Positions 1-64,000 of a stretch of 64,000 nt of DNA are shown here, piece by piece. The position numbers and the translations under genes were made by a program. The notes below the pieces were generated by a model. The model was not told the origin of the DNA. It did no database searches and worked only from the letters and a program-made list of their open reading frames with translations. Numbering within the stretch: position 1 is the first letter of the stretch; the number at the start of each line of letters is the position of its first letter. The stretch is from a virus, in the IMG/VR virus record IMGVR_UViG_3300034101_006325, positions 1 through 64,000 of that record; one strand, 5' to 3'.

Positions 1-128
1 GAACCACGGTGCTTGGGGATGAAATCGATTACGATTCCGAACCAATCACCACAAACGTTATCGAATAGTTGGTGTTGATATTCACCGGGAGAGGTGGGTT
101 TGTTTCGAATCAAAGAACCGATTTTCAT
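1..128 (-). CDS. Partial small MKxGSL-family protein (C-terminus off left edge)
   Basis: The frame starts at ATG 128 and runs off the left edge after about 42 codons. The N-terminus reads MKIGSLIRN, matching the small paralogous proteins that fill the first 5 kb. Its ATG overlaps the TGA of the upstream neighbour (ATGA at 125-128), as is typical of this array. Function unknown. A small SH3/KOW-like barrel is an inference from the Gly/aromatic spacing (DWFGIVIDF). Confidence 0.6.
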   Translation of the reverse strand, partial: MKIGSLIRNKPTSPGEYQHQLFDNVCGDWFGIVIDFIPKHRG

Positions 129-361
129 TTGAGAACCTCGAGAATTTCTTCTATCTCATCTTCCAAGATGAGTGCCTTCATCACCAGGTTATCGGGTGTT
201 ACGAGGGCCTCGATGGTGGTGTAGTGGGTTGTGGAGTAGGACGGTGGAGTTATTTTGAGAACCAACGCGATCCAATCGAAGTCCAGGGTGGAGTTTTCCC
301 TGAAGATTGATACACCGGTTGTTTGGTATCGATTCCTGCGAAAGAGATCACCGATTTTCAC
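125..361 (-). CDS. Small MKxGDL-family protein
   Basis: A 78-residue protein beginning MKIGDLFRR, with an aromatic beta-rich core (FDWIALVLKI) and an acidic C-terminal tail (EDEIEEILEVLK). The start is GTG at 361, preceded by GGAGGAACT, a good ribosome binding site. It belongs to the array of short proteins sharing M-K-x-G-D/S-L near the N-terminus. Its GTG overlaps the stop of the upstream gene (GTGA). No function can be assigned. Confidence 0.7.
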   Translation of the reverse strand: MKIGDLFRRNRYQTTGVSIFRENSTLDFDWIALVLKITPPSYSTTHYTTIEALVTPDNLVMKALILEDEIEEILEVLK

Positions 362-639
362 AGTTCCTCCATGGGAATAACCCGAAAATCATGGGTGTGA
401 TACCCGAATCGAACCAATCCATCGTTCCCCACGAAGATCCCATGGAAACTCATGCCTGGAATTTCACCTAAGAATAGAATGGGATATCCAACCGGAAGTG
501 GATCAGATACCATCCTGTGTTTTGGAGAAAAAACCACAAGAAATCCTGAGGTTATTCCAACAGGGAAATTAACCGGATTATCCAGATGGGCATCCAAGGG
601 TATCCATGTATCAATTTTTTCCTGTGGGTAGATTGCCAT
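358..639 (-). CDS. Hypothetical protein, array member
   Basis: I prefer the start at ATG 639 (MAIYPQEKIDTW) because GAGG lies 7 nt upstream; ATG 651 is an alternative. The roughly 93-residue product has hydrophobic beta-type stretches (GFLVVFSP, PILFLGEIPG, FHGIFVGNDGLVRFGYH). They resemble the small barrel proteins around it, although it lacks the MKxGDL opening. Its 5' end overlaps the 3' end of the preceding gene by about 29 nt. Function unknown. Confidence 0.6.
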   Translation of the reverse strand: MAIYPQEKIDTWIPLDAHLDNPVNFPVGITSGFLVVFSPKHRMVSDPLPVGYPILFLGEIPGMSFHGIFVGNDGLVRFGYHTHDFRVIPMEEL

Positions 640-898
640 TCTGTGCCTCATGGAGGATTTGTTCCACGGGTTTTTCCGGTTCACCACGTAGATCTCGTTG
701 GGAATCCCTCCATGGTAAACTTCCCTTTTCCCACCTGCGAATCTGTTCCGGTGATTCGAGGAGTTTGATTGAGAATACCTCGGATCCTCGGTTATCAACC
801 TCTTCGATGAGGTGATTGAAACCGATGTGTTCTGCCTCCTTTTCACTTTCACAATCCACCAGGAGTTCGGTGAGGAATGAGATTCGATAGATGGCCAT
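611..898 (-). CDS. Hypothetical protein
   Basis: I place the start at ATG 898 (MAIYRISFLTELLVDCE), giving 95 residues; an open extension to 991 overlaps the neighbour and looks non-coding. The N-terminal half has a beta-alpha pattern with many acidic residues (CESEKEAEHIGFNHLIEEVDN) and the tail is basic and polar. It opens like the next gene (M-A-I-Y), perhaps by chance. It sits inside the small-protein array. No family recognised. Confidence 0.5.
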   Translation of the reverse strand: MAIYRISFLTELLVDCESEKEAEHIGFNHLIEEVDNRGSEVFSIKLLESPEQIRRWEKGSLPWRDSQRDLRGEPEKPVEQILHEAQNGNLPTGKN

Positions 899-932
899 GG
901 TGTTGTATACTAATCCATTTTTGCTGGTGTTT

Positions 933-1142
933 TCATCGAACAATTTCGAGGTATTCGTTGGGAATCCAACCTTTTGAGGTGGGAAATACAACCTGGGAAC
1001 GGTAGATGTGTTGTTCGATAATGATTCCGAGTGAACCGTAGGGGATTACCAGAGATGATTCAACACGATTGTTGAAGAGTTCCGTGTAGGGTAGGGCACC
1101 ACCGGTGTGGCAAACCCTGATCAAGGTTCCTACTGGATACAT
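933..1142 (-). CDS. Small array protein (SH3-like, predicted)
   Basis: A 69-residue protein beginning MYPVGTLIRV and ending with G-W-I-P-N-E-Y-L-E-I-V. This ending (aromatic, P-x-E-Y-L/M-x-x-V) recurs in the neighbouring paralogs and is common in small KOW/SH3-like phage proteins. It overlaps the upstream gene by 13 nt. Function unknown; a role in binding DNA or protein is only a guess from the fold. Confidence 0.65.
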   Translation of the reverse strand: MYPVGTLIRVCHTGGALPYTELFNNRVESSLVIPYGSLGIIIEQHIYRSQVVFPTSKGWIPNEYLEIVR

Positions 1143-1330
1143 GGGTGGATTTCCTGGAGATCCTTGGAATCGAAGGTGTGAACCATGGAGGTTGTTGGAA
1201 CGAGACAGTGGCAGAAGTACATGGTGTACTTGAATTCAACATCGATGATGAGTAGAGGTTGATCGTAGTAAGGTGAGGTGCGGTACTTCGTGAGCCTCAC
1301 CACGGAACCAGGATTGAATGGGAGGCTCAC
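1130..1330 (-). CDS. Small array protein
   Basis: A 66-residue protein starting at GTG 1330, overlapping the stop of the upstream gene as GTGA. It begins MSLPFNPGSVVRLTKY, a variant of the G-D/S-L-V-R opening, and continues with alternating hydrophobic residues (QPLLIIDVEFKYTMYFC). Function unknown. Confidence 0.6.
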   Translation of the reverse strand: MSLPFNPGSVVRLTKYRTSPYYDQPLLIIDVEFKYTMYFCHCLVPTTSMVHTFDSKDLQEIHPCIQ

Positions 1331-1542
1331 TGTTGAACCTCCTTCATGCCAACCGTGCAGATATAACCCACCCGCTGATCGGAGAGAAGCACCTTGGCCC
1401 AGTTATCTCGGTATGGAATCTCAGCTTGGAGGACCAACATAGGTTGATTCTCCAATACGCGGAACGAATCTCCATAGCGAAGATCCGGGTAGAAATTCAC
1501 GTATGAACGAGGAGGAACTACGATGAGAGATCCTGGTTTCAT
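1327..1542 (-). CDS. Small MKPGSL-family protein
   Basis: A 71-residue protein beginning MKPGSLIVVPP, preceded by an AGGAG ribosome binding site 8 nt upstream of ATG 1542. The pattern is short beta strands (PMLVLQAEI, WAKVLLSDQRVGYIC), consistent with a small barrel. It overlaps both neighbours by 4 nt, so the array is probably translated with coupling. Function unknown. Confidence 0.7.
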   Translation of the reverse strand: MKPGSLIVVPPRSYVNFYPDLRYGDSFRVLENQPMLVLQAEIPYRDNWAKVLLSDQRVGYICTVGMKEVQQ

Positions 1543-1790
1543 AGGGAACTCCTGTGTTGTGATGCCGGTTTAAGGAAACGAGCCACACACCAACCGGAAT
1601 GGCCGGTGGAGGAGAGGACCTTGGCATAGGTGACAGTGTGCCAGGACTCGAAGGCGTTGGGAACCTCGGTGATTTCCACGATGATTCCGATGTGACCTCG
1701 GGTGAATGTCACGTTGAAGTCGTAGAGGGAGAGATCGGTGCAGAGATCCACTCCGTCCGCAACCACCATGCTTCCAACTCGAAGTTCCAT
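1539..1790 (-). CDS. Small array protein
   Basis: An 83-residue protein beginning MELRVGSMVVADG, then an I-G-I-I-V-E-I strand and a G-W-C-V-A-R-F-L segment (compare G-W-I-P-N-E-Y-L in the paralog at 933). It is the first gene of this co-directional run; a terminator lies just upstream, so it probably has its own promoter near 1795-1830. Function unknown. Confidence 0.65.
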   Translation of the reverse strand: MELRVGSMVVADGVDLCTDLSLYDFNVTFTRGHIGIIVEITEVPNAFESWHTVTYAKVLSSTGHSGWCVARFLKPASQHRSSL

Positions 1791-1832
1791 GGTATTAGTA
1801 TATCATGGGGAGGCGGGAGATTTCACGGGATG

Positions 1833-1864
1833 AAAAACGACCGGGAGTTTTTAGTTCCCGGTCG
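1833..1864 (-). terminator. Rho-independent terminator
   Basis: A perfect 9-bp inverted repeat pairs CGACCGGGA (1838-1846) with TCCCGGTCG (1856-1864) around a 9-nt loop. On the minus strand a TTTTT run (1833-1837) follows directly. It sits just after the gene ending at 1932, whose transcript it should end. Confidence 0.85.
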
Positions 1865-1931
1865 AAGCTGAACGCAACAGTTCAGACATAATAAATAAAA
1901 TCTATAGTGAATTTCTTCAAAAAAAAGAGTG

Positions 1932-2432
1932 TTATACGCTTAGGTTCCAATACACCTTGATATAAGGAGCAGGACTTGTTGGCATAATTTGTCCATTATC
2001 TTCCCAGTAAGCATACCATTCAAAGAACATTGATTCATCACCTATCCAAATTTCATGTGCCTGGTTGGGTCCTGAAGCATAAATGCTTGCGGGACTGAGT
2101 TCTCTGTTGACGTTAAAACTATCACTGTCCATAAAGCTATTATCGACGGGTCTCCATATGATGTAGTACCAGGTTCCACCGCTTGGTGTAATTGATCCGT
2201 AAGGATATGTCGTGGTGTTTTGATTTATCGTCATACCGTCGAACATCGAATGTGATAAAGTTGTGCCACCTGCGTTTGTGATAGTGGATTCGTAATACGT
2301 CATGGTATAACCGCCAGGAAGAACTGTAGGCTCTCCACCACCACCGCCACCTCCTGATGAAGTGATGCTTATACCACCACCTGTTCCACTAAATTTGATG
2401 GATCCTCCGGATCCGCTTGTTCTTATGGCCAT
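1932..2432 (-). CDS. Gly-rich putative virion or tail-associated protein
   Basis: I start it at ATG 2432 (MAIRTSGSGGSIKFSG), preceded by CGGAG. The product is about 166 residues. The N-terminal 35 residues are nearly all Gly/Ser/Thr with amphipathic strands and end in a G7 run. The rest is Tyr/Trp/Thr-rich with no charged clusters (TWYYIIWRP, FFEWYAYWED). This composition suits an extracellular or virion surface protein such as a fibre tip or head decoration, but I recognise no family. It has its own terminator. Confidence 0.55.
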   Translation of the reverse strand: MAIRTSGSGGSIKFSGTGGGISITSSGGGGGGGEPTVLPGGYTMTYYESTITNAGGTTLSHSMFDGMTINQNTTTYPYGSITPSGGTWYYIIWRPVDNSFMDSDSFNVNRELSPASIYASGPNQAHEIWIGDESMFFEWYAYWEDNGQIMPTSPAPYIKVYWNLSV

Positions 2433-2503
2433 AAAAATCTCCGGACTGAACAACCTAAATTTGTTCAATCAAATATAAATATCAACAAAATTCAATGTTG
2501 AAT

Positions 2504-2704
2504 TCAATTTGATTCGACTCGATCCATGTAATCCTCGTAGAACTGGCGTGTTTTTCCGTCGGGGGTGAGAACCTCTGCGATGTTATCGAGCAATCGATCT
2601 GAGAAGAATGTTCGAAGAACCACGTAGACCTGAGGTTCATCTGAGAACTTTACGAGTTCACCTGGGAGGAGGGGTTCCCTCGGTGTAGGGGGTGATCGTT
2701 TCAT
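2504..2704 (-). CDS. Small array protein
   Basis: A 66-residue protein with G-E-L-V-K-F near residue 16 and a strand followed by T-P-D-G-K-T-R (residues 49-55). The 'T-P-D-G' or 'T-P-x-G' hairpin recurs in the paralogs at 4678, 5086 and 13367. It overlaps the upstream gene by 4 nt (ATGA at 2701-2704). Function unknown. Confidence 0.65.
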   Translation of the reverse strand: MKRSPPTPREPLLPGELVKFSDEPQVYVVLRTFFSDRLLDNIAEVLTPDGKTRQFYEDYMDRVESN

Positions 2705-2889
2705 TTCACAACATCCATGTAGTTCTCAGTTTCTTCCACGATTAGGCCGTCCTGACAGAGAACGAACCACCATCGGTGGTGTTGATCACCCCACCAGTTG
2801 GTTCGAGGAGACTCGTAGAGGATTATTCCGGTAAGGGGAGTTCCTTTCCGTCCCTCTTGCCTCCCGATCACAAAGTCACCCGGTTTCAT
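2701..2889 (-). CDS. Small MKPGDFV-family protein
   Basis: A 62-residue protein beginning MKPGDFVIGRQ. The core is G-I-I-L-Y-E-S then W-W-F-V-L-C-Q-D-G-L-I and the end is Y-M-D-V-V-K. The order 'M-K-P-G-D-x-V ... G-I-I ... V-L-x-x-D-G ... Y-M-x-V' is that of the small SH3-like proteins common in large phages. It overlaps the preceding gene by 14 nt. Confidence 0.7.
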   Translation of the reverse strand: MKPGDFVIGRQEGRKGTPLTGIILYESPRTNWWGDQHHRWWFVLCQDGLIVEETENYMDVVK

Positions 2890-3085
2890 CGATTCTGCTT
2901 AAGTATTGAGGTGAGAGCTGGACTGGTAGTTCACGAATAAAACCGGTGTTGCACACGAGAGTTATCATCATACCTTCAACCTGGGCAACAATCGCGATGG
3001 AACCCCACTGGTGGCCATCTTTCCAGAACTTCGGAATCTTTTCACTGATCCTCACCAGATCACCAGGTTTCATCTCTTTGATCAT
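2876..3085 (-). CDS. Small MKPGDLV-family protein
   Basis: The clearest member of the family: MKPGDLVRI begins at residue 5 (ATG 3073), with an alternative upstream ATG at 3085. It continues with W-G-S-I-A-I-V-A-Q-V, then V-C-N-T-G-F-I, and ends P-Q-Y-L-S-R-I. It is the first gene of its run and is divergent from the AgmX-like gene at 3157, with 71 nt between them. Function unknown. Confidence 0.7.
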   Translation of the reverse strand: MIKEMKPGDLVRISEKIPKFWKDGHQWGSIAIVAQVEGMMITLVCNTGFIRELPVQLSPQYLSRIDETG

Positions 3086-3156
3086 AAAATAACATTCACA
3101 AGTTGTTTATTTCACTTTTTCGGGAACTTATTGTTTCTCCGGTTTTCTAATGCATC

Positions 3157-4446
3157 ATGGCAAAAGAAGAAACTCTCAGTTTTGTTGGCAGTACAAGATC
3201 CGTTGAGTTGAGGTTGGAATGGGGTAACTCAACCTTGAAGATTGTTGATCTAGATCCTCCCAGGAACTTCACTGCTGGAAACACAATACATTGCGATCAT
3301 CAACTTCCCATCAAACCGGTGGAAATCATTCGTGTTGAAGGTGATGATGTTTTTTTATGTGGAGAAAAGTTGGAGTTTGATGTTGAGAAAACCATCGAAC
3401 ATGGTGGTGTTACGTTCCGTGCTCGGCTGGGGGATAGAGGTGAGAAGGTTGTTGGTGGGTTTACGTTGGGAGATGGTGGGTGGTTCAATGGATTATCAGC
3501 AGTGATTCATGCCGCATTCCTGGGTGCAATCTTCTACTACAATCCTCTGCTCAACCCCACGGAGGATGGATCGATAACCGAGGAACAGAGGATTGTTTTA
3601 TCTCAGTATCTCTCCACCGCGGCCGAGAGGGAAGAGAAGAGGATGGAATCCGAGGTGGAGAATGTTGTGAGTGGTGGTGAGGTTGGTGGAAGATCCAAAG
3701 GAAGTGAAGGAAATATGGGGAGTAGTTCCGCTAAACCTTCAAACTCACGTTACTCGGTTGCAGGACCGAAGGATAATCAGGATCCACATGTTTCTAGGCA
3801 GGTTGCACTGAAGGATGCTGAGAACTTTGGGATGGTTGGATTGTTGAGTTCCACCGGAGGAGATACGGATTCTCCAACCTCTCCATGGGGTAGGGATGAT
3901 TCTCTTGGGAATGATGCGGTGAGTTTCAATGGTTCACTTTGGGGGGATCAACCTGGGGATAACTTTGGTTCCAATGGATTGGGACTTTCTGGTATAGGTG
4001 AAGGAAGCGGTGGGCCTGGTGAGGGGATAGGTGTTGGGCCCAACCTGGGTGGGCTAGGAAACAACATTCATCATGGGTTTGGACCGCCAGGAGTGTTATC
4101 GAAGAAGTACGTGCATAAGGATATAAAGATGAGACCGAGTTCGACCAGCGTATCAGGAAGAATTCCGCCTGAGGTAATACAGAGGATTATTCGCCAGAAT
4201 TACGGGAGGTTCAGAGCATGTTACGAAACAGGCTTGAGGAGCAACCCGTCGTTGAGCGGAAGGGTTGCAGTGAGGTTTGTTGTGGGGAGAGATGGATCTG
4301 TGTCGAGTGTTGGAAATGGAGGATCGGATCTTCCTGATGGTGGGGTTGTGAATTGTGTAGTGAATTCCTTCAGGGGTTTATCCTTTCCTGCGCCGGATGA
4401 TGGAATCGTAACGGTAGGTTATTCGATACAGTTCTCTCCGGGATGA
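3157..4446 (+). CDS. AgmX/PglI C-terminal domain membrane protein
   Basis: This 429-residue protein has an N-terminal soluble beta-rich domain (1-108), one predicted membrane segment (about 111-129) and a coiled acidic stretch (about 140-165). A Ser/Gly/Asn-rich linker follows (about 170-330), then a compact C-terminal domain (about 338-427). The last domain carries the G-R-I-P-P-E-V-I-Q-R-I-I-R-Q-N signature, R-A-C-Y-E-x-G-L and a paired Cys, as in the AgmX/PglI C-terminal (TonB-like) family of myxobacterial gliding and envelope proteins. It is an isolated plus-strand gene among minus-strand ones and its codons are GC-richer than the 5-10 kb block. I infer capture from a deltaproteobacterial host; its role for the phage is unknown. 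Confidence 0.75.
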   Translation: MAKEETLSFVGSTRSVELRLEWGNSTLKIVDLDPPRNFTAGNTIHCDHQLPIKPVEIIRVEGDDVFLCGEKLEFDVEKTIEHGGVTFRARLGDRGEKVVGGFTLGDGGWFNGLSAVIHAAFLGAIFYYNPLLNPTEDGSITEEQRIVLSQYLSTAAEREEKRMESEVENVVSGGEVGGRSKGSEGNMGSSSAKPSNSRYSVAGPKDNQDPHVSRQVALKDAENFGMVGLLSSTGGDTDSPTSPWGRDDSLGNDAVSFNGSLWGDQPGDNFGSNGLGLSGIGEGSGGPGEGIGVGPNLGGLGNNIHHGFGPPGVLSKKYVHKDIKMRPSSTSVSGRIPPEVIQRIIRQNYGRFRACYETGLRSNPSLSGRVAVRFVVGRDGSVSSVGNGGSDLPDGGVVNCVVNSFRGLSFPAPDDGIVTVGYSIQFSPG

Positions 4447-4447
4447 G

Positions 4448-4681
4448 TCACAGTGCGCGGAGGAATCTCTCCTGCATCCAGCCCGATTTCCCCATGGACG
4501 TGATCACATAGACATATCGATGACGTTCATGGGGACATGTTCCATGTCTAATTGTTAAAACAATCTCGTTTGGAACGACTTTCCCGCAGACCATCCCGTC
4601 AGGCCTTTGCCAGAGGCAAATAAATCTTGGAGAGTCTGGGTGATCAGGAGGATTGATCGTCGTAAGAACACCTAACTTCAT
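4448..4681 (-). CDS. Small array protein
   Basis: A 77-residue protein starting MKLGVLTTI, with F-I-C-L-W-Q-R-P-D-G-M-V-C and Y-V-Y-V-I-T-S-M-G-K-S-G-W. The last segment matches the S-x-G-x-S-G-W-C element in the paralog at 1539. It ends one base from the stop of the convergent AgmX-like gene and overlaps its upstream neighbour by 4 nt. Function unknown. Confidence 0.65.
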   Translation of the reverse strand: MKLGVLTTINPPDHPDSPRFICLWQRPDGMVCGKVVPNEIVLTIRHGTCPHERHRYVYVITSMGKSGWMQERFLRAL

Positions 4682-4872
4682 ATCAATTTTTTTATATGAC
4701 GCTTAAAGTAAGTACGAATTGTTCCGTTTGGAAATAATACATCACAAGTTGGTTTGCCTAATTTAACTGTCTTGCCCATGCCAACTACAAGTAGAACGGG
4801 CGAAACTTCTTGTTTTAGCCAAGAAGAATGTATGTTAAGTGTGACTATGTCACCTACATGCAAAGAACTCAT
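4678..4872 (-). CDS. Small array protein
   Basis: A 64-residue protein beginning MSSLHVGDIVTLN. The V-G-D-I-V opening is shared with the family, and V-L-F-P-N-G-T-I-R-T-Y-F matches the strand-turn element of the paralogs. From about here leftward in transcription the DNA becomes visibly AT-richer than 1-4.5 kb. Function unknown. Confidence 0.65.
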   Translation of the reverse strand: MSSLHVGDIVTLNIHSSWLKQEVSPVLLVVGMGKTVKLGKPTCDVLFPNGTIRTYFKRHIKKLI

Positions 4873-4876
4873 GTCT

Positions 4877-5089
4877 TTATCGATTGTGGACTATTATCTT
4901 GTCCTCGTCAACTCCTGCCCAAACATCATACCAGAACCTCTTGTCGTTTTCCTCAAGAAGTTCAAAAGAATATAGTATCGAATGTTTGCCATGAAGTTCC
5001 GTTGTATCCTTTACGCCTACGACTAAACCGTGAAACGTTAGGTTAGTCGCCCATTCGTAGGTGATGAGATCTCCAATTTGAACCTTCAT
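4877..5089 (-). CDS. Small array protein
   Basis: A 70-residue protein beginning MKVQIGDLITYEW, followed by F-H-G-L-V-V-G-V-K-D and I-L-Y-S-F-E-L-L. It keeps the I-G-D-L-I start and the G-L-V-V-G strand of the family. ATGA overlap with the upstream gene. Function unknown. Confidence 0.65.
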   Translation of the reverse strand: MKVQIGDLITYEWATNLTFHGLVVGVKDTTELHGKHSILYSFELLEENDKRFWYDVWAGVDEDKIIVHNR

Positions 5090-5298
5090 AACTTCTCATA
5101 AGAAACCATGGAAAACTTGCTCATGGTGTGGATGCCAGTAGGGGTGAGAATCTGGACGAAAGTCTCATACTTTCCCGGAATGACCATTGCGGGAAAGATC
5201 TCAGAATCGCCAACAAACCGCATGAGATCCTCAAGGTAGTAGTTTCCACCCTTGCAGGCGTTCCGTGCTGACGAGCTTGGGTACATCAAGGAACCCAT
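5086..5298 (-). CDS. Small array protein
   Basis: I place the start at ATG 5298 (MGSLMYPSSSARN), since the family opening G-S-L follows; the frame is open to 5391 without a family-like sequence. The product (about 70 residues) ends with F-V-Q-I-L-T-P-T-G-I-H and a Y-E-K-L tail, matching the T-P-x-G element of the paralogs. No convincing ribosome binding site is visible, so the start is uncertain. Confidence 0.55.
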   Translation of the reverse strand: MGSLMYPSSSARNACKGGNYYLEDLMRFVGDSEIFPAMVIPGKYETFVQILTPTGIHTMSKFSMVSYEKL

Positions 5299-5399
5299 GG
5301 GAATATCTGCAATGTAAGCATCGATGAGGTGCTTCACAAATTCAATATAACATTGTTTCTGATGAATTACACTGTATAAAAATAGATTCAAACTATAGA

Positions 5400-5813
5400 T
5401 TACTTCATGTTGAAAAGAGCTAACCCTGAAAGAGTTAGAAGAGAAGCAACAAAATGTTTAAGTTCAAATTCTTCATCCAAGAACATAATTGAAAGCAAGA
5501 CAGTGACAACAGGCGCTGCAGAAACCATTACAGACAGTGCGCCTGTCGAATTAGAAGATTTTAGAAGAAGGCCAAACGTAACTGCGCCACAAATGTGCAA
5601 GCCAGTAGTAATTACAGCAAAAATGGAACCTTGCAAATCTAAAGAAGAATTTTTAGGTGCTAAATTATACCACACAGGAACCAGCGCAAGATAGATGGAC
5701 GCTGCAATGATCTGCATGTAATAAGGATGTAATTTATCAACAGCCAGTTTTCTAAAGAAAGCTGACAAGCCAAATGATAAGATCGTTGCTGCAATCAGAA
5801 CACGATTCATCAA
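5400..5813 (-). CDS. Half-size EamA/DMT-superfamily transporter
   Basis: A 137-residue, very hydrophobic protein with four or five predicted membrane helices and the EamA pattern: an N-terminal S-F-G-L-S-A-F-F-R-K-L-A motif, a helix ending L-L-L-K-S-S-N-S-T-G, and P-V-V-T-V-L-L-S-I-M-F-L-D-E. Full EamA transporters have two such units; this has one and would need to dimerise. It faces away from the J-domain gene, with a 56-nt AT-rich divergent region between. Substrate unknown; a metabolite or nucleoside exporter is possible. Confidence 0.7.
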   Translation of the reverse strand: MMNRVLIAATILSFGLSAFFRKLAVDKLHPYYMQIIAASIYLALVPVWYNLAPKNSSLDLQGSIFAVITTGLHICGAVTFGLLLKSSNSTGALSVMVSAAPVVTVLLSIMFLDEEFELKHFVASLLTLSGLALFNMK

Positions 5814-5869
5814 ATTATAGTAACATTTTTTAAAGAATAATAAAAGATTTTTACAAGTTTATTTAAAAC

Positions 5870-6478
5870 ATGGACAAAAAAAGAAAGAAAAAAAGTCTCA
5901 AATTAAAAGCAGAATATCTAAAGCTTGAGCTAGAAGAAAAAATCGAAGAAACGGCAAAATATGAAAAAGAATTTATGGATGAAATTTTGAAATTAGAGCT
6001 AGAAGATCTACAAGAAGAGACTCCGTCTAATAAACAAAAGACGAACTCTGCGACTGTTGACGTCTTGGACGAAAGCTCTGCGGAATCAGAGAAAGAATTA
6101 GAAGAACAAGACAAAGTCGAAGAGAAGCCGGAGGAGATTAAAAAACTGTGGAAACAAATAGCACTATTGACACATCCAGATAGATCAGGCAATGATCCAG
6201 AAAAAGTTGACAAATACAAACGAGCAGCTGCTGCTTGGGACGATAAAAACTATGCTGAAATTATTTCAATAGCAGAAGAATTAGGAATTGATTTACCCGA
6301 GGACACTATTGTTGATCTACACATTCTAGAAAATTTTATTAATGACCTTCAGGGAAAGATAAAAGAAAACGAGAGCTCAATTCTGAGAGCATGGGCAACT
6401 GCGCCTCAGAACAAAAAAGAAAAAATACTGGATCTATATTTAAAGTCAAAGGGTAAAAAAAGAAAAACTGCCGACTGA
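5870..6478 (+). CDS. J-domain-like protein with coiled-coil N-terminus
   Basis: The 202-residue protein has a highly charged, probably coiled-coil first half (1-85). Then comes a J-domain-like segment: K-L-W-K-Q-I-A-L-L-T-H-P-D-R-S-G, the H-P-D tripeptide that stimulates Hsp70 ATPase, followed by a helix K-Y-K-R-A-A-A-A-W. Phages use J-proteins to recruit host DnaK. The placement of the J-segment after a coiled coil is unusual for DnaJ but common among phage J-like proteins. Its partner here could be host DnaK; the actin/Hsp70-like ATPase at 41247 is a more speculative option. Confidence 0.7.
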   Translation: MDKKRKKKSLKLKAEYLKLELEEKIEETAKYEKEFMDEILKLELEDLQEETPSNKQKTNSATVDVLDESSAESEKELEEQDKVEEKPEEIKKLWKQIALLTHPDRSGNDPEKVDKYKRAAAAWDDKNYAEIISIAEELGIDLPEDTIVDLHILENFINDLQGKIKENESSILRAWATAPQNKKEKILDLYLKSKGKKRKTAD

Positions 6479-6479
6479 C

Positions 6480-6833
6480 TCAAATTGATGCTGGTGCTCT
6501 GCCATGATCATCTTCTACACGAACTACATCTGCGAGCTCCGAAGTAGAGACTTCTAGAACCTGCACATCATCAACTGCTGACATTCTATGCAGCATGCCG
6601 GGAGCAATGTGCCACGTTTGACCTTCTTTGAGAACATGAGTTTTAAGATTTGTTTTGCTGGTGCCGTATTCCAGAGTTAATTCTCCCTTTAGAACCATAA
6701 TCGTTTCATCTTTTATTTTATGATATTGCAGAGATAGTCTTTTTCCCGCAGAAATATGCAATATCTTTCCAAGATATTTTGGTTGCTCGGCCCAGATTAC
6801 TTCGTGTCCCCAAGGCTTGTTGACTTTTCTCAT
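6480..6833 (-). CDS. Cupin, mannose-6-phosphate isomerase type II-like
   Basis: I start it at ATG 6833 (MRKVNKPWGHEVIW); a TTG at 6860 is the alternative. It is a single-domain cupin of about 117 residues. V-N-K-P-W-G-x-E is the hallmark opening of the isomerase domain of type II phosphomannose isomerases, followed by the metal motif Q-Y-H-K-x-K-D-E and a second H in P-G-M-L-H-R-M. It probably isomerises a sugar phosphate. With the PMM-like, UDPGP-like and epimerase genes elsewhere in the window it suggests phage-directed nucleotide-sugar chemistry. Confidence 0.75.
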   Translation of the reverse strand: MRKVNKPWGHEVIWAEQPKYLGKILHISAGKRLSLQYHKIKDETIMVLKGELTLEYGTSKTNLKTHVLKEGQTWHIAPGMLHRMSAVDDVQVLEVSTSELADVVRVEDDHGRAPASI

Positions 6834-6860
6834 ATAAATGTGACGGTTAATTATTGCCAA

Positions 6861-7109
6861 TTAAACAATTTTTTTCAAAAGAATTGATCTTGTCCAACCA
6901 AATTCACCAGAAGCTGCTAAAACGAAAGCATTATCAAATTTTTCTATAGAAACAACAATCATGGGAACCGTTTGTTTGATTACAAATTGAACATCAAAAG
7001 CTTTTGGCTCGTAGTCGGGCTCCGCCCACAAAAAATATCCTTCTTTTAATTTTGTTCTATCGAAACAAAATACCACTAAATCTCCGACTTTGATCGGGTC
7101 GTGGTCCAT
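6861..7109 (-). CDS. Small GDLV-family protein
   Basis: The start is set at ATG 7109 (MDHDPIKVGDLVVFC). Upstream open codons encode a hydrophobic stretch that overlaps the neighbour and is probably not translated. After V-G-D-L-V the protein has P-M-I-V-V-S-I-E-K and G-E-F-G-W-T-R, the same G-x-S/F-G-W element seen at 1539 and 4448, so it is an outlying member of the small barrel family. Function unknown. Confidence 0.6.
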   Translation of the reverse strand: MDHDPIKVGDLVVFCFDRTKLKEGYFLWAEPDYEPKAFDVQFVIKQTVPMIVVSIEKFDNAFVLAASGEFGWTRSILLKKIV

Positions 7110-7125
7110 ACAAATAATTATATAT

Positions 7126-7326
7126 TCATAGACGAATATAAGAAAAATGAAATACAGGACCAAACCCAAATTCTGTTACATTAGAATTTTTCCAATAATC
7201 GTTAATTCCAAAATGCCATAAATCTGGCAGTGGCAATAATTTAGCATTAAAAATAAATTTTTTAGTTTTTATATGACAAGAAATTAATCCTTCATCTTTC
7301 CACAAGAAGTCAATTTCACAGGTCAT
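7126..7326 (-). CDS. Hypothetical protein
   Basis: A 66-residue protein rich in aromatic residues (DLWHFGINDYW, FGFGPVFHFSYIRL). It overlaps the upstream gene by 4 nt (ATG 7326, stop at 7323). No motif or family recognised; co-directional with its neighbours. Confidence 0.5.
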   Translation of the reverse strand: MTCEIDFLWKDEGLISCHIKTKKFIFNAKLLPLPDLWHFGINDYWKNSNVTEFGFGPVFHFSYIRL

Positions 7327-7481
7327 GTAATTAATTTTTCAATTTTAAGTCTAAGCTCTTTTAATTTTTCAATTTCTTTGTAGTTTCCGTGCTCTAGCTC
7401 CAAGGAAATTGCGGATCCAATACAGGGATAAACCTGCTTTAACAAAAAAATAGGATCGCTTTTATCGTTCTCGTCTTTCAT
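7323..7481 (-). CDS. Hypothetical small protein
   Basis: ATG 7481 is preferred because GGAGAC precedes it by about 6 nt; a GTG at 7517 would overlap the previous gene. The roughly 52-residue product is charged and helical, ending with E-I-E-K-L-K-E-L-R-L-K-I-E-K-L. Function unknown. Confidence 0.5.
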   Translation of the reverse strand: MKDENDKSDPIFLLKQVYPCIGSAISLELEHGNYKEIEKLKELRLKIEKLIT

Positions 7482-7500
7482 TGATGTGTCTCCAGGTATA

Positions 7501-7887
7501 TCAATCTTCAGACGCACACATATTTGTGCATTGACCTACACAAACGACGCACGCGCAAGTTTTAAAAGCAGAACATTCATTATGTAAATCTTCGTGTGAT
7601 GAATCGCAATCATCAAAGCAGCTTTTATCCATGGAAAGTGCAATGCAATCTTCAGTGCATGATAACCACTCGTTGCACAAAGGATCATCAACACAAGTAT
7701 TTGTTTCTAGCTCGCAATAGTCAGAAGTAGAACTCAAACAATCTTCGCACTCAACCGCTGAGACACTATCTAATTTGTGCATTGCAACTGCAACGCGTGA
7801 TTCATTTTGCTCTAAGCTATAAAGCTGATATCCTGCTGTAAGAGTTAAAGATGAAAATATGAACATAATGATCTTCTTGTCAGACAT
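7501..7887 (-). CDS. Secreted Cys-rich protein
   Basis: A 128-residue protein with a basic-then-hydrophobic N-terminus (MSDKKIIMFIFSSLTLTAGY) that reads as a signal peptide or anchor. About 17 cysteines follow in the mature part (E-C-E-D-C, C-F-D-D-C, C-A-C-V-V-C, C-T-N-M-C). Spaced Cys patterns of this kind are frequent in secreted proteins of Myxococcota and related bacteria, and would form disulfides in the envelope. Probably host-derived; function unknown. Confidence 0.6.
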   Translation of the reverse strand: MSDKKIIMFIFSSLTLTAGYQLYSLEQNESRVAVAMHKLDSVSAVECEDCLSSTSDYCELETNTCVDDPLCNEWLSCTEDCIALSMDKSCFDDCDSSHEDLHNECSAFKTCACVVCVGQCTNMCASED

Positions 7888-7923
7888 ATGCGTATGTTAT
7901 CCTAATTTTAATTTTTTGTTCAT

Positions 7924-8115
7924 TCACCAAATTTCTCGCTGATCTTTTCTAGAAAGATTAGGAGGTGTACTCCACAAAATCATTACGTCGTCTTTGGATA
8001 AAAATTGCACTATCATTCCTGTAGAATTTTCATCTTTTTGAGATTTTACTAGAGCACCGACAACAGGTTCATTGTCAACAAGAATTATATCTTTAATGTT
8101 AGACATTAATTTCAT
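7924..8115 (-). CDS. Small hypothetical protein (barrel-like)
   Basis: A 63-residue protein with V-G-A-L-V-K near residue 20, then T-G-M-I-V-Q-F-L-S and V-M-I-L-W-S-T-P-P. The order 'G-x-L-V ... G-M-I-V ... V-M-I-L-W' resembles the small SH3/KOW-type phage proteins but is a separate subfamily from the 1-5 kb array. Function unknown. Confidence 0.5.
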   Translation of the reverse strand: MKLMSNIKDIILVDNEPVVGALVKSQKDENSTGMIVQFLSKDDVMILWSTPPNLSRKDQREIW

Positions 8116-8132
8116 AGCCTTGTATATATTAT

Positions 8133-9014
8133 TTACTGTTTAAAATTCTTGATATCTGCACAGCATCTAAAACCTTGTTGATAAAAAGTATGCCCAGGCC
8201 CATGATTTCGAGTTGCAGGTCGACAACGAGTCCGGACTGTCGACCAATACCCGCCTTTCAGGACAGAAGGATACGGATATTGACTCTTACGAACAGTAGA
8301 AGTCCATTCATCTACAGACCCATTCATGTCCTCGACTCCAAATGAAGATGCACACTGCGGAGAAATACCACTTCGACGTCCTTTCCACAATCGTTTTAAT
8401 TCCTGAGAACATTCCTGTGATCCACGTTGGGACAGAATTTTTTGTGAATATCTCTTCCATGGATTGTCCAAGTTACATTCTTGAGAATTACGTGTGTACC
8501 CGTAGGGGAAAGGAGTAGCCTCCTCGCCTTCACAGGCAAAAGTCCATTCATCTTCAGTACAGAGGCGTTTACCGACCGACTCGCACAACTTTTGTGATTC
8601 TCCCCAGGTTATCATCACCCATGGGTATGCATTCTTTTTGTTAGGCCATTCGTATTTATCGATGCAGAAAGACATGGGTTTTCTTGAGAAGCGTTTTGAT
8701 ACTTGAAGCCATTTATCTCTATTAAAAATAGCACATCTTTCTGGATATTTTCTCTCTATCCATCTGTCGCAAGTAGTCTTCTGGAGCGCCTCAATTGAAT
8801 TGGTGTGCCAGCTACCTAGACCCCCGTCATCTAACATCATACCCGATACACCGATCATGTTGCTTTGACAGCCGTCGACGAGGTCATGTTGAACAGGAGC
8901 GGCTGATATTTCAAAAGACCACCAGATTTTATTAATAAAACCAGCAGCTGGCACGTCATTATCTAACTGAATTGCATTAAAAAACAAAATACTTGCAAAG
9001 ACGGAGTCGTTCAT
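8133..9014 (-). CDS. Formylglycine-generating-enzyme-like (FGE-sulfatase) protein
   Basis: The 293-residue protein fits the FGE-sulfatase/SUMF1 fold: F-C-I-D-K-Y-E-W-P, W-x-x-S-Q-K-L-C-E-S-V-G-K-R-L-C-T-E-D-E-W, P-Y-G-Y-T-R, D-M-N-G-S-V-D-E-W, then L-K-G-G-Y-W and G-F-R-C-C at the C-terminus. Members either convert a sulfatase Cys to formylglycine or act as sugar- or peptide-binding and C-type-lectin-like modules. I do not see the catalytic Cys pair in its usual context with certainty. Cys-rich versions with 'PYGYTR' are typical of myxobacterial lipoproteins. The N-terminal 100 residues match nothing known to me. Likely envelope-directed or host-derived. Confidence 0.75.
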   Translation of the reverse strand: MNDSVFASILFFNAIQLDNDVPAAGFINKIWWSFEISAAPVQHDLVDGCQSNMIGVSGMMLDDGGLGSWHTNSIEALQKTTCDRWIERKYPERCAIFNRDKWLQVSKRFSRKPMSFCIDKYEWPNKKNAYPWVMITWGESQKLCESVGKRLCTEDEWTFACEGEEATPFPYGYTRNSQECNLDNPWKRYSQKILSQRGSQECSQELKRLWKGRRSGISPQCASSFGVEDMNGSVDEWTSTVRKSQYPYPSVLKGGYWSTVRTRCRPATRNHGPGHTFYQQGFRCCADIKNFKQ

Positions 9015-9028
9015 GTTTTATACTTAAA

Positions 9029-9565
9029 TTATGTTCTCTTTTTTAAATTTTTGGCAATAATCATAAGCATGTGTTTTATTTTTGGTGCCATTAAAATTAA
9101 CAACTTGTCGACCTCCACACCGATAATTTCATCAGGTTCTACAGTTTTAATCTCTCTGCAAGATCCATCCCATTCCTCAATCTCACTGTCAAGATATTCT
9201 TCATAAAGTTTTTCTTTTATTGCATGAAACAATAATTTTTCAAGAAGTGAAGAAGTCCAGCTGCTTACGTCAATGGCTCTTTGGTGTTCTGAACCGACTA
9301 TCACATTTTCATTTGAAACAATTGCTCCAAGCGAAGCGATCATGTCTCCAACAAAAGATCCTTTATAATTTTTTATTTCATTTAGTATCTCTAGCGTAAC
9401 AGTTTGCGGATCTTTGTCCCATCTGGCTTTAAGCATTCTACTAACACAAAATTTGCGGGGAGGACCGCCCTCTTTGTTTGGTAAATTTACTTCAATCTTT
9501 AACGTAATCTTGGGTTTTTCATCTAGCAACATAATTCTGACATCAATATAATCTGCGGTTGACAA
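9029..9565 (-). CDS. Hypothetical protein
   Basis: A 178-residue protein. The N-terminal half has alternating beta strands (VRIMLLDEK, ITLKIEVNLP) and the C-terminal half is helical, ending in hydrophobic and basic residues (LLILMAPKIKHMLMIIAKNLKK). No family recognised. Divergent from the HExxH gene at 9617. Confidence 0.5.
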   Translation of the reverse strand: MSTADYIDVRIMLLDEKPKITLKIEVNLPNKEGGPPRKFCVSRMLKARWDKDPQTVTLEILNEIKNYKGSFVGDMIASLGAIVSNENVIVGSEHQRAIDVSSWTSSLLEKLLFHAIKEKLYEEYLDSEIEEWDGSCREIKTVEPDEIIGVEVDKLLILMAPKIKHMLMIIAKNLKKRT

Positions 9566-9616
9566 ATTTATCTTTTAGAAAAAAGATACATATTGACAAT
9601 AATTTGGAGTGTTGTC

Positions 9617-10165
9617 ATGATTTCAAATGAAAATTACGAAGCCTTCTTGCAAGAAATAAAAAATGAATTCCCGGATTTCAAACTTGTCAAAAAAACAGAC
9701 TCAAAATTGATGAAATTTATTGATGGATTTTTAAAAGTAATTACCTTCGGCAAAATGAATACTTTCATGGAAGGTTTCATCACTACTATTGGAAATACTG
9801 TGTATGTTAACAGTAGCTGGGATGCAAGATCGGCGTCAACAAAAGCAATTACGTTAAGACACGAACGTGTTCACATGCGACAGTCTAAAACAAACGGCAG
9901 GCTTAAATTTTCTTTGATGTATCTCCTATTTCCTTTGCCGTCTGTTTTTGCGTATTATCGCAAAAAATTTGAACAAGAAGCGTACGAAGAAAGTCTCAAA
10001 GCTTTATGTGAATACTACGGACCAAAATTTTTTACTCAAGCAACGAAAGATGACATAGTAAAACACTTTACATCAGCTGAATATTTCTGGATGTGGCCAT
10101 GGAAACAGGACGTAGAAAAATGGTACGACAAGGTAGTCGCAGATATTACAAAAAATCATAAATGA
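9617..10165 (+). CDS. HExxH-motif putative metalloprotease
   Basis: ATG 9617 is preferred because GGAG lies about 9 nt upstream. The 182-residue protein carries L-R-H-E-R-V-H-M-R-Q, a zinc HExxH motif (about residue 90). A later E-Q-E-A-Y-E on a helix could supply the third ligand as in gluzincins. Between them is a hydrophobic segment (SLMYLLFPLPSVFAYY). Small HExxH proteins of this type occur in large phages without known substrate. Plus-strand, directly before the trypsin-like lipoprotein. Confidence 0.6.
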   Translation: MISNENYEAFLQEIKNEFPDFKLVKKTDSKLMKFIDGFLKVITFGKMNTFMEGFITTIGNTVYVNSSWDARSASTKAITLRHERVHMRQSKTNGRLKFSLMYLLFPLPSVFAYYRKKFEQEAYEESLKALCEYYGPKFFTQATKDDIVKHFTSAEYFWMWPWKQDVEKWYDKVVADITKNHK

Positions 10166-10203
10166 TTTTAAAAATAGTTAAAGTCGATAATAGCTATGAT
10201 TAA

Positions 10204-10227
10204 GGCTGGAATTCAGCCCCTCCAGCC
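10204..10227 (+). promoter_or_regulatory. Leader hairpin next to ribosome binding site
   Basis: GGCTGGA (10204-10210) pairs with TCCAGCC (10221-10227) around a 10-nt loop, ending one base before AGGAGG (10228-10233), the ribosome binding site of the protease gene at 10239. It could modulate translation or protect the mRNA end. Confidence 0.45.
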
Positions 10228-10238
10228 AGGAGGTCCTG

Positions 10239-10943
10239 ATGAAAAATTTCAGGAACCTATTGAAAATTAGTCTGTTATCTTTCTTGGTGGGTGGGTGTTG
10301 CACAACAATTATACAACCTGAACAAAACAGTCAAACGCCTCAATTTGAAAATAAAATTACTGTTGAAAATTTGAGGCAAACGACCATTGCCATCGTCGAC
10401 ACTTCCCTCGGTAAAATTATACCGACTTGCAGTGGCGTCTGGATCGGTCACAATATGATACTCACAGCTGCACACTGCGTCGAAGATCTTACTTTAATAG
10501 AATTCTCGACTGCAGATGATTATAACAATGAAAAGGTAAGAAAAGCAACCGTTGTAGCGTCAGACAAACAAATCGATCTTGCCTTAATAACGACCGATGG
10601 TGTCGATGATCAACATCCCATTGCAGTACTCTCAAATGAAATAATTTCCACAGGAGATCGCGTCGACATCGTCGGACATCCAGTAGGATATGCATGGACG
10701 TACATGATGGGACACGTGAGTTCAATTAGATCAAATATGACAGGACCTACCGGTATTTCCGAAAAAATCATTCAAATTTCTGCGCCTGTTTGGATGGGAA
10801 ATAGCGGAGGCGGAGCTTTTGACAATGAAGGCAGACTTATTGGCATTTGCTCGTGGATTTCAAAAAATGGTCCACAGCTTTCATTTTTTGTTCACAAAGA
10901 CGCAATTAATCAATTTTTAAATGAAAATTTAACAAAAATTTAA
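10239..10943 (+). CDS. Trypsin-like serine protease, lipoprotein
   Basis: The 234-residue protein has a lipoprotein signal peptide ending L-V-G-G-C (Cys 20) and a chymotrypsin/S1 (or DegP-like) protease domain. The triad is visible: His in T-A-A-H-C, Asp in D-L-A-L-I, Ser in G-N-S-G-G-G-A-F. No PDZ domain follows. It should sit in the outer membrane or periplasmic face of the host envelope. For a phage this suggests superinfection exclusion, receptor processing or host-envelope modification; the role is inferred. It has its own leader hairpin and terminator. Confidence 0.85.
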   Translation: MKNFRNLLKISLLSFLVGGCCTTIIQPEQNSQTPQFENKITVENLRQTTIAIVDTSLGKIIPTCSGVWIGHNMILTAAHCVEDLTLIEFSTADDYNNEKVRKATVVASDKQIDLALITTDGVDDQHPIAVLSNEIISTGDRVDIVGHPVGYAWTYMMGHVSSIRSNMTGPTGISEKIIQISAPVWMGNSGGGAFDNEGRLIGICSWISKNGPQLSFFVHKDAINQFLNENLTKI

Positions 10944-11389
10944 TCAGGCGGGAGACATTGCGTCTCCCGCATTTTTCTCCACTGCCAATAAAGTGCCAAT
11001 GCTCCATCATTAGGAACAACATCGCCTAGTTGATTTTGGAAAAAAATTTCCCACATTCTAGACGCATATTCACCAACGCCAGGTAACTGTTTGGCGTGCG
11101 ACCAGTCTTTTTTTATGTAGGCATTCGCAAGATCCAAAAGTCGAATTGATCTACGTTTCCCAAATCCTAGACAAGAAATGATGTTTTCTATATCTGACTG
11201 ACTTGCAAAAGTTAAAGACTGAGCATCGGGCCATTTATTAAAAAAATTTGGTAGAATTTTTTCTACTTGTTTCCTGGTGGTGCAATTCAATAAAACACAA
11301 ACTACCAAACACCTCCATTCGTCCGGCCATAAATCTTCTTGTATTAGACTATATGGACTTCTAGGCGGTAACATTTTTATAGGTGCCAA
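10940..11389 (-). CDS. HhH-GPD DNA glycosylase, MBD4-like
   Basis: A 149-residue base-excision glycosylase of the HhH-GPD superfamily: L-P-G-V-G-E-Y-A-S-R-M-W forms the helix-hairpin-helix, and V-V-P-N-D-G-A-L supplies the catalytic Asp. The opening W-R-C-L-V-V-C-V-L-L-N-C-T-T and the absence of the Fe-S cysteines of endonuclease III resemble MBD4-type mismatch thymine/uracil glycosylases. It would remove damaged or mispaired pyrimidines. Its start overlaps the end of the UDPGP-like gene by 13 nt. Its 3' end is shared with the convergent terminator. Confidence 0.75.
   Translation of the reverse strand: MAPIKMLPPRSPYSLIQEDLWPDEWRCLVVCVLLNCTTRKQVEKILPNFFNKWPDAQSLTFASQSDIENIISCLGFGKRRSIRLLDLANAYIKKDWSHAKQLPGVGEYASRMWEIFFQNQLGDVVPNDGALALYWQWRKMRETQCLPPD
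10948..10976 (+). terminator. Rho-independent terminator
   Basis: A 9-bp stem GCGGGAGAC (10948-10956) / GTCTCCCGC (10962-10970), 5-nt loop, followed by ATTTTT. It ends the plus-strand protease transcript and lies inside the 3' coding end of the convergent glycosylase gene. Confidence 0.9.
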
Positions 11390-12399
11390 TTTGAAATAAT
11401 GTGTTTTAGATTGATCACATCTTCTTCATTCCTTACAGGCATGTATCTCTCTGATCTAGAAACTCCCAAATAACTTGTCGAATAAGCAGACGTTATTTCT
11501 TGAATAAGCCTGCTGAATTGAACAGAAAGTCTTTTATCGCTTTGAACTGACGTCCTGTGCCAAATTTTTCCTAACAACTCAAATTGAAGATTGGCATCCA
11601 CGACGTATGATCTTGTAGAAAGCCAAGTATACTTTTCAAGATCATCGTTTACTTGTGAAAATTGAACTATCTGCGGCCCATCGAATGCATCCACTAAAAT
11701 ATCACCAAATTCATTTTCTTTTCTCTTGACGACTTCACAAGTTACCTTTGAACGGGTGTGAAGATGGTAACCAACAATTGATGGTTCTAGGGACGCAAAT
11801 ACATTTTCAACATCTACAACAAAAATATGCTGAATCCCTTTCAGTAAGTTTTGTTGAGTTGCAAGTACTGAAAATAAATCTCCACTGCCGCAGATTGTAG
11901 AAAAATTATTTTCTTCAATTAGATTATCAGGCGTCAACTTGTAAGTTAAAAAATGATCAACAAGCGTAATTCTACGAGAAATATCTTCAGACAATTGAGA
12001 AATTTTATCCTCAAAAAGTTTTCGTTGTAAGGGATTGATTAAAAACCAGATGGGACCACTGCCGGGTGCCTGTTGCATCTTGAGATCAAAAAGCGTCAGA
12101 TTTGTCTCAGGCATAACAGACAAAGATCTGTCGCTTCCAGCGAGGACGCAGAATGCAATTTCACCACGAGATATTGCTTGCTCACCGATTGAAGAAAACT
12201 CTTCAATGGAATCGTGATAAAAATTTATCTGAGATGATCTAGGCGGTACAGAACTCACAGAAGTATCTCTTGGTTTCGTCAAAAGCTGAACCAAGTCCTT
12301 TTCATGAAGTCCCCCGCTGATGTTGACATGACGTCTAATCATATCAGGGACAACATCAAAAGACTTTAATAGCTGATCAACAAATCCAAAGTTTTTCAT
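11377..12399 (-). CDS. Diverged UDPGP-family nucleotidyltransferase-like protein
   Basis: The 340-residue protein (ATG 12399) follows the layout of UTP-glucose-1-phosphate/UDP-GlcNAc uridylyltransferases. It has F-C-V-L-A-G-S at the usual nucleotide loop position, P-I-W-F-L-I-N-P, the G-S-G-D-L-F-S-V-L motif (compare G-H-G-D-x-x-x-x-L), and I-F-V-V-D-V-E-N-V-F (compare I-F-V-x-N-x-D-N-L). The loop lacks the canonical G-G-x-G-T-R, so catalysis is doubtful. It lies between the glycosylase and Nudix genes. With the cupin, PMM-like and epimerase genes it may belong to a nucleotide-sugar set. Assignment is tentative. Confidence 0.5.
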   Translation of the reverse strand: MKNFGFVDQLLKSFDVVPDMIRRHVNISGGLHEKDLVQLLTKPRDTSVSSVPPRSSQINFYHDSIEEFSSIGEQAISRGEIAFCVLAGSDRSLSVMPETNLTLFDLKMQQAPGSGPIWFLINPLQRKLFEDKISQLSEDISRRITLVDHFLTYKLTPDNLIEENNFSTICGSGDLFSVLATQQNLLKGIQHIFVVDVENVFASLEPSIVGYHLHTRSKVTCEVVKRKENEFGDILVDAFDGPQIVQFSQVNDDLEKYTWLSTRSYVVDANLQFELLGKIWHRTSVQSDKRLSVQFSRLIQEITSAYSTSYLGVSRSERYMPVRNEEDVINLKHIISNWHL

Positions 12400-12429
12400 T
12401 GCAGACAAATTAACCTAAAAATTTGTCAT

Positions 12430-12939
12430 TTACAAAACTAATTGTCTCATCATTCTCTTGAAGAGTTCGCCGTACTTCCCATTTTCAAGGGTTTTTTCAT
12501 CGACCCAAGCGACAATTCCTTCGTCGGAATTTCTCATCTTTCCTGCGACGTCAATTGCTTTGAATACGACAGTTTTGCCGTCGCTATAAATTTCAATCAT
12601 CTCACCGGCGATGAGTCCTGTTTCTTCCCACAACTCTCGACGAGCAGCATCCTCGGGAGTCTCTCCCGATTTTATGCCTCCGCCAGGCATGTTTAAATCA
12701 GTGGCGTCATCAGGACGTGATACTGCTAGAATCTTTCCAGACTTACCTCGAAAAAACACCACTGCTGAACTAGGACGTATCTTTGATCTTTCTTCTGCTT
12801 CCTCGTCTGTCAGCACATTCGTGCGATTGCTGGTCACGAACTGGCCAGCTCGTATATTGCCGGGAGCATCAGACCTGCGCGATCCGCGCATGGTGTAGTC
12901 ACCCACTATTTCAATGAATCTCTTTTTAGATTTCATCAT
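12430..12939 (-). CDS. Nudix hydrolase
   Basis: A 169-residue protein with a full Nudix box, G-x5-E-x7-R-E-L-x-E-E-x-G-L (G-G-I-K-S-G-E to E-E-T-G-L, near residues 90-112), preceded by N-M-P-G-G. Nudix enzymes cleave nucleoside diphosphates linked to X; phage members often sanitise nucleotides or hydrolyse ADP-ribose, NAD-like or cap-like substrates. The first 60 residues are a charged extension (RGSRRSDAPGNIRAGQ) that lies outside the fold. It overlaps the upstream gene by 14 nt. Confidence 0.85.
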   Translation of the reverse strand: MMKSKKRFIEIVGDYTMRGSRRSDAPGNIRAGQFVTSNRTNVLTDEEAEERSKIRPSSAVVFFRGKSGKILAVSRPDDATDLNMPGGGIKSGETPEDAARRELWEETGLIAGEMIEIYSDGKTVVFKAIDVAGKMRNSDEGIVAWVDEKTLENGKYGELFKRMMRQLVL

Positions 12940-13312
12940 CCACTGCTCTCATTGCAGCATCATAACCACGCTTTGAGTACTCTTTCATTGCATTCATGAA
13001 AACTTTTTGTTCCTGCTCAGGTTTTAATCTTAGACGTTTAATGGCATCAACAATGCTGTTTACTTCTCTTCGACTATCTGAGTCCTTAACCTGAGATTGT
13101 CTGTCCGCGGTGCCAGGCTCGTAACTTGTCCCCAACAAATTTGAAAGTAATCTTGAACCTGCGTCTTTCAAGGACCACTTGAGCTTCCCAAGTTGATTAT
13201 CTAAAAATTGAGAAAAAAGCGAATCCCTGCGGGAACGTCTAATGAACTCCACTTGCAAAGATTCTTTAATGAAATTTACAAGAAGTTCTTTGTCTTTCTG
13301 ATCGTTTGTCAT
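12926..13312 (-). CDS. Hypothetical helical protein
   Basis: ATG 13312 is preceded by AAGAGG and, 8 nt upstream, by the recurrent AATATTTA motif, so I choose it over the open extension to 13372. The roughly 128-residue product is helical and charged and ends A-M-R-A-V-D-D-E-I. It is reminiscent of small phage structural proteins, but no family is recognised. Confidence 0.55.
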   Translation of the reverse strand: MTNDQKDKELLVNFIKESLQVEFIRRSRRDSLFSQFLDNQLGKLKWSLKDAGSRLLSNLLGTSYEPGTADRQSQVKDSDSRREVNSIVDAIKRLRLKPEQEQKVFMNAMKEYSKRGYDAAMRAVDDEI

Positions 13313-13366
13313 TGCCTCTTTAAATATTTGGAAAACAACAAAAGAACTGCGTCTATAATTTAAAAA

Positions 13367-13708
13367 GTGCACACATTTGAAGTAGGAGAACTCGTTGTAC
13401 CAAAATTAAAATTTGGTATCACTTCCCTTTTGCTTTGGCGCCTCCAAGATAATCAAGTTGTCAACAACATCGTTGAAACAGTTAAGAAGGATTGTGTGTT
13501 GACTATTGTCAAATCCATGCCAATGACAAACAATCAGCTGTTTTTAAACGACGAATGGATGCATGGTGCTTATCTTCTTTTGACGCCAAACGGTAAATTA
13601 GGTTGTTCGGGCGGTGGTTGGTTAAAAAAATTACCAACGTGCTCTAATTCCCAGCTTAAATCCATTGGGCGCAAGAGGTACGTTGATTCCAACGGGCTCT
13701 GTAAGTAA
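13367..13708 (+). CDS. GELV-type small barrel protein, extended
   Basis: A plus-strand gene starting at GTG 13367 (MHTFEVGELVVPKL), 113 residues. V-G-E-L-V, a strand with D-C-V-L-T-I-V-K, L-L-L-T-P-N-G-K-L and G-G-G-W-L-K-K-L match the elements of the 1-5 kb small-protein family. The product is longer and the C-terminal 25 residues are extra. Its 3' end overlaps the convergent lipoprotein gene by 78 nt. Function unknown. Confidence 0.55.
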   Translation: MHTFEVGELVVPKLKFGITSLLLWRLQDNQVVNNIVETVKKDCVLTIVKSMPMTNNQLFLNDEWMHGAYLLLTPNGKLGCSGGGWLKKLPTCSNSQLKSIGRKRYVDSNGLCK

Positions 13709-13930
13709 AATTTCATTTTGCAAATCTAACAATGATCGAAAGCCTCCCGTAGGCTTTTTTTCAACTGCCAGTGGAATTGCAATGACAATAGAACTATTCT
13801 TGAGTGCAGTTTTGACAGGCAGAGGCTCTATCGTTGTATTGCTGTTGGATGTAAATCCTGCACAAGCTGTTAGACTTAATGTAGTCAAACACCCCACAAA
13901 GAATCGAAAGACGAGTGAAATTTTTGCCAC
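13631..13930 (-). CDS. Small putative lipoprotein
   Basis: I choose GTG 13930 because AAGGAGG lies 4 nt upstream. The product (99 residues) opens with a basic n-region, a hydrophobic h-region and the lipobox L-T-A-C (Cys about 23), so it should be lipidated and exported. The mature part (about 76 residues) has short beta segments and no recognised domain. It overlaps the 3' end of the flap-nuclease gene by 46 nt. Together with the protease lipoprotein at 10239 it points to envelope-directed accessory functions. Confidence 0.65.
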   Translation of the reverse strand: MAKISLVFRFFVGCLTTLSLTACAGFTSNSNTTIEPLPVKTALKNSSIVIAIPLAVEKKPTGGFRSLLDLQNEILLTEPVGINVPLAPNGFKLGIRARW

Positions 13931-14712
13931 GAACCCTCCTTGACGATGGATTGAAATCCCATAGAAGTAAATAATTCTTTCACAGCATCCCAATTCTTTG
14001 CAGGAGAAGTAGACGTCATTTCAAGCTTTTCTTGCTCGTTCCAGGCGCGGAACGAAATGAGATCGTAATTTCTTTGAAAAATTTCAGCCTTGCTGCGATC
14101 GGACAAAACCTCGGACAACAGTTCAGGATCACATGCAAGCTTCTCGGCTGTCTTGTCGCCAATGCCAGGAATACCTGGGATATTGTCGGTGGCATCGCCA
14201 CGAAGGGCCTTCCAGGTAACGTAGGGATAGTCAGGAGAATTCACGAAATATTTCTTGACAGGATTATACAAGGAAATATGCGGGAATTCTTGTAGGGCCT
14301 GGATGAAGTCAGTGTCGGATGAGACGACCACCCATGGGACAGCTGTGGATGAGGTCTTGATCAGATTGTAGATGGTATCGTCGGCCTCGGAGGTCGGATG
14401 GCGGACGAGGGTCACGGGGAAATAAGAAGAAAGAAGATTGACGATCGCATCCTTCTGCTTGAAGAACTTCATGAGTTCCTCGTGACGAGGATCATTCTCC
14501 CCCACGATTCGATTAGCCTTGTACTCCGTCATCTGCTCGTGACGATGCACAGGCCTGCCTTCGAGTGCCAAGTAGACGCGGTTAGGTTTGAATTGATCGA
14601 CGAGTGCCCTGAACTGACGAAAGAAGTTGTAAATGACAGCGTGCTCGCCAGCGGTAAATCCACTGCGAGCACGATGGGCTGCGTTCATAAAGTCGATGCA
14701 GAGGATGGTCAT
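13885..14712 (-). CDS. 5'-3' exonuclease / flap endonuclease (copy 1)
   Basis: The FEN/5'-3' exonuclease core is complete: L-C-I-D-F-M-N at the N-terminus, E-A-D-D-T-I-Y acidic cluster, V-V-S-S-D-T-D-F, and the helix-hairpin-helix G-D-A-T-D-N-I-P-G-I-P-G-I-G-D-K-T-A. The start is ATG 14712 (MTILCIDF), although in-frame ATGs exist to 14733. It would remove RNA primers or flaps and degrade DNA 5'-3'. A second family member lies at 61368, so the phage has two, like phages separating RNase H and exonuclease roles. Confidence 0.88.
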   Translation of the reverse strand: MTILCIDFMNAAHRARSGFTAGEHAVIYNFFRQFRALVDQFKPNRVYLALEGRPVHRHEQMTEYKANRIVGENDPRHEELMKFFKQKDAIVNLLSSYFPVTLVRHPTSEADDTIYNLIKTSSTAVPWVVVSSDTDFIQALQEFPHISLYNPVKKYFVNSPDYPYVTWKALRGDATDNIPGIPGIGDKTAEKLACDPELLSEVLSDRSKAEIFQRNYDLISFRAWNEQEKLEMTSTSPAKNWDAVKELFTSMGFQSIVKEGSWQKFHSSFDSLWGV

Positions 14713-14753
14713 GAGGACCATCATAACACGCAAATGATGTTATTGCACAAAGA

Positions 14754-15230
14754 TCAGGTGCCTAGTCTGCCTTGATCTACTTCTTCACGTGAAACAACTT
14801 CACCTGACTTCGTATCTACAACCACCTTTGTCTTGCTGGCGTACATTGGGTCACGCTCATATTTTTCCTGAAAACGTGCTTCACCTTCTACGTAAGATGC
14901 ATTGTCTTGCATCAATTGCTTGACAGCTTCCTTGACAGTTTTACCTTTCAGGTTTTCAAAAACAGCGGATATTTGTTCGGGTGTGTGGCTCTTGTTCAAG
15001 GCTGCGAAAAATTTGTCGTAATTTCCCATTACAGAATCGTAAAGATCTTGTAGTTTGTCGGGAGTTCCCTTGTAAGATTTGAAAAAACGCATAACACCTC
15101 TTGGGTTATACATTGACTTCTTTAGAGCCAAAAATTCCTTGTATGCAGCCATGGAATCACTTGAACCCGCTGCTGCGCTCTCGACAGTTTCACGAATAAT
15201 TCTCTTCAGATCTCCTAGACGTATCTTCAT
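14754..15230 (-). CDS. Tag-bearing protein (N-terminal LIKEE-type peptide)
   Basis: ATG 15230 gives the N-terminus MKIRLGDLKRIIRETVE, one of at least nine copies of a shared N-terminal peptide in this window. AAGAGG and TATATTTA precede it. The rest (about 158 residues) is helical and charged with no known domain. I infer an internal virion protein by analogy with T4 capsid-targeting sequences; this is untested. Confidence 0.65.
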   Translation of the reverse strand: MKIRLGDLKRIIRETVESAAAGSSDSMAAYKEFLALKKSMYNPRGVMRFFKSYKGTPDKLQDLYDSVMGNYDKFFAALNKSHTPEQISAVFENLKGKTVKEAVKQLMQDNASYVEGEARFQEKYERDPMYASKTKVVVDTKSGEVVSREEVDQGRLGT

Positions 15231-15245
15231 GTTGCCTCTTAAACT

Positions 15246-15253
15246 TGAGTAAA
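15246..15253 (-). promoter_or_regulatory. TATATTTA upstream motif
   Basis: TATATTTA on the minus strand, 15 nt upstream of ATG 15230. The same octamer or one-base variants precede many genes here (16011, 20891, 13321, 55674, 49106, 47291, 42663). It is probably a phage promoter element. Confidence 0.4.
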
Positions 15254-15258
15254 TATAA

Positions 15259-16002
15259 TCACGTAAGCAATTGTTCAATAATTTGTGCAGTGTGTTCAGG
15301 GCCTGTGGTTTCTATGCACTGAACGCCCGTGGTTTTCACTGCGTAGTCATTTCCGCCTGGAAACAATGCATCACCGATGAACAACATGTCTTCTTTAGAG
15401 AAACCTAGGTGCTTCTCGATCTGAGAAATACCGTATGCCTTGTCGATACCTTTTCTCGTCACGTCAATGGAAGTTGCGCCGCCGGCCCTCAGGTCAAATT
15501 CTGGCAGAAATTGTCGAAGTTGATCGATGAGGATGAGACGCTTGAAAAAATTCGGATCCCATTTCTTTTTCTCGGTTACGGGAGCCAGCTGACCCATGGC
15601 AGAGAATGTGACCTGTGTGCCACGATTTTCGATCTGATCTCCCCAGAATCTCTTGGGCATGCTAACGCCAGGATCTGCGAGGACTTTTTTAAATGCTGAC
15701 ATGATTTTTTTGACTTCTTCGTCAGTCAGATCCTCACAGTACACTTGAGTCCACTTTGAACCGTCGGGATTGTTGTAAAAACTTGTTCCCGATGTTGGAA
15801 ACAAGTGCAATCGTTTCGTCAAACTTGCTTCCAGCCCAAGTTGATTGACAAGCTGAGACTCGAACTGCGGCCACGCACCGCCCGAAATAACTGCAACATC
15901 GTATGTGTTCAACAGACGTCTGAGAACATCGGACATTTCAGCAGTGATTCTTGACTTGCTTTCTGCGAGCGTCCCGTCGAGGTCGAAAATGATTATCTTC
16001 AT
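15259..16002 (-). CDS. Phosphomannomutase-like HAD phosphatase
   Basis: The start is ATG 16002 (MKIIIFDLDGTLAES), with TATATTTA 8 nt upstream. The 247-residue protein has the HAD nucleophile motif F-D-L-D-G-T-L, V-I-S-G-G-A-W, a C2 cap with Q-V-T-F-S-A-M-G-Q, and G-D-A-L-F-P-G-G-N-D-Y-A-V. The last is a signature of eukaryotic-type phosphomannomutases (HAD-IIB). It could interconvert mannose-6-P and mannose-1-P, or act as a phosphatase. It complements the mannose-isomerase-like cupin at 6480. Confidence 0.8.
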   Translation of the reverse strand: MKIIIFDLDGTLAESKSRITAEMSDVLRRLLNTYDVAVISGGAWPQFESQLVNQLGLEASLTKRLHLFPTSGTSFYNNPDGSKWTQVYCEDLTDEEVKKIMSAFKKVLADPGVSMPKRFWGDQIENRGTQVTFSAMGQLAPVTEKKKWDPNFFKRLILIDQLRQFLPEFDLRAGGATSIDVTRKGIDKAYGISQIEKHLGFSKEDMLFIGDALFPGGNDYAVKTTGVQCIETTGPEHTAQIIEQLLT

Positions 16003-16010
16003 TGCGGTCT

Positions 16011-16018
16011 TAAATATA
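16011..16018 (-). promoter_or_regulatory. TATATTTA upstream motif
   Basis: TATATTTA on the minus strand, ending 8 nt before ATG 16002 of the PMM-like gene. The intervening AGACCGCA holds no clear ribosome binding site. If this is a -10-type element the transcript would begin near the start codon. Confidence 0.4.
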
Positions 16019-16034
16019 AAATTGCCACAAAAAA

Positions 16035-16616
16035 TCACGAACGAATATACTTTTTAATGACGTGTCGTCCGGTCCTCTCATCCGGCGGGACGAAGTCCAT
16101 CTCGAGGAGATCGAAGAAATCCTTCTCCTCGGGAACCCACAGCTGCTCGCCTGTCGGCATGGTGGGCATGCAGTCGGTCATGCGGCCGCCACCGGACAAC
16201 TTTTTCCACCTAGCAAATGCACCGGGAGTGAATCCATTGAATGAGTTACCGTCGGCACCGACACCGCTGCCAGTTCGCATGAGAAAAAGTCCGCCCCAAT
16301 TTTCAGGTGATGCCATGAACAAGTCCAGGTTCATGCCTTCTTGCAGACGAACCCTGAGATACTTCGCATCAGATTTAGGTGACCATGGAACAGCGCCAGG
16401 AACGCCGGGTTTGATATGTTGACCCACATCTGTCAGTAAGGACAACAAAAGATCTCGTTGCTCTGAGATGGCTACGATCTCAATATCACCGACAATTTCT
16501 TTTTGTCTACGAATTGAGCCTGCAATCTCGCCTCGATCGAGAGCAGGCATGATGTGATTCAATACAGAATTTGCGATAAAATTAGCTTCAGACAGCAGAA
16601 TCTTGCCGATGCCCAT
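16035..16616 (-). CDS. PolX-like nucleotidyltransferase (small)
   Basis: A 193-residue protein with the family X polymerase palm: A-G-S-I-R-R-Q-K-E-I-V-G-D-I-E-I-V (G-S plus the D-x-E metal pair) and L-D-L-F-M-A-S-P-E-N-W-G (third acidic residue). The C-terminal F-D-L-L-E-M-D-F-V-P-P-D-E-R-T matches the end of the PolX thumb. It lacks the 8-kDa lyase and PHP domains, so it is a minimal palm-thumb form. Possible roles are gap filling or terminal nucleotide addition. TATATTTG lies one base upstream of ATG 16616. Confidence 0.75.
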   Translation of the reverse strand: MGIGKILLSEANFIANSVLNHIMPALDRGEIAGSIRRQKEIVGDIEIVAISEQRDLLLSLLTDVGQHIKPGVPGAVPWSPKSDAKYLRVRLQEGMNLDLFMASPENWGGLFLMRTGSGVGADGNSFNGFTPGAFARWKKLSGGGRMTDCMPTMPTGEQLWVPEEKDFFDLLEMDFVPPDERTGRHVIKKYIRS

Positions 16617-16666
16617 GCAAATATAGTAGCACTAAACTACAAATATTTGCACGGGCAAGAAAAATG

Positions 16667-16921
16667 TCATGTAGTAGCTGTTAATCCTAACTTTTCAAGA
16701 ACAAGATCTTCAAGATAAGGAGAATCATCGTTCCATCCCTGATATTCTTCTCCTGACAACTCAACAATCCCGTTTGAAAGTACTTCATCAAGGTCTGAAA
16801 GAAGTTGCCATGATATGGTTGCTTCACCACTGTCAGCAAATTTTTTAATATTTGCACCTGCAATTAGCAAAGTTGTTGCTGTGGATGGAAAAACAGGGAC
16901 TGGGTTGATTCTAATTTTCAT
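16667..16921 (-). CDS. Hypothetical small protein
   Basis: The product is read from ATG 16921 (MKIRINPVPVFPSTATTL), about 84 residues, with an acidic C-terminal half (E-V-L-S-N-G-I-V-E-L-S-G-E-E-Y). Small beta-rich proteins with an opening like M-K-I-x-I-N-P-V-P-V-F-P occur among phage structural genes, but I cannot name it. Confidence 0.5.
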   Translation of the reverse strand: MKIRINPVPVFPSTATTLLIAGANIKKFADSGEATISWQLLSDLDEVLSNGIVELSGEEYQGWNDDSPYLEDLVLEKLGLTATT

Positions 16922-16931
16922 GATTTGTATC

Positions 16932-17102
16932 TTAATTATCTGAACGATTAGTTGATGTAACGTCTTCAATGTTATTCTTAATTTTATATGGACAATTTCG
17001 ACAGCGTGAGTTACAGCAGTAACCTCTTTTTAGAAGAAATTCACGTGTAAAGACAAGCTTGTTATCTTCCATAATATAGTCAATTCCTTCTATCAGCTTC
17101 AT
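16932..17102 (-). CDS. DUF5522-like small Cys protein
   Basis: A 56-residue gene starting at ATG 17102 behind AGGTGAG. The core F-T-R-E-F-L-L-K-R-G-Y-C-C-N-S-R-C-R-N-C-P-Y matches the short bacterial DUF5522 family (R-G-Y-C-C-x-x-x-C-x-x-C-P-Y), probably a zinc or metal site. Function unknown. It fills the gap between the hypothetical genes at 16667 and 17112. Confidence 0.75.
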   Translation of the reverse strand: MKLIEGIDYIMEDNKLVFTREFLLKRGYCCNSRCRNCPYKIKNNIEDVTSTNRSDN

Positions 17103-17111
17103 TAAGCTCAC

Positions 17112-17348
17112 CTAGATTTTTCTATCAATTAAATTATTAGGAACCTTTGCTAATATTTGAATAACATCTTCAATATTGTTAATTGCAGAATTTAATTTTG
17201 TTTCTGAAACTATAATAGAAAGAGGGACCATTCCGCTAGGATCGATCCCTTCTTTTCTTATCTTTGATAAATTTTTAGATATCAGTTCAAGTTTTTCTTT
17301 GACACCAAAGAGAATAGAACCCATTTCACTTGTCGTCAGGTCGCGCAT
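17112..17348 (-). CDS. Hypothetical helical protein
   Basis: A 78-residue protein with three predicted helices (ILFGVKEKLELISKNLSKI; TKLNSAINNIEDVIQILAKV). No family recognised. It lies between the isocitrate lyase and the DUF5522-like gene on the same strand. Confidence 0.5.
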   Translation of the reverse strand: MRDLTTSEMGSILFGVKEKLELISKNLSKIRKEGIDPSGMVPLSIIVSETKLNSAINNIEDVIQILAKVPNNLIDRKI

Positions 17349-17402
17349 AATTACGCCTCCTGACTATAAATAAATTCATCTATGATTTTTAGTCAAATTA
17401 CG

Positions 17403-18644
17403 TCAAAACTGTTCTTCTTCGGTGGAGCCGTGCAAAGCTAAAGTTGATGATTTCCCTGAAGTAATTACCTGCGAGACAGCATCAAAGTAACCCGTACCTA
17501 CTTCGCGCTGATGTTTTGTTGCTGTATATCCAATTTTTTCAGCATTAAATTCTGCCTGTTGCAATTCAGAATATGCAGCCATTCCGCGATCTTTATAGTC
17601 ATGTGCTAATTGATACATTGAATGATTGAGTGTATGGAAACCAGCAAGTGTGACGAACTGGAACTTGTAGCCCATTGCGCCTAATTCTCGCTGAAATTTT
17701 GTAATAGTAGAATCATCCAAGTTTTTCTTCCAATTAAATGAAGGTGAACAGTTGTATGCCAAAATTTTTCCTGGAAATTTTGAATGAATTGCTTCGGCAA
17801 ACATCTTCGCTTGCGTAAGATCTGGCGTTGAAGTTTCCATCCACAATACGTCTGCATATGGAGCATATGCAAGACCTCTTGCAATAGCTCTTTCAAGCCC
17901 TGTCCTGCATAGATAATGAAATCCTTCGGGCGTTCGTTGCTTAGTGGCCTCGATGTAATCATGATCGTATGGATCAATATCACTGGTAATAAGATTGGCT
18001 GAATCAGCATCTGTTCTTGCAATGATAACCATCGGTACATCCATGACATCAGCGGCCAGGCGTGCTGCTGTAAGTGTTCTAATAAACTGTGATGTTGGAA
18101 CCAGAACTTTACCGCCCATGTGGCCACACTTCTTTTCGGACGCAAGCTGATCTTCAAAATGAACTCCGGCCGCGCCAGCTTCAATTAAGGATTTTGTAAG
18201 TTCAAATACATTTAGAGGACCTCCAAAACCTGCTTCTGCATCCGCAACAATAGGCGCAAACCAATCGACATTGTTTTTTCCTTCTGCGTGATCAATTTGA
18301 TCTGCACGTTGAAGCGCATTATTGATGCGTCGAACAACTGAAGGGACGCTGTTTACTGGGTACAGACTTTGATCAGGATACATTTCGCCGGCAAGATTTG
18401 CGTCTGCGGCCACCTGCCAGCCTGAAAGATATATGGCTTTAAGGCCGGCTTTTACTTGTTGTACGGCTTGATTGCCCGTAAGTGCGCCAAGGGCTGCAAC
18501 ATAATCTTTATTGTGCATTAATTCCCAAAGCTTTTTTGCACCATTTTCTGCAAGTGTATGTTGTATTTTAATTGATCCACGAAGACGATTAACATCTTCG
18601 TTAGTATAATTTCTAACGATGTCCTTAAATCTCAAATTTTCCAT
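17403..18644 (-). CDS. aceA: Isocitrate lyase
   Basis: The 413-residue protein is a full-length isocitrate lyase. It has the active-site loop K-K-C-G-H with the catalytic Cys, F-E-D-Q-L-A-S before it, [23 protein letters not shown] and W-M-E-T-S-T-P. It cleaves isocitrate to succinate and glyoxylate, the first step of the glyoxylate shunt. Length and motifs match active bacterial AceA (about 430 residues). AAGGATTATA precedes ATG 18644. No malate synthase is nearby. As a phage-borne metabolic gene it could redirect host acetate or fatty-acid carbon during infection. Confidence 0.95.
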
Positions 18645-18652
18645 TATAATCC

Positions 18653-19072
18653 TTAAGCTATAATTGCTGATTTTAACCTGGCAACTGTACCATCGGGTAA
18701 TGTAACAAGATCTACATCATCATCACTTTGAATTTTTGCTTGTGGTAATTCATGTATTTCTTGTTCATTTACTTGCGATTCCATGCTATACCAATTCTTG
18801 GCATTTTGAACCGCATTTTGAATAATTCGATCTATCTGACTTGTTGCTCTTTCGACAAGAACAGTTCGAGCATCTTCTGATGACTCAAAGATCTCTCCTT
18901 CAACTTGATTTAACATCACTTTGGAATTGAGATCTTCTCCTGACTGTAGGACATAATTGACTTCTTCACCTTTGAGTGTTTTCTTAGTAATTTCTTCAAC
19001 AACACACATCGGGTAAACTTGACCTTTTTTTGAAAGGATAATATAAATAATTTGTCCTACACTATAAGACAT
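18653..19072 (-). CDS. Hypothetical protein with SH3-like N-terminus
   Basis: A 139-residue protein. [21 protein letters not shown] then a V-V-E-E-I-T strand and [10 protein letters not shown] form a barrel-like N-terminal half, often seen in T4-like marine phages. The C-terminal half is helical and acidic and ends [14 protein letters not shown]. It lies between the isocitrate lyase and an acidic protein in a tight operon. Function unknown. Confidence 0.55.
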
Positions 19073-19473
19073 CAGTCATCTCCCTCGTCATCGTCTTCTA
19101 CGTCATCTTCTTGCTGATCTTCATCAGGTAAAAATCCAATTCCCTCCTCAACTGGACTTTCACCAGCCAAATCATGATTTACATGAAAAACACCAAGCTT
19201 TGGTGAAGTGATTGGCGCAATAATATAGTCTGGTGCCTCTGAATCAGTAGGTAAACCTGCAGATTCGCAGAGAGAAGAAAGTTTGGTCCATAGCATGGAT
19301 TCTATTAAATTTCTTCCTTCAAGTTCTGCTAAAGATTGTGAAAGCGTTTGCTGCCCGTCAGGTGGCAAAAGAAGACTCATTAGATCACGCAAATGAAGTA
19401 ATTCAAATTTAGTTAAGTTAAGATCAAATGTCTTCTGACGATGAATTTTTGGTTTCTTTTCTGTTTTCTTCAT
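19072..19473 (-). CDS. Hypothetical protein with acidic tail
   Basis: A 133-residue protein with a basic start (MKKTEKKPKIHRQK), a helical middle and a very acidic C-terminus (about 17 Asp/Glu in the last 22 residues). It overlaps both neighbours. No domain recognised; bipolar charge may reflect a nucleic-acid mimic or interaction protein. Confidence 0.5.
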   Translation of the reverse strand: MKKTEKKPKIHRQKTFDLNLTKFELLHLRDLMSLLLPPDGQQTLSQSLAELEGRNLIESMLWTKLSSLCESAGLPTDSEAPDYIIAPITSPKLGVFHVNHDLAGESPVEEGIGFLPDEDQQEDDVEDDDEGDD

Positions 19474-19772
19474 TGCTGACTCATTTCTAGTGTTGTTTCT
19501 GGCTCGAGAACTTCCATGAACAAATCAAAAGTGTCTCTGTGCTCAACACCTTGTTTGATCTTAACGACTTTCATTGCAGCTTGCAGAACTTTAAGATCGA
19601 GCTTTTCTGAATATTCTTCGATAAGTTCTTTGCGATCAGACTTAAGCAGTTCAATTTCATTATCAACTGACTCAATCTTTAACACAAACTCCTTGACCAA
19701 GGAACGTAATGTATTCAACTCGTCCGGCTGAAGTTCTGCAACATTATACTGTTTTTGTTGGCGTCTTCTCAT
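19470..19772 (-). CDS. GapR/DUF2312-like DNA-binding protein
   Basis: A 100-residue protein with the GapR-type pattern: an N-terminal helix L-R-S-L-V-K-E-F-V-L-K-I-E, a coiled middle with K-S-D-R-K-E-L-I-E-E-Y, then L-D-L-K-V-L-Q-A-A-M-K-V-V-K-I and D-L-F-M-E-V-L. GapR binds overtwisted AT-rich DNA and supports replication in alphaproteobacteria; phage homologs exist. This one could bind phage DNA or compete with the host protein. Assignment rests on pattern similarity only. Confidence 0.5.
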   Translation of the reverse strand: MRRRQQKQYNVAELQPDELNTLRSLVKEFVLKIESVDNEIELLKSDRKELIEEYSEKLDLKVLQAAMKVVKIKQGVEHRDTFDLFMEVLEPETTLEMSQQ

Positions 19773-19805
19773 GCTGTATATGATACAACATAATTTGACA
19801 ATTGT

Positions 19806-20879
19806 TCAGGCTGGTCCTTGACTGCTCTTGACTTTTGAATGAAGCTGCTGAAGTTTTTGAATTAATCCGTCAATTTTTGTTTTGGCTTCGGGAGAATCTT
19901 TTGTATCGATCTTCTTCAATGAACCAATTTTGGTCATAATCATATTCAACGCAGGACCTTGTAAAGATGGCCAAGCAAGCTTTGGAATATTATCTAACAC
20001 TTTAAGTGCTTCGGCTTTGTCAGCATCTGACAATTTTTTTGCATCTGCTTCTTTTTCAATTTCTGCTTTTAATTTTTCTTTTATCTTAGGGTCCTCAAGT
20101 TTTTGTCTTAGGTCGCCTAAATCACCTTTCATGAGAGACTCTGCTTGTTTTACTATATCTTCAACAGAAGAGTCAAGATTATCTATGAGAGCTGTAGTGA
20201 TTGGTTTTAGCTTTGAAACAATTGCGTCTCTATATTTCTCAACATCACTGGCGAGCTTTTCAACATCTACTTCTGCTTCATATAAGAGATAACCTTTTTG
20301 CATCCAATAACTTTTGGTCTCTGTTTTAATGCCAAGAACATCCTTAAGACCGCCATAGAGTTCGCTGACAGTCTGTGGTGCTTTTTTGGCAGCTGCAGCA
20401 GTCAAATAGGCTCCTGGGCTTAAAAAGAATGCCATCACTTTTGCATCTGAGCCTAACGATTGAGACACTCTGTCATAAACTGTCCCATATTTGCCTTCAA
20501 TCTGCTTGATAGCCGCTCTATCTTTTGCAAAAATTTTATCAAATGATGCGTCTACTGTTGGAATTAGTGTAGAAGCTATGGTTCCTAAAACAGTCTTGAA
20601 TAAAGTCGAACCTTTTTGAAGAATTTTAAGAGCGCCACCCTTTAAAGCCTTCGTGATGTCGCCAAAACCAGCAAATAAAGAAGAAAGCTTAGCACCACCA
20701 GTTATGTCGCCTTCTCCTGTACCCGAAGCGTAACCTTGTCCCCAGTCCTCTTTAAGAAGTACTTCGGAAACAATGTCATAATTTTCAGTTTCTTTCATTG
20801 TTTCAAGAAGAGCAATTTCTTCTTTAATGATCTGTCTAATGCTTTCTTTCAAAATCTTTTTAGGGTCAGTACGGTTCAT
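19806..20879 (-). CDS. Tag-bearing structural-like protein
   Basis: ATG 20879 follows AAGGTGG and the TATATTTA motif. The N-terminus contains I-L-K-E-S-I-R-Q-I-I-K-E-E-I-A-L-L-E, the shared tag shifted by a few residues. The 357-residue product has a Gly/Ala-rich hydrophobic region (about residues 45-160) and long charged helices in the C-terminal half. No enzyme motif is seen. I infer an internal virion or ejection protein. Confidence 0.6.
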   Translation of the reverse strand: MNRTDPKKILKESIRQIIKEEIALLETMKETENYDIVSEVLLKEDWGQGYASGTGEGDITGGAKLSSLFAGFGDITKALKGGALKILQKGSTLFKTVLGTIASTLIPTVDASFDKIFAKDRAAIKQIEGKYGTVYDRVSQSLGSDAKVMAFFLSPGAYLTAAAAKKAPQTVSELYGGLKDVLGIKTETKSYWMQKGYLLYEAEVDVEKLASDVEKYRDAIVSKLKPITTALIDNLDSSVEDIVKQAESLMKGDLGDLRQKLEDPKIKEKLKAEIEKEADAKKLSDADKAEALKVLDNIPKLAWPSLQGPALNMIMTKIGSLKKIDTKDSPEAKTKIDGLIQKLQQLHSKVKSSQGPA

Positions 20880-20890
20880 AATTACCACCT

Positions 20891-20898
20891 TAAATATA
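20891..20898 (-). promoter_or_regulatory. TATATTTA upstream motif
   Basis: TATATTTA on the minus strand 11 nt upstream of ATG 20879; the motif runs directly into the ribosome binding site AAGGTGG. Confidence 0.4.
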
Positions 20899-20963
20899 CT
20901 AAAAACAAAGACCTTGAATCTATGCTACAAATAAGTTTGGTAAATAGACACAAAACAAACTGT

Positions 20964-22181
20964 TCAAAATTGATCAGTGCTGATTGGCGACTTATACCTA
21001 AAAAGACCTAGAATCTGGTTTAAACTTGAAAAGCTGCCGGTAAATTTATAAGCATCGCCCTTCCAAAAAAATACGATTCCTTCCACGGGGGTATTGATGT
21101 TGTTTACTGACTTAAGTCTGTGCATCTGTTCTTTGAGGACCTGCATCGATTTTTCATCTCCGCTTTTTTTAATTTTTGTAATTGCATGAGTTACTTCTTC
21201 GCGGAGGCGTCTGACTTCAGCATCGTTGTCGCTTATCAGCGTGGACTTTAAACCTTTCAATAGATCAACAGCAAAATCATTGATTGCTGATTCAATAGGA
21301 CGAACATACGTCTTGAGCAGTACAGGTGAATTCTTTACAAATTCTGTGACCAATTCATGTTTTGATTTGTCGCAATTTTTTCTAATGTCAACCAAGGTCG
21401 GCGCGCCATCTTCTTTTAAACATCTCTCAAACAACATGCGAGAAGTTTTCTTTGAAAGACAAAGTTTTGAAATATCGTCTTCGAGCAGAGAGCCCATGTA
21501 TTGTTTGAGAGTTGCATTATCATCGACCTGCGCTGCGAGGGCGGCCGCATCAATCCGCTTGATTGCATTTTCTAGGACACTGCCATCGTGAATCTTGGCG
21601 AGATTTAGGACCGTTGGACCCATTATCTGCCAGCCATTTAAGGCTGACGATCTTTTCATTCTGTCAATGTTCTTGGTAAGCAATGAAGCTGTTGATCGGT
21701 CCTCGACGAGGTGAACTGTGCCATTTTCGATCTCAAATACTGGCCACTCATGGAAGACTATGTTGTTGTTGTCATAGTTGACGACGTTCGGATTTTTTGT
21801 ATAAATTACTTCGATGGAACACCAACGATTGCCCGATGGGCCAAACACTTTCTCTAAAGTTTGTTCAGACAAAGTTCCAAGGGCACTCTTCAAAATTTGA
21901 AACGCCGACGTGAATGCTGCATGTAAATTTTCTCTACCGGCAAATTTATTGGCCAGACTTTCCGAGGTAAGACCTCCAGACTTAATGTCTCCTGTGGCTC
22001 GTGCGACGCGGAGGTCATTTTCTTCTAGATTCCAAGTGAAAACTAGGTTCAATCCATCCAATTTCTCCGAAGAATTTTGTAGCCTACCACTGGCCGCACT
22101 TTCAAGGATTTTCTTAATTTCACCCAGCGTGAGATTGTGATTTTCGTACAAATGCTGCAGATGTCCAGCGGCGCCGCCCAT
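20964..22181 (-). CDS. DNA/RNA ligase-like nucleotidyltransferase
   Basis: The 405-residue protein carries nucleotidyltransferase motifs. E-K-L-D-G-L-N (about residues 40-46) fits the K-x-D-G motif I with the nucleotidylated Lys, V-E-G-I-V-F (about 365) fits motif IV and A-Y-K-F-T-G fits motif V. Its opening, G-H-L-Q-H-L-Y-E-N-H-N-L-T-L-G-E-I-K, is shared with an uncharacterised group in large marine phages. Motifs IV and V lie unusually far from motif I, separated by about 200 helical residues. It is likely to be an active nucleotidyltransferase; substrate (DNA, RNA or protein) unknown. Confidence 0.65.
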   Translation of the reverse strand: MGGAAGHLQHLYENHNLTLGEIKKILESAASGRLQNSSEKLDGLNLVFTWNLEENDLRVARATGDIKSGGLTSESLANKFAGRENLHAAFTSAFQILKSALGTLSEQTLEKVFGPSGNRWCSIEVIYTKNPNVVNYDNNNIVFHEWPVFEIENGTVHLVEDRSTASLLTKNIDRMKRSSALNGWQIMGPTVLNLAKIHDGSVLENAIKRIDAAALAAQVDDNATLKQYMGSLLEDDISKLCLSKKTSRMLFERCLKEDGAPTLVDIRKNCDKSKHELVTEFVKNSPVLLKTYVRPIESAINDFAVDLLKGLKSTLISDNDAEVRRLREEVTHAITKIKKSGDEKSMQVLKEQMHRLKSVNNINTPVEGIVFFWKGDAYKFTGSFSSLNQILGLFRYKSPISTDQF

Positions 22182-22183
22182 GT

Positions 22184-22474
22184 TTAAATTCCTTCTGTCG
22201 TTTGTTTTTCTTGCAATCTTCGTTTTTCGGCCGACTTTTTTGCAGAATTCAACTCGGATCTCAATCTTGACTCAACGCGTCTATAATCTGCCCGAGCGCT
22301 TGAGCCTCTTGGATGCTTGGATTTTCTATGTTGAATTTCTGCTAATTGGCTCTCAAGAGCCGCGACATGTTCGTCAGATCCCCACTCGAGGACTGTTCCG
22401 TCTGAAAGTTGAAATTCTCTGAGTTTTTTCTCAACCAACAACTTAACAAATTCTACGAGTGTTGAATTCTTCAT
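22184..22474 (-). CDS. Hypothetical protein, tag-like N-terminus
   Basis: A 96-residue protein. Its start (M-K-N-S-T-L-V-E-F-V-K-L-L-V-E-K-K-L-R-E) loosely resembles the shared N-terminal tag. The remainder is charged and helical with many Arg/Ser. It is packed between the ligase-like gene and the next small gene, overlapping the latter by 4 nt. Function unknown. Confidence 0.5.
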   Translation of the reverse strand: MKNSTLVEFVKLLVEKKLREFQLSDGTVLEWGSDEHVAALESQLAEIQHRKSKHPRGSSARADYRRVESRLRSELNSAKKSAEKRRLQEKQTTEGI

Positions 22475-22674
22475 AACTTTTCCTTCTCGGCTTTTTCTAT
22501 TGCATTTTTAAATGCACCCCAAACATACATTCTGATGTGATCATTACCGACCTCATCGGTGGAATCTAGATTAAAGTGTTCCTTCAATACCTTCAAAAAT
22601 TTAGGAGTCACATCGACTTCAAGTGTTCCACCTTTTGGAAGAGGAATGTTCTTTTTTATAATTTCATTTTCCAT
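22471..22674 (-). CDS. Hypothetical small protein
   Basis: A 67-residue protein with L-P-K-G-G-T-L-E-V-D-V-T-P-K-F-L-K-V-L and helical C-terminus. Small proteins of this type sit among structural genes in T4-like marine phages. No function assigned. Confidence 0.5.
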   Translation of the reverse strand: MENEIIKKNIPLPKGGTLEVDVTPKFLKVLKEHFNLDSTDEVGNDHIRMYVWGAFKNAIEKAEKEKL

Positions 22675-22711
22675 GAATCAACTATAACACAAGAATTAAA
22701 TTTTTACATCG

Positions 22712-23203
22712 TCACTTCTTTGGACTAATTGGAACGGGGCCAGAAGTGTCTTCCTTGCCTGCTTTTTTCGATGCTAAAGTCGACAGCTTTGTTTTAACAA
22801 CAATCTTCTCAGGAGATGTTTTTTCCATTTTAACACCGACAGGTTTGTCGCTTGGATCAACAGCAGCATCGGGCGAAACCTCACCTGTCACAATTTGAGA
22901 AATTCCTTTTAAGAAGGCGCCGAGGGCTGTCCTTTCGGTCTCAGAAAGATCGCTGACATACTTGGTCAAGTTTGCCATTATTTTGCTATCCTTAAAGGAA
23001 CGTCCGGAACGTATGGAGTTCAACTTTTCAACAACATCCCCGATGTCAACTTGACCTTTCTTTAGTTTTTCAACGTCCGCATCGACGCTTTTGGGTTTGT
23101 CAGCCTCAGCAAGCTTCCTCCCGCTTTTAGCAGTATCAAGTGATTCATTTATAATTTTTTTCAAATAATCGTCAAGAGACACTTTTTTGGTAGACATTGT
23201 CAC
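22712..23203 (-). CDS. Hypothetical protein, tag-like N-terminus
   Basis: A 163-residue protein whose N-terminus (V-S-L-D-D-Y-L-K-K-I-I-N-E-S-L) is a divergent copy of the shared tag. A helical middle and a Lys/Pro/Val-rich unstructured tail follow. It overlaps the upstream gene by 4 nt. It is probably virion-associated. Confidence 0.5.
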   Translation of the reverse strand: MTMSTKKVSLDDYLKKIINESLDTAKSGRKLAEADKPKSVDADVEKLKKGQVDIGDVVEKLNSIRSGRSFKDSKIMANLTKYVSDLSETERTALGAFLKGISQIVTGEVSPDAAVDPSDKPVGVKMEKTSPEKIVVKTKLSTLASKKAGKEDTSGPVPISPKK

Positions 23204-23607
23204 ATTCCTTGTTGCTTAATTAGGTCGATCGCCAGCACACAAACTTTTGAGTTTGCATCCAGCTCAACAATTTTGACGGATGCAGCATGAAATGACCCTT
23301 CAATATGTGTAGAATTATCACCATACGCGAGAATAATCCCTGGAATTAATTTGGATATTCTATTGGTCAAGATTTTTGAAACAAATACGTAGGCATCTTC
23401 AATTGATACCTTCATATCTATTTTTATATTTTCTTCAAGCTGTACGCCTACCAGCGAACCTATCAAGGCATCGGACTTTTCTTGCGAAAGAACAACAATG
23501 CTAATGAAAGATTCCTGGTACGCCTTTGCAATATCTTCTTCTTCCTGCAAAACATTTTGCAGGTCTTCGCTCATCAGCTCTCTTGGGTCAGAATCTTGTA
23601 TAAACAT
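23200..23607 (-). CDS. Hypothetical protein
   Basis: A 135-residue protein with an acidic helical start (E-D-L-Q-N-V-L-Q-E-E-E-D-I-A-K-A) and alternating strands later (A-A-S-V-K-I-V-E-L, K-V-C-V-L-A-I-D-L-I). It abuts the next gene by one base. No family recognised; location suggests a structural role. Confidence 0.5.
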   Translation of the reverse strand: MFIQDSDPRELMSEDLQNVLQEEEDIAKAYQESFISIVVLSQEKSDALIGSLVGVQLEENIKIDMKVSIEDAYVFVSKILTNRISKLIPGIILAYGDNSTHIEGSFHAASVKIVELDANSKVCVLAIDLIKQQGM

Positions 23608-23987
23608 TACTTGGTTTTTACACCGTAGACAACATCTTTGTATAAAAGATCTGCAAATTTTGCGTATTCTTTGTCAAGGTCAGTAATTTGCTCTATATCT
23701 TTTGTGTATAAAGTAATCGACACTGTTCCTTCGTCAATATTCAAATTTGAATTGTGCTGAGTCTCAATTTCATATTCAAATAACTTTTTAACAAAAAAGT
23801 TTCTCAGCTCGTTATCAAAAAACTTAAAAGTTTTTTTCATTCTCACAGGATCTTTGGTAGTCTCCCACCTGTCGACAGGAACAATTGCAACATCGCCTTT
23901 GACAGGTCGTATGGGCAATCGACCGAATGTCATAGGCCGTCGTGCGTGGTCAATAAATTCTTCATGCAATCGTTGTAGTTGTTTCAT
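23607..23987 (-). CDS. Hypothetical protein, possibly PCD-like fold
   Basis: A 126-residue protein. The C-terminal 75 residues (F-K-F-F ... E-T-Q-H-N ... V-S-I-T-L-Y-T-K-D-I-E-Q-I-T-D-L-D-K-E-Y-A-K-F-A-D) have the strand-helix order of pterin-4a-carbinolamine dehydratases, with H-N at the usual H-H/N position but T-K-D in place of T-H-D. Similar proteins occur in large marine phages. The match is weak, so I treat function as unknown. Confidence 0.5.
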   Translation of the reverse strand: MKQLQRLHEEFIDHARRPMTFGRLPIRPVKGDVAIVPVDRWETTKDPVRMKKTFKFFDNELRNFFVKKLFEYEIETQHNSNLNIDEGTVSITLYTKDIEQITDLDKEYAKFADLLYKDVVYGVKTK

Positions 23988-24745
23988 AAAAGCACTATTC
24001 CACCTACGACCGAAGACTCATTAAAAGAAGACCCGTTAGTCCAAACTTTCCTTGATCTATCAATTATGCACGAGCCACCTTTAAATTTAAGGTCTCTTTC
24101 TTTGCCAACGCGATTTGATACAATCACATTTGCACCTGTTTCTTCAGAAAGTTCAAGCCAACTGTTATCAGGATAACCATAGTCTACACCCCAATTTGTG
24201 AGCAATGCGATGGTATCCACCGATCCTTTTTTATAGAATCTTGATTCAGATTTATAAAATCTATATGAGGATCTATAATTGTTCATCACGTCACCGCAAA
24301 TTAAAACGCCTAAACGACCTGCAGGAGTAATAACGACAGGAGATAGACCTTCGCCAGGCGTCGCCCATAAAGCGTCTGATCCCCACAAATTGTGCTTTTG
24401 AGTATTAGCAATCACACCAGCGTTGCCCACAACGGCGGCAGAATTGTAAAAGTTTCCTTCACAAAGCTCTACGTAACCAAATACAATTTGACATCCAAAG
24501 CGCCGGGCGAGTGGAATAAATGCTTCTGTTTGATATCCATCTCTACATTGAGCAACTTCCATTGCCTCAGTTTTGTTACGTAGAACTTGTCCACTCAAAC
24601 AAAGCTCAGGCAAGACAATAATTTTCGCTCCTTTGGCAGCAGCTTCAAAGACAAGCTGTTTTGCAACTTCAATGTTTTTATGAACATCAAGAAGCTTTGG
24701 CGCAAATTGTACCGCAGCAACGATTGTCTTGCCTAATTCAAACAT
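23984..24745 (-). CDS. Nitrilase-superfamily amidohydrolase
   Basis: The 253-residue protein has the complete Glu-Lys-Cys triad of the carbon-nitrogen hydrolase superfamily: Glu in L-P-E-L-C-L-S-G, Lys in T-Q-K-H-N-L-W and Cys in L-I-C-G-D-V. It also has N-S-A-A-V-V and V-I-V-S-N-R-V. These enzymes hydrolyse amides or nitriles, or supply ammonia to a partner such as NAD synthetase. No synthetase domain is fused or adjacent, so the substrate is unknown. It may act in NAD or amide salvage. It overlaps the next gene by 4 nt. Confidence 0.85.
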   Translation of the reverse strand: MFELGKTIVAAVQFAPKLLDVHKNIEVAKQLVFEAAAKGAKIIVLPELCLSGQVLRNKTEAMEVAQCRDGYQTEAFIPLARRFGCQIVFGYVELCEGNFYNSAAVVGNAGVIANTQKHNLWGSDALWATPGEGLSPVVITPAGRLGVLICGDVMNNYRSSYRFYKSESRFYKKGSVDTIALLTNWGVDYGYPDNSWLELSEETGANVIVSNRVGKERDLKFKGGSCIIDRSRKVWTNGSSFNESSVVGGIVLL

Positions 24746-24753
24746 TTTTACTC

Positions 24754-26316
24754 TCAGTTCTGTTCAAGAAGATACTTTTGAAAAATATCAAGTTCTAATA
24801 CCATCTTAGGATTAAGCTTTAAAACCTTGATGTCACTGTGTGAAAGTGCTCCTTCGTTAAGGGCTTTTTGCAAGAAATTATCAAAAATCTTAGATTCTTT
24901 CTTGTCCTCTTTTTCAGAAGCTGTTTCTTCGTAGCTCTTTTGCCCCTTGCTAAACCAATCCTTGAACTGTTTGCTCTTAAGGACAATTTCAAGCTGTGGG
25001 GATTTAAAGAAGTCAATGACATCAAGACTCAACTTTCGTCTATTAGTTACATCATTTGCCTTTGCCAGGTCTTTAGCAAAAAGATGAACCAAATCAGAGA
25101 CAAGAGCTAGATATCCCTCAGGATCATCCTTGACAAGCGCCTTTATTGCATCTCCACTCTTCTTTTTTGCCTTTTCAATTGATGATTCAATGCCACTTGG
25201 ATCGACATCTGCCTTAGTCTTTCCTTTCATTGCTCCTGCAAGCTGCTTTTCCTTAAATGCAAGTGCAGTCAAATTAGGTCTTTCTAGACGCGTGTAATAC
25301 AATTTTTGTAATTGACTCATTGTGCCATCAATCGTTGGATCCAAGTTTCTTGCTGGTGAAAGTGAATCCAAGTTTAATTGCCCTGTCGTTGAATCGGGAT
25401 TTAAAAATTTAAAAGCATTTGTCCCTGGAATTTTTGCTTGCTTTAAAAATTCAATGACTGTAAGAGTGTAGGGGTTTTCGACTGTTTCGCCCTTCTTGGT
25501 AGGATTAAAGAGTTTTTCTATGAACTGTTTAACTCCGCTCTCGCCGCTAAACTTATCGCCATAGAGTTTTTCTATCACATTTTCATTGAACTCAGAAAAT
25601 GTTCCGCTAGCAAGGCCTGTCACGTTCTTCTTTTCTTCTTCACCACCGCCGTCAGTATCGACATCTGATTTGTCCAGAGAAGCCACGTTTCTTTTATCAG
25701 CATCTGAAGCTGCGAATGGATTAGTTTGAGGAGCTTTGGTCCCAGAAGCACCGGGATCATACTTCTTTGGTACAACGCCTGCGGGATTCGTGACGGGTGT
25801 AGAATGTGCTAATTTTGACCTTAAATCTGCTTTTTGTGCTGCTGTCAAGCCTTTTTGTTTAAGCTCTTCTTCAGGATCAGGAACAGGTAATCTTTCGGGC
25901 AGTTTCATCCTGGGAGGTGGAACTGGCAGTGCTTCGGCTACAATGTTTTCTTCAATTATTTTTTTTACGATGTTCCTTACTGTCTCTTCAACACTCGTCT
26001 TTTCTTTTTTCATGTCTGACTTTCCTTTTTCGTCGGCGGCGGCGTCTTCAATCGCCTGTTTTATTGATTTATAAATTTTCGGTACATTGTCCTGAGGTAT
26101 TTCTGATGCCATAGAATTGAGAGCAACTTTTAACTCAACAGCAGAATCAGGCACGTAGTTAAGATTGCTTGGATCTGTTAATGCAGCGGACGGATCAACA
26201 ACAGGATTAACTTTTATCAGAGCTGGTCCTAATGCTTTGTCCTCCAATAAAACCTTAACAATTTGTCTTAATGTGGATTCTTTTATTGTATTTCCAAGCA
26301 TAATCTTTTTGCTCAC
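24754..26316 (-). CDS. Tag-bearing structural-like protein with two tag-like segments
   Basis: A 520-residue protein. Near the N-terminus T-I-K-E-S-T-L-R-Q-I-V-K-V-L-L-E-D resembles the shared tag. A second similar segment, S-V-E-E-T-V-R-N-I-V-K-K-I-I-E-E, lies about residues 107-122, before a Pro-rich linker. The rest is helical with Asp/Gly/Ser linkers. No catalytic motif. I infer a virion interior or scaffold-like protein; the second segment could be an internal cleavage site. Confidence 0.6.
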   Translation of the reverse strand: MSKKIMLGNTIKESTLRQIVKVLLEDKALGPALIKVNPVVDPSAALTDPSNLNYVPDSAVELKVALNSMASEIPQDNVPKIYKSIKQAIEDAAADEKGKSDMKKEKTSVEETVRNIVKKIIEENIVAEALPVPPPRMKLPERLPVPDPEEELKQKGLTAAQKADLRSKLAHSTPVTNPAGVVPKKYDPGASGTKAPQTNPFAASDADKRNVASLDKSDVDTDGGGEEEKKNVTGLASGTFSEFNENVIEKLYGDKFSGESGVKQFIEKLFNPTKKGETVENPYTLTVIEFLKQAKIPGTNAFKFLNPDSTTGQLNLDSLSPARNLDPTIDGTMSQLQKLYYTRLERPNLTALAFKEKQLAGAMKGKTKADVDPSGIESSIEKAKKKSGDAIKALVKDDPEGYLALVSDLVHLFAKDLAKANDVTNRRKLSLDVIDFFKSPQLEIVLKSKQFKDWFSKGQKSYEETASEKEDKKESKIFDNFLQKALNEGALSHSDIKVLKLNPKMVLELDIFQKYLLEQN

Positions 26317-26609
26317 TTGCTATTTGAAAATTTCGCATCAGTCCAGCGGCGGCCCATGTACGTCGTAAGTAAAGGAATTAAATAGGCTGAACATGCACCT
26401 GCGTCAAAAGGTCGTATGACGACAGATCCAATTGATTCAAAAATAGACGCAACATATGCAACAGTTGTTACAGTAAATGCAACTGTTAAGAATGTAATTG
26501 TTGCAGATGCTTCTCCTTTGCTATTTTTGATCCAAAACCACGAAGGCTTTACTTTTTCTAGCTGATCAGCAGCTGGCATCTTAGTATCAGTCGAAGATTC
26601 TTCTGCCAT
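26313..26609 (-). CDS. Small membrane protein, possible holin
   Basis: A 98-residue protein with two hydrophobic segments (about residues 37-60 and 68-86) after a soluble polar N-terminus and with a charged C-terminus (R-R-W-T-D-A-K). Size and topology suit a holin, and membrane/coiled-coil proteins follow at 26657 and 27169. It is separated from the endolysin at 51759. Function is inferred. Confidence 0.5.
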   Translation of the reverse strand: MAEESSTDTKMPAADQLEKVKPSWFWIKNSKGEASATITFLTVAFTVTTVAYVASIFESIGSVVIRPFDAGACSAYLIPLLTTYMGRRWTDAKFSNSK

Positions 26610-26656
26610 AAAAACTCCCTTACCTCAGCCTAATTATAATGCTGGTAATGAAGTTT

Positions 26657-27172
26657 TTATTTCATTGCCTGAGAAACAGCAAAAGTTGTCAATACTGTAA
26701 CAGCAACTCCTCCTGCTGCACCAATCAGGGCCCACATGGCTGGATCTGTCTGCTGTTCTTTTTCTTTCTTGAGTTGATCATCATAAGCTTTAATTACTTT
26801 GTTTTGATCCTCAACTCTTGCTTCTAAGATAGATCTTTGCGCAGCTGCCTGTATTTGGAAATTATTTTTTTCATTTTTGCAGACTTCATTGGCTAAGTCA
26901 ACAGCCTCATCAACAGCAAGCTTTTTTTCTTTGTCAAAAGAATTCAACTTGGCTACCAAGAATGCAATAGCTTTGGGTGCGAGCAATACGCCTGTAAATG
27001 GAGCCTTTTGCGATAATTTCATAGGAGAAATTGCAAGTCCTGGATCTACTTCGCCTTCCGGCGTCTCCGTGCTAGGAATATCTAATTTTGTCGGTTGCTG
27101 ACAAAATACTGCTGAAGTATTAGTGATTAATGTTAATGCAAGCAATCCGGATACAATTTTTTTCATTTTCAA
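26657..27172 (-). CDS. Exported protein with C-terminal membrane segment
   Basis: A 171-residue protein with a classical signal peptide (about 1-24, ending S-A-V-F-C-Q; the Cys could also be a lipobox variant). It has an amphipathic coiled coil around residues 85-135 and a C-terminal hydrophobic helix (W-A-L-I-G-A-A-G-G-V-A-V-T-V-L). This fits a unimolecular or two-component spanin-like arrangement or an envelope structural protein. No sequence family recognised. Confidence 0.5.
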   Translation of the reverse strand: MKMKKIVSGLLALTLITNTSAVFCQQPTKLDIPSTETPEGEVDPGLAISPMKLSQKAPFTGVLLAPKAIAFLVAKLNSFDKEKKLAVDEAVDLANEVCKNEKNNFQIQAAAQRSILEARVEDQNKVIKAYDDQLKKEKEQQTDPAMWALIGAAGGVAVTVLTTFAVSQAMK

Positions 27173-27609
27173 TCCTTTGGCATGATTATTGTAAACCCGG
27201 TGACTTCTGAGAGTTTCTTTGCCAGCGCAACGGGATCATTTTTATTTTCTTTTATAATCTTGTCGGCTTCATCCTGTGTTTCAGAATCCAATTTTTCTCG
27301 AAGTCCTTCGTATTTATTTTTTATTTCTTCGACTGTTGCTTTGTGCCTGTTTGCTTCGCTTGTTAGTGCAGCTGTTTGCTGATCTTGAATTGTTGAAACA
27401 CTATCGGCAAAATCATCATGTGCTGTCTGTATTGTAGAAGACAAAGTGGAATCATCAGCAGACTTTTTCTTCTTAAAATAAATAATGGCAGCAATGGCTC
27501 CAATTCCTGCCAAAATAAATGCCCAAAATTTTTTAACAAAAAATTTAGCTTTTGACAAACCAGAAATTGAATTAATTTGGCTTTGAACTTTCTTTGTCTT
27601 TTGCAGCAT
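27169..27609 (-). CDS. Membrane-anchored coiled-coil protein
   Basis: ATG 27609 is used. The 146-residue product has one N-terminal membrane helix (W-A-F-I-L-A-G-I-G-A-I-A-A-I-I-Y-F) followed by K-K-K-K and a long charged coiled coil (A-N-R-H-K-A-T-V-E-E-I-K-N-K). This is the topology of an i-spanin or of a membrane-tethered scaffold. It overlaps the exported protein gene at 26657 by 4 nt, as spanin pairs do, but sequence evidence is lacking. Confidence 0.5.
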   Translation of the reverse strand: MLQKTKKVQSQINSISGLSKAKFFVKKFWAFILAGIGAIAAIIYFKKKKSADDSTLSSTIQTAHDDFADSVSTIQDQQTAALTSEANRHKATVEEIKNKYEGLREKLDSETQDEADKIIKENKNDPVALAKKLSEVTGFTIIMPKD

Positions 27610-27826
27610 AATCAAAAATTATTGTCTGTTTGTGTAATTTGTAAAGATCAGCTATTGCTTTTTCATGCTTGTTTAATCTTTCATTCATTTGAACAGCAAG
27701 ATCTGCAATTTTTCTACTTTCATCAGCAAGCTTAACAATGTTTTCAACCAAAACATTAAAGATATCTGAAGATGAGATTGTTTTATCAACGAAAACATCA
27801 AGCAATAGTTTTAAACTATTTTTCAT
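27572..27826 (-). CDS. Hypothetical helical protein
   Basis: An 84-residue protein, helical throughout (L-A-D-E-S-R-K-I-A-D-L-A-V-Q-M-N-E-R-L). It overlaps the downstream membrane coiled-coil gene and the upstream RHH-like gene. Function unknown. Confidence 0.5.
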   Translation of the reverse strand: MKNSLKLLLDVFVDKTISSSDIFNVLVENIVKLADESRKIADLAVQMNERLNKHEKAIADLYKLHKQTIIFDYAAKDKESSKPN

Positions 27827-28125
27827 TCTTTGTCTTCTTTCATGTCGTTTAGCATACTATAAATTGTTTCGCTATCAAGTTCACTAAAACTTAATTGTCT
27901 TCTTTTAGGCTTGCCTTCTATTGCTTGTTTAATTTTCTTTTCAACGACTGTGGTTATCATTGACTGACCTCGAGGAGATTCTGACGCAACAAGTCTAGCA
28001 AACTCTTCAAATAGGTCTTGCATTGTAATGTTGTGTTTAAATAATTTTTCTCGAATTGCGCAATGAACATCTTTGTCAAGCTTTATGTGTACACTTTTTC
28101 TCTCTTCAAAGATGTCTGTTCTCAT
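27823..28125 (-). CDS. RHH-like phage protein
   Basis: ATG 28125 (MRTDIFEERKSVHIKLDK). K-S-V-H-I-K-L-D-K-D-V-H-C-A-I-R-E-K-L-F-K-H-N-I-T-M has the strand-helix-helix order of a ribbon-helix-helix DNA-binding domain; closely similar proteins are common in T4-like marine phages. About 100 residues; the C-terminal helix is acidic. It could regulate transcription, but DNA binding is inferred. Its start overlaps the previous stop. Confidence 0.6.
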   Translation of the reverse strand: MRTDIFEERKSVHIKLDKDVHCAIREKLFKHNITMQDLFEEFARLVASESPRGQSMITTVVEKKIKQAIEGKPKRRQLSFSELDSETIYSMLNDMKEDKE

Positions 28126-28130
28126 AAAAA

Positions 28131-28709
28131 TCAAGCACCTCCGGGCGAAGCACCGGCGCGGTCAGCAGCAGGAGGCTGGAAATTCTCGTCATCTGCTTCA
28201 GTCTTGCTCTTTCCTACTACAAGACCGTGTCTTTCTGACAATGATTCCTTAAAAGCATCGGCGACGTCTCCTTCATAATTCTTCACAAGAAAACTTACGG
28301 CTCTTCTAAAAATGGTATTTCTCATTTCAAGAAGAGAATCATAGTTGTCTGCAAGTCTAACAACACTATCAGCAAATGAATTAATGTCAAGATCGTCGAT
28401 AGATAATTTTTCTATCTTTTTATCCTCAGACTCTTCTTTGTCTTTATCCTTATCTTTGTCTTTGTCTTTCTTGTCATCCTTATCTTCGTCTGCTTCATTT
28501 AAAAATCTTCGCATGAATAAACGAAAGTCATGACCTTCATTTTTTGAATTTTTTGCTTCTGACTCATACTGAGAAAAATAAGCGTCTATTTGAGAGTCTA
28601 CAGAATCTTCGCCTGAAGATTCTTTGTCTTTTAAATTTTCTTCGACAAGAAGCAAACGAACTTCTTTTATCAAAGTTTTTAATTGACTTTTTGTAATTTG
28701 CTTTTTCAT
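28131..28709 (-). CDS. Tag-bearing protein with Lys-Asp repeat
   Basis: A 192-residue protein starting M-K-K-Q-I-T-K-S-Q-L-K-T-L-I-K-E-V, a clear copy of the shared N-terminal tag. A low-complexity D-K-D-K-D-K stretch (about residues 78-97) divides two helical parts. The C-terminus is Pro/Ala/Gly-rich. No enzyme motif. It is next to the SOD-like gene, overlapping it by 4 nt. Probably virion-internal. Confidence 0.6.
   Translation of the reverse strand: MKKQITKSQLKTLIKEVRLLLVEENLKDKESSGEDSVDSQIDAYFSQYESEAKNSKNEGHDFRLFMRRFLNEADEDKDDKKDKDKDKDKDKEESEDKKIEKLSIDDLDINSFADSVVRLADNYDSLLEMRNTIFRRAVSFLVKNYEGDVADAFKESLSERHGLVVGKSKTEADDENFQPPAADRAGASPGGA
28436..28483 (-). repeat. Low-complexity (Lys-Asp)n coding repeat
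   Basis: Imperfect 6-nt tandem repeat (plus strand roughly tctttg/tcttta units) encoding alternating Lys and Asp in the tag-bearing protein. It is probably a flexible linker and a likely site of length variation. Confidence 0.7.
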
Positions 28710-29419
28710 CTGAGCACCTGCGCAATGCTCTCGACTTTTTTGACCCTATCTTCGATAATATTCCAGTTAAATTCTCTCATTTGAGAAATAAGATAGCTTT
28801 TCTTGTCATTCATGTAGTCTCTGTAATATGAATGTTCCCACATGTCGACAACGATTAGTGGATAAAAACCAACAGGAACATGTCCATCGTGGCCGTCAAC
28901 CATCACATTGACAAACCTTTTTAGAAACATATGATAGCCCATGACAGCCCAGCCATTCTGGCTAGCTAATGCACATCCCATGAAGTCTCTTTGCCAGTTT
29001 TCAAAAGATCCAAAGTCTCTTTCGATCCGCAAAAATGTCGTTGAGTCCATTACAATTTCGCTGTGCGGATCGAAACAATTGGCAAAATAAAGTTCGTGCA
29101 GCCAAGCTGCATTTAAATTAAAGATTTCATCAATCTTTAAAGATCTAAACTTTGAATGCCTGGGATTTGCATCGGACTTGTCAACAGAGTCAAGTTCGGA
29201 CGAAACTTTATTTAATGATTCGACGTAACCTTTGTAGAGTTCTGTGTGAGCGTTCTTGGTCTTTTGAGAAACAAGTTCAGAAACTTGCTTAAAAGGCTTT
29301 GGCTCATGAACATATGCTTCATTGAGATTAGGCAGTTTCTCTGACACTGTACTGTTAACAGCATCTTTTACTAAGCCCTTTAAAAATTTATCGAGACCGT
29401 CTTTATCACCCTGGTACAT
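28706..29419 (-). CDS. Fe/Mn superoxide dismutase-like protein
   Basis: The 237-residue protein follows the Fe/Mn-SOD fold. His in K-N-A-H-T-E-L-Y, His in N-A-A-W-L-H-E-L-Y-F, and the C-terminal D-M-W-E-H-S-Y-Y-R-D-Y with Asp and His give the four metal ligands, with G-W-A-V-M-G-Y in the middle. A 50-residue N-terminal extension precedes the fold. SOD-like proteins occur in several large marine phages, some reported as virion components. It could protect the particle or host from superoxide, or serve structurally. Activity is plausible because all ligands appear present. Confidence 0.85.
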   Translation of the reverse strand: MYQGDKDGLDKFLKGLVKDAVNSTVSEKLPNLNEAYVHEPKPFKQVSELVSQKTKNAHTELYKGYVESLNKVSSELDSVDKSDANPRHSKFRSLKIDEIFNLNAAWLHELYFANCFDPHSEIVMDSTTFLRIERDFGSFENWQRDFMGCALASQNGWAVMGYHMFLKRFVNVMVDGHDGHVPVGFYPLIVVDMWEHSYYRDYMNDKKSYLISQMREFNWNIIEDRVKKVESIAQVLR

Positions 29420-29690
29420 ATTCGTTCCTCCACTGCTCGCCGTTTATAACAAATTTTTCTTTTCCGTCAGCCGAAACAAGAGTTACAACATCAGGACCAG
29501 TCGAAACAACTGTATAAAGCTTTTGGCTTTTCTTGTTTTTTGCTTTGAAGCCAGGCGATGCTATTTCGACTTCTTTGCCATCAACTTTTGCCGTAAGAGA
29601 AAGTTTTACTTCCTCAGTAAGCTTTTGAATTTTCTTGTTCCATTCTTCACGCATGACGCGTATAATGTCATTTTCTGTCAAGTTGTTCAT
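29406..29690 (-). CDS. Hypothetical protein
   Basis: A 94-residue protein with L-T-E-N-D-I-I-R-V-M-R-E-E-W at the start, a distant echo of the shared tag, then beta strands (V-T-L-V-S-A-D-G-K-E-K-F-V-I). It overlaps the SOD-like gene by 14 nt and the dCMP deaminase gene by 4 nt. Function unknown. Confidence 0.55.
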   Translation of the reverse strand: MNNLTENDIIRVMREEWNKKIQKLTEEVKLSLTAKVDGKEVEIASPGFKAKNKKSQKLYTVVSTGPDVVTLVSADGKEKFVINGEQWRNEYVPG

Positions 29691-30121
29691 AAATCTCTAG
29701 GACTAACTATGATCTCACTTAAACTTAATACGTCAATATCAGCAGACTTTAATAATTCTATTCCAGAAATATCTCTGTACAATTCTCCATAAATTACTCT
29801 TGAAATTTCAGCATTAACTATTAATTTTGCGCAGTGTCTGCATGGTGAATGTGTAACATACATGTATTTCTTTTTATGAAAATTAAAGTCACACTTAACA
29901 AGAGCATTAACTTCAGCATGTAAAAGTCCGCCTAAACCAGGTTCATCTGACTCTCTTACATTTGGTCCGCCTTTGTAATTGCCATTATATCCAACAGACA
30001 ACATTCTAGTGTTGTCTTCGGAAACAATAATGGCACCTACTTTTAAGATAGGATCATACGACCTCTTAGAAATTTCTCTAGCAATTGACATCCAAGTTTC
30101 AGGCCAGCTAGGTCTTTCCAT
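29687..30121 (-). CDS. dCMP deaminase
   Basis: From ATG 30121 the protein is 144 residues. The zinc deaminase motif is intact: H-A-E-V-N-A-L-V and P-C-R-H-C-A-K-L-I, preceded by S-E-D-N-T-R-M-L-S-V-G-Y-N-G. It converts dCMP to dUMP, feeding ThyX and thymidylate kinase. It is next to thymidine kinase and short relative to T4 gpcd (193 residues), lacking the insert that carries some allosteric contacts. Confidence 0.88.
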   Translation of the reverse strand: MERPSWPETWMSIAREISKRSYDPILKVGAIIVSEDNTRMLSVGYNGNYKGGPNVRESDEPGLGGLLHAEVNALVKCDFNFHKKKYMYVTHSPCRHCAKLIVNAEISRVIYGELYRDISGIELLKSADIDVLSLSEIIVSPRDL

Positions 30122-30122
30122 A

Positions 30123-30686
30123 TCACTTCTCAGGATCAAAAATGAGGGGATGACACCTTAGACACCGAGGTTCGTAAAGCTCCGCCCCTCCTACTTCTAT
30201 CTCATCTCCACCAGTTTGTTTCTTGTATGTATAATAAGCATCCTTGCTGCAAACAGTACAAACTGCGCTCCTTTTTTCAACGTGAGTTGCCCATGGCAAC
30301 ATTCTCTCAATTTCATCAAAAACTTTACCTGTTGCGGAGAGTTCAAGTGAAGAGACAACGACTGAATAACCGCTTCGATAAAGCCAAATAAGAACCTTGG
30401 CAACGCCAGGAATCATAAATGCCTCGTCTACAGCAACTACGTGAGGATTTTCATCCATCTCAGAAAGTTTTTCTAAAATATCACTACCTTCTCTTATACA
30501 AGTGGCTGGTACTTTCCAGCCGCTGTGGGTACAAACAAAATCTTCGCTGTATCGATCATCAAGACGTGGTTTAAAAACAGCTATTTTTTTGTTCTGGTAC
30601 TTAAATCTATCAATAGATGAAAGCAATCCTGTTGTTTTTGAACTAAACATTGGTCCTGTGTAAATGATAAATTGAGGATTCGACAT
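30123..30686 (-). CDS. tdk: Thymidine kinase (type II)
   Basis: The 187-residue protein has the P-loop G-P-M-F-S-S-K-T-T, the D-E-A-F-M Walker B-like motif and a C-terminal zinc site (C-T-V-C and C-L-R-C). It phosphorylates thymidine for salvage into dTMP. AGGAGATCATC precedes ATG. It is in operon order with dCMP deaminase. Confidence 0.93.
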   Translation of the reverse strand: MSNPQFIIYTGPMFSSKTTGLLSSIDRFKYQNKKIAVFKPRLDDRYSEDFVCTHSGWKVPATCIREGSDILEKLSEMDENPHVVAVDEAFMIPGVAKVLIWLYRSGYSVVVSSLELSATGKVFDEIERMLPWATHVEKRSAVCTVCSKDAYYTYKKQTGGDEIEVGGAELYEPRCLRCHPLIFDPEK

Positions 30687-30710
30687 GATGATCTCCTAAA
30701 AATATTTTTA

Positions 30711-31679
30711 TTATGCCTCAGTTGACAGTTCTAAAATTAATTTAAAATTATCTTGGTACCACTGAATTGTCCTGTCGAGGCCTTCTTTAAAAGGCACATC
30801 AACTGAATAGCCGAGATAATTTTTTGTTTTTGTAATGTCGGCCCTCGTATGCATTACATCGCCTGGACGCCAAGATGCTTCATAGAAACTCGCATCTGGA
30901 AATTTCTTGAGCAAATAATTCAATATTGTTTTATTCGTCGTGCTTACGCCGCATCCAACATTAAAGACTTGCCCGCACAAGCTTTCTTTAATTTTTAAAG
31001 AGGACAAAATGGCATTAACAACATTGTCAACATAGCACATATCTCTAGATTGACTTCCATCTCCGTCGGATCTCATCGGTTTGCCCTTCAAAATGGCATT
31101 TATCCAGGCAGAAACTGCTGTCGAATAAGGAGAATTACCGAGCTGATTAGGACCAAAAACATTAAAAAATCTTAGACTTACAGAATCAAAGTCATACAGT
31201 TGATAAAAAAGCTTAAGATAATTTTCAATCGACAACTTTTGAAGTGCATAAGGCGAGCGAGGATCAACAGGCCCATCGGGCAAAGAAGGCAATGCCAAGG
31301 AATTGCCATATATTGCAGACGTAGAAGCAAATACAAATCGTTTTATATTTCCTCGGCAAGCATCCAACAGCCTTAATGTCGATGTAACATTCACTTGATG
31401 TGATTCAAATGGATACTCAACTGTAAACAACACTCGAGGATTGGCTGCAAGATGAATAACAGCATCATAATATCCTGATTTTATTCTTTCGATGATGTGA
31501 GGAGAATCAAAGTCGCATACAAAAAAACGATCATTTATGAATTTTTCAGGAACAAATTTCAAGTGACCATTCGATAAATTGTCAACAACATCAATATTGT
31601 AGTCGTCATTTTCAGAAAGTTTTTTTAGTAAATTACTTCCGATGAATCCTGCGCCGCCTGTTATAAGTAAATTTTGCAT
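30711..31679 (-). CDS. NAD-dependent nucleotide-sugar epimerase/dehydratase (copy 1)
   Basis: The 322-residue SDR-extended protein has the Rossmann motif G-G-A-G-F-I-G-S-N-L, D-N-L-S-N-G, S-T-S-A-I-Y-G and the catalytic Y-A-L-Q-K (Y-x-x-x-K), with R-F-F-N-V-F-G-P later. It is closest in layout to UDP-glucose/UDP-GlcNAc 4-epimerases. It would epimerise a UDP-sugar for glycan or glycoprotein decoration, or for modified-DNA sugar supply. Substrate unknown. Confidence 0.88.
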   Translation of the reverse strand: MQNLLITGGAGFIGSNLLKKLSENDDYNIDVVDNLSNGHLKFVPEKFINDRFFVCDFDSPHIIERIKSGYYDAVIHLAANPRVLFTVEYPFESHQVNVTSTLRLLDACRGNIKRFVFASTSAIYGNSLALPSLPDGPVDPRSPYALQKLSIENYLKLFYQLYDFDSVSLRFFNVFGPNQLGNSPYSTAVSAWINAILKGKPMRSDGDGSQSRDMCYVDNVVNAILSSLKIKESLCGQVFNVGCGVSTTNKTILNYLLKKFPDASFYEASWRPGDVMHTRADITKTKNYLGYSVDVPFKEGLDRTIQWYQDNFKLILELSTEA

Positions 31680-31690
31680 AACTTGAAATG

Positions 31691-32602
31691 TTAGTTTACA
31701 ACATCTGTTCTAATGTGTGCACTATTCATGTTAATGATTAATCGAATTTTTTCTACAGACCACTGAAAAACTTTTGGCATAAACGCCGAAAGATGTGCAA
31801 GAAATCTTGTGTCGATCTCGCCATTTTTTTCGACATCTGTGCTTCTAAGAGTACAAATGACAGTAATTTTATTACTTCTAGGTAAAAAATGGATAGATGA
31901 TATGCAAGTATCTGAAGAATAATAAAAACGCCGAGAGTTCATGTCCTGAGGTTTGTTGTATGGATTGTCTCCATTGATTTCTTTTTGAATGACCTTGGCA
32001 CAGTCATCAATAATTCCATTATAATAATGAATTTCTCGAGGATCATCGCACACAGCAAAATCGCTGTAATCGGGGTCAAGAACCAACTCAAAGTTAATTT
32101 GTGTTTCCGACGACGACAAACCTTTTAGGACATTTACTAAAGATTGACCAACCTCTCGAGGACTAGAATTTTCGTACTCTTCAAGTTTACTCTTTACAAG
32201 ATCAGTCAAGTCGTCCAAATTTAGCGCATCCCGTACAACTAACACATTAGGAGAATTTTGCAAGACATCAACTTCATTATTAAAGATATCATAAAGTCTG
32301 GACAGGGATGTTGCGTCTTGGGCTTCGTCACCTCGTGAATTAAATCTTCGAAGAATCTCTTCCTTTGGAGGCAAAAGAACCACGACAAAGTTATTCAAAT
32401 TGCTGACTTCTTTGGTCAAAGAAATACGATGATGTGACTCATCCCTACCGTAAAGCTTGGCGTAACACAGCATTGATAGACAAGATCTATCCTGAATATT
32501 GTATTTAAAACCAGTCGAACGGTGTAAAGAAGAATAAAGTGAAGTTTTGCCGCTTAGATCAGAACCCTCAAGAATCAAGTAATTGACAGGAAGACTCATC
32601 AT
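31691..32602 (-). CDS. P-loop (d)NMP kinase fused to a thymidylate-synthase-like domain
   Basis: Residues 1-155 form a P-loop kinase: Y-L-I-L-E-G-S-D-L-S-G-K-T-S, then a lid-like R-R-F-N-S-R-G-D. Residues about 165-303 differ and resemble the C-terminal half of thymidylate synthase family proteins: I-C-T-L-R-S-T-D-V, D-x-R-F-L-A-H-L, then I-R-L-I-I-N-M-N-S-A-H-I. The catalytic Cys region is not evident, so the second domain may bind dUMP or a modified nucleotide rather than catalyse. It overlaps the polymerase gene by 4 nt. I infer a nucleotide-modifying or kinase role. Confidence 0.6.
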   Translation of the reverse strand: MMSLPVNYLILEGSDLSGKTSLYSSLHRSTGFKYNIQDRSCLSMLCYAKLYGRDESHHRISLTKEVSNLNNFVVVLLPPKEEILRRFNSRGDEAQDATSLSRLYDIFNNEVDVLQNSPNVLVVRDALNLDDLTDLVKSKLEEYENSSPREVGQSLVNVLKGLSSSETQINFELVLDPDYSDFAVCDDPREIHYYNGIIDDCAKVIQKEINGDNPYNKPQDMNSRRFYYSSDTCISSIHFLPRSNKITVICTLRSTDVEKNGEIDTRFLAHLSAFMPKVFQWSVEKIRLIINMNSAHIRTDVVN

Positions 32603-35600
32603 GCCACCTTTCTCAGCTTAAAAATTGATGTTGAAAATCCCCAACTAGGATCGTTCGATGCTTGACCTACCCAAAGTGTATAAGGATCAATAGATTCCGT
32701 TGGATTACCCCAGATTCTAATCCAGCCTTGACGTGAATCATTGTCAATAGCCTTGCACCGATAGAATGCCTTTCCATTCTTTGTCTTTTTAAGGTTGACT
32801 TCAGTCACGAGAAACCAACCTATACCGTCAGAACCAGGCTGTACATCGTGCAATGATTGGACACCTTTTTCAAGGAGTTTTTTCATAATGTCGGGAGGAA
32901 ACAATAGATCGACGTCTGCTGTGGAAGTAAGATCATATGCCATGCTGATCTTTTCATCTCGCGTCCAATCTACAGTACTGGCTTGCTCCTCCAGCAACAC
33001 GTCAATTACTGGCAGCGGATCGATTCCTTCTTTTGCAAGCTTTTTTAGCTGAGCTGCAGTTAAACCATAGATTCCTTTTCGCAAGGTTTCATAATTTTTA
33101 TCTTCAGTCAAAGCCAACAATAATTGTCTGTGGTGTCTTACAGACCCTCCTTGAAAATCTTCAAGTGATTCCAGAGCTTCAATCTTGCAAAGTGCTGAAA
33201 GTGCAGTCTTATTGACCTTGCTGTGACGCCAATTTCCTTCTGCATCATAAAGCATTTCTTTGAGATTTTTGTAAGGTCTATTCTCCATAATTTCGTCGAC
33301 TGCAGTTGAACCAATACCCTTGGCTGAAGTAATAGGAGGAACAAATGCATCGGCTTTTTCAGAAAACTGCCATTCTTTACCTGAATAATTGATATCAATC
33401 TTGGAAAATTTGTATCCTAAAGACTTAATTTCACCAATTACCTTTGTCAGCTCTTTGGGATTTGAATTTGCCGACTGAAGAATCGTGGCAAGCCAGTCCT
33501 TCTCATAGTGAGTGTGGAGCCAGGCAGCATAGTAAGAGTCGATCGCATATGCGACGGAGTGTGACTTGTTGAAGCCATAGAGGGAGAAGAACTCGATCTT
33601 GTCGAACAGGGCATTGGTGATGTCCTCCGAGATTCCGTGGATCTCCTTTGCGCCCTTCACGAACTTCTCGCGGAGCATCGCCTTCTCGCCGCCCTTCTTG
33701 TCGAGGGTGTCGAGAGACTTCTTGACGAGAGTCTTGCGCATCTGATCTGACTCGCCAGGATTGAAGCCTGCAAGCTCAACGGCCAGGGACATGAACTGCT
33801 CCTGGAAAGTGATGAACCCGCGAGTCGGTCCGAGGACCTTCTCGATCAGCGGATGGTCGTATTTAATCTTGGTCAGGTCCTTGCCGGCGTCGACGTACAT
33901 GTTGTGGACGTTCGCTTTGAGGGGGCCAGGGCGATAGATCGCCGTGATTGCTGACAGGTCTTCGATGCAGTTTGGTTGAGACTGCATGCAGAACTTTCGA
34001 GCTCCCTGAGCAGTGAACTGAAACACTCCGACGAATCGTCCCTCATGGTAGACATGTTTCCAAACCTCGGGGTCGTCCTGCTTCACGTAGCGACAGTTGA
34101 GGTGCTTGTCGAAGAACGCCTTCACGTTGAGGAAGGTGGGATCAGGGTTTCCCTGGTTGACGAGGATCCGACGGATGCAGTTCTCCACGTCCTTGAGGAG
34201 CGTGAGTCCGAGGAAGTCGAACTTGAGGAAGCCGTTGTCCTCCAGGTTGCGGAAGTTCATGCCTTCCGTCCACGGGGTCTGCAGTTCGCCTCGGACGCCG
34301 ATGATGGGCATCGTGGCTGCAAGGTCGTCCGGATCTGCCACGATGACGCCGCCGGCGTGTCGACCGACGGATCGGTTCTGCATAAAGAGCGTCTCGACGT
34401 GTGCCGCGACGTCTGGGTACTTCTCCATGAATGCCTTGTACTTCGGAGAGTACTTCATGCAGTCCTCGTGCTTCAGGACGAAGACGGACTTCTCCTGATC
34501 GTCGTCGCGGGCGAGCGGCATCACCTCGTCCTGAAGCGGACCCGTCATCTCGTTCACCTCCTCGAAGGGCACGCCGTAGATCTTGGCGATGTCCTTGACG
34601 AGGGACTTGAGCTTCAAGGTGTTGAAGTTCGACACCGGGATCACAGCGTCGTCGCCGAACAGCTCGCGTGCCGAGTCGATCAGGGCATCGCGGTCGCCTG
34701 CGTCGGAGTCGATGTCGGGCCACGACACGCGATGGCGGCCTAGGAAACGGCTCCACAGGAGACCGTAAGGCAGGGGATCGATCTGAGTGATGCCGAGGAG
34801 GTAGTTGACGAGTGAACCTGCGCCTGAACCACGGCCGGGGCCGAACAGGGTCCGAGTCTCCGCCTTCTTGAAGATCTTGTACATCGTCACGAAGTAGGAA
34901 GCGTGACCGAGGTACTTGATGTCGGACAGCTCCTCCTTCACGCGGGCGACGTATTCTGGTTTGTCAGACAGGCCTTCACGAATCAGGGCCTCCTTGACGA
35001 GCTCAGTGAGCTGCTGGAATGTTGTCTTGCCTGGCATGTCCAGCTTCGGTAGCTTTGCTTTAACATCGACCCATGTATCCTCACAATGTTGCCATGCGAT
35101 ATCATGGGTCCTCTCGATGGCGTCTCGGACCTCCTCCTCGGAGCCTCGATAGAACTCGTACTGCTCGTAGGACTTCTTGTACTCGTCCCACATCTGGGAT
35201 GCATTCTTCGGATACAGCTCGCACTTAAGATCTTCGAACTTTGGAAGTGCCTGTTCGTCGAGCTTAGCACCCATCCATCCAAGCTTCTTGTAGAGCTCAC
35301 GGGCCTGCCACTTCGACGGGTCGGGATAGTGGGAATCGCAGGTGGCGAGCAGCTTGACGCCGGACTTTCGAGACAGGTCGATGAGGTACCTGTTGACCGT
35401 GTGCTGCTTCGGCAGCTTGTTGAACTGGATCTCGAGGAAGAAGTTCTCGGTCCCCACCGCATCCGTGAACCTGTCCGTGAGGTTCATCAGCTCGGAGATG
35501 ATCTGCTCCGAGTTCTTGCCGTAGGCCTCGCCGCGGAGGATCGTGCCGCTGTAGATTCCACCAAGGCAGGCCGTGGACCACACGATCCCCTTGCCGTACT

Positions 35601-36224
35601 TCCGGAGGAGGTCGAAGTCGATGCGTGGATAGCGGTAGAAACCGTCCTTGAACGACGCCTTCACGAGGCGATTGATGTTCGCGAGACCTTCGGCGGTCTG
35701 CGCCACCGCCACGAGGTGGTAGCGACGCTGCCAGTCGGGCTTCTCCTTGTAGTCGTCTGCCTTCGTCTCGTTCTCGTCCTCGACGACGTGTCCGCCGGCC
35801 TCTTCCTCCTCCACCTCGTCAGCGTCGACGTCGGTCCGGACCTTCGCCTTCTTCTCGGCCTCCGCAGCGGTCTTCGCGTCCTTGATCGCCTGCTTGTGTG
35901 CCTCGTAGTCGATCTTCCACTGTGTCAGCGAAGGAACGAAGTAGAACTCCACACCGTAGAGCTGCCGGTACTTCACGCCCTTCTTCTGCAGCTTCTTTGC
36001 TGCGGAATGAGCGTGTGCGAGGCCGTTGCCGTTGCCGTGGTCGGTCAGGGCCCACGCGTCCATCCCCTGTGATTCGGAGACAATCCACTTTATATGATCC
36101 TCGGGATAGCCAAGTCCGTCAAAAGTTGAGAAACCCGAAAAGCCGCCCCTGAACAAGCCAGGGGCGGCACCTACGAATGCGCGTGGAAACCGACGAATTT
36201 CTTCGGCGGCGTCACATCGCGCAT
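32599..36224 (-). CDS. dnaE: DNA polymerase III alpha subunit, probably completed by translational bypass
   Basis: The main frame (32599-36135) has PHP, palm and fingers: A-L-T-D-H-G-N, the palm aspartates in P-D-I-D-S-D, K-F-D-F-L-G-L, and a fingers segment with F-S-L-Y-G-F-N-K-S-H-S. A charged insert (about residues 85-140) interrupts the PHP domain. The metal-binding start of PHP (F-V-G-F-H-A-H-S) lies in a different frame at 36174-36215, ending in TAG at 36171-36173. Skipping 35 nt joins it to G-F-S-T-F-D-G. AAGGAG (36225-36230) could serve GTG 36215 (9 nt); ATG 36224 and ATG 36248 are alternatives. The first two thirds are visibly GC-richer than the last 900 bases. It is the replicative polymerase, acting with the helicase at 59939. 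Confidence 0.9.
36136..36176 (-). other. Candidate programmed translational bypass site
   Basis: Minus strand: take-off codon TCG (36176-36174) is followed at once by TAG (36173-36171), a 35-nt gap, then landing codon TCG (36138-36136) and GGT TTC TCA ACT. The gap holds a perfect 10-bp stem, GCCGCCCCTG (36168-36159) with CAGGGGCGGC (36051+100 to 36142), loop of 7 nt; that is, the 3' arm is 36151-36142. AGGGG in that arm lies 7 nt before the landing codon. The matched codons, stop, hairpin and Shine-Dalgarno-like sequence parallel T4 gene 60. Bypass gives H-A-H-S-G-F-S-T-F-D-G, the exact PHP motif spacing. Confidence 0.75.
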
Positions 36225-36234
36225 CTCCTTAAAA

Positions 36235-36264
36235 GTGTTAGATGACATGATAACAATCTAACAC
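36235..36264 (-). promoter_or_regulatory. Inverted repeat around possible polymerase start codon
   Basis: GTGTTAGA and TCTAACAC (plus strand 36235-36242 and 36257-36264) form an 8-bp stem with a 14-nt loop that contains ATG 36248. AAGGAG lies just downstream. It may be an operator or an RNA hairpin controlling polymerase translation; autogenous hairpins are known for T4-type polymerases. Confidence 0.5.
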
Positions 36265-36355
36265 GCGAAATCTGTCGTTTACACACGGGAAGCAAATGCA
36301 GTTCGAGGCGAAACCCGAAGGAATCGCCTCAATTGCGTTTCTTTGAGGCTCTTTC

Positions 36356-36607
36356 TCAGATGTCCGTGACGGTGCCGTCTTCGTCGAGCTTGAGACCGAC
36401 ATCAAAGAGCTGCTGATCAGTGATCGCGCCTGGATACACCGCGAGTGCAGACTCGAGATCCTCAATAGAGACATAGCCTCCCTCCAAGTAGATCTCATCG
36501 AATGCGTCACGGAGCTCGAGGTTGCTTACGGATTCACGTGTCTCTCGGATTACTTTTCGTGCTTCTTCCTTGATGATGGAACGCAACTGCTTTACTGTGA
36601 TCTTCAT
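36356..36607 (-). CDS. Tag-bearing small protein
   Basis: An 83-residue protein starting M-K-I-T-V-K-Q-L-R-S-I-I-K-E-E-A, one of the best copies of the shared tag. The rest resembles a small helical domain (L-R-D-A-F-D-E-I-Y-L-E-G-G-Y-V-S-I-E-D-L) ending L-D-E-D-G-T-V-T-D, loosely like an EF-hand loop. It lies upstream of the polymerase gene. AAGGAG is about 12 nt before ATG. Function unknown, presumed virion protein. Confidence 0.65.
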   Translation of the reverse strand: MKITVKQLRSIIKEEARKVIRETRESVSNLELRDAFDEIYLEGGYVSIEDLESALAVYPGAITDQQLFDVGLKLDEDGTVTDI

Positions 36608-36643
36608 GTCTGACGCGTCTCCTTGCTTACGTAGCGCTACTGT

Positions 36644-37648
36644 CTAATTATTAGGACATTTTGGAAAGTGCTGCAAGAGGTCAAACTTATGCTCGGCCGC
36701 CTCGTCGAGGTACTTTAGCGGATTATAGTCGGAAGAATTGCGGATCCATTCCAGCGTCCGCTGAATACCGTCGAGCAAATCAAGTGTTGGTTTCCAACCA
36801 AGCTTTTCTCGAATTTTTCTGGATGACAACCGGTGGTTTCCGAGATAGTCTGTTGTCGGGTGCCACCTCACGAGATCAGATGCCGATGCACCGACAACAT
36901 CGTCTATAATCTTCATCACTTCTCCTGCAGGCACTGGTGTCTCCGCGGAGACGTTCCAGTCTGTCCCCCAACCGGGCCCGGAGACGTCGCGGCATACTAG
37001 CTCAACAGCCCTGCAAAAATCCTCCACATGGAGGTAGTCCTTTACCTTCGTCGGATCCAGAAACATATCCACGGATTTCTTTCCGTTGAGGTAAGCATAA
37101 ATCGACTTCGCGATGAGCGAATTCATATCACCGAGGCCACCAAACGCGAATAGCGGTCGAACGATAGTCCACCTATCTGCCATTGCTGTGACAATCTGTT
37201 CTGCGGCGAGCTTCTGGACGCCATAATAAGTCCGAGGAATCTTTGTTGAATTTTCTACAATCTGTTCGTCTTGATAACTCTTCGTATCATAGATGACAGT
37301 TGTTCCTAGATAGCAAACTGCAGCCTTTGCTCGATTGGCAGCACGAACAATGTTGTATGTGCCTTGGACGTTGGATAGTGTCGCCTCTGCAGGATCAAGG
37401 GCAACCACGTCTGTTCCGACCACAGCAGCATTGTGAACGACGACGTCGACATCATTGTCGTAAAGCGCTTTATGCCAAGTTTCCTCCGAATTCCTGTGGA
37501 TGCATGCCTCCCCGGTGCGTGGAAACTTGACGTAATCTATTCCCTCGAACAGATCCTTGTCGGTCACGACTTCCTGTGAAAGAGATTCTAGAACGACCTT
37601 GAGATTACGAGCGATCAGGCCCTGTGGTCCGGTGATATAGTACTTCAT
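36644..37648 (-). CDS. NAD-dependent epimerase/dehydratase (copy 2)
   Basis: A 334-residue SDR-extended enzyme with G-P-Q-G-L-I-A-R-N (a variant Rossmann loop), V-H-N-A-A-V-V-G-T, Y-L-G-T-T-V-I-Y and the catalytic Y-Y-G-V-Q-K. H-V-E-D-F-C-R-A-V-E-L-V and R-K-I-R-E-K-L-G-W-K-P complete the family pattern. It is about 25-30% like copy 1 by eye and probably acts on a different nucleotide sugar. The DNA is GC-richer than the flanking small genes. Confidence 0.85.
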   Translation of the reverse strand: MKYYITGPQGLIARNLKVVLESLSQEVVTDKDLFEGIDYVKFPRTGEACIHRNSEETWHKALYDNDVDVVVHNAAVVGTDVVALDPAEATLSNVQGTYNIVRAANRAKAAVCYLGTTVIYDTKSYQDEQIVENSTKIPRTYYGVQKLAAEQIVTAMADRWTIVRPLFAFGGLGDMNSLIAKSIYAYLNGKKSVDMFLDPTKVKDYLHVEDFCRAVELVCRDVSGPGWGTDWNVSAETPVPAGEVMKIIDDVVGASASDLVRWHPTTDYLGNHRLSSRKIREKLGWKPTLDLLDGIQRTLEWIRNSSDYNPLKYLDEAAEHKFDLLQHFPKCPNN

Positions 37649-37734
37649 CGTTGTCTCAGTCTAAAACAAAATATCAGACTTTACACGTCGACAATATAAT
37701 GACGCAATATTTCTGAGCCTTCCATGCTAAATAC

Positions 37735-37759
37735 AAAAAAGGAAGCATTGCTGCTTCCT
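37735..37759 (-). terminator. Rho-independent terminator
   Basis: AGGAAGCA (37740-37747) pairs with TGCTTCCT (37752-37759) around a 4-nt loop; on the minus strand TTTTTT (37735-37740) follows. It ends the operon whose last gene is the deoxyribosyltransferase at 37785. The 137-nt gap to 37648 holds this and probably the epimerase promoter. Confidence 0.9.
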
Positions 37760-37784
37760 CTCATTGTTTAATTGGCGATATTGT

Positions 37785-38258
37785 TCACTCAATTTCCTTG
37801 TCGTAAGGCTCATACAACAGCTCACCAGCAGTCTTACAGCGCTCGAGGTAATCCTCCAACTGATCAAATGATGTGCAGACCTTGATGCCGCTGCGACTGA
37901 GCATCAAATTAAACTTTGCACCAGAAGGGAGATTTTCGCAGAAATAAACGATCTTGGTGCCGTATGCATATGATGCACCGGCCTCCCAGATGGTACCAAT
38001 GTCGCGGTATGTCGTGTTGACGAGGCAGAAATCAGCCTTCTTGATGTGATCAACATTGCCCTTGAACACATTGTCCTGTACCTCCTGCGTTGCATCTGGT
38101 GGACAGACGAAGATTCGACGGGGGGACGCAAGGTTTATCCAGGCAGAGCGATCGTCAAAGACCTTTTCCAACTTTGTGAGTTGCTTGTCCTGATCTGGAG
38201 AAAACCAACCTGATGCCAAATATACGTGAAGCTTACGACCAAAATTATTAGCGCTCAT
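37785..38258 (-). CDS. Nucleoside 2-deoxyribosyltransferase-like protein
   Basis: The 157-residue protein shows Y-L-A-S-G-W-F at the start, a D-F-C-L-V-N core strand and the G-T-I-W-E-A-G catalytic region with Glu, A-S-Y-A-Y-G-T-K-I-V-Y. These match nucleoside 2-deoxyribosyltransferases (also the fold of phage DNA-base-modification hydrolases). It could exchange bases on deoxynucleosides or hydrolyse modified nucleotides. It follows the FNR-like and ThyX-like genes in one operon ending at the terminator. Confidence 0.78.
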   Translation of the reverse strand: MSANNFGRKLHVYLASGWFSPDQDKQLTKLEKVFDDRSAWINLASPRRIFVCPPDATQEVQDNVFKGNVDHIKKADFCLVNTTYRDIGTIWEAGASYAYGTKIVYFCENLPSGAKFNLMLSRSGIKVCTSFDQLEDYLERCKTAGELLYEPYDKEIE

Positions 38259-38267
38259 ATGTTCCTT

Positions 38268-38849
38268 TCAAAAATTAGTATGATAGTTTATATTCAAATA
38301 CTGGGCGTCGAGAGCAACATCGCTGACAAGAGATTTTGGTCCTGCGACGAAGACTTCCGTGCTGCTCTGACCATTGTACAGGTAGCGGAGAAGTTGTTTA
38401 GGGCGTGAGCAATTTTTTGTGTTTACAAAATAAGCTCGTGCAAATTGTGGATAAAAATTGCTGAGGGCTAGAGGATCAAGTCCACGCGAACAGATGCCGA
38501 TCATAGGATTTATTCCTCTGCTGAAGAGTTGATTGATCAAAAGTGCGACTGCTCCAACGCCAGTGCCACCAGCAATCACGATGGCTGATGAAGATGATGC
38601 TGTTGGAAAACCTTTGCCGGAAGGAAATTCAACCTTGTCGATCTCCTCGCGAAAGAGGAAGGAGCTAGATTTGACGATGAATGTCAGCGTGGAATCGGTA
38701 AAATCGGCGATCGCAACCCACCTGCCGTTGACGACTGCACAGGATCCTGGAATAATGTGCTGTGTTAGCCCAGGATGGGTCAGGACGACTTTCTGATAAT
38801 CTCCACCAAGGTTTGTATTCTCGATTATTTGAAAATTATCCTGACCCAT
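38268..38849 (-). CDS. FNR-type flavin/NAD(P)H reductase-like protein
   Basis: A 193-residue protein with a ferredoxin-NADP reductase fold. The N-terminal barrel has G-L-T-Q-H-I-I-P-G-S-C-A-V-V and the NAD(P) domain has I-V-I-A-G-G-T-G-V-G-A-V-A-L-L-I (a G-G-T-G-x-x-P-like loop), I-G-I-C-S-R-G and E-V-F-V-A-G-P-K. It lacks the Fe-S cysteines of dihydroorotate-dehydrogenase electron-transfer subunits. It starts 7 nt after the ThyX-like gene, so it may supply reduced flavin to that enzyme; this is an inference. Confidence 0.72.
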   Translation of the reverse strand: MGQDNFQIIENTNLGGDYQKVVLTHPGLTQHIIPGSCAVVNGRWVAIADFTDSTLTFIVKSSSFLFREEIDKVEFPSGKGFPTASSSSAIVIAGGTGVGAVALLINQLFSRGINPMIGICSRGLDPLALSNFYPQFARAYFVNTKNCSRPKQLLRYLYNGQSSTEVFVAGPKSLVSDVALDAQYLNINYHTNF

Positions 38850-38856
38850 TGCCGTG

Positions 38857-39840
38857 TCACTTTCCGTTCTTCCAGTCGTCGTGGCGCGACTTTAGTGTGG
38901 ACCAGTCGGTCATGTCCTTGTTCCACAGCTCAGTAAAGCGTTTTTGTTGACCGGAGCCATGGGTGCCATTCAGTTCCTCACGCGTTGATTGGTAGATCGT
39001 ATCATTTGGATGAAACTCAAAGATATCGTTCTTCTTGATCGGCCAATAGAGATTGGTTCCCCTCGACACAAACTTGTCGCCTTCCTTGACCCTGAAGGTC
39101 TTGACATAGTGCATGTCAGGCTTGTTGAAGTCGATGACAGAAGTAAATTCTGGCATCACCTTGGCGACTTCCACTGCCATTCGAGAGGCGAGGAGATTGT
39201 CGGCGGCAGGCTGAATCTGTGTGTCCATGCGTTGGTAGATGAATCCAATCAGATCCTTTAGTGATAGACGCATGTAATAGAACGAAGTCATGCACTTTGG
39301 CAGGATCATCCTCGCATCCATCATTGATACGACCTTGGAATCTGTCATGTCGGCGTAGAGCTGCTTTGATTCCTCAACAAGCTTAGTCCATCGTGCGAGA
39401 AACTCGGGTGAGTTCTGGACGGGCTCCGGGATTACAGCATCGTCGTCGCGGAGGTCGCGGTCTCCAGTGCACTGTGCTGCGAAAGTGCCAGCGCGGTGGC
39501 GGATGATGTGTGTCACCTCCTGGAAGGAGAGACCGCTGAGGCGGAACGTGAAGCCGAGACACTCCATCGGTGCAGGAAGAGTACGTCCTCCGAACACGTC
39601 CTCGAGGTTCTTGGAAAGTTCACGCTCAGTTACACCTCGTGTAGGATCAATATCCGGGCGATCGGCCCATGTGGCCTTGACATAGTGCCATGCAACATTC
39701 CAGGCCTGTTGTCGCGTGGGGTGGTCGACGAGTTCCACCTTGAGTGCGTCGAGGTTGTTGTGGAATTGTGTCTTTGGCTTGCGGCCAAACTTGAGTTCCA
39801 TGGGAAGATCTACGGGCTGAAGGTCACGATTAATAGGCAT
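38857..39840 (-). CDS. Divergent ThyX-like flavin-dependent enzyme
   Basis: A 327-residue protein with ThyX elements: G-F-T-F-R-L-S-G-L-S-F-Q-E-V-T-H-I-I-R-H-R-A-G-T-F, and later R-M-I-L-P-K-C-M-T-S-F and Y-Q-R-M-D-T-Q-I-Q-P. The canonical R-H-R-x5-S-x-R-Y motif is altered: the Ser position reads Cys in Q-C-T-G-D-R-D-L-R, and Tyr is absent. An orthodox ThyX is also encoded at 56278. This copy may be a thymidylate or pyrimidine-modifying enzyme such as a hydroxymethylase-like variant. Confidence 0.72.
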   Translation of the reverse strand: MPINRDLQPVDLPMELKFGRKPKTQFHNNLDALKVELVDHPTRQQAWNVAWHYVKATWADRPDIDPTRGVTERELSKNLEDVFGGRTLPAPMECLGFTFRLSGLSFQEVTHIIRHRAGTFAAQCTGDRDLRDDDAVIPEPVQNSPEFLARWTKLVEESKQLYADMTDSKVVSMMDARMILPKCMTSFYYMRLSLKDLIGFIYQRMDTQIQPAADNLLASRMAVEVAKVMPEFTSVIDFNKPDMHYVKTFRVKEGDKFVSRGTNLYWPIKKNDIFEFHPNDTIYQSTREELNGTHGSGQQKRFTELWNKDMTDWSTLKSRHDDWKNGK

Positions 39841-39887
39841 TTGTTACTCCTTGAGATTGTGTATTATACGCGCTAATTTGAAACATT

Positions 39888-40850
39888 TCACTGCAAAGAT
39901 TCAAGTATGATATTTGCGGCATCGAAGGGATCCGAGCCTTCCGAGACGTAGGTTATATTCTTGAGAGAAGACACCTCTGTGTTGTATGTCTTCTGGGGTA
40001 CGACAACTTGGACACCATGCTTTGCATATTCTGCAGAATGTTTGGCCGAGTCGTCAACGGCAAAAAACTTTCCCGTCGAATAGAATTTTTGGTCCGCCAC
40101 CCAAGCAAATTTTTCAGGTGCAAAAGTTATTGCATCTGCAGGTATGTTGTGCCTGTAGAGCCACGAGTATGTGTCGTAGAAACATGTAAGATTTTTTTCA
40201 GGTCGTGCCGTGATTATCTGGATCCAGCAGCCTTTGTCTTTCAGTTTCCTCAGCGTCTCACAATATCGATGATTGGGATGAAGCCCCAAAAAACCATGCT
40301 TGTCAATAAAAGTTCTAAAATAATACTCATTGCTCAAGCCGTGCTTTTTAAACGTCGTAACGTTATAATATTCGGGACAATGAGGATCGATGAAAATTCC
40401 GCTATCTTTTGTGACAAACTCGCAGAAAGACGATCTAAACTCCGCCAAGACATCGTCCATGTCGAAAAGAACAACAGGCTCACCATTCCACTTTCTTTGT
40501 GAGAGCGTGTGTCTATAGTGCAGAAATTCATCCTTCTGCTTCAAGGCGTTCACAAATTGATCACCATCAATTGAGCACAAATTTAAAATTGCAAGAATAT
40601 AACGATATGCATCTACAGATTTATAGAGGACTTTTTGAGAGTCAATTGAATCGGGCAGAAGCCGATGATTCTTGTAATTTGCGCCTTCGACGATCCCCGT
40701 CGCTTCAGAATGTAAAGACAAAACAAAGGTCTTGAGCAATTCCTGCTTCTGACTCAGGGTGAGCTGTTTTTCATCAAAAAACAGAGATGAAAAATCTGCT
40801 TGACGCGACAAGGCATCAAGCAGATTTCCCCAATCAATTTGTGAATTCAT
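39888..40850 (-). CDS. HAD 5'(3')-deoxyribonucleotidase-like protein with helical N-terminus
   Basis: The 320-residue protein is in two parts. Residues 1-125 form a helical domain without known match. Residues about 125-320 form a HAD phosphatase with V-V-L-F-D-M-D-D-V-L-A-E-F (nucleophile and acid Asp), W-I-Q-I-I-T-A-R-P and F-F-A-V-D-D-S-A. F-x-D-M-D-D-V-L resembles phage/mitochondrial 5'(3')-deoxyribonucleotidases. It could dephosphorylate a specific dNMP and shape the pool. In operon with the nucleotide genes. Confidence 0.75.
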   Translation of the reverse strand: MNSQIDWGNLLDALSRQADFSSLFFDEKQLTLSQKQELLKTFVLSLHSEATGIVEGANYKNHRLLPDSIDSQKVLYKSVDAYRYILAILNLCSIDGDQFVNALKQKDEFLHYRHTLSQRKWNGEPVVLFDMDDVLAEFRSSFCEFVTKDSGIFIDPHCPEYYNVTTFKKHGLSNEYYFRTFIDKHGFLGLHPNHRYCETLRKLKDKGCWIQIITARPEKNLTCFYDTYSWLYRHNIPADAITFAPEKFAWVADQKFYSTGKFFAVDDSAKHSAEYAKHGVQVVVPQKTYNTEVSSLKNITYVSEGSDPFDAANIILESLQ

Positions 40851-40866
40851 GTATGCATTCTATGTC

Positions 40867-41232
40867 TTAATAGCCTGATTTTACACGCCGGACATTTACT
40901 TCGCCTTTTTTCATGAAGGCTTCGTACAATTCTTCCACAGATATTCCACTATAAATGACGATGCCAAAGAAATAATGCAGGGCATCCACAAGCTCTTCTT
41001 TGTAAGATTCACGATCAAAATCTTTGACCTCAGTTACTCGATGTGCTTTGCTGTTCTTTAGAAGATGATTTGCTTCAAAAAGTTCATGCATGCATTCATG
41101 TGCAAGACCTTTGAGCATTTGTTGATTTTTCTTTTCTCTAAGGTCAAGAGGAAAGTCTGGCATTTGACGTTCATCTCGCAAGAGTACATTGAAGTCTCTT
41201 TGCTGATTGTACATTTTTTCTAGCTTGTCCAT
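40867..41232 (-). CDS. All-alpha dUTPase/MazG-like pyrophosphatase
   Basis: ATG 41232 behind AAGGAAACAACA. The 121-residue helical protein has E-C-M-H-E-L-F-E-A-N (E-x-x-x-E) and E-E-L-V-D-A-L-H-Y-F-F-G-I-V (E-x-x-x-D), the metal residues of dimeric dUTPase/MazG enzymes; the second has the dUTPase flavour L-V-D-A-L-H-F. It hydrolyses (d)NTPs. It is a second dUTP-handling enzyme beside the trimeric dUTPase at 63078, which is unusual. Confidence 0.78.
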   Translation of the reverse strand: MDKLEKMYNQQRDFNVLLRDERQMPDFPLDLREKKNQQMLKGLAHECMHELFEANHLLKNSKAHRVTEVKDFDRESYKEELVDALHYFFGIVIYSGISVEELYEAFMKKGEVNVRRVKSGY

Positions 41233-41246
41233 TGTTGTTTCCTTAA

Positions 41247-42251
41247 TCACAGAACTTGAGCTGCAATTAAACAGCCTCTAGCAACAGCATGCAGAGGATC
41301 GGCAGCATGTCGAACTTCCTTGACTGGCAGTGGGAAATTGTTCTCCTTTAACTTTGAAGCAAACATTTCGACAAAACCTTTGGCCTTTGAGGTGCCTCCG
41401 GCGACGACGACGGGTAGAGCATCTTTAAATTTTGGCAATGATTTGTGGCCATCCATTGCGGCTGCAAGCTGCTTCGTAGTATAATCGATGAGACGTTCAT
41501 AATAGGCAGCAACTGCAGCAAGGACTTGATTGTCATTAGGTTGACCGACGGTGAAATCGCCTGATTCTTTCTCAGCTTGGACAATTGAATCAGCCTCACC
41601 CGTGGCGACTGCAGACATGCGATCTACCCAGTCACCGCTCTTAGTAGTTGAAAACTTGACTACAGGCTCACCATTGAGCATAACACAAACATTGACCATG
41701 CCAGCTCCCCACGAGAGACAAACACCCGTATAGTCATCCTTATCAAGTTCGGAATAACAAAGAGCCTCTGCCTCATTTATTGCTCTTGCAGAATAGCCTA
41801 CTTCAGTTAGAAGTTTAACGATGACGTCTTCATGATACCCAACATCGAAATCATCATCTTCTTGATCGATCGGTTGTGCTGGGACACAGAACACAAGTTT
41901 TTCTCCTTCTTCGCTTGGTTTTCCAGCAACTTCTTTAAGGATAAAAGTCAAAATTTTTCTCGCATCTTTTTCTTTGGACGAGACGACGCCACGGTACATT
42001 GGTCTCTTTGCGGAGTCATTTCTCTCCACAGCTTTTTCAATTGCATCGGCACCGAGCAGAATAAATGAACCATCAGAGTCTTTAACAAATGTTTTTCCTG
42101 TAAGACCTTTTTCGATCATCTTTGTAGCAATTGGTGTGGTTGGCTTGATAACATAAAAAGCATCCCTAAAATCTTTATAGTTGACCTTTCCTTTGTTTCC
42201 TTCCGAAGCTAGAACAATGAATGATGTACCTACGTCTAAACCCTTAGCCAT
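41247..42251 (-). CDS. Actin/Hsp70-superfamily ATPase (ParM/DnaK-like)
   Basis: A 334-residue protein with actin-fold signatures: G-L-D-V-G-T-S-F-I-V (phosphate 1), V-C-L-S-W-G-A-G-M-V-N-V (phosphate 2 equivalent), P-V-V-V-A-G-G-T-S-K-A-K-G (adenosine motif) and V-F-C-V-P. There is no substrate-binding domain of DnaK. It could polymerise like ParM or phage cytoskeleton actins, or act as a small Hsp70-like ATPase. I cannot tell which. A plasmid-segregation partner (ParR) is not visible next to it. Confidence 0.75.
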   Translation of the reverse strand: MAKGLDVGTSFIVLASEGNKGKVNYKDFRDAFYVIKPTTPIATKMIEKGLTGKTFVKDSDGSFILLGADAIEKAVERNDSAKRPMYRGVVSSKEKDARKILTFILKEVAGKPSEEGEKLVFCVPAQPIDQEDDDFDVGYHEDVIVKLLTEVGYSARAINEAEALCYSELDKDDYTGVCLSWGAGMVNVCVMLNGEPVVKFSTTKSGDWVDRMSAVATGEADSIVQAEKESGDFTVGQPNDNQVLAAVAAYYERLIDYTTKQLAAAMDGHKSLPKFKDALPVVVAGGTSKAKGFVEMFASKLKENNFPLPVKEVRHAADPLHAVARGCLIAAQVL

Positions 42252-42309
42252 TATTTTGATTCTCCTGTTAGTAATCGCAACGAGAAATTAAATTGTATGA
42301 ATGACAATA

Positions 42310-42624
42310 TTACTTGCTTTTTTTCAATTGTGCAAGTCTATTGACAGAATTTTCAATGTCGTCCTCGACGGAAGAATTCTTCCCGAGCGAAACATTTGAT
42401 TTTTGAAAATCATCGGAAGATACGTTTGTGACAAATTTAGCGTCATCTATCTTGATTGATTTTAAACGCTTGAGTTCAACAGATTCATTTTTTTTAAAAA
42501 TGCTGTCAGAATCAGAGTGAATAATTTGTTTACCTTGAGTATTTCTCCCAAGCAAAAATCCTAGTATAAAACTAAATTGAGCAATTAAAAATGCAACCAG
42601 AATATTATTCACGTTAACCAACAT
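42310..42624 (-). CDS. Single-pass membrane protein
   Basis: A 104-residue protein with one N-terminal membrane helix (I-L-V-A-F-L-I-A-Q-F-S-F-I-L-G-F-L-L-G) and a soluble charged tail. It is divergent from the Cys-knuckle gene at 42676. Function unknown. Confidence 0.55.
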   Translation of the reverse strand: MLVNVNNILVAFLIAQFSFILGFLLGRNTQGKQIIHSDSDSIFKKNESVELKRLKSIKIDDAKFVTNVSSDDFQKSNVSLGKNSSVEDDIENSVNRLAQLKKSK

Positions 42625-42662
42625 TATAATTTAAAGTTTCAATTATACAATTGACCAAAATT

Positions 42663-42670
42663 AATATTTA
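42663..42670 (+). promoter_or_regulatory. AATATTTA upstream motif
   Basis: AATATTTA (42663-42670) precedes ATG 42676 by 5 nt on the plus strand, the same spacing as at 49106-49113 before ATG 49100. No ribosome binding site lies between. Confidence 0.4.
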
Positions 42671-42675
42671 ACAAC

Positions 42676-43245
42676 ATGAAAACGAAACATGATCGCATTA
42701 TAGAAGAAAATTTCGGTATGCCTCTTGACTACGACGCAAAAATTGGTAAAAAAATTGGTGATGAATATGCTGGTGAACCAGCAGTTGGTGTCAGAGACAT
42801 GCGCGAAGAGGGCATTTGTTCAGAATGTGGCACAATGCCTGTTGAAGGAGAATGTGAATGCGGTTGCATGTTGGACGACGAGATGTGTTCAGGCTGCGGT
42901 ATGAATGCTTCCGATTGTATGTGCGGCGTCGAAGTAGATGCTTGTCCAGTATGTTCAATGATGCCTATTGATAATTCGTGTGGCTGTGATTCATCTTATG
43001 AAGCTGAGGCGCCAAAATTGTGTGAATGCGGTGCAAATTTAAGCGAAGGTGAAATTTGCGAATGCGGAATGAATGAGGCCAAGAAAAAGAAAGGGCCTAC
43101 CAAAAAAACTGCACAAAAGATTTTGCGTGGTACCAAAACATTTAAAGACAAGATGAAAAAAGTATCAGGATGGGCCAAAGATCCTGCAGCAGGAGCCGCT
43201 TGGATGATGCATAAAGCTACGGGAAAATGGCCATCAGAAAAATAA
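42676..43245 (+). CDS. Cys-knuckle repeat protein
   Basis: A 189-residue protein. Residues about 40-140 hold about four repeats of C-x2-C-G followed by C-x-C-G or C-x-C (for example C-S-E-C-G, C-E-C-G-C, C-S-G-C-G, C-M-C-G, C-P-V-C, C-G-C, C-E-C-G, C-E-C-G), in all about 20 Cys. They look like tandem zinc knuckles separated by acidic loops. The last 50 residues are Lys-rich (K-K-K-K-G-P-T-K-K-T-A-Q-K). I know no named family. It is one of the few plus-strand genes and probably has its own promoter. Confidence 0.65.
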   Translation: MKTKHDRIIEENFGMPLDYDAKIGKKIGDEYAGEPAVGVRDMREEGICSECGTMPVEGECECGCMLDDEMCSGCGMNASDCMCGVEVDACPVCSMMPIDNSCGCDSSYEAEAPKLCECGANLSEGEICECGMNEAKKKKGPTKKTAQKILRGTKTFKDKMKKVSGWAKDPAAGAAWMMHKATGKWPSEK

Positions 43246-43249
43246 ACAA

Positions 43250-44302
43250 TTACAATTTTCCATGTGGTCCATTTTCTTGGACCCCATTGGATGTAATCTG
43301 AACAAATTTTGATTTTGAACGAAGTTCTCTAATTGTTTGAGCACCAGAATAAGAAAGCCCTGACTTAATACCTTCGAGTAAATCTGTCAGGGTGTTCTTT
43401 AATTCGCCTTTATAAGGTATGAGCGTTGTTTCTCCCTCTGTGACTGAAACTTTTCCTCTCCACTCAAGCTGAGCTTCGCGTGAAGCCATGCCTCTAAAAT
43501 TCTTATAAATTCTGTTATCTTTTGTGATCAACTCACCGGGCGATTCATCGTGTCCTGCAAGAATAGATCCTAGCATAATCATGTCAGCTCCTGCTGCAAG
43601 AGCTTTCACAGCATCACCGCTGTTTCTAATTCCTCCATCAGCAACAATCAAAACATCTCTATCGGACTTTGCACAGTCCATAATTGACTGCAAGGTAGGA
43701 ATGCCATGACCTGTCCTAATTCTTGTTGTGCACATGGAACCACCACCAATTCCTACACGCAAAGAATCTGCGCCCCAGTCGGCAAGGTCATTAAATGCAT
43801 CAAGTGTTGCAATATTGCCTGCCATGATATGAATATCATTACTGTAGATTTTTCTTAAAGATTCCAAAGCACGTCTTGTATGACCATGATGACCATGAGC
43901 AACATCAATACAAAATGCTCTACAGCCTGAGGCATGTAGTTCAGCTGCACGTTCCAGATAATCTCCTGTCGCACCAATTGCAACCATGATATTGTTTTCA
44001 TTTGACTTATTCGTTACAAGCTTTTTTGTTTGCAAATATTCACGATTTGCCTCATCGATAGAGCAATATCGATGAAGAACGCCAAATCCTCCTGCGTCAG
44101 CCAAAATAGAAGCCGAAGATGGACTAATTACTGTGTCCATAGGCGAGCCTACAATTGGACATAAAAGATTTGATTGTTTGGCTGTTAGTCTTGCAAAAGT
44201 CTCGTCAAAACCAGGCACAGACAAATCCACTGATGACCTGGTTTCAATTTCTGAGTATTGTGGGACGAGCAGGACATCATCAAAACAAACAGCTCTTTGC
44301 AT
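43250..44302 (-). CDS. IMP dehydrogenase/GMP reductase-family protein
   Basis: ATG 44302. The 350-residue TIM-barrel protein has [32 protein letters not shown] (catalytic loop with Cys), D-G-G-I-R-N-S-G-D and M-L-G-S-I-L-A-G. There is no CBS insert. IMPDH makes XMP from IMP (rate-limiting for GTP); GMP reductase does the reverse direction on GMP. The flap T-G-H-G-I-P is closer to IMPDH. A phage would gain guanine nucleotides. It is convergent with the Cys-knuckle gene. Confidence 0.85.
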
Positions 44303-44348
44303 ATATGATGTTATACACAAAGAGCTGAAAGATTTATCAGGCTAAATT

Positions 44349-44936
44349 TCATGGATGAGCTTGTAGCTCTGCGCACTCTTCACAGACAGCAGGATAACCC
44401 TGTCCACCTTGAGCCTCAAATTTAGATTTTTCCTTAGATGACATCATGCTGTCGCAGCTTGGACATACAGGTCTATCCATGCCTGGTGGCTTCGTAGGAT
44501 GCATAAATGCGTCATCACGACCCGCCATCATTCCGTGAGAAGCTTCTTCCACGTAGCCCCAATTGCCGCTCTTCCACGCGTCCATCTCATTTTGTGTTAT
44601 TCGCTTGTAAGATTCGTTGAGTTTCTTCGACTCTTGCATCTGAGGCTCGAGCTCGGCAACTCCCGTCAAATAATCATAGACATGTTGCAGATCGTTGTGC
44701 GATGTTGCAACTAAATCTTGAACCCAGCCAGGTAGTTGATCATCATTGTTTAAAAGACTGCATAGTTCAGAAGCCATTTTCTTCATTGACGACATCCTGG
44801 CCTTGAGCATATAACCCTCATCATCCATTGGGTGGCCAGATTCGCTTCCATGTAGAAATCGAGACGTATCGTCCGTCTTGACTAGCGATATTTCTTCTTT
44901 GATAAGCTTCTTAAGCTGTGTAAGCGTAATTTTCAT
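44349..44936 (-). CDS. Tag-bearing protein with zinc-knuckle C-terminus
   Basis: A 195-residue protein starting M-K-I-T-L-T-Q-L-K-K-L-I-K-E-E-I, the clearest tag copy. The C-terminus has C-P-S-C-D and C-E-E-C, a probable zinc ribbon. Middle region helical. It lies between the IMPDH-like and Dps-like genes. Probably virion-internal; function unknown. Confidence 0.65.
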   Translation of the reverse strand: MKITLTQLKKLIKEEISLVKTDDTSRFLHGSESGHPMDDEGYMLKARMSSMKKMASELCSLLNNDDQLPGWVQDLVATSHNDLQHVYDYLTGVAELEPQMQESKKLNESYKRITQNEMDAWKSGNWGYVEEASHGMMAGRDDAFMHPTKPPGMDRPVCPSCDSMMSSKEKSKFEAQGGQGYPAVCEECAELQAHP

Positions 44937-44945
44937 TATTTTCCC

Positions 44946-45506
44946 TCAAATCATTGCAGAATTTGCGCATCTCTGCTTCAAGAGATACACGTGACCTTCG
45001 TGTTTATCTGCAATATCTTGCAGCATATTGTCGACGCCGTTGGTTAAAAGACCACATTCTTCCAAAGAAGACCTACAGCTGTCGACAACCTTGAGGAAAT
45101 TTAGTTCCACCATTAAAGATTTTCTCGCCAAGTCAGAAGACTGTGGAATTGTCGAGCCTGAACCAACGCCGGATAAAAGTTTTAATACTTGCGAGTGTAT
45201 TATTTGAGGATTGACATTTGAAGTGCAGCCTAGACCCACAGCCTTTTCTGCTACAGGATCAATTTCTGCATCGACTGCTTCGTACAAACGAGAGAACAAA
45301 AGATGATCTCCGTAGAATGGATCTCCCATGCATGTCCAATGATGATTTTCATGAACTGTTGCAAGAAACTTTAAGTACACAAGCACAACTGAAAGTTGAG
45401 AATAGGATAGACCTCCCCATTCTGCCATCATATTGTCCAAGATGACATCGTGATTAGGTTCTACAACAACAAGCATTTGGTGAAAATTTTCTTTCAATTT
45501 CTTCAT
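44946..45506 (-). CDS. Dps/ferritin-like protein
   Basis: The 186-residue protein has the Dps helix pattern: V-Y-L-K-F-L-A-T-V-H-E-N-H-H-W-T-C-M-G-D-P-F-Y-G-D-H-L-L-F written across the first ferroxidase helix pair, then S-R-L-Y-E-A-V-D-A-E-I-D-P-V-A-E with the acidic ligands. A C-terminal helix (H-E-G-H-V-Y-L-L) matches the end of the bundle. Dps proteins store iron and shield DNA from peroxide. In a phage it could protect packaged or infecting DNA. It is next to a tag-bearing protein and overlaps the next gene by one base. Confidence 0.65.
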   Translation of the reverse strand: MKKLKENFHQMLVVVEPNHDVILDNMMAEWGGLSYSQLSVVLVYLKFLATVHENHHWTCMGDPFYGDHLLFSRLYEAVDAEIDPVAEKAVGLGCTSNVNPQIIHSQVLKLLSGVGSGSTIPQSSDLARKSLMVELNFLKVVDSCRSSLEECGLLTNGVDNMLQDIADKHEGHVYLLKQRCANSAMI

Positions 45507-46684
45507 TACTTAAGCTCCACTTGAAATCTAACAGTATTTGATTCTACGGGATGCCAATTTAGACGATAAGGTTGTTGCATGAGATTACGTCTAGAATTCC
45601 AATGTTTTACATAAACATCGATAGCTTTTTCATCTAATTGACGCATTGTATTCGTAGGTAGTGTGGCTTCCATGGGAGCAATCAGTCTTGCGTAGCTTTC
45701 ATTAATTCCCAGTGATTTTCCAGGATTTGCAACTGATCCTTTTTTTACTTGAAAAAGATCCTCAAATGATTTCATGTAAGTAGATGGAATTGACCTTGTT
45801 TCCAAAAGATTTTTGACTGGATCAATTTTTTCTTCAATTATCGGCATGACATCTGGATTATAATCGCTCATAAACCTGAGATTCGATGCTATGCTTTTCA
45901 AGGCATTTTCTTGCATGTCATCGCTTGCTGTTTTTGGCATTGTGCTTGCGACAATTGCCGATTTGTCACGAATTTCCATGTGTTTGTAAACAGACTTTAA
46001 AAGCTTGTCATAATCAACTTCTATGCCTTGTGACTTGTAGGAATCTACTAGGCGATCAACAGTCTTTTCTTCCCAGTTTCCTTCAAGGTTATTTCCGTAT
46101 GCTGTTGGGCCATTGATGATCTTGTGTGCTTGCGTGTCATACCACGCATCTGTAAAGCCAGGATCTTCAACGCCTTCGTATGCGTCACTCAGAGGAAATT
46201 CACCGTATAAGTCGAAGTGTTTTTCAACAGCTTTGGGCGTAGGAAGGCCAGATTCTTGCAATTTTTTTTGTTGTGATATGGCCATCAGCTGATCATCTGC
46301 TGGGAATCTTCTGACCATTTCAGAAACAAGATTACGCGAAAGTCGATTGGCAACAGCAGCTCTAACTGCAGGACTCATGTCGAACATCATTTTTTGCACC
46401 AATTCTTCAGGAAGCAAACGTGCAACTAATTTCCTGACAACAGGAAATTCAGAATTTGCAAATTTTAGCAGCGTAGATGTCTTCACAGGGCCAGGTGAAC
46501 GGCCAGTTTTTTCAAGAACATCGAGCTGATTATTGGCAGACTCTGCCATTAACTTTAAACCATGCGTCACAAGAACAGTCGGCCCTATTGCATTTCTGAC
46601 TTCTGTCTTAAAGGCTTCAATTCTTTTTTCTTCGCTGACTACTTTGCTGGCAACTTTTTGCAGCTTTTCAAGCTTCAATTGCAT
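45506..46684 (-). CDS. Hypothetical helical-repeat protein
   Basis: A 392-residue protein. Residues about 60-130 look like HEAT-like helical repeats (F-P-V-V-R-K-L-V-A-R-L-L-P-E-E-L-V and S-P-A-V-R-A-A-V-A-N-R-L). The rest is helical and ends in a short beta segment (T-V-R-F-Q-V-E-L). No catalytic motif. It overlaps the Dps-like gene by one base, so the two are probably co-translated. Likely structural. Confidence 0.5.
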   Translation of the reverse strand: MQLKLEKLQKVASKVVSEEKRIEAFKTEVRNAIGPTVLVTHGLKLMAESANNQLDVLEKTGRSPGPVKTSTLLKFANSEFPVVRKLVARLLPEELVQKMMFDMSPAVRAAVANRLSRNLVSEMVRRFPADDQLMAISQQKKLQESGLPTPKAVEKHFDLYGEFPLSDAYEGVEDPGFTDAWYDTQAHKIINGPTAYGNNLEGNWEEKTVDRLVDSYKSQGIEVDYDKLLKSVYKHMEIRDKSAIVASTMPKTASDDMQENALKSIASNLRFMSDYNPDVMPIIEEKIDPVKNLLETRSIPSTYMKSFEDLFQVKKGSVANPGKSLGINESYARLIAPMEATLPTNTMRQLDEKAIDVYVKHWNSRRNLMQQPYRLNWHPVESNTVRFQVELK

Positions 46685-46739
46685 GAAACAAGACTCCTAG
46701 CATCTAATTATAATCCTGTTTCGTTGTTTTTAAAAAGAA

Positions 46740-47270
46740 TTACATCTCGACAAACAATGACCAATCTTCGTGCCATGACGTAGGTCTAGACAAATCCCAA
46801 TAATGAAATGCATTAGGTTCTACAGGCTGTTTTAAAAGTTTCATGCCAGCCTCTTCCGGCGTTCTATTGCCTTTATTATTGTTACAACGCCTGCAAGCTG
46901 CAACACAATTTTTCCAAGTTGTTCCGCCGCCGCGCGAAGCAGGCTGAATATGATCGACAGTTATGACTGCATAATTGAGGTCAATTCCACAATATTGACA
47001 TTTCCATGAGTCACGATTGAAAAGAACTTTTTTCTGAAATCTTGGCGGTTTTCTATATGAACGCTTGTTGACATAATACTTAAGTCGCAATACGGCGGGA
47101 AGTCTAAATTCTCGTGTCGGCGTGTTAATGCAATCATCCCAATAGGAAGGCAAACCAGTAAGACCTGAAGCAACTTCGACTCGGTCTTTGAGCATCAATT
47201 TAATTGCTCTGCTGCCATCGATAAATTGCAAAGGTTCGCCGTTACAGTTCAGAAGAAGTGACCGATTCAT
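46740..47270 (-). CDS. HNH endonuclease
   Basis: ATG 47270 follows AAGGAGG; GATATTTA lies upstream. The 176-residue protein has the zinc HNH fold: C-Q-Y-C-G, V-D-H-I-Q-P-A-S-R-G-G, N-C-V-A-A-C-R-R-C-N-N-N-K. The N-terminal domain (S-L-L-L-N-C-N-G-E-P-L) is typical of free-standing bacterial and phage HNH proteins. It may be a homing or host-DNA nuclease. Its start lies inside the neighbour's 3' region. Confidence 0.88.
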   Translation of the reverse strand: MNRSLLLNCNGEPLQFIDGSRAIKLMLKDRVEVASGLTGLPSYWDDCINTPTREFRLPAVLRLKYYVNKRSYRKPPRFQKKVLFNRDSWKCQYCGIDLNYAVITVDHIQPASRGGGTTWKNCVAACRRCNNNKGNRTPEEAGMKLLKQPVEPNAFHYWDLSRPTSWHEDWSLFVEM

Positions 47271-47289
47271 AACGGTTCCTCCTTGAAGC

Positions 47290-48120
47290 TTAAATATCGA
47301 CGTTCCCAGCGATCTGTGGCGCTCCATACTGCGATTTTCCAACTTTTGCATGAAGATTCGGAAGAATATCCCCTGTAAAACGACCATGTGTGTGGCCAGA
47401 CAATACAGTAAACTGTGTGTTAGGATATGTTTTAGCCGCAGATAATAACATTTCACCCATCATTCTTGATGTATACCACGGGATCACTAGTTCCGAATCA
47501 ATGCTGTCGAACTTTTCTTTCGTATAAGACTCAACAAAAGGCGGGAAATGAGTTGCGATAATCAAATGATCAAAATCGTCTACTGTGGCTTTTATTCCCT
47601 TGAACACATGAGAAACTGATGCTTTGCAAATTGATCTCGCTATTTGCAGAATAATTCCTTTGTCAAGCGATCTGCCCATGACTGTTGGTCGAACGGCAGG
47701 CGCAAAATCACTAATTTTAAGCCAATCATTCATTATAATTTCGCTGTCGGCAACATTACCATTGATACCATCATACCAGCCATCAGATCCAATAAGAACA
47801 GTCGAGTTATTCAGTTTAACATATGGAACTGCACCAAGGTATTTAGAAAAAGAAAGGTACCTGCATGCTTCAGTTACTTTTCTCCTTGTCTCAAGAATAT
47901 TCGAAAAATAATAATCATGATTTCCCATTACGAAATAAATGGGTTTATTCAGAGAACTCTCCAACTGCTTCAGATGCTGTACTATCGAAGTACCCACTGA
48001 AATATCACCCGTAATAATCACGGCTTCTGATGAGCCGGCTTCCAAATTTAATCTTGCAATTGTATCTCGAAGATTGTCTACACAATCAAGATGTATATCT
48101 GTAAACCAAGCAATTTTCAT
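47290..48120 (-). CDS. Calcineurin-like metallophosphoesterase
   Basis: The 276-residue protein has the five metallophosphoesterase motifs: D-I-H-L-D, G-D-I-S, G-N-H-D-Y-Y, T-H-F-P-P and S-G-H-T-H-G. It hydrolyses phosphomono- or diesters; phage members act on 2',3'-cyclic or DNA/RNA ends, but the substrate here is unknown. It overlaps the S66 peptidase gene by 4 nt. Confidence 0.88.
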   Translation of the reverse strand: MKIAWFTDIHLDCVDNLRDTIARLNLEAGSSEAVIITGDISVGTSIVQHLKQLESSLNKPIYFVMGNHDYYFSNILETRRKVTEACRYLSFSKYLGAVPYVKLNNSTVLIGSDGWYDGINGNVADSEIIMNDWLKISDFAPAVRPTVMGRSLDKGIILQIARSICKASVSHVFKGIKATVDDFDHLIIATHFPPFVESYTKEKFDSIDSELVIPWYTSRMMGEMLLSAAKTYPNTQFTVLSGHTHGRFTGDILPNLHAKVGKSQYGAPQIAGNVDI

Positions 48121-49100
48121 AAAGACCGGCCATATCTGACGGCAGGAGTCATCTTAAAATCAAAATTAATTGTTGCTCTATTGGCGTCCAAAATGCAAGG
48201 TGCTCCCATCGGTATGGGGCACGTATATTTGCCATGAGAAAAACTCACGCCATAAATACAAGGTGGTCCATCTTTCAAATATTGAAGAATTACTTCTTCA
48301 AGAGTCGCGGCATCATTTCCATAGCCTTCTTTTTTAGGAAGGTCAAAAAATTCTCCCAATACTATCCCAGCGAGTTTGTTAAGAACACCAGCAAGCTTAA
48401 GATGTAAAAGCATCCTTGAAAGTTCCATAGAACTAGTTTTTGTGTCCTCAAGAAAAAGTATAGTATTTTCAACATCTGGAAAGTAGTCTGTTCCAATTAA
48501 ATGTACGAATGTGTTGAAATTTCCACCTATCGCACAACCTTTTGCAATGCCTGGCGATACAGTTCGCGGCTGCATTTCATTTATACAAAAAGGCTTATCT
48601 CCCCAGTGTTGTTCTGACATGAGAAGTTCTAAGGCTAACTTAAGAGAAGTTGTATCACATTCTACTGCAGTATTGCCTTTGTCGCATCTTACAGCTGCTC
48701 CTCTGCCATTAATTGTAACAAGTCTAGCTTTTGTCAATATTCCCATTGATATTGAAGTATTATCAGACTTGCCAAGAAAAGGCTTTTGAGATTTTCTTAT
48801 AGTATCAAAATTAAGATAAGGAAGCAAAGCTGCAGCTCCTTCGCCCCCGCGTGCAGCAATTACAGCCGAAATATTGGGATCTGAAAATGCCCAGTTGAGT
48901 TCTTCAGCTCTTTCTTGAACACTTGCAGAATTATGAATTGTCGTCCTTAAATTCTTAACACATGGGCCTAGAATAGGATTGAGACCACATTCTCTTATTG
49001 CATCCAATCCTGCTAACAATTCATTTGACATGAAAGTAGCAGATGGTGCAACAACTGCAACATTGCTTCCTGCACGAACTCTTTTTGGTGGTATGTACAT
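48117..49100 (-). CDS. Peptidase S66 family (LD-carboxypeptidase/MccF-like)
   Basis: A 327-residue S66 protein: V-A-V-V-A-P-S-A near the start, F-L-G-K-S-D-N-T with the nucleophile Ser (canonical G-Y-S-D), I-L-F-L-E-D-T with Glu, and F-S-H-G-K with His. LdcA trims tetrapeptides from recycled murein; MccF hydrolyses microcin C-type aminoacyl nucleotides and confers self-immunity. Either fits. The AATATTTA motif precedes ATG 49100 by 5 nt with no ribosome binding site. Confidence 0.85.
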   Translation of the reverse strand: MYIPPKRVRAGSNVAVVAPSATFMSNELLAGLDAIRECGLNPILGPCVKNLRTTIHNSASVQERAEELNWAFSDPNISAVIAARGGEGAAALLPYLNFDTIRKSQKPFLGKSDNTSISMGILTKARLVTINGRGAAVRCDKGNTAVECDTTSLKLALELLMSEQHWGDKPFCINEMQPRTVSPGIAKGCAIGGNFNTFVHLIGTDYFPDVENTILFLEDTKTSSMELSRMLLHLKLAGVLNKLAGIVLGEFFDLPKKEGYGNDAATLEEVILQYLKDGPPCIYGVSFSHGKYTCPIPMGAPCILDANRATINFDFKMTPAVRYGRSL

Positions 49101-49105
49101 GTCTT

Positions 49106-49113
49106 TAAATATT
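49106..49113 (-). promoter_or_regulatory. AATATTTA upstream motif
   Basis: AATATTTA on the minus strand ends 5 nt before ATG 49100 of the S66 peptidase gene, separated by AAGAC. If it is a promoter -10-type element the mRNA would be nearly leaderless. Confidence 0.4.
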
Positions 49114-49122
49114 CAGACAAAG

Positions 49123-49383
49123 TCAAACAGAAATTTGAGTTAGTTTGTTTTTAATTTGATCAATAATCTCAAATGTTTGTGAATATTCCAGCCGTGCTTG
49201 TGCAAGTCGATTGGTCATCTTTTGCTTTTTTGAGGCATCCCATTTTTTTGAACTTTTGCGATTCATAATGTCTTCATATCTTTCAATCTTTCCTTTTGTG
49301 TCAATTTGAATCTTTGTAAATTGATCAAGCAGATTATCAAGATATTCTTTTTCTGAAATAGCTTTTTTCTTAACAGTTTTCAT
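49123..49383 (-). CDS. Hypothetical coiled-coil protein
   Basis: An 86-residue, highly charged helical protein (K-K-K-A-I-S-E-K-E-Y-L-D-N-L-L and I-N-K-L-T-Q-I-S-type tail). It shares one base with the methyltransferase stop. No function assigned. Confidence 0.5.
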   Translation of the reverse strand: MKTVKKKAISEKEYLDNLLDQFTKIQIDTKGKIERYEDIMNRKSSKKWDASKKQKMTNRLAQARLEYSQTFEIIDQIKNKLTQISV

Positions 49384-50147
49384 TACAACCTCTCTATCAT
49401 TTTATTAAAAATTTCTTCGTCTTTCTCGACGACAATAAATTTTCTGCCTAATTTTCTTGCAGAAAATGCAGTTGCTCCACTGCCAGCAAAAGGATCAACA
49501 ACGATGTCACCTGGGTCGGTGTGGACTTCAATAGGGATCTCAACGACACGTTCAGCTTTTTGGGTAGGATGCAATTTACCTCTAAATATTTCAGTAACGT
49601 CTGTCCAGACATTTGTTCGACGATAGAACTCACTCTTAGCTGGATACTTTTCATTGTAACCAGCATACCCTCTCTTCGTCTCGAGGAGCGGGATGTTGAA
49701 CTTTAAAGGCTTCTTTGGATTTCCCTTGATGAAGTAGGCGAGTTCTTCACGCGTAAAGAGATAGTTGTTTTGGACTCCATACGCACGCTTCTTTGACCAG
49801 GTAATGAGATTGGCCATCTTAAAGTTATCATCTTCAACTCTCGTGAGATACTTGATGAAAGGACGGAAATCAGGAAGTCCAATACCTCCCCAGACATAGA
49901 ATGCTCCTCCTTGAAGTAGAACCTCCGACCACAATCGTGTCCATTGGATCATGTGGTCGGCATATTGGTCGTCAGTCGTCTTTACCCGATCCCATTCCTG
50001 CATGACTATGTTGCCATAAGGAGGATCAGTTGCGATCAGAGGTACTCCTCCGGTTTCGCCTAGCCACGCTTTAACTTCTTCAATTGTATCTCTTGAAGAA
50101 GAATCGCCATTAATAGCAAGTCCATCTTTAAACTCAACTTTCTTCAT
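49383..50147 (-). CDS. DNA methyltransferase (beta class)
   Basis: The 254-residue protein has the catalytic A-T-D-P-P-Y-G near residue 38 and the AdoMet motif V-V-D-P-F-A-G-S-G-A-T near the C-terminus, the beta-class order of N4/N6 amino-methyltransferases. It has G-G-A-F-Y-V-W-G-G and the target region between. No restriction partner is near, so it may be an orphan protective or regulatory methylase. It overlaps the next gene by 4 nt. Confidence 0.88.
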   Translation of the reverse strand: MKKVEFKDGLAINGDSSSRDTIEEVKAWLGETGGVPLIATDPPYGNIVMQEWDRVKTTDDQYADHMIQWTRLWSEVLLQGGAFYVWGGIGLPDFRPFIKYLTRVEDDNFKMANLITWSKKRAYGVQNNYLFTREELAYFIKGNPKKPLKFNIPLLETKRGYAGYNEKYPAKSEFYRRTNVWTDVTEIFRGKLHPTQKAERVVEIPIEVHTDPGDIVVDPFAGSGATAFSARKLGRKFIVVEKDEEIFNKMIERL

Positions 50148-50569
50148 GTTGTTCTCCGCGCTCTCTTCTCAGAACATGGATCACAGGAAGTATGTATCCA
50201 ACCTCTAAAACTTTGTTGTTTGCCCGGATTGCCGCAGGTTTCACAAATTTTCATAGACATTGTCTCGGCAAAAGAAATGAAAGCTTCTGTGATATCGTCC
50301 CCACCCGTGACATAAAAACGAAGTCCTCCAAATTTTTCTTTAATTTGTTCTGCAACAACTTGAAGATTCTCTAGCTCTTCTGCGTTGTTGATATTTTTTG
50401 ATCGCCAGTCAATGTGAGATTGAATTTTGCTGCAGAGTGTATCTACCAGTTCAAACCAACCATCATCGCATTCTAACCCCCACATGTCAAGAGGTTCATC
50501 TTTATGTGTCGAAGTCTTAAAAATCTTGGGATATCTTTGGCGAAGCAATAGATCTTTTTCAGGCGACAT
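50144..50569 (-). CDS. Hypothetical zinc-binding protein
   Basis: A 141-residue protein with C-E-T-C-G-N and S-C-D-P-C-S-E near the C-terminus, a likely zinc site, after a helical middle. The opening K-D-L-L-L-R-Q-R-Y-P-K-I-F is typical of a family seen in large phages. Overlaps the methyltransferase gene. Confidence 0.6.
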   Translation of the reverse strand: MSPEKDLLLRQRYPKIFKTSTHKDEPLDMWGLECDDGWFELVDTLCSKIQSHIDWRSKNINNAEELENLQVVAEQIKEKFGGLRFYVTGGDDITEAFISFAETMSMKICETCGNPGKQQSFRGWIHTSCDPCSEKRARRTT

Positions 50570-50615
50570 GTGTGGGATTATACAATGTCAAACGGAAAAA
50601 TTCAAAAATAAGAAA

Positions 50616-51098
50616 TTATGAATTTTTTTCCCAACTAGATGAAGTCTCATCGTCGACAATAGGACCGCCACCTGTCCATGTGTAACACGTGCGCATCGAA
50701 TGACACTTAAAATGATGCATCCAGCAATAACCTAGTGACTGCCAAGGCTCGCCAGAAGATATTGCTGCCATGATCTCGCTTTGTGGCATAATCTCACCAG
50801 GCATACACTCTATCATTCTCGGTGATACATCAAAAGCACCACAATTACCACACTTTGATTCTTTAGCGACATCGGAAGTCGTGTTCCAGTGTTCAGCTAT
50901 TCTTTCCCAATATTTCTCGTCGGATAGGTTTAGAGGACCATATTGAATGTGAGGAGCAGAAATTGCTTTATTTCTATTTAAAGTATTGAGCTTGAGATCT
51001 TGAGTTGCAGCTGGACAAGCAGCATCTTCTTGAATTACGGGAAGTCTTCTTATTTCTTCGCGTATCACTCTTCTTAGCTGTGTAATTGTTAATTTCAC
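50616..51098 (-). CDS. Tag-bearing Cys-rich protein
   Basis: GTG 51098 makes the N-terminus M-K-L-T-I-T-Q-L-R-R-V-I-R-E-E-I, an exact tag-type opening. The C-terminal half has C-G-N-C-G, then Y-C-W-M-H-H-F-K-C and R-T-C-Y-T-W, a cluster of about seven Cys plus His, perhaps a metal or Fe-S site. G-G-G-P-I-V ends the domain. Similar Cys patterns are known to me only loosely from large phages. Probably virion-internal. Confidence 0.6.
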   Translation of the reverse strand: MKLTITQLRRVIREEIRRLPVIQEDAACPAATQDLKLNTLNRNKAISAPHIQYGPLNLSDEKYWERIAEHWNTTSDVAKESKCGNCGAFDVSPRMIECMPGEIMPQSEIMAAISSGEPWQSLGYCWMHHFKCHSMRTCYTWTGGGPIVDDETSSSWEKNS

Positions 51099-51109
51099 TT
51101 GCAATTACC

Positions 51110-51730
51110 TTACTTCTTTTTTGACTTTCTTTTCTTGCCTCTGTGTTTTTGAATCTGCTTCCACTGTGCAGCGTCCACTTTTCTTGCAGGGCCTCCTGTT
51201 AAAACAGAATTAACACGGGCCATCGCCCATTGATGTGCTGATGCACCAGGTCTATGACCCGTTCGCCATGCTGCCAATCCCTTGTTGTATATGGCACGTA
51301 AAGCACCCATCGGTGCTCCGGTTTTTTCGGCCTTATTTTTTAAGGCTGTCTTGACATTCGATCCTTTTTTCTTTTCAAGCAAAATTTCTTCCACAAATTC
51401 TCTTAATAGATCGACGTCGTCATCAAGAATTTCGTCTTCACCCAGCAGATCGTACTCCAATAAATCTTCCATAATGTCTATTTCCTCTAGCTGCTCCTTG
51501 ACTTTGCCGAAACGTTTTTCGAAATTTTTGGTGTGCACGGATTTCTTGGTGGGCCTAGGTTCACCGCTAGACATAAAGTCTGTTGGAAATCTTGAGGCAT
51601 CGTATGCTGACTTATCGCCAGAATCCGTTTTTGATCCACGTTCTATTTCTTTTCTTCTCTTTGTCTTGTTGCGGACGCCCTTTAGATAGTTAGGATCAAT
51701 TTTTTTCTTTTTTTCTTTAAGATCTTCCAC
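51110..51730 (-). CDS. DUF5824-like phage protein
   Basis: GTG 51730 is the best start before the divergent gene at 51759. The roughly 206-residue protein begins with K/E-rich helices, an acidic stretch in the middle and a C-terminal domain K-T-A-L-K-N-K-A-E-K-T-G-A-P-M-G-A-L-R-A-I-Y written in pieces, then W-R-T-G-H-R-P-G-A and Q-W-A-M-A-R-V-N-S. This end matches the phage DUF5824 family. It ends in R-G-K-K-R-K-S-K-K-K. Function unknown, likely structural. Confidence 0.65.
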   Translation of the reverse strand: MEDLKEKKKKIDPNYLKGVRNKTKRRKEIERGSKTDSGDKSAYDASRFPTDFMSSGEPRPTKKSVHTKNFEKRFGKVKEQLEEIDIMEDLLEYDLLGEDEILDDDVDLLREFVEEILLEKKKGSNVKTALKNKAEKTGAPMGALRAIYNKGLAAWRTGHRPGASAHQWAMARVNSVLTGGPARKVDAAQWKQIQKHRGKKRKSKKK

Positions 51731-51758
51731 GTCACTAATTATTACCAAAGAGGATTGT

Positions 51759-52520
51759 ATGATCAAAAAAGGATCCCAAGGTTCCGACGTTGAAAGTTGG
51801 CAATTATTTTTGCGCGGTCTTAAACACAACAGCAAAGTCATTGTGAACGGAATATTCGACGATGTCACTGACGCAGAAACAAGAATATTTCAAACTGAAA
51901 ATAAACTTTTATCAGATGGTATTGTCGGTCCTGCGACTTTACAGGCATCTTATAAATATGAATACCCAGAAGCGCACGAAAGATCTATAGATTATCAGAA
52001 TCCTGGCATACAAAATCTTTCTTTTATTGAAAGACAGAAACTATTCGGATATTTTTCGTATGAGCCTGCGCCTACGCCAGACAATCCAGAAGCAATTAGA
52101 ATTAAAGACGCATGGTCGGTTACAAACATAAAATCTGTGTATGTGCCTCAGCTTGCCGGCGTGGCGGGCGCATCAAAGTCTGGGATTGTCCAAGTTCACA
52201 CAAAAATAGCAGATCAGTTCGTAGGACTTTTTCAAGCATGGGAGGATGCAGGACTCAAAGACAGAATCTTGACATGGGGTGGCTCATGGGTTCCTCGATT
52301 TATTAGGGGCTCAAGATCGTCGCTTTCCAATCATTCTTGGGGCACTGCATTCGATATAAATGCACAATGGAATGGACTTGGCGTCAAACCTGCAGACGTA
52401 GGTAAAAAGGGAAGTGTAAAAGAATTAGTTTCAATTGCAGTCGATCATGGATTCTATTGGGGTGGGTGGTTTCCTCGAAGGCCTGATGGAATGCACTTTG
52501 AAGCTTATAAAATTATATAA
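51759..52520 (+). CDS. Endolysin: peptidoglycan-binding domain plus M15 peptidase
   Basis: A 253-residue plus-strand protein. Residues 1-65 form a PG-binding-1 domain (S-Q-G-S-D-V-E-S-W-Q, G-I-F-D-D-V-T, G-I-V-G-P-A-T). Residues about 130-253 form a D-Ala-D-Ala/L-Ala-D-Glu peptidase of family M15: S-N-H-S-W-G-T-A-F-D-I-N with His and Asp zinc ligands, and D-G-M-H-F-E with the last His. It cleaves the murein peptide, likely for lysis. No signal peptide, so a holin is needed (candidate at 26313). Confidence 0.9.
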   Translation: MIKKGSQGSDVESWQLFLRGLKHNSKVIVNGIFDDVTDAETRIFQTENKLLSDGIVGPATLQASYKYEYPEAHERSIDYQNPGIQNLSFIERQKLFGYFSYEPAPTPDNPEAIRIKDAWSVTNIKSVYVPQLAGVAGASKSGIVQVHTKIADQFVGLFQAWEDAGLKDRILTWGGSWVPRFIRGSRSSLSNHSWGTAFDINAQWNGLGVKPADVGKKGSVKELVSIAVDHGFYWGGWFPRRPDGMHFEAYKII

Positions 52521-52550
52521 GAAAGGTCCGAGAACCAGCTCGGACCTTTC
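52521..52550. terminator. Convergent hairpin terminator
   Basis: A perfect 12-bp inverted repeat, GAAAGGTCCGAG (52521-52532) and CTCGGACCTTTC (52539-52550), with a 6-nt loop. It sits directly after the endolysin stop and before the Hsp20 stop, so it can terminate both convergent transcripts. No strong T-run follows on either side, so strength is uncertain. Confidence 0.75.
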
Positions 52551-52568
52551 CTTGGGTCAAAATATTTG

Positions 52569-52919
52569 TTAAGTAACAATAGGAATTTTTTTAGATTTTG
52601 TCTCTAACTTTTTAGGAAGTTTAATTTCAAGAAGACCATCTTGAAGATGAGCCGTAACAGAATTTTCATCTACTGTAGATTTGAGTGCATATGAATACGA
52701 AAATTCTTTACCGTGTCTAGACTTGCCAGAAACCTTTAATGTTTTTCCTTCTACAGTAACTTCAAGATCCGATGATTTGACTCCTGGCATTTCTATCTTT
52801 ATACCTTCATCGTCGATTGAGTCAGCTCTTGCTTTTGTCTGTAAATCGCCAAAAAAACCGAATGAATCTAAAAGATCGAAAGTAGGCGTTCTAAAACCAT
52901 CGTAGTATCTAGTAATCAT
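52569..52919 (-). CDS. Small heat shock protein Hsp20/alpha-crystallin
   Basis: ATG 52919 follows AAGGAG. The 116-residue protein has the alpha-crystallin domain: I-K-I-E-M-P-G-V, L-K-V-S-G-K and G-L-L-E-I-K-L-P-K with the C-terminal I-P-I-V (I-x-I/V motif). ATP-independent holdases of this type occur in cyanophages and other large phages. It would protect virion or host proteins from aggregation. Confidence 0.9.
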   Translation of the reverse strand: MITRYYDGFRTPTFDLLDSFGFFGDLQTKARADSIDDEGIKIEMPGVKSSDLEVTVEGKTLKVSGKSRHGKEFSYSYALKSTVDENSVTAHLQDGLLEIKLPKKLETKSKKIPIVT

Positions 52920-53008
52920 TTTTAACTCCTTAGTGTAATTCATGCGGATCCCGTCCGCATGAACATGTTAAACACCAACTTGAGTTTGAAAACCCCCTAA
53001 GCAAAAAA

Positions 53009-53092
53009 TTATTTTTTTGTTTGGTCAATATCGTTCAGAAAAATTCTTGTGCTAATCAATATTGAAATCAATACAAAAAAAATAATTTTCAT
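53009..53092 (-). CDS. Predicted 27-residue membrane peptide
   Basis: ATG 53092 follows the TAA of the upstream gene by one base, and the frame runs to TAA 53009. The peptide starts M-K-I-I-F-F-V-L-I-S-I-L-I-S-T and is hydrophobic for about 20 residues. It could be a real small membrane protein or chance coding in an AT-rich gap; coupling to the stop favours the former. Confidence 0.4.
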   Translation of the reverse strand: MKIIFFVLISILISTRIFLNDIDQTKK

Positions 53093-53093
53093 C

Positions 53094-53351
53094 TTAATTC
53101 TCAAAGATGAGAGGAACTGAAGTTCCTGCTTGCTTGGCCTTCAATGCTTCAGCTTCATCAAGATACTTTTTGTGCATTTCAGCAACTTGCTTTTCGTATT
53201 CAGGATCAAGTGTAACAGTGTCGGGATTGTTTGAATCGACTACAAGACGAACCTGCCTCATCAAATCAGCTCCGTCGACACCGAGAAGAAGTGCTTCTTG
53301 AAAAATCTGGATCATTCGCATTGCAACTGTATCTGAAATTTTATAACTCAT
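53094..53351 (-). CDS. Hypothetical protein
   Basis: ATG 53351 behind AGGTGA. The roughly 85-residue product is helical with E-Y-E-K-Q-V-A-E-M-H-K-K-Y-L-D-E-A. Similar short proteins occur in T4-like marine phages. Function unknown. Confidence 0.55.
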   Translation of the reverse strand: MSYKISDTVAMRMIQIFQEALLLGVDGADLMRQVRLVVDSNNPDTVTLDPEYEKQVAEMHKKYLDEAEALKAKQAGTSVPLIFEN

Positions 53352-53384
53352 GGTCACCTAACATCAATGTAGGCATGTAATAAA

Positions 53385-55667
53385 TCAATGTATCAGACTT
53401 TTTCTTTTTACTTCGAACAAAAGTGCAGCCTGACGTCTCGCAACCTCAGAAATCATCCAGTCGGGAAGTACATCCAAAACTTTTTTAATCGTATCTGTTT
53501 TAACGTTCTTTAGATCAGTCTTTATCGCTGCAGCTGCTTTTTCTTTCCTACCTGAAGGTTCTGTGGACCCTTCTCCTGCTCCCGCACCAGGAGAAGGTCC
53601 TTCGGGAAGACCGGGAACGCCGGCGTCAGCAGCAGCTTTGGCAATCTCGGCAGCATTTTTTGCTTTAATCGCGTCAATATACTTTTTTATGCCTCCTGCG
53701 TCCGCGATATCATTTTGTAATTTAGCAGGATCTTCACCCAGCTCGTCAGCAAGCTCTTTGACAAACTTTTTAATAATTTCTGTGCTTGATTTCAGCAACT
53801 TGTCATATGCCTTATCTTTTTCGGAACTTTGAGATGCCAATTTTTCTAGCTCGCTTTTAAGCTGATCATTTCTTTTCTTTTCATCGTCCACACGCTGAGC
53901 AAGCTCTGTCTCTCTTTTCGCGAGCTGAGACAAAATTTGTTTCTTTTCATCTTCGGACTTGTTCAAAAGAGTCTTATACCAAGTAGAAATTTTTTCATTT
54001 AAACCTTGAAGTATCGAATAAATTAAAACAAGCGCAGGCGTAGGCTTTGATCGTATTTCCTCATAACGTGCGCGAGGCTCTGAAGTCTGCTGTATAAGTT
54101 CTTTGTCACCTGTAGAATCAATAAATACAATTACATCTTGTAAATTCTTTTTTAAGACATCAGCTACCTGCTTATGTTTGGTAGGATTAGACTCTATCTG
54201 AGCAAAAATACTTTCCGATCTACTCAATTCTTTTTGAGTGCCTTGACTTGCTCTAATCACATCTTGCACAATTTTTGAGATTTCTTGTGCAGAGGATAGT
54301 GAACTTGGCTCTTTCTTCGGAGCATCCATCTCAGCATTTGGAAATTTTTGTTTTAATCTTGCAAGTCCGGCCTGCTTTTCTTCGTCAGATAATTTTTCTT
54401 TGTCTACAATCTCATTAAACTCATCCATTACTTTTCTAAAAGCATCAGGGGATATTTTCGAAGCTCTTGCGTTTTGAATCTTGCCAATTTTTTCCAAAAA
54501 TACCTTGAGAGATTGATTGCTAATGGCGCTTTTTTGTTCAAAAAGTAAATCTATCCAATCAGAAGACGTACCATCACATTCAAAAAGTTTAATTTTTGCA
54601 TCAAAAACATCTTCGGCAGTAATGTAGCTTCTGCTCTCTTGCGCAGGTACAGGTGCTGCAGGCGGAGAAGCAGATCCTGGTTCGGGCTTTTGACCCTTTT
54701 TCCCGCCTTTTTTGCCGCTCTTTTTGCTATTGTTGTATACAACCAAAGCATTTAAAATTTTTGCGATGGTATCTTTCTTTATTTTTGTCTGTGCTGCAAT
54801 TGAATCAATAAAACTATTTAAAAACTGCCCAGGATCATCCTTCGCCTTGGCAGAAATTGTAGCAGATGTTTTTCCCTTGCCATCCGTCGCAGCAGCAGCA
54901 ACGAGAGAAATTAATTGACTCGTCGATGTGGCTGGTTGGCCAGACGTAGGTAATATTTTATCAGGTGAAACAAGCACTCCCGGGGCTTCCGACGCGACGA
55001 AATCTTGGACGCTACTTTGCACATTTTTTGTCGTAAATCCTCCGAGGACTGACTTCCTGAGCTGAAGCAGGCTCTTTGCTGGCACTGTCATGAGCTCTTG
55101 AATAAAGATATCTTCATTATCTACGAAAGGAATCCTACTGACACCTAAAAGGGACTTTAACTTTGAAAATATTCCTTCAGCAGCAAAAGCTTTCTTGAGG
55201 ACCTTTTTTACATTCTCAGCATTGTTGCCCGACTGTTCTTCTAAGCTCGGACCATTCTTTTTAAATTTAGGAAAATTTGCAGGATCAGATACGATATCCT
55301 CGAGAAAATCAAATCCTGACTCCAAGGTACTGAGCATTGACATGCTCTTAAGGACAGGATTATTATCGACCTTGACACCAAATACATTAGCCAGCTTGGC
55401 GATGCCGGTCTTTTTCTTTGTGGCTTCTGGATTTTTTGCCATTTCTTCAAGAGCTTTTTGCATAGCAGATGCAGTCACAGTCATGCCTTCTTTCTGTGCA
55501 ACAGCGGCAATGTCTGCAATCTTTTTCTTTATAACAGTCAAATCCTTGTAGCTTTTGTCCAAAGCCTCAAGAATGATATAAGCAGTAGACTCAGCAATAA
55601 GTCTTTCCTGCATTGATTCTGTCAAAAGAAGCTCAAAATTTCTTAAGTACGGTGTCATCTGATTCAT
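53385..55667 (-). CDS. Large helical structural-like protein
   Basis: A 760-residue protein. It opens M-N-Q-M-T-P-Y-L-R-N-F-E-L-L-L-T-E-S and is helical for about 330 residues. A Lys/Gly/Pro linker (about 325-345: K-K-G-G-K-K-G-Q-K-P-E-P) follows, then a long charged coiled coil (about 470-640) and a second Gly/Pro linker near 700. No enzyme motif. TATATTTA precedes ATG 55667 by 6 nt. It resembles internal virion or scaffold proteins by composition only. Confidence 0.55.
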   Translation of the reverse strand: MNQMTPYLRNFELLLTESMQERLIAESTAYIILEALDKSYKDLTVIKKKIADIAAVAQKEGMTVTASAMQKALEEMAKNPEATKKKTGIAKLANVFGVKVDNNPVLKSMSMLSTLESGFDFLEDIVSDPANFPKFKKNGPSLEEQSGNNAENVKKVLKKAFAAEGIFSKLKSLLGVSRIPFVDNEDIFIQELMTVPAKSLLQLRKSVLGGFTTKNVQSSVQDFVASEAPGVLVSPDKILPTSGQPATSTSQLISLVAAAATDGKGKTSATISAKAKDDPGQFLNSFIDSIAAQTKIKKDTIAKILNALVVYNNSKKSGKKGGKKGQKPEPGSASPPAAPVPAQESRSYITAEDVFDAKIKLFECDGTSSDWIDLLFEQKSAISNQSLKVFLEKIGKIQNARASKISPDAFRKVMDEFNEIVDKEKLSDEEKQAGLARLKQKFPNAEMDAPKKEPSSLSSAQEISKIVQDVIRASQGTQKELSRSESIFAQIESNPTKHKQVADVLKKNLQDVIVFIDSTGDKELIQQTSEPRARYEEIRSKPTPALVLIYSILQGLNEKISTWYKTLLNKSEDEKKQILSQLAKRETELAQRVDDEKKRNDQLKSELEKLASQSSEKDKAYDKLLKSSTEIIKKFVKELADELGEDPAKLQNDIADAGGIKKYIDAIKAKNAAEIAKAAADAGVPGLPEGPSPGAGAGEGSTEPSGRKEKAAAAIKTDLKNVKTDTIKKVLDVLPDWMISEVARRQAALLFEVKRKSLIH

Positions 55668-55673
55668 CAGCTC

Positions 55674-55681
55674 TAAATATA
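55674..55681 (-). promoter_or_regulatory. TATATTTA upstream motif
   Basis: TATATTTA on the minus strand, 6 nt before ATG 55667; GAGCTG lies between. Confidence 0.4.
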
Positions 55682-55696
55682 CAGTTTGTCAGGGGT

Positions 55697-56281
55697 TTAA
55701 ATTATGCCAAAAACTTTTAAAGAATTAAGCAAATCTCGCGAGACTTCTTCGATGGTTTGATTGCAATTAATCACTTGAGATTTATCAATGTTTTGATCTG
55801 CCCATTCTTTATAGATTTTTCTCACACTTAATTGCAATTTTTGATCAGACTCATAAACATCTTCAGCAATATGAGCATGAGATTGACCCAATAAAATAAT
55901 TGTGCAATCTGGGACCTTTAATCTATCATATAATTTTTTTGTGAATTCTTGAGAAACACCAGAAGCTTCTCCGTATACAACGGTTGATAGACTCCAGCGG
56001 TCCATTATAATAAAGTCATAAGACTTTTCAAGACGAGGTAGAACTGTCCACTGAAATATTTGTCTATTGAAGTATTGAAACCACTGAAATAATCTGGGGA
56101 ATTTCTTGGCTAGGCCATTCCCTAACATCCAATAGATGACTCCATGAATTATATTGGATTTAATTGGCACTTCGACGACTACAGCTTTTTTACCCGTGAG
56201 CTTTAAGTAATCACACAAAATATTGCTCTGCGTCGCCTTGCCGCAGCGATCAGGCCCTTCAATTACAAGAAATTTGCTCAT
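55697..56281 (-). CDS. tmk: Thymidylate kinase
   Basis: The 194-residue protein has the P-loop I-E-G-P-D-R-C-G-K-A-T-Q, the D-R-W substrate motif in M-D-R-W-S-L-S-T-V-V-Y, and Y-D-R-L-K-V-P-D. It phosphorylates dTMP (and dUMP) to the diphosphate. It overlaps the ThyX gene by 4 nt, linking dTMP synthesis and activation. Confidence 0.9.
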   Translation of the reverse strand: MSKFLVIEGPDRCGKATQSNILCDYLKLTGKKAVVVEVPIKSNIIHGVIYWMLGNGLAKKFPRLFQWFQYFNRQIFQWTVLPRLEKSYDFIIMDRWSLSTVVYGEASGVSQEFTKKLYDRLKVPDCTIILLGQSHAHIAEDVYESDQKLQLSVRKIYKEWADQNIDKSQVINCNQTIEEVSRDLLNSLKVFGII

Positions 56282-56937
56282 TCAAATGGTCCTCTAATTA
56301 CACCATTTATTGTTAATCCAAAAGCAGCTAAAGTATCATCAAATTTTCCTGTTTCTTTCACGAGATCCAACATTTGTCGAGCAATTTCTCTAATCTCCAG
56401 CTGCGCATGCTCTGAGTAACGTAGATGAAGAAAGTGATAAAAGCTTCTAAAATTAAACATGACATCTGCAGTAATTTGATTTCCATAAGGCAAATAAAAT
56501 CTTGCAGACTCTTTGGCACGTTTTCTTGGAACACCTTTTTTAACCAGCCTGTTTAAAGCTTCATGGTATTCTTTTAAAGAATTTTCCATGTGAGTAATGT
56601 AATTGAGACGTTCCTCTTCATCCCAATCTACTGGCGTGTAATATTTGTCGTCTTTGAGTTCTTTGTACCTTGCTGACTCCGCATTGATTGATACGCCTAC
56701 TCTGTGTTTCAATAGATGCACGTGTGACGCAATATCTGTTGTTACCAAAAAATGAAGACTTGACTTTTCAAAAACAGAATGATGTTCATTTTCAGCCAAC
56801 ATCTTAAGAAGCTGAGGAATTCTATTCCTCTTTTCTTCGTTTAATTCTCGAGAAGTTGAAGTCCACGCAGAAAGTGCGTGTGTTTCATCAGACCCATAAG
56901 TTCCAATTAATTCTACCCTATTTTGACTAGAAGGCAT
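56278..56937 (-). CDS. thyX: Flavin-dependent thymidylate synthase ThyX
   Basis: The 219-residue protein carries L-L-K-H-R-V-G-V-S-I-N-A-E-S-A-R-Y, which fits the ThyX motif R-H-R-x2-S-x-N-x-x-S-x-R-Y (with K for the first R), and later Y-L-P-Y-G-N-Q and R-Y-S-E-H-A-Q-L-E-I-R. It makes dTMP from dUMP using FAD and methylene-tetrahydrofolate. Orthodox in length. Pairs with the downstream thymidylate kinase. Confidence 0.9.
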   Translation of the reverse strand: MPSSQNRVELIGTYGSDETHALSAWTSTSRELNEEKRNRIPQLLKMLAENEHHSVFEKSSLHFLVTTDIASHVHLLKHRVGVSINAESARYKELKDDKYYTPVDWDEEERLNYITHMENSLKEYHEALNRLVKKGVPRKRAKESARFYLPYGNQITADVMFNFRSFYHFLHLRYSEHAQLEIREIARQMLDLVKETGKFDDTLAAFGLTINGVIRGPFE

Positions 56938-56957
56938 AAATTTATATTGTCCGTGGA

Positions 56958-57254
56958 TTACTTTGCTTGATCTATGAAAATTAATAATTTTTCTTTTAGC
57001 TTTTCTTCAATAAATTTTTTCAATTCTTTGTCGTTAATAATGGATGCAGCTGCAACATCCGCTGCCGAATATTTTCTCTGTCTAGAAGAACTATCCTTGG
57101 AAGTATGATTAATGTGCGTCACAAGAATAGTTTTAAAATATTGAGCTAATAGACGAAGAGCTTCGTCTGTTGGACCATTAAAAGCATAATCTGGGATGCC
57201 TCTAGCAAGTTCTTCTTTTATCAACTGTTTTAACTGAGTTTTTGTTAATTTCAT
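56958..57254 (-). CDS. Tag-bearing small protein
   Basis: A 98-residue protein that starts M-K-L-T-K-T-Q-L-K-Q-L-I-K-E-E-L, a perfect copy of the shared tag. The remainder is helical and charged (F-I-E-E-K-L-K-E-K-L-L-I-F-I). No domain known. It lies between the ThyX and ribonucleotide reductase genes, so tag-bearing genes are scattered among metabolic ones. Confidence 0.65.
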   Translation of the reverse strand: MKLTKTQLKQLIKEELARGIPDYAFNGPTDEALRLLAQYFKTILVTHINHTSKDSSSRQRKYSAADVAAASIINDKELKKFIEEKLKEKLLIFIDQAK

Positions 57255-57276
57255 AATTTTATCTTCTCAATTTAAT

Positions 57277-59868
57277 TCAGCATTTTGACCAACCACAAGA
57301 AGAACATGTGACGCATCCTTCTTTGTAAACAAGCGCATCTGATGAACATTGCGTGCATGTTTTGTCTGATGAAGTTGCCTTGACTCCATCAGGAATGTAG
57401 CTCTTCAATACTCTAGCTAGAACCCTAGAGAAAGACTGCATGTCGCTGTGTTTGTCTTTCTGCAGCTGTTCAACAACATATTGAACAGGTACACCGTGTC
57501 GAAGAGCTAGCGAAAGTGATCTGGTGAATGCTCCGTGATTTGGATTGGCGAATAGTTCAACAATATCCTTAAACATTAACGAATCGTCGTCCCCTACAGG
57601 AATTTGCAAATTGTAAGTTGCAACTCCATCCTTCTTACCATTCTTGATAAGATTTCCAACCTTCGCCTTCTTCGGTACTTCAACATGATGCGATAATCCA
57701 CAGAAGATCTCGTATGGCTTGCCTTCAAGCCTGCCGACCAACACCAGGTATGATTCCTGACCTTCAGAACCTTTTACATTAATTCTGTGAATGTCGCACG
57801 GTAATTCTTTCGGACGTTTTGGCGCATGATTCTCTATCATGGTTTCCGGTTGACCGTCAGTTTCAACCTTCTTCGCTTCTTTCGGCGTATCCTGCACGAG
57901 CACACCGGTTCGACATCCATCTCGATAAACTGTAAAACCTTTGCAACCTGCTTCCCATGCTGCCATGTAAACATCAGCAACGACTTCACGTGTTACTTCG
58001 TTAGGAAGATTGCATGTCTTTGAGATGGCGTGACATACCCACTGTTGGGCAGCAGCTTGAAGCTTAACTGACATGGGCCAATCAACATCGTTGCTTGTTG
58101 CCTTCCAATAAGGCGATTCAGCAATTTGCTCGTCTGACTTTCCTGTAGCATCCATCCACTTCTTAAAGCCGTGGTGATAAACTTTATACTCCTGCCACTT
58201 ATCACCAAGCTGATCAATGAAATCTACCCTTGCAGTTGTGTCTGTTGGATTGATCTTCTTTCGTCTTGTGTAAGACAAGAGATACGCAGGTTCGATGCCG
58301 CTTGTTGTTTGAGTAAGACATGAAACGGAGCCGGCCGGCGCAGTTGTCGTCAGCGCAATATTTCGCCTGCCATATTTTGACCAGTCTGCATGCAGATCTT
58401 TGTCGACATTCATGATCCTTTTGAGGAACTCACTATTGTTTTCAAGCTTCCAGTCATAAACAGGGAAAGCACCTCGATCCTTTGCCATGTCGACAGATGA
58501 ACGGTACGCAGATAGCGCAAGTGCTCTATAAATTTCTTCTGTTTTATCTACTGATTGTTGCGTGCCGTACACAACACCAATTGCTGCCAATGCATCACCA
58601 ATTCCTGTGATTCCGAGACCAGTTCGTCGAGCGCCGCTGGCAGCTTTTTTAATTTTCTTCCAAAGCTCAATTTCTGGTCTTTTAACAGCATCTGACTCTG
58701 GGTCTTCTTCGATCTTATTTAAGATGGCATCGACAGCCTCGATCTCAAGATCAACAAGATCGTCCATCAACTTTTGTGCCTTCGCAGAAACCTTCTTGAA
58801 CTTTTCAAAGTCAAACGACGCTGTAGGAAGGTAAGAATCCTTGACAAACTTTGTGAGATTAATCAGGAGAAGACGACAGGAGTCGTACGGGCTAAGGATC
58901 AATTCAGCGCATGGATTTGTAGAAACATTAGCGTATCCCTTTGAAGCATAGGCTTCTGTTGGAGTCATCTTCTTTACTGTATCCCAGAATAGAAGACCTG
59001 GTTCTGCAGAAGTCCATGCAGCATCAATGACTTGATTCCAGAGCTCGCGAGCCCGTACAACTTTTGTAACCTTTGCTTCTTCAACGGATGATTCAACTGG
59101 CCATCGAAGAGTGAATTCTTTGTCATCCTTCACAGCGTTCATAAATTCATCAGTGAGTCTAATGGAAATGTTGGCTCCTGTGACCTTCTTTAAATCTCGC
59201 TTGATGTTGATGAAGGTTTCAACTTCAGGATGCATCACAGAGATTGTGAGCATTAGCGCACCACGACGACCACCTTGAGCAACCTCACGGCATGTGTTGG
59301 AGAATCGTTCCATGAAAACACCGATGCCGTCAGTTGTTCCGGCTGCATTAGCAGTGGCAAGACCCTTTGGGCGAATTGTTGAGACGTCGAATCCAACACC
59401 GCCGCGGCGCTTCATAATTTGAGCCTGCTCCTGATCAGTGAAGAGGATTCCACCGTAAGAGTCCTGGGGAGAATCAATAACAAAACAATTCGATAACGAT
59501 TGGAGTTTATATGGATTTCCCATGGCTGACATCGGAGAACCCTGTGGAACAACAGCACCAATTCCACGTGATTCGGCAGCCAATTGCTCCAAAGTCATCG
59601 TTGACTTCTTTGTTACGTCCAAATGATCAGTGTCTGCAAGAAGACAAAAGATCTCTTTTTCAGATAACGGATTGGGATACTTGGCTTCGATACGAGCAAA
59701 CTCACGAGTAAGACGAAGGTGCATATCAGTCGGCGTCTTCTCAAGAACTTGACCCTTTGCATCTCTCAATGCATATTTGTCGACAAAAACTGATGCTGCC
59801 AATTCATCACCTCCAAAGTAGGACAATGATGCTTCATATGCTTCGGCTCTTGTATACGTCTTGCTCAT
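57277..59868 (-). CDS. nrdJ: Adenosylcobalamin-dependent ribonucleotide reductase (class II)
   Basis: The 863-residue protein has the RNR barrel: L-S-N-C-F-V-I-D, R-G-G-V-G-F-D-V-S, the finger loop N-P-C-A-E and T-T-A-P-A-G-S-V-S. The C-terminal zinc/redox end (C-T-Q-C and C-S-S-C-G-W-S-K-C) is typical of class II NrdJ. It reduces ribonucleotides without a small subunit, needing host or imported B12. No nrdB or nrdD/G is present in the window, which supports class II. It follows the helicase operon. Confidence 0.93.
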   Translation of the reverse strand: MSKTYTRAEAYEASLSYFGGDELAASVFVDKYALRDAKGQVLEKTPTDMHLRLTREFARIEAKYPNPLSEKEIFCLLADTDHLDVTKKSTMTLEQLAAESRGIGAVVPQGSPMSAMGNPYKLQSLSNCFVIDSPQDSYGGILFTDQEQAQIMKRRGGVGFDVSTIRPKGLATANAAGTTDGIGVFMERFSNTCREVAQGGRRGALMLTISVMHPEVETFINIKRDLKKVTGANISIRLTDEFMNAVKDDKEFTLRWPVESSVEEAKVTKVVRARELWNQVIDAAWTSAEPGLLFWDTVKKMTPTEAYASKGYANVSTNPCAELILSPYDSCRLLLINLTKFVKDSYLPTASFDFEKFKKVSAKAQKLMDDLVDLEIEAVDAILNKIEEDPESDAVKRPEIELWKKIKKAASGARRTGLGITGIGDALAAIGVVYGTQQSVDKTEEIYRALALSAYRSSVDMAKDRGAFPVYDWKLENNSEFLKRIMNVDKDLHADWSKYGRRNIALTTTAPAGSVSCLTQTTSGIEPAYLLSYTRRKKINPTDTTARVDFIDQLGDKWQEYKVYHHGFKKWMDATGKSDEQIAESPYWKATSNDVDWPMSVKLQAAAQQWVCHAISKTCNLPNEVTREVVADVYMAAWEAGCKGFTVYRDGCRTGVLVQDTPKEAKKVETDGQPETMIENHAPKRPKELPCDIHRINVKGSEGQESYLVLVGRLEGKPYEIFCGLSHHVEVPKKAKVGNLIKNGKKDGVATYNLQIPVGDDDSLMFKDIVELFANPNHGAFTRSLSLALRHGVPVQYVVEQLQKDKHSDMQSFSRVLARVLKSYIPDGVKATSSDKTCTQCSSDALVYKEGCVTCSSCGWSKC

Positions 59869-59938
59869 ATCAACATGTCTCCTGAGTTCTTTTGACGGGA
59901 TGCATAACTATACTCCATTTAATTTGAAAAGATTTAAT

Positions 59939-61357
59939 TTAAACATTCGTAGGCTTTGCGGAAAATTCATTTTTTAATTCTTTCCATTTGGCCCGCAATG
60001 CCTTTTTTTGTTCTGCTTCGTCTGATTCTGATGCAACCTCAGGGGTATCGGCAGAACCAGTAATCTCAAATTTACTTTGTGCTGTATTTATCTTGACAGG
60101 ATAAACCAAACCGTCCCGACCAGCACGATTTTTAGCAACAAAGAGACGACCCCATCCGCTAGCTTTCTCATGAGACCTTCGAGAGATAGAGATGATAAAA
60201 TCACAGATCATTGCCTTGCCGTATGCCTCCGACATATTGGTCATGTCGATGATCTCGCTGTTGGCGCCTTCCTTGTTGGACTGAGATGCAGTCCAAATTG
60301 GTACTCCAATTTCCATTGCAAGACCTCGCAACTCCTCATATACAAGTTTTAACTCATGACGAAGAGAATCAAACTGACGCGATGACCTCATGATATCTGC
60401 ATAATCAATAATAATAATGTCAGGCTTAAACCCTTTGAGATCTAACCTCTCAACGTGTGAACGTATTGTAAAAACTGAGGCTGTATTCGTCGGATATTCC
60501 TTGATAAAAAGACGACCCAATGACATGTTTTTATACTTGTCAATGACTTCATTTTTGTGATCCATAACTTCATTAGAGTCCATATCGCAGAGATTGGAAT
60601 CGTAACGAATGCCTACAGCTGTCTCTGATAACTCAAAAGTATAATGCAGAACATTTTTGCCTTGACGTAAAGCATTGGCGCCAATCATAGTAAGCCAATG
60701 CGATTTTCCGCTGCCGCTGCCTCCGACTACGCAAAGAAGCTCTCCTTTACCGCTGCCACCGTTAAGCAATTCTTTCTTATCGAGGTCTGGCAGGCCTGTT
60801 GGAATGGTGTCTCGGCGGAGGCGTGTAAACCTTGCATCCATCTCATTGAAAAAGTCGTGGCCGACAGACGGTGCTGTTCCAACTTGGACAGCGCGCCTGA
60901 TTGATTCAACGATAGACTCGTACTTATTTGCCTGCATTTGATCGACAGCATCCTCAAGAGCCTTTTTTAAGGCCTGCTTTCGACAAAAATCAAGCGACTT
61001 TTCTTTGACAAATTGAAGATCTCCTGGGTCGGGGTTGGCCTTCATTCTTTGCAAGTACTCAATAATTTGGTCCCGCAGCATGACATCGGTGCCGACCTTG
61101 AGATCTTCACGAATGATTGTGACAAGAAGTTGAAGCGTCGGAAAAACCTTGTATTTTCGTGAATAAGCAAAATATCTATCGGCCAAAAATTGCAGGTACT
61201 TGAGCTCAAAATAGGATGAGTCAAATACTTCCATCATTTGTTCGGCAAATTTCCAATCTGTCAAAAGTGTTTGCATAATCTTTTCTTGAAAAGATTTGCC
61301 ATAAGATCCAAAAGTTTGCTTCACAATGCCGTTTGCTGTTTTATCGTTTTCCAACAT
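59939..61357 (-). CDS. Replicative DnaB-like helicase
   Basis: The 472-residue protein is an SF4 RecA-fold helicase: Walker A G-G-S-G-S-G-K-S-H, Walker B-like I-I-I-I-D-Y-A-D, and the C-terminal loop N-R-A-G-R-D-G. The N-terminal 180 residues are helical, as in DnaB or T4 gp41. It unwinds DNA 5'-3' at the fork with the polymerase at 32599. ATG follows the flap-nuclease stop by 10 nt. Confidence 0.9.
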   Translation of the reverse strand: MLENDKTANGIVKQTFGSYGKSFQEKIMQTLLTDWKFAEQMMEVFDSSYFELKYLQFLADRYFAYSRKYKVFPTLQLLVTIIREDLKVGTDVMLRDQIIEYLQRMKANPDPGDLQFVKEKSLDFCRKQALKKALEDAVDQMQANKYESIVESIRRAVQVGTAPSVGHDFFNEMDARFTRLRRDTIPTGLPDLDKKELLNGGSGKGELLCVVGGSGSGKSHWLTMIGANALRQGKNVLHYTFELSETAVGIRYDSNLCDMDSNEVMDHKNEVIDKYKNMSLGRLFIKEYPTNTASVFTIRSHVERLDLKGFKPDIIIIDYADIMRSSRQFDSLRHELKLVYEELRGLAMEIGVPIWTASQSNKEGANSEIIDMTNMSEAYGKAMICDFIISISRRSHEKASGWGRLFVAKNRAGRDGLVYPVKINTAQSKFEITGSADTPEVASESDEAEQKKALRAKWKELKNEFSAKPTNV

Positions 61358-61367
61358 TTAATAATTC

Positions 61368-62318
61368 CTAGACATTAATGCAGTTAAATGCATAGAACAA
61401 TTCTTCAACATCAAAGTCACCTATACCTTCTTTGATGAGAGACTTCAGTAGACCTACTTTATTTTTACGAGGGACAAATGTATCTATCGTATGTTGCACC
61501 TTGGAAATTTGAGTCGCAGACATCATGCTGCCATCGAGGTGGACAAGCTTCCAATTCCTCATAAGCTCATCTTTGCTCTCAATTATTTTCTTGTATACGA
61601 CTGACTCGGATGCATGAGACTGGCAGAAAGAAAGAACTTCCTGAATTGTGATATCATCATCACCGCCTAGGAAAGGCAATTTCTTGGCGACAGTTTTAAA
61701 ACCTAGTCCTTTTATGCCAGGAACATTGTCGCCAGGATCTCCACAAATCGCCTTGGCAACTGCGAAGTTGTGTGTCTTTATCCTATATTCTTCAAAAATA
61801 TCGTCCTTGGTTACTACCTGTTTTTTATGCAAGGAATAAATTCGAGTCTTGCCGTCCAACAGTTGATACATGTCCTTGTCGGAAGAGACAATCACCTTTT
61901 CATCAAGTCTAAATGGACCCTTACATAAAAACGCGACAATGTCATCACCTTCACAGTCGGAAACATAGACCTGACAGACAGGTGAGTGCTTCAACATCTC
62001 AAGAAGAGTTATTAGCTGATGCTTTCTATTCTCTTCGGATTCAGGGATATCGTCGCCATAAAAACGATTGAGCTTCTCTGGACGTCTTCCGAGTTTATAC
62101 TCTGAAAATATTTTTCTTCTACGAAGCGATCCTCCTCCTTCCCATGCCACGATGACTCGAGAAGGACAAATTTCAGTCACTATTCTCTTGAGCGTCTTCA
62201 AGAAGCCAATGCAACCTCCCATTTGATAACCATGCGAGGACATTTGTGGATAAGCGGCCCAAGATCTAATGAATAAGTTTTGGCCATCGACTATGAGCAC
62301 GGGTCTTTCTGAAGACAT
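61368..62318 (-). CDS. 5'-3' exonuclease / RNase H-like flap nuclease (copy 2)
   Basis: ATG 62318 (MSSERPVLIVDGQNLF). The 316-residue protein has V-D-G-Q-N at the start, E-G-D-D-I-V-A, S-S-D-K-D-M-Y-Q-L-L and the helix-hairpin-helix G-D-P-G-D-N-V-P-G-I-K-G-L-G. Layout resembles T4 RNase H and T5 exonuclease. It is in the helicase operon, so it is probably the primer-removal enzyme of replication, whereas copy 1 (13885) may have another role. Confidence 0.9.
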   Translation of the reverse strand: MSSERPVLIVDGQNLFIRSWAAYPQMSSHGYQMGGCIGFLKTLKRIVTEICPSRVIVAWEGGGSLRRRKIFSEYKLGRRPEKLNRFYGDDIPESEENRKHQLITLLEMLKHSPVCQVYVSDCEGDDIVAFLCKGPFRLDEKVIVSSDKDMYQLLDGKTRIYSLHKKQVVTKDDIFEEYRIKTHNFAVAKAICGDPGDNVPGIKGLGFKTVAKKLPFLGGDDDITIQEVLSFCQSHASESVVYKKIIESKDELMRNWKLVHLDGSMMSATQISKVQHTIDTFVPRKNKVGLLKSLIKEGIGDFDVEELFYAFNCINV

Positions 62319-62383
62319 AAGGACCTTATATAACACCTACAATAAACCAGTACAACTTAAAATTTTAACAATAATTACAAGAC

Positions 62384-63091
62384 ATGAGTCAAACGCTGCT
62401 GCGTGAATATCTTGATCTGATGCTTGAAAAAATTCGATCAAAAAAGAAAGTAAAGACAAAATTTGGAAAACCAAATTTTGATCTTGAAGAATTTAAATCT
62501 CTACCGAATGAAGCAATCATGAGAGCGTATGCGATGAATTATTTGGATCCCTTAGGACAAGGAAGCTCAAGAATTGCATTCGTTTTATCTGGCAATAGAC
62601 AGAAAGTGTTGAAGATAGCTCTCAATGAAAAAGGTCTTGCACAAAATAAAGCTGAACTAGAGGTATATACAGACCCTGCTACTGCCGACATGGCGGCAAA
62701 AATATACGATACAGACGAGAACAATCGTTGGGTAATCGCTGATATCGTCAGACCTCTAACGAACCCAATGGAATTTAAAAAGTTAACGGGAACGGATTGG
62801 GATCAATTTGTGCAAGACATGATGTCGTCTGTTTCTCAGGCTGCAAGAAGAAGAGATATGAAGTTAAGGGATGACGCGCCTGAATTTACAAAAAAGGTCT
62901 ATAGAATGGCTGAAAAAGGAAGCAATAAACTTCGTCAAGGCGACTTGACAGTTTTAGACCATTGGGGTAAAACAGCGGATGGCAGGGTCGTAATACTTGA
63001 TTATGGCTTCACAGTAGATGTTGGAGAAAAATACTACGACAAAAAGCCACAAAAAGTCGCGGTTCAAGACGATATTCCTACTGGCCGGTAG
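62384..63091 (+). CDS. Protein-kinase-fold-like phage protein
   Basis: A 235-residue plus-strand protein. G-Q-G-S-S-R-I-A-F-V-L (glycine-rich loop) then V-L-K-I-A-L-N-E (Lys), and late D-L-T-V-L-D-H-W-G and V-I-L-D-Y-G-F-T (D-Y-G in place of D-F-G) suggest a diverged protein or small-molecule kinase fold. The N-terminus (L-L-R-E-Y-L-D-L-M-L-E-K-I-R) is a distant tag-like helix. It is convergent with the dUTPase gene, overlapping it by 14 nt. Activity unproven. Confidence 0.6.
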   Translation: MSQTLLREYLDLMLEKIRSKKKVKTKFGKPNFDLEEFKSLPNEAIMRAYAMNYLDPLGQGSSRIAFVLSGNRQKVLKIALNEKGLAQNKAELEVYTDPATADMAAKIYDTDENNRWVIADIVRPLTNPMEFKKLTGTDWDQFVQDMMSSVSQAARRRDMKLRDDAPEFTKKVYRMAEKGSNKLRQGDLTVLDHWGKTADGRVVILDYGFTVDVGEKYYDKKPQKVAVQDDIPTGR

Positions 63092-63515
63092 AGCCAAAGC
63101 CTCCTGAGCCTCTGTCGGTCTTGGTTAAGCTCTCTGTCACCTGGAATATCCCACGAAAAACTCTTGAAAATATCATCTGAGCAATCCTATCGCCTTTATT
63201 GACAATAAATTCCTCGTCACCTGTATTCAACAGAATGACCTTGATTTCTCCTCTAAAATCTTCATCAACTGTTCCCGGTGTGTTCAGTACTGTGATGCCA
63301 TACTTGGCAGCCAGACCGGACCTAGGACGAACCTGTGCCTCAAAACCTGGTGGCAGTTCGATCTTTAAACCTGTCGACACCATTGCACGGCGACCAGGTC
63401 TAATGATCAAATTTTCATTTGCGTAAAGATCACAACCGGCTGATCCTTGTGTTTGATACTTTGGAACAAGACTGTTGTCATCTACCTCACAACGAATCCA
63501 AAATATATCACTCAT
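63078..63515 (-). CDS. dut: Trimeric dUTPase
   Basis: The 145-residue protein has all five motifs: A-G-C-D-L-Y-A, R-P-R-S-G-L-A, N-T-P-G-T-V-D-E-D-F-R-G-E-I, G-D-R-I-A-Q-M-I-F and the C-terminal R-G-S-G-G-F-G-S-T-G. It hydrolyses dUTP to dUMP, preventing uracil in DNA and supplying ThyX. It overlaps the RecA gene by 8 nt. Confidence 0.94.
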   Translation of the reverse strand: MSDIFWIRCEVDDNSLVPKYQTQGSAGCDLYANENLIIRPGRRAMVSTGLKIELPPGFEAQVRPRSGLAAKYGITVLNTPGTVDEDFRGEIKVILLNTGDEEFIVNKGDRIAQMIFSRVFRGIFQVTESLTKTDRGSGGFGSTGQ

Positions 63516-64000
63516 CTGTCATTCCTCCTTCTCCATCACCCTCCCCAGAAGGATCTCCTCCTGTGGTCACAAGTGCTGAGTCAATAACTGTCAAAAGATA
63601 GTTTCTGTATTTCTCATCCTTCAGCATTTCACCAAATTCCGACTTATAAAACTTCTTTTCCAATACAACTTCGCCTGTCTTTGCATTGACGACTGAAAGC
63701 TCTTTCCAAGCACCCTCTCCGCTGAGATTGATCTCAAGACCGTCTCGTTTCACAGGACCGTTGGCCTTGCAGTGAGCACGAGACTCATCGAAAAGATATT
63801 CGTCTTCGACGATGCCTTTGCCAAAGATGATGTCAAATTCGCACTTTCTAAATGGTGCTGCAACCTTGTTCTTTTTAATTGTGACCGTTGTATGAATACC
63901 GATGGTATTGCCGGCCTTGTCCTTTACCTGATTTCCGCTACCGAGTCGAATGCGAACCGACGAATGAAATGGAATAGCCTTCCCACCGGGTGTCACTGCT
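63508..64000 (-). CDS. recA: RecA recombinase (C-terminal part, runs off right edge)
   Basis: About 163 residues are visible, entering from beyond base 64000. T-P-G-G-K-A-I-P-F-H-S-S-V-R follows RecA loop L2, and K-N-K-V-A-A-P-F-R-K-C-E-F-D-I-I-F-G-K-G-I is the core RecA signature. The C-terminus is unusual: an extra A-W-K-E-L-S-V domain and an acidic Gly/Glu tail. It is a bacterial-type RecA rather than T4 UvsX. Confidence 0.85.
   Translation of the reverse strand, partial: AVTPGGKAIPFHSSVRIRLGSGNQVKDKAGNTIGIHTTVTIKKNKVAAPFRKCEFDIIFGKGIVEDEYLFDESRAHCKANGPVKRDGLEINLSGEGAWKELSVVNAKTGEVVLEKKFYKSEFGEMLKDEKYRNYLLTVIDSALVTTGGDPSGEGDGEGGMTDE

Follow-up and report, generated by a model that had tools for sequence, protein, structure and literature searches.

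A DNA polymerase III alpha gene on the minus strand of a virus genome has its PHP motif split by a stop codon and a 38-nt insert, and the polymerase is most probably made as one protein through programmed translational bypassing. The stretch analysed here (hereafter the window) comprises the first 64,000 nt of IMG/VR virus record IMGVR_UViG_3300034101_006325, which is about 200 kb long. In the mechanism we favour, the ribosome would read a short first segment as far as a Ser codon, TCG 36176-36174, at which point TAG would enter the A site. The peptidyl-tRNA(Ser) would release the mRNA and the ribosome would cross the gap, aided by a hairpin within the gap and by a 5' stem (36225-36218 paired with 36183-36176) that would re-form in its wake, before the tRNA re-paired with TCG 36138-36136. 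Decoding would restart at GGT, leading to a product that carries the normal PHP motif F-H-A-H-S-G-F-S-T-F-D-G. We infer the ribosomal hop itself, as well as the roles of both stems, from sequence features and their recurrence in related loci.

It is also likely that the window belongs to a mobile, widespread family of ribosomal hops in phage DNA polymerase genes. Its parts would be a T7-endonuclease-I-type homing endonuclease, a leader folding onto the codons that precede take-off, and a stop with a Ser landing triplet within 5-12 nt, while a hairpin type, represented by the window, would be free of endonuclease. If true, this family would add stop-hops that occur naturally, along with a set of bypass signals independent of one another. 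Until now, T4 gene 60 has been the only well-characterised phage bypass and, since it stands almost alone as a proven phage case, the essential signals and the origin of the gap have been hard to tell. The natural series described here contains 15 distinct inserts in one gene family, of 5-68 nt and in all frames, together with uninterrupted sisters; some of the inserts lie next to an endonuclease that looks intact, and others have outlasted theirs. With such a series, experiments can directly address the minimal signal, the part played by the 5' stem and a homing origin. Bypassing in phage polymerase genes had not been described in the literature searched, which lay mostly outside subscription journals; gene callers truncate such interrupted polymerases.

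The PHP motif is split between two TCG codons

By its domains, the window's gene is a bacterial-type DNA polymerase III alpha: PF02811, PF07733 and PF17657 (PHP, NTPase/palm and finger) score above their curated cut-offs, and PF14579 also matched. The polymerase ORF (32599-36156, 1,185 codons) includes the landing TCG, and the DNA polymerase domains are positioned downstream of the gap. The first frame, which reads V/M-TPPKKFVGFHAHS, closes with the take-off TCG and is open upstream as far as ATG 36248, 25 codons before the gap; the better Shine-Dalgarno sequence belongs to GTG 36215 (Table 1). A 9-bp inverted repeat (GTGTTAGAT / ATCTAACAC, window 36235-36264) holds the upstream ATG 36248 in its loop and may influence start choice. 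No tRNA genes were found in the window's record.

The original prediction had the F-V-G-F-H-A-H-S frame run into TAG directly after TCG, and a second TCG, 35 nt on and in another frame, continue as G-F-S-T-F-D-G. Both codons were found exactly at the predicted coordinates, the second being followed by GGT TTC TCA ACT TTT GAC GGA. Joining the two codons was also said to restore the PHP motif. Omitting 36173-36136 gives F-H-A-H-S-G-F-S-T-F-D-G-L-G, and the joined protein reaches a PF02811 Pfam score of 85.4 bits vs 75.1 for the ORF alone. The anticipated GC-rich stem is indeed perfect over 10 bp, with a 7-nt loop (arms 36142-36151 / 36159-36168), and, measured against shuffles, the gap region folds better by about 4.5 SD. 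An AGGGG (36150-36146), the candidate for a Shine-Dalgarno-like sequence ahead of landing, does end 7 nt before the landing TCG, as had been claimed, but it lies within the stem. The hairpin as a repeated element of the window's genome was ruled out by its one occurrence in the record.

Table 1. Features of the interrupted polymerase gene in the window
Feature	Positions	Strand	Remarks
First segment (ORF1), from ATG 36248 or GTG 36215 to take-off Ser TCG	36174..36248	-	Ends F-V-G-F-H-A-H-S
Shine-Dalgarno-like AAGGAG	36225..36230	-	9 nt before GTG 36215; from sequence
5' arm (GATGCGCG) of the stem ending at the take-off codon	36218..36225	-	Common to L167 and L169
3' arm (CGCGCATT) of the leader stem	36176..36183	-	Last base is base 1 of the take-off codon
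Take-off codon TCG (Ser)	36174..36176	-	
Stop TAG directly after take-off	36171..36173	-	Stop here in 14/15 distinct inserts
Gap hairpin, 10-bp perfect stem with 7-nt loop	36142..36168	-	Single copy in the 200-kb record
Landing codon TCG	36136..36138	-	
38-nt insert relative to uninterrupted relatives	36136..36173	-	
Second segment (ORF2), DNA polymerase III alpha body	32599..36135	-	From resumption codon GGT to stop

Inserts recur at the same motif in related polymerases

Scanning IMG/VR with the polymerase yielded 80 loci, and more were added by way of the upstream endonuclease described below and of other polymerases, giving a final set of 93 distinct loci, window included. The gene is uninterrupted in 66 of the 93 and carries an insert in 26, the last one (L179) having one extra codon. 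The spacing from H-x-H to F/Y/M-D-G is 15 nt in 66 of the 67 insert-free loci, and H-x-H-S is retained in all interrupted loci. Related genes had been expected to lack the 38-nt insert. This holds for the closest intact relative of the window (L055, 89% identical), but not in general; 25 other distinct loci carry inserts.

The inserts fall into two classes. In class A (22 loci) the insert measures 5-12 nt and sits at HxHSGFS^TFDG, three codons downstream of the window's site. The inserts are TAGGTATCT, TAATAATCT, TGAATAATCT and TAAGTAATCT after TCC, TGAAAAATCT after TCT, and TAGATATCT, TAATAATATCA, TGACCTAAATCG, TAAAGTTACG, TAACG and TAGCTTG after TCG. Class B (4 loci) has hairpin inserts at HxHS^GFS, the window's exact codon, with lengths of 38 nt in the window, 42 nt in L167 and in L169, and 68 nt in L076. 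The two 42-nt inserts are in frame, and the take-off codon of L076 lies inside the stem. The stems of L167 and L169 are identical and their loops exactly inverted (TTTATT vs AATAAA); minus the hairpin, their insert reads TAATAATATCA, which is the entire 11-nt insert of L036. A pattern scan for further hairpin-class inserts returned the L167 and L169 contigs only.

It is barely conceivable that the window's gap is a sequencing or assembly artefact, or its gene dead. The exact 38-nt insert was seen in one record only, as an artefact would be; however, the same codon is occupied by class B inserts in three loci of other metagenomes (L167, L169 and L076), and class A contributes 22 further loci, so that assembly error is ruled out by independent loci. 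Against a dead gene, the reading frame after the gap remains intact over nearly 1,180 codons. Chance, which the original prediction had judged improbable, is excluded mainly by the 25 other distinct loci showing the same insert logic at the same motif.

Stops, landing triplets and reading frames of the inserts

The 26 interrupted loci represent 15 distinct inserts. In 14 of the 15, the Ser take-off codon is immediately followed by a stop. The triplet that precedes the resumption codon is Ser TCN in 12, and it agrees with the take-off codon at two positions at least in all 15. In three distinct inserts (L001, L087 and the 5-nt group) ACG or TTG takes the place of a Ser codon at the end, and re-pairing there would thus need mismatch tolerance. 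The short inserts have no Shine-Dalgarno-like sequence ahead of landing. With lengths of 5-68 nt, frames 0, +1 and +2 all occur, and all three stops are used. As insert length is unconstrained, the frame varies from one locus to another, and the joined protein still neither gains nor loses a residue.

This diversity bears on conventional recoding, namely a hairpin-stimulated -1 frameshift at or before TCG in the window and readthrough in the in-frame relatives. The window would permit it, given that its -1 frame is open across the gap and back to 55 nt before it, and that the strong hairpin begins 5 nt after the take-off codon. However, about 13 extra residues (HAHS-VGAAPGLFRGG-FSGFSTFDG) would then enter a metal-binding motif whose spacing hardly varies among insert-free loci, and the sequence at the site contains no classical slippery heptamer. 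The polymerase frame is moreover closed within the insert in L069, L085, L101, L024, L076, L167, L169 and the 9-nt group, L101 having two tandem in-frame stops, so a single frameshift at or before the stop cannot join the halves. The three frames and three stops found among the relatives rule out that a single type of frameshift, or stop readthrough, serves all members of the family, and we consider conventional recoding of the window very unlikely.

We rate as highly improbable that the insert is removed from the RNA as a very short processed intron and that ordinary translation follows. The TC at both edges would fit precise excision, and the polymerase gene of relatives has intron- or intein-like insertions elsewhere. 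However, the stop after take-off, near-constant among the distinct inserts, suits a ribosomal mechanism and not splicing, and no self-splicing element 5-42 nt long is known.

A leader stem ends at the take-off codon

In class A, the leader can pair with the codons that directly precede take-off through an inverted repeat, such as GAGAACCCTGTGT with ACACAGGGTTCTC(C TAA) in L101, GAAAAGCCTGTGT with ACACAGGCTTTTC(G TAA) in L036 and GAGAAGCCGG with CCGGCTTCTC(C TGA) in L069. The median duplex energy is -28.0 kcal/mol in class A vs -8.8 kcal/mol among intact loci (p = 4e-12 by Mann-Whitney test, uncorrected for shared ancestry), and in 95% of class A loci vs 2% of intact ones no more than 2 of 200 shuffled leaders form a duplex as good or better. 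A comparison over ten pairs of ten class A elements that share one register gave 115 double compensatory cells vs 18 broken, these cells being pairwise counts and not independent events. The leader stem of the 5-nt group is weaker and bulged.

In the window the leader stem is shorter, pairing GATGCGCG with CGCGCATT and ending at take-off base 1, and it is modest (z -2.4, with 4 of 200 shuffles as good); z is -5.0 and -5.6 in L167 and L169. Because intact L165 also has the stem (z -3.8) and L076 does not, the leader stem is only suggestive as part of the class B signal. L165, an uninterrupted sister of L167 and L169, shares their leader and stem, so it may once have carried an insert, or the stem may predate the insert.

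Codon substitutions were compared on both sides of the gap. In the 9-nt group, synonymous and nonsynonymous differences number 82:16 ahead of the gap and 335:60 beyond it; the corresponding figures for the 5-nt group are 27:17 and 72:48, both groups being of class A. Between the window and L055 the excess is weak, with 3:2 in the 8 codons before the gap and 8:4 in the 20 after it. These counts can be set against the possibility that the gap is never crossed and that the polymerase starts downstream, at TTG 36156 in the gap or at the ATG that is codon 24 after landing. The enzyme would then lack the H-x-H of the PHP motif, and the first segment would be a leader peptide or a decaying remnant. 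In-frame starts are indeed present, and the location of the DNA polymerase domains after the gap would suit such an enzyme. However, class A codons before the gap, as well as those between the gap and the first downstream start, change mostly synonymously, and no interrupted locus has lost H-x-H-S. The landing triplets also keep their TC, which would serve no purpose with a downstream start, and compensatory change is seen in the leader stems. TTG 36156, situated in the region of the hairpin loop, lacks a Shine-Dalgarno sequence. A downstream start is thus unlikely. Programmed bypassing, as put forward in the original prediction, would account for the recurrent inserts in three frames, with their Ser landing triplet and immediate stop, and is further backed in class A by synonymous change on both flanks and by a 5' stem that ends at take-off.

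A putative homing endonuclease gene or its remnant precedes most short-insert polymerases

A homing-endonuclease-like gene or its remnant lies directly upstream of the polymerase in 19 of the 22 class A loci. The original prediction had suggested, as a possible origin, a short mobile element similar to the byp elements of yeast mitochondria; given this frequency, the T4 mobA-gene 60 cassette is the closer parallel. The upstream gene encodes about 300 aa; the N-terminal half is rich in cysteine, and there is a nuclease domain of the T7 endonuclease I type. This domain matches PDB 1m0d (E 1.9e-7) and the PHROGs endonuclease and homing-endonuclease families; the Pfam Phage_endo_I match is just under the cut-off. 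Considering only loci found through the polymerase alone, the endonuclease is present in 11/18 interrupted vs 0/61 intact loci (Fisher p = 3.5e-9, uncorrected for ancestry). A quick tree of the polymerases shows about 17 changes of the interrupted state, and among 11 independent tree pairs the endonuclease tracks the insert in about 8 and never goes in the opposite direction.

The endonuclease is reduced to a 3' part in L024 and L072 and absent from L022, L170 and L181; in each of these loci, the insert and the stem persist. Uninterrupted polymerases with a distant endonuclease gene or remnant ahead were also observed (L094, L096, L098, L099 and L102). Judged from sequence, the class A pattern is what a homing cassette with later endonuclease loss would look like, and class A inserts may have spread with a putative homing endonuclease whose target they protect. 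We confine this homing origin to class A because no endonuclease or remnant was found beside the window's polymerase gene, nor any member of the family elsewhere in its record.

Bacterial and archaeal genomes were searched and gave no relatives of the endonuclease. A search of isolated phages for the cassette gave distant endonuclease matches only, the one in Agrobacterium phage OLIVR4 being situated among small hypothetical genes, and a second endonuclease scan added nothing new. When four loci with distant endonucleases (L103-L106) were inspected, the following genes had no such break in their first 330 nt. In L104-L106 the distant endonuclease of the same family directly precedes another gene (MAAYKEQYYNLAE...), indicating that the endonuclease family uses other sites too.

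Comparison with known bypass systems

In T4 gene 60, 50 nt are bypassed during translation, and a mobA homing-endonuclease cassette accompanies the gene (reviews PMC5009743, PMC3014915, PMC11194080); mobA and the gap have been described as a homing cassette (PMC5009743, PMC3014915). Refolding of the 5' stem-loop behind the ribosome is considered to drive or ratchet its movement (PMC5009743, PMC11194080). The present loci share with gene 60 the matching take-off and landing codons (TCG/TCG in the window), the stop directly after take-off (TAG in the window) and, in class B only, the gap hairpin. Class A leader stems occupy the place of T4's 5' stem-loop, and the class A endonuclease is found just upstream, sometimes degraded, as mobA precedes gene 60. 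They differ from it in the gene part affected, a Pol III alpha PHP motif, in using Ser and not Gly codons, and in their recurrent inserts of 5-68 nt. In addition, the nuclease domain is of the T7-endonuclease-I type whereas MobA is an HNH enzyme. We saw no KKYK-type nascent-peptide signal, which acts in T4 about 30 residues before the P site, since the window's first segment has only 14-25 residues. Membership in the T4 gene 60 type is thus partial, although the likeness goes as far as sequence can indicate, because this nascent-peptide feature and the window's endonuclease are missing and the product is a predicted one. Bonocora et al. (2011, cited in PMC8300805) reportedly dealt with the T4 mobA homing-endonuclease cassette and the gene 60 gap.

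Class A also resembles the synthetic stop-hops built in E. coli (PMC5009743), with matched codons around a stop at a very short distance, as in TCC TAG GTA TCT. In contrast to these, the present case is natural, lies in a replication gene and has a leader stem; according to a 2016 review, no natural in-frame stop-hop was known (PMC5009743). The mitochondrial byps of Magnusiomyces capitatus, 81 inserts in many genes that are reported to be context-independent and to include imperfect landing-codon matches (PMC5009743), are likewise short skipped inserts whose landing codons are sometimes imperfectly matched. Here, however, one site in one phage gene family is concerned, with a context-specific stem and endonuclease. 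Bypassing has also been suspected in phages for the terminase of Streptomyces phage Hau3 (PMC5009743) and the tape measure gene of Mycobacterium phage Corndog, which adjoins an HNH gene (PMC4351075). Both resemble the polymerase loci in being phage genes with proposed bypassing, and differ in concerning other genes at single loci, with no comparative series.

Long insertions and base composition of the polymerase gene

Long intein- or intron-like insertions occur at other conserved places in the polymerase of L042, L051, L055, L062, L069, L072, L076, L078 and L079, near residues 186, 466 and 852 of the window's protein, with several in L076. At the end of L086 and L087 the sequence becomes intein-like, and an endonuclease-like ORF follows or overlaps it. 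Over the first half of the window's polymerase gene (window 34001-36000), G+C content is 59% vs about 37-44% across most of the window, values above 45% being otherwise reached only in parts of 1-4000, 14001-16000 and 36001-40000; this half of the gene was possibly acquired recently.
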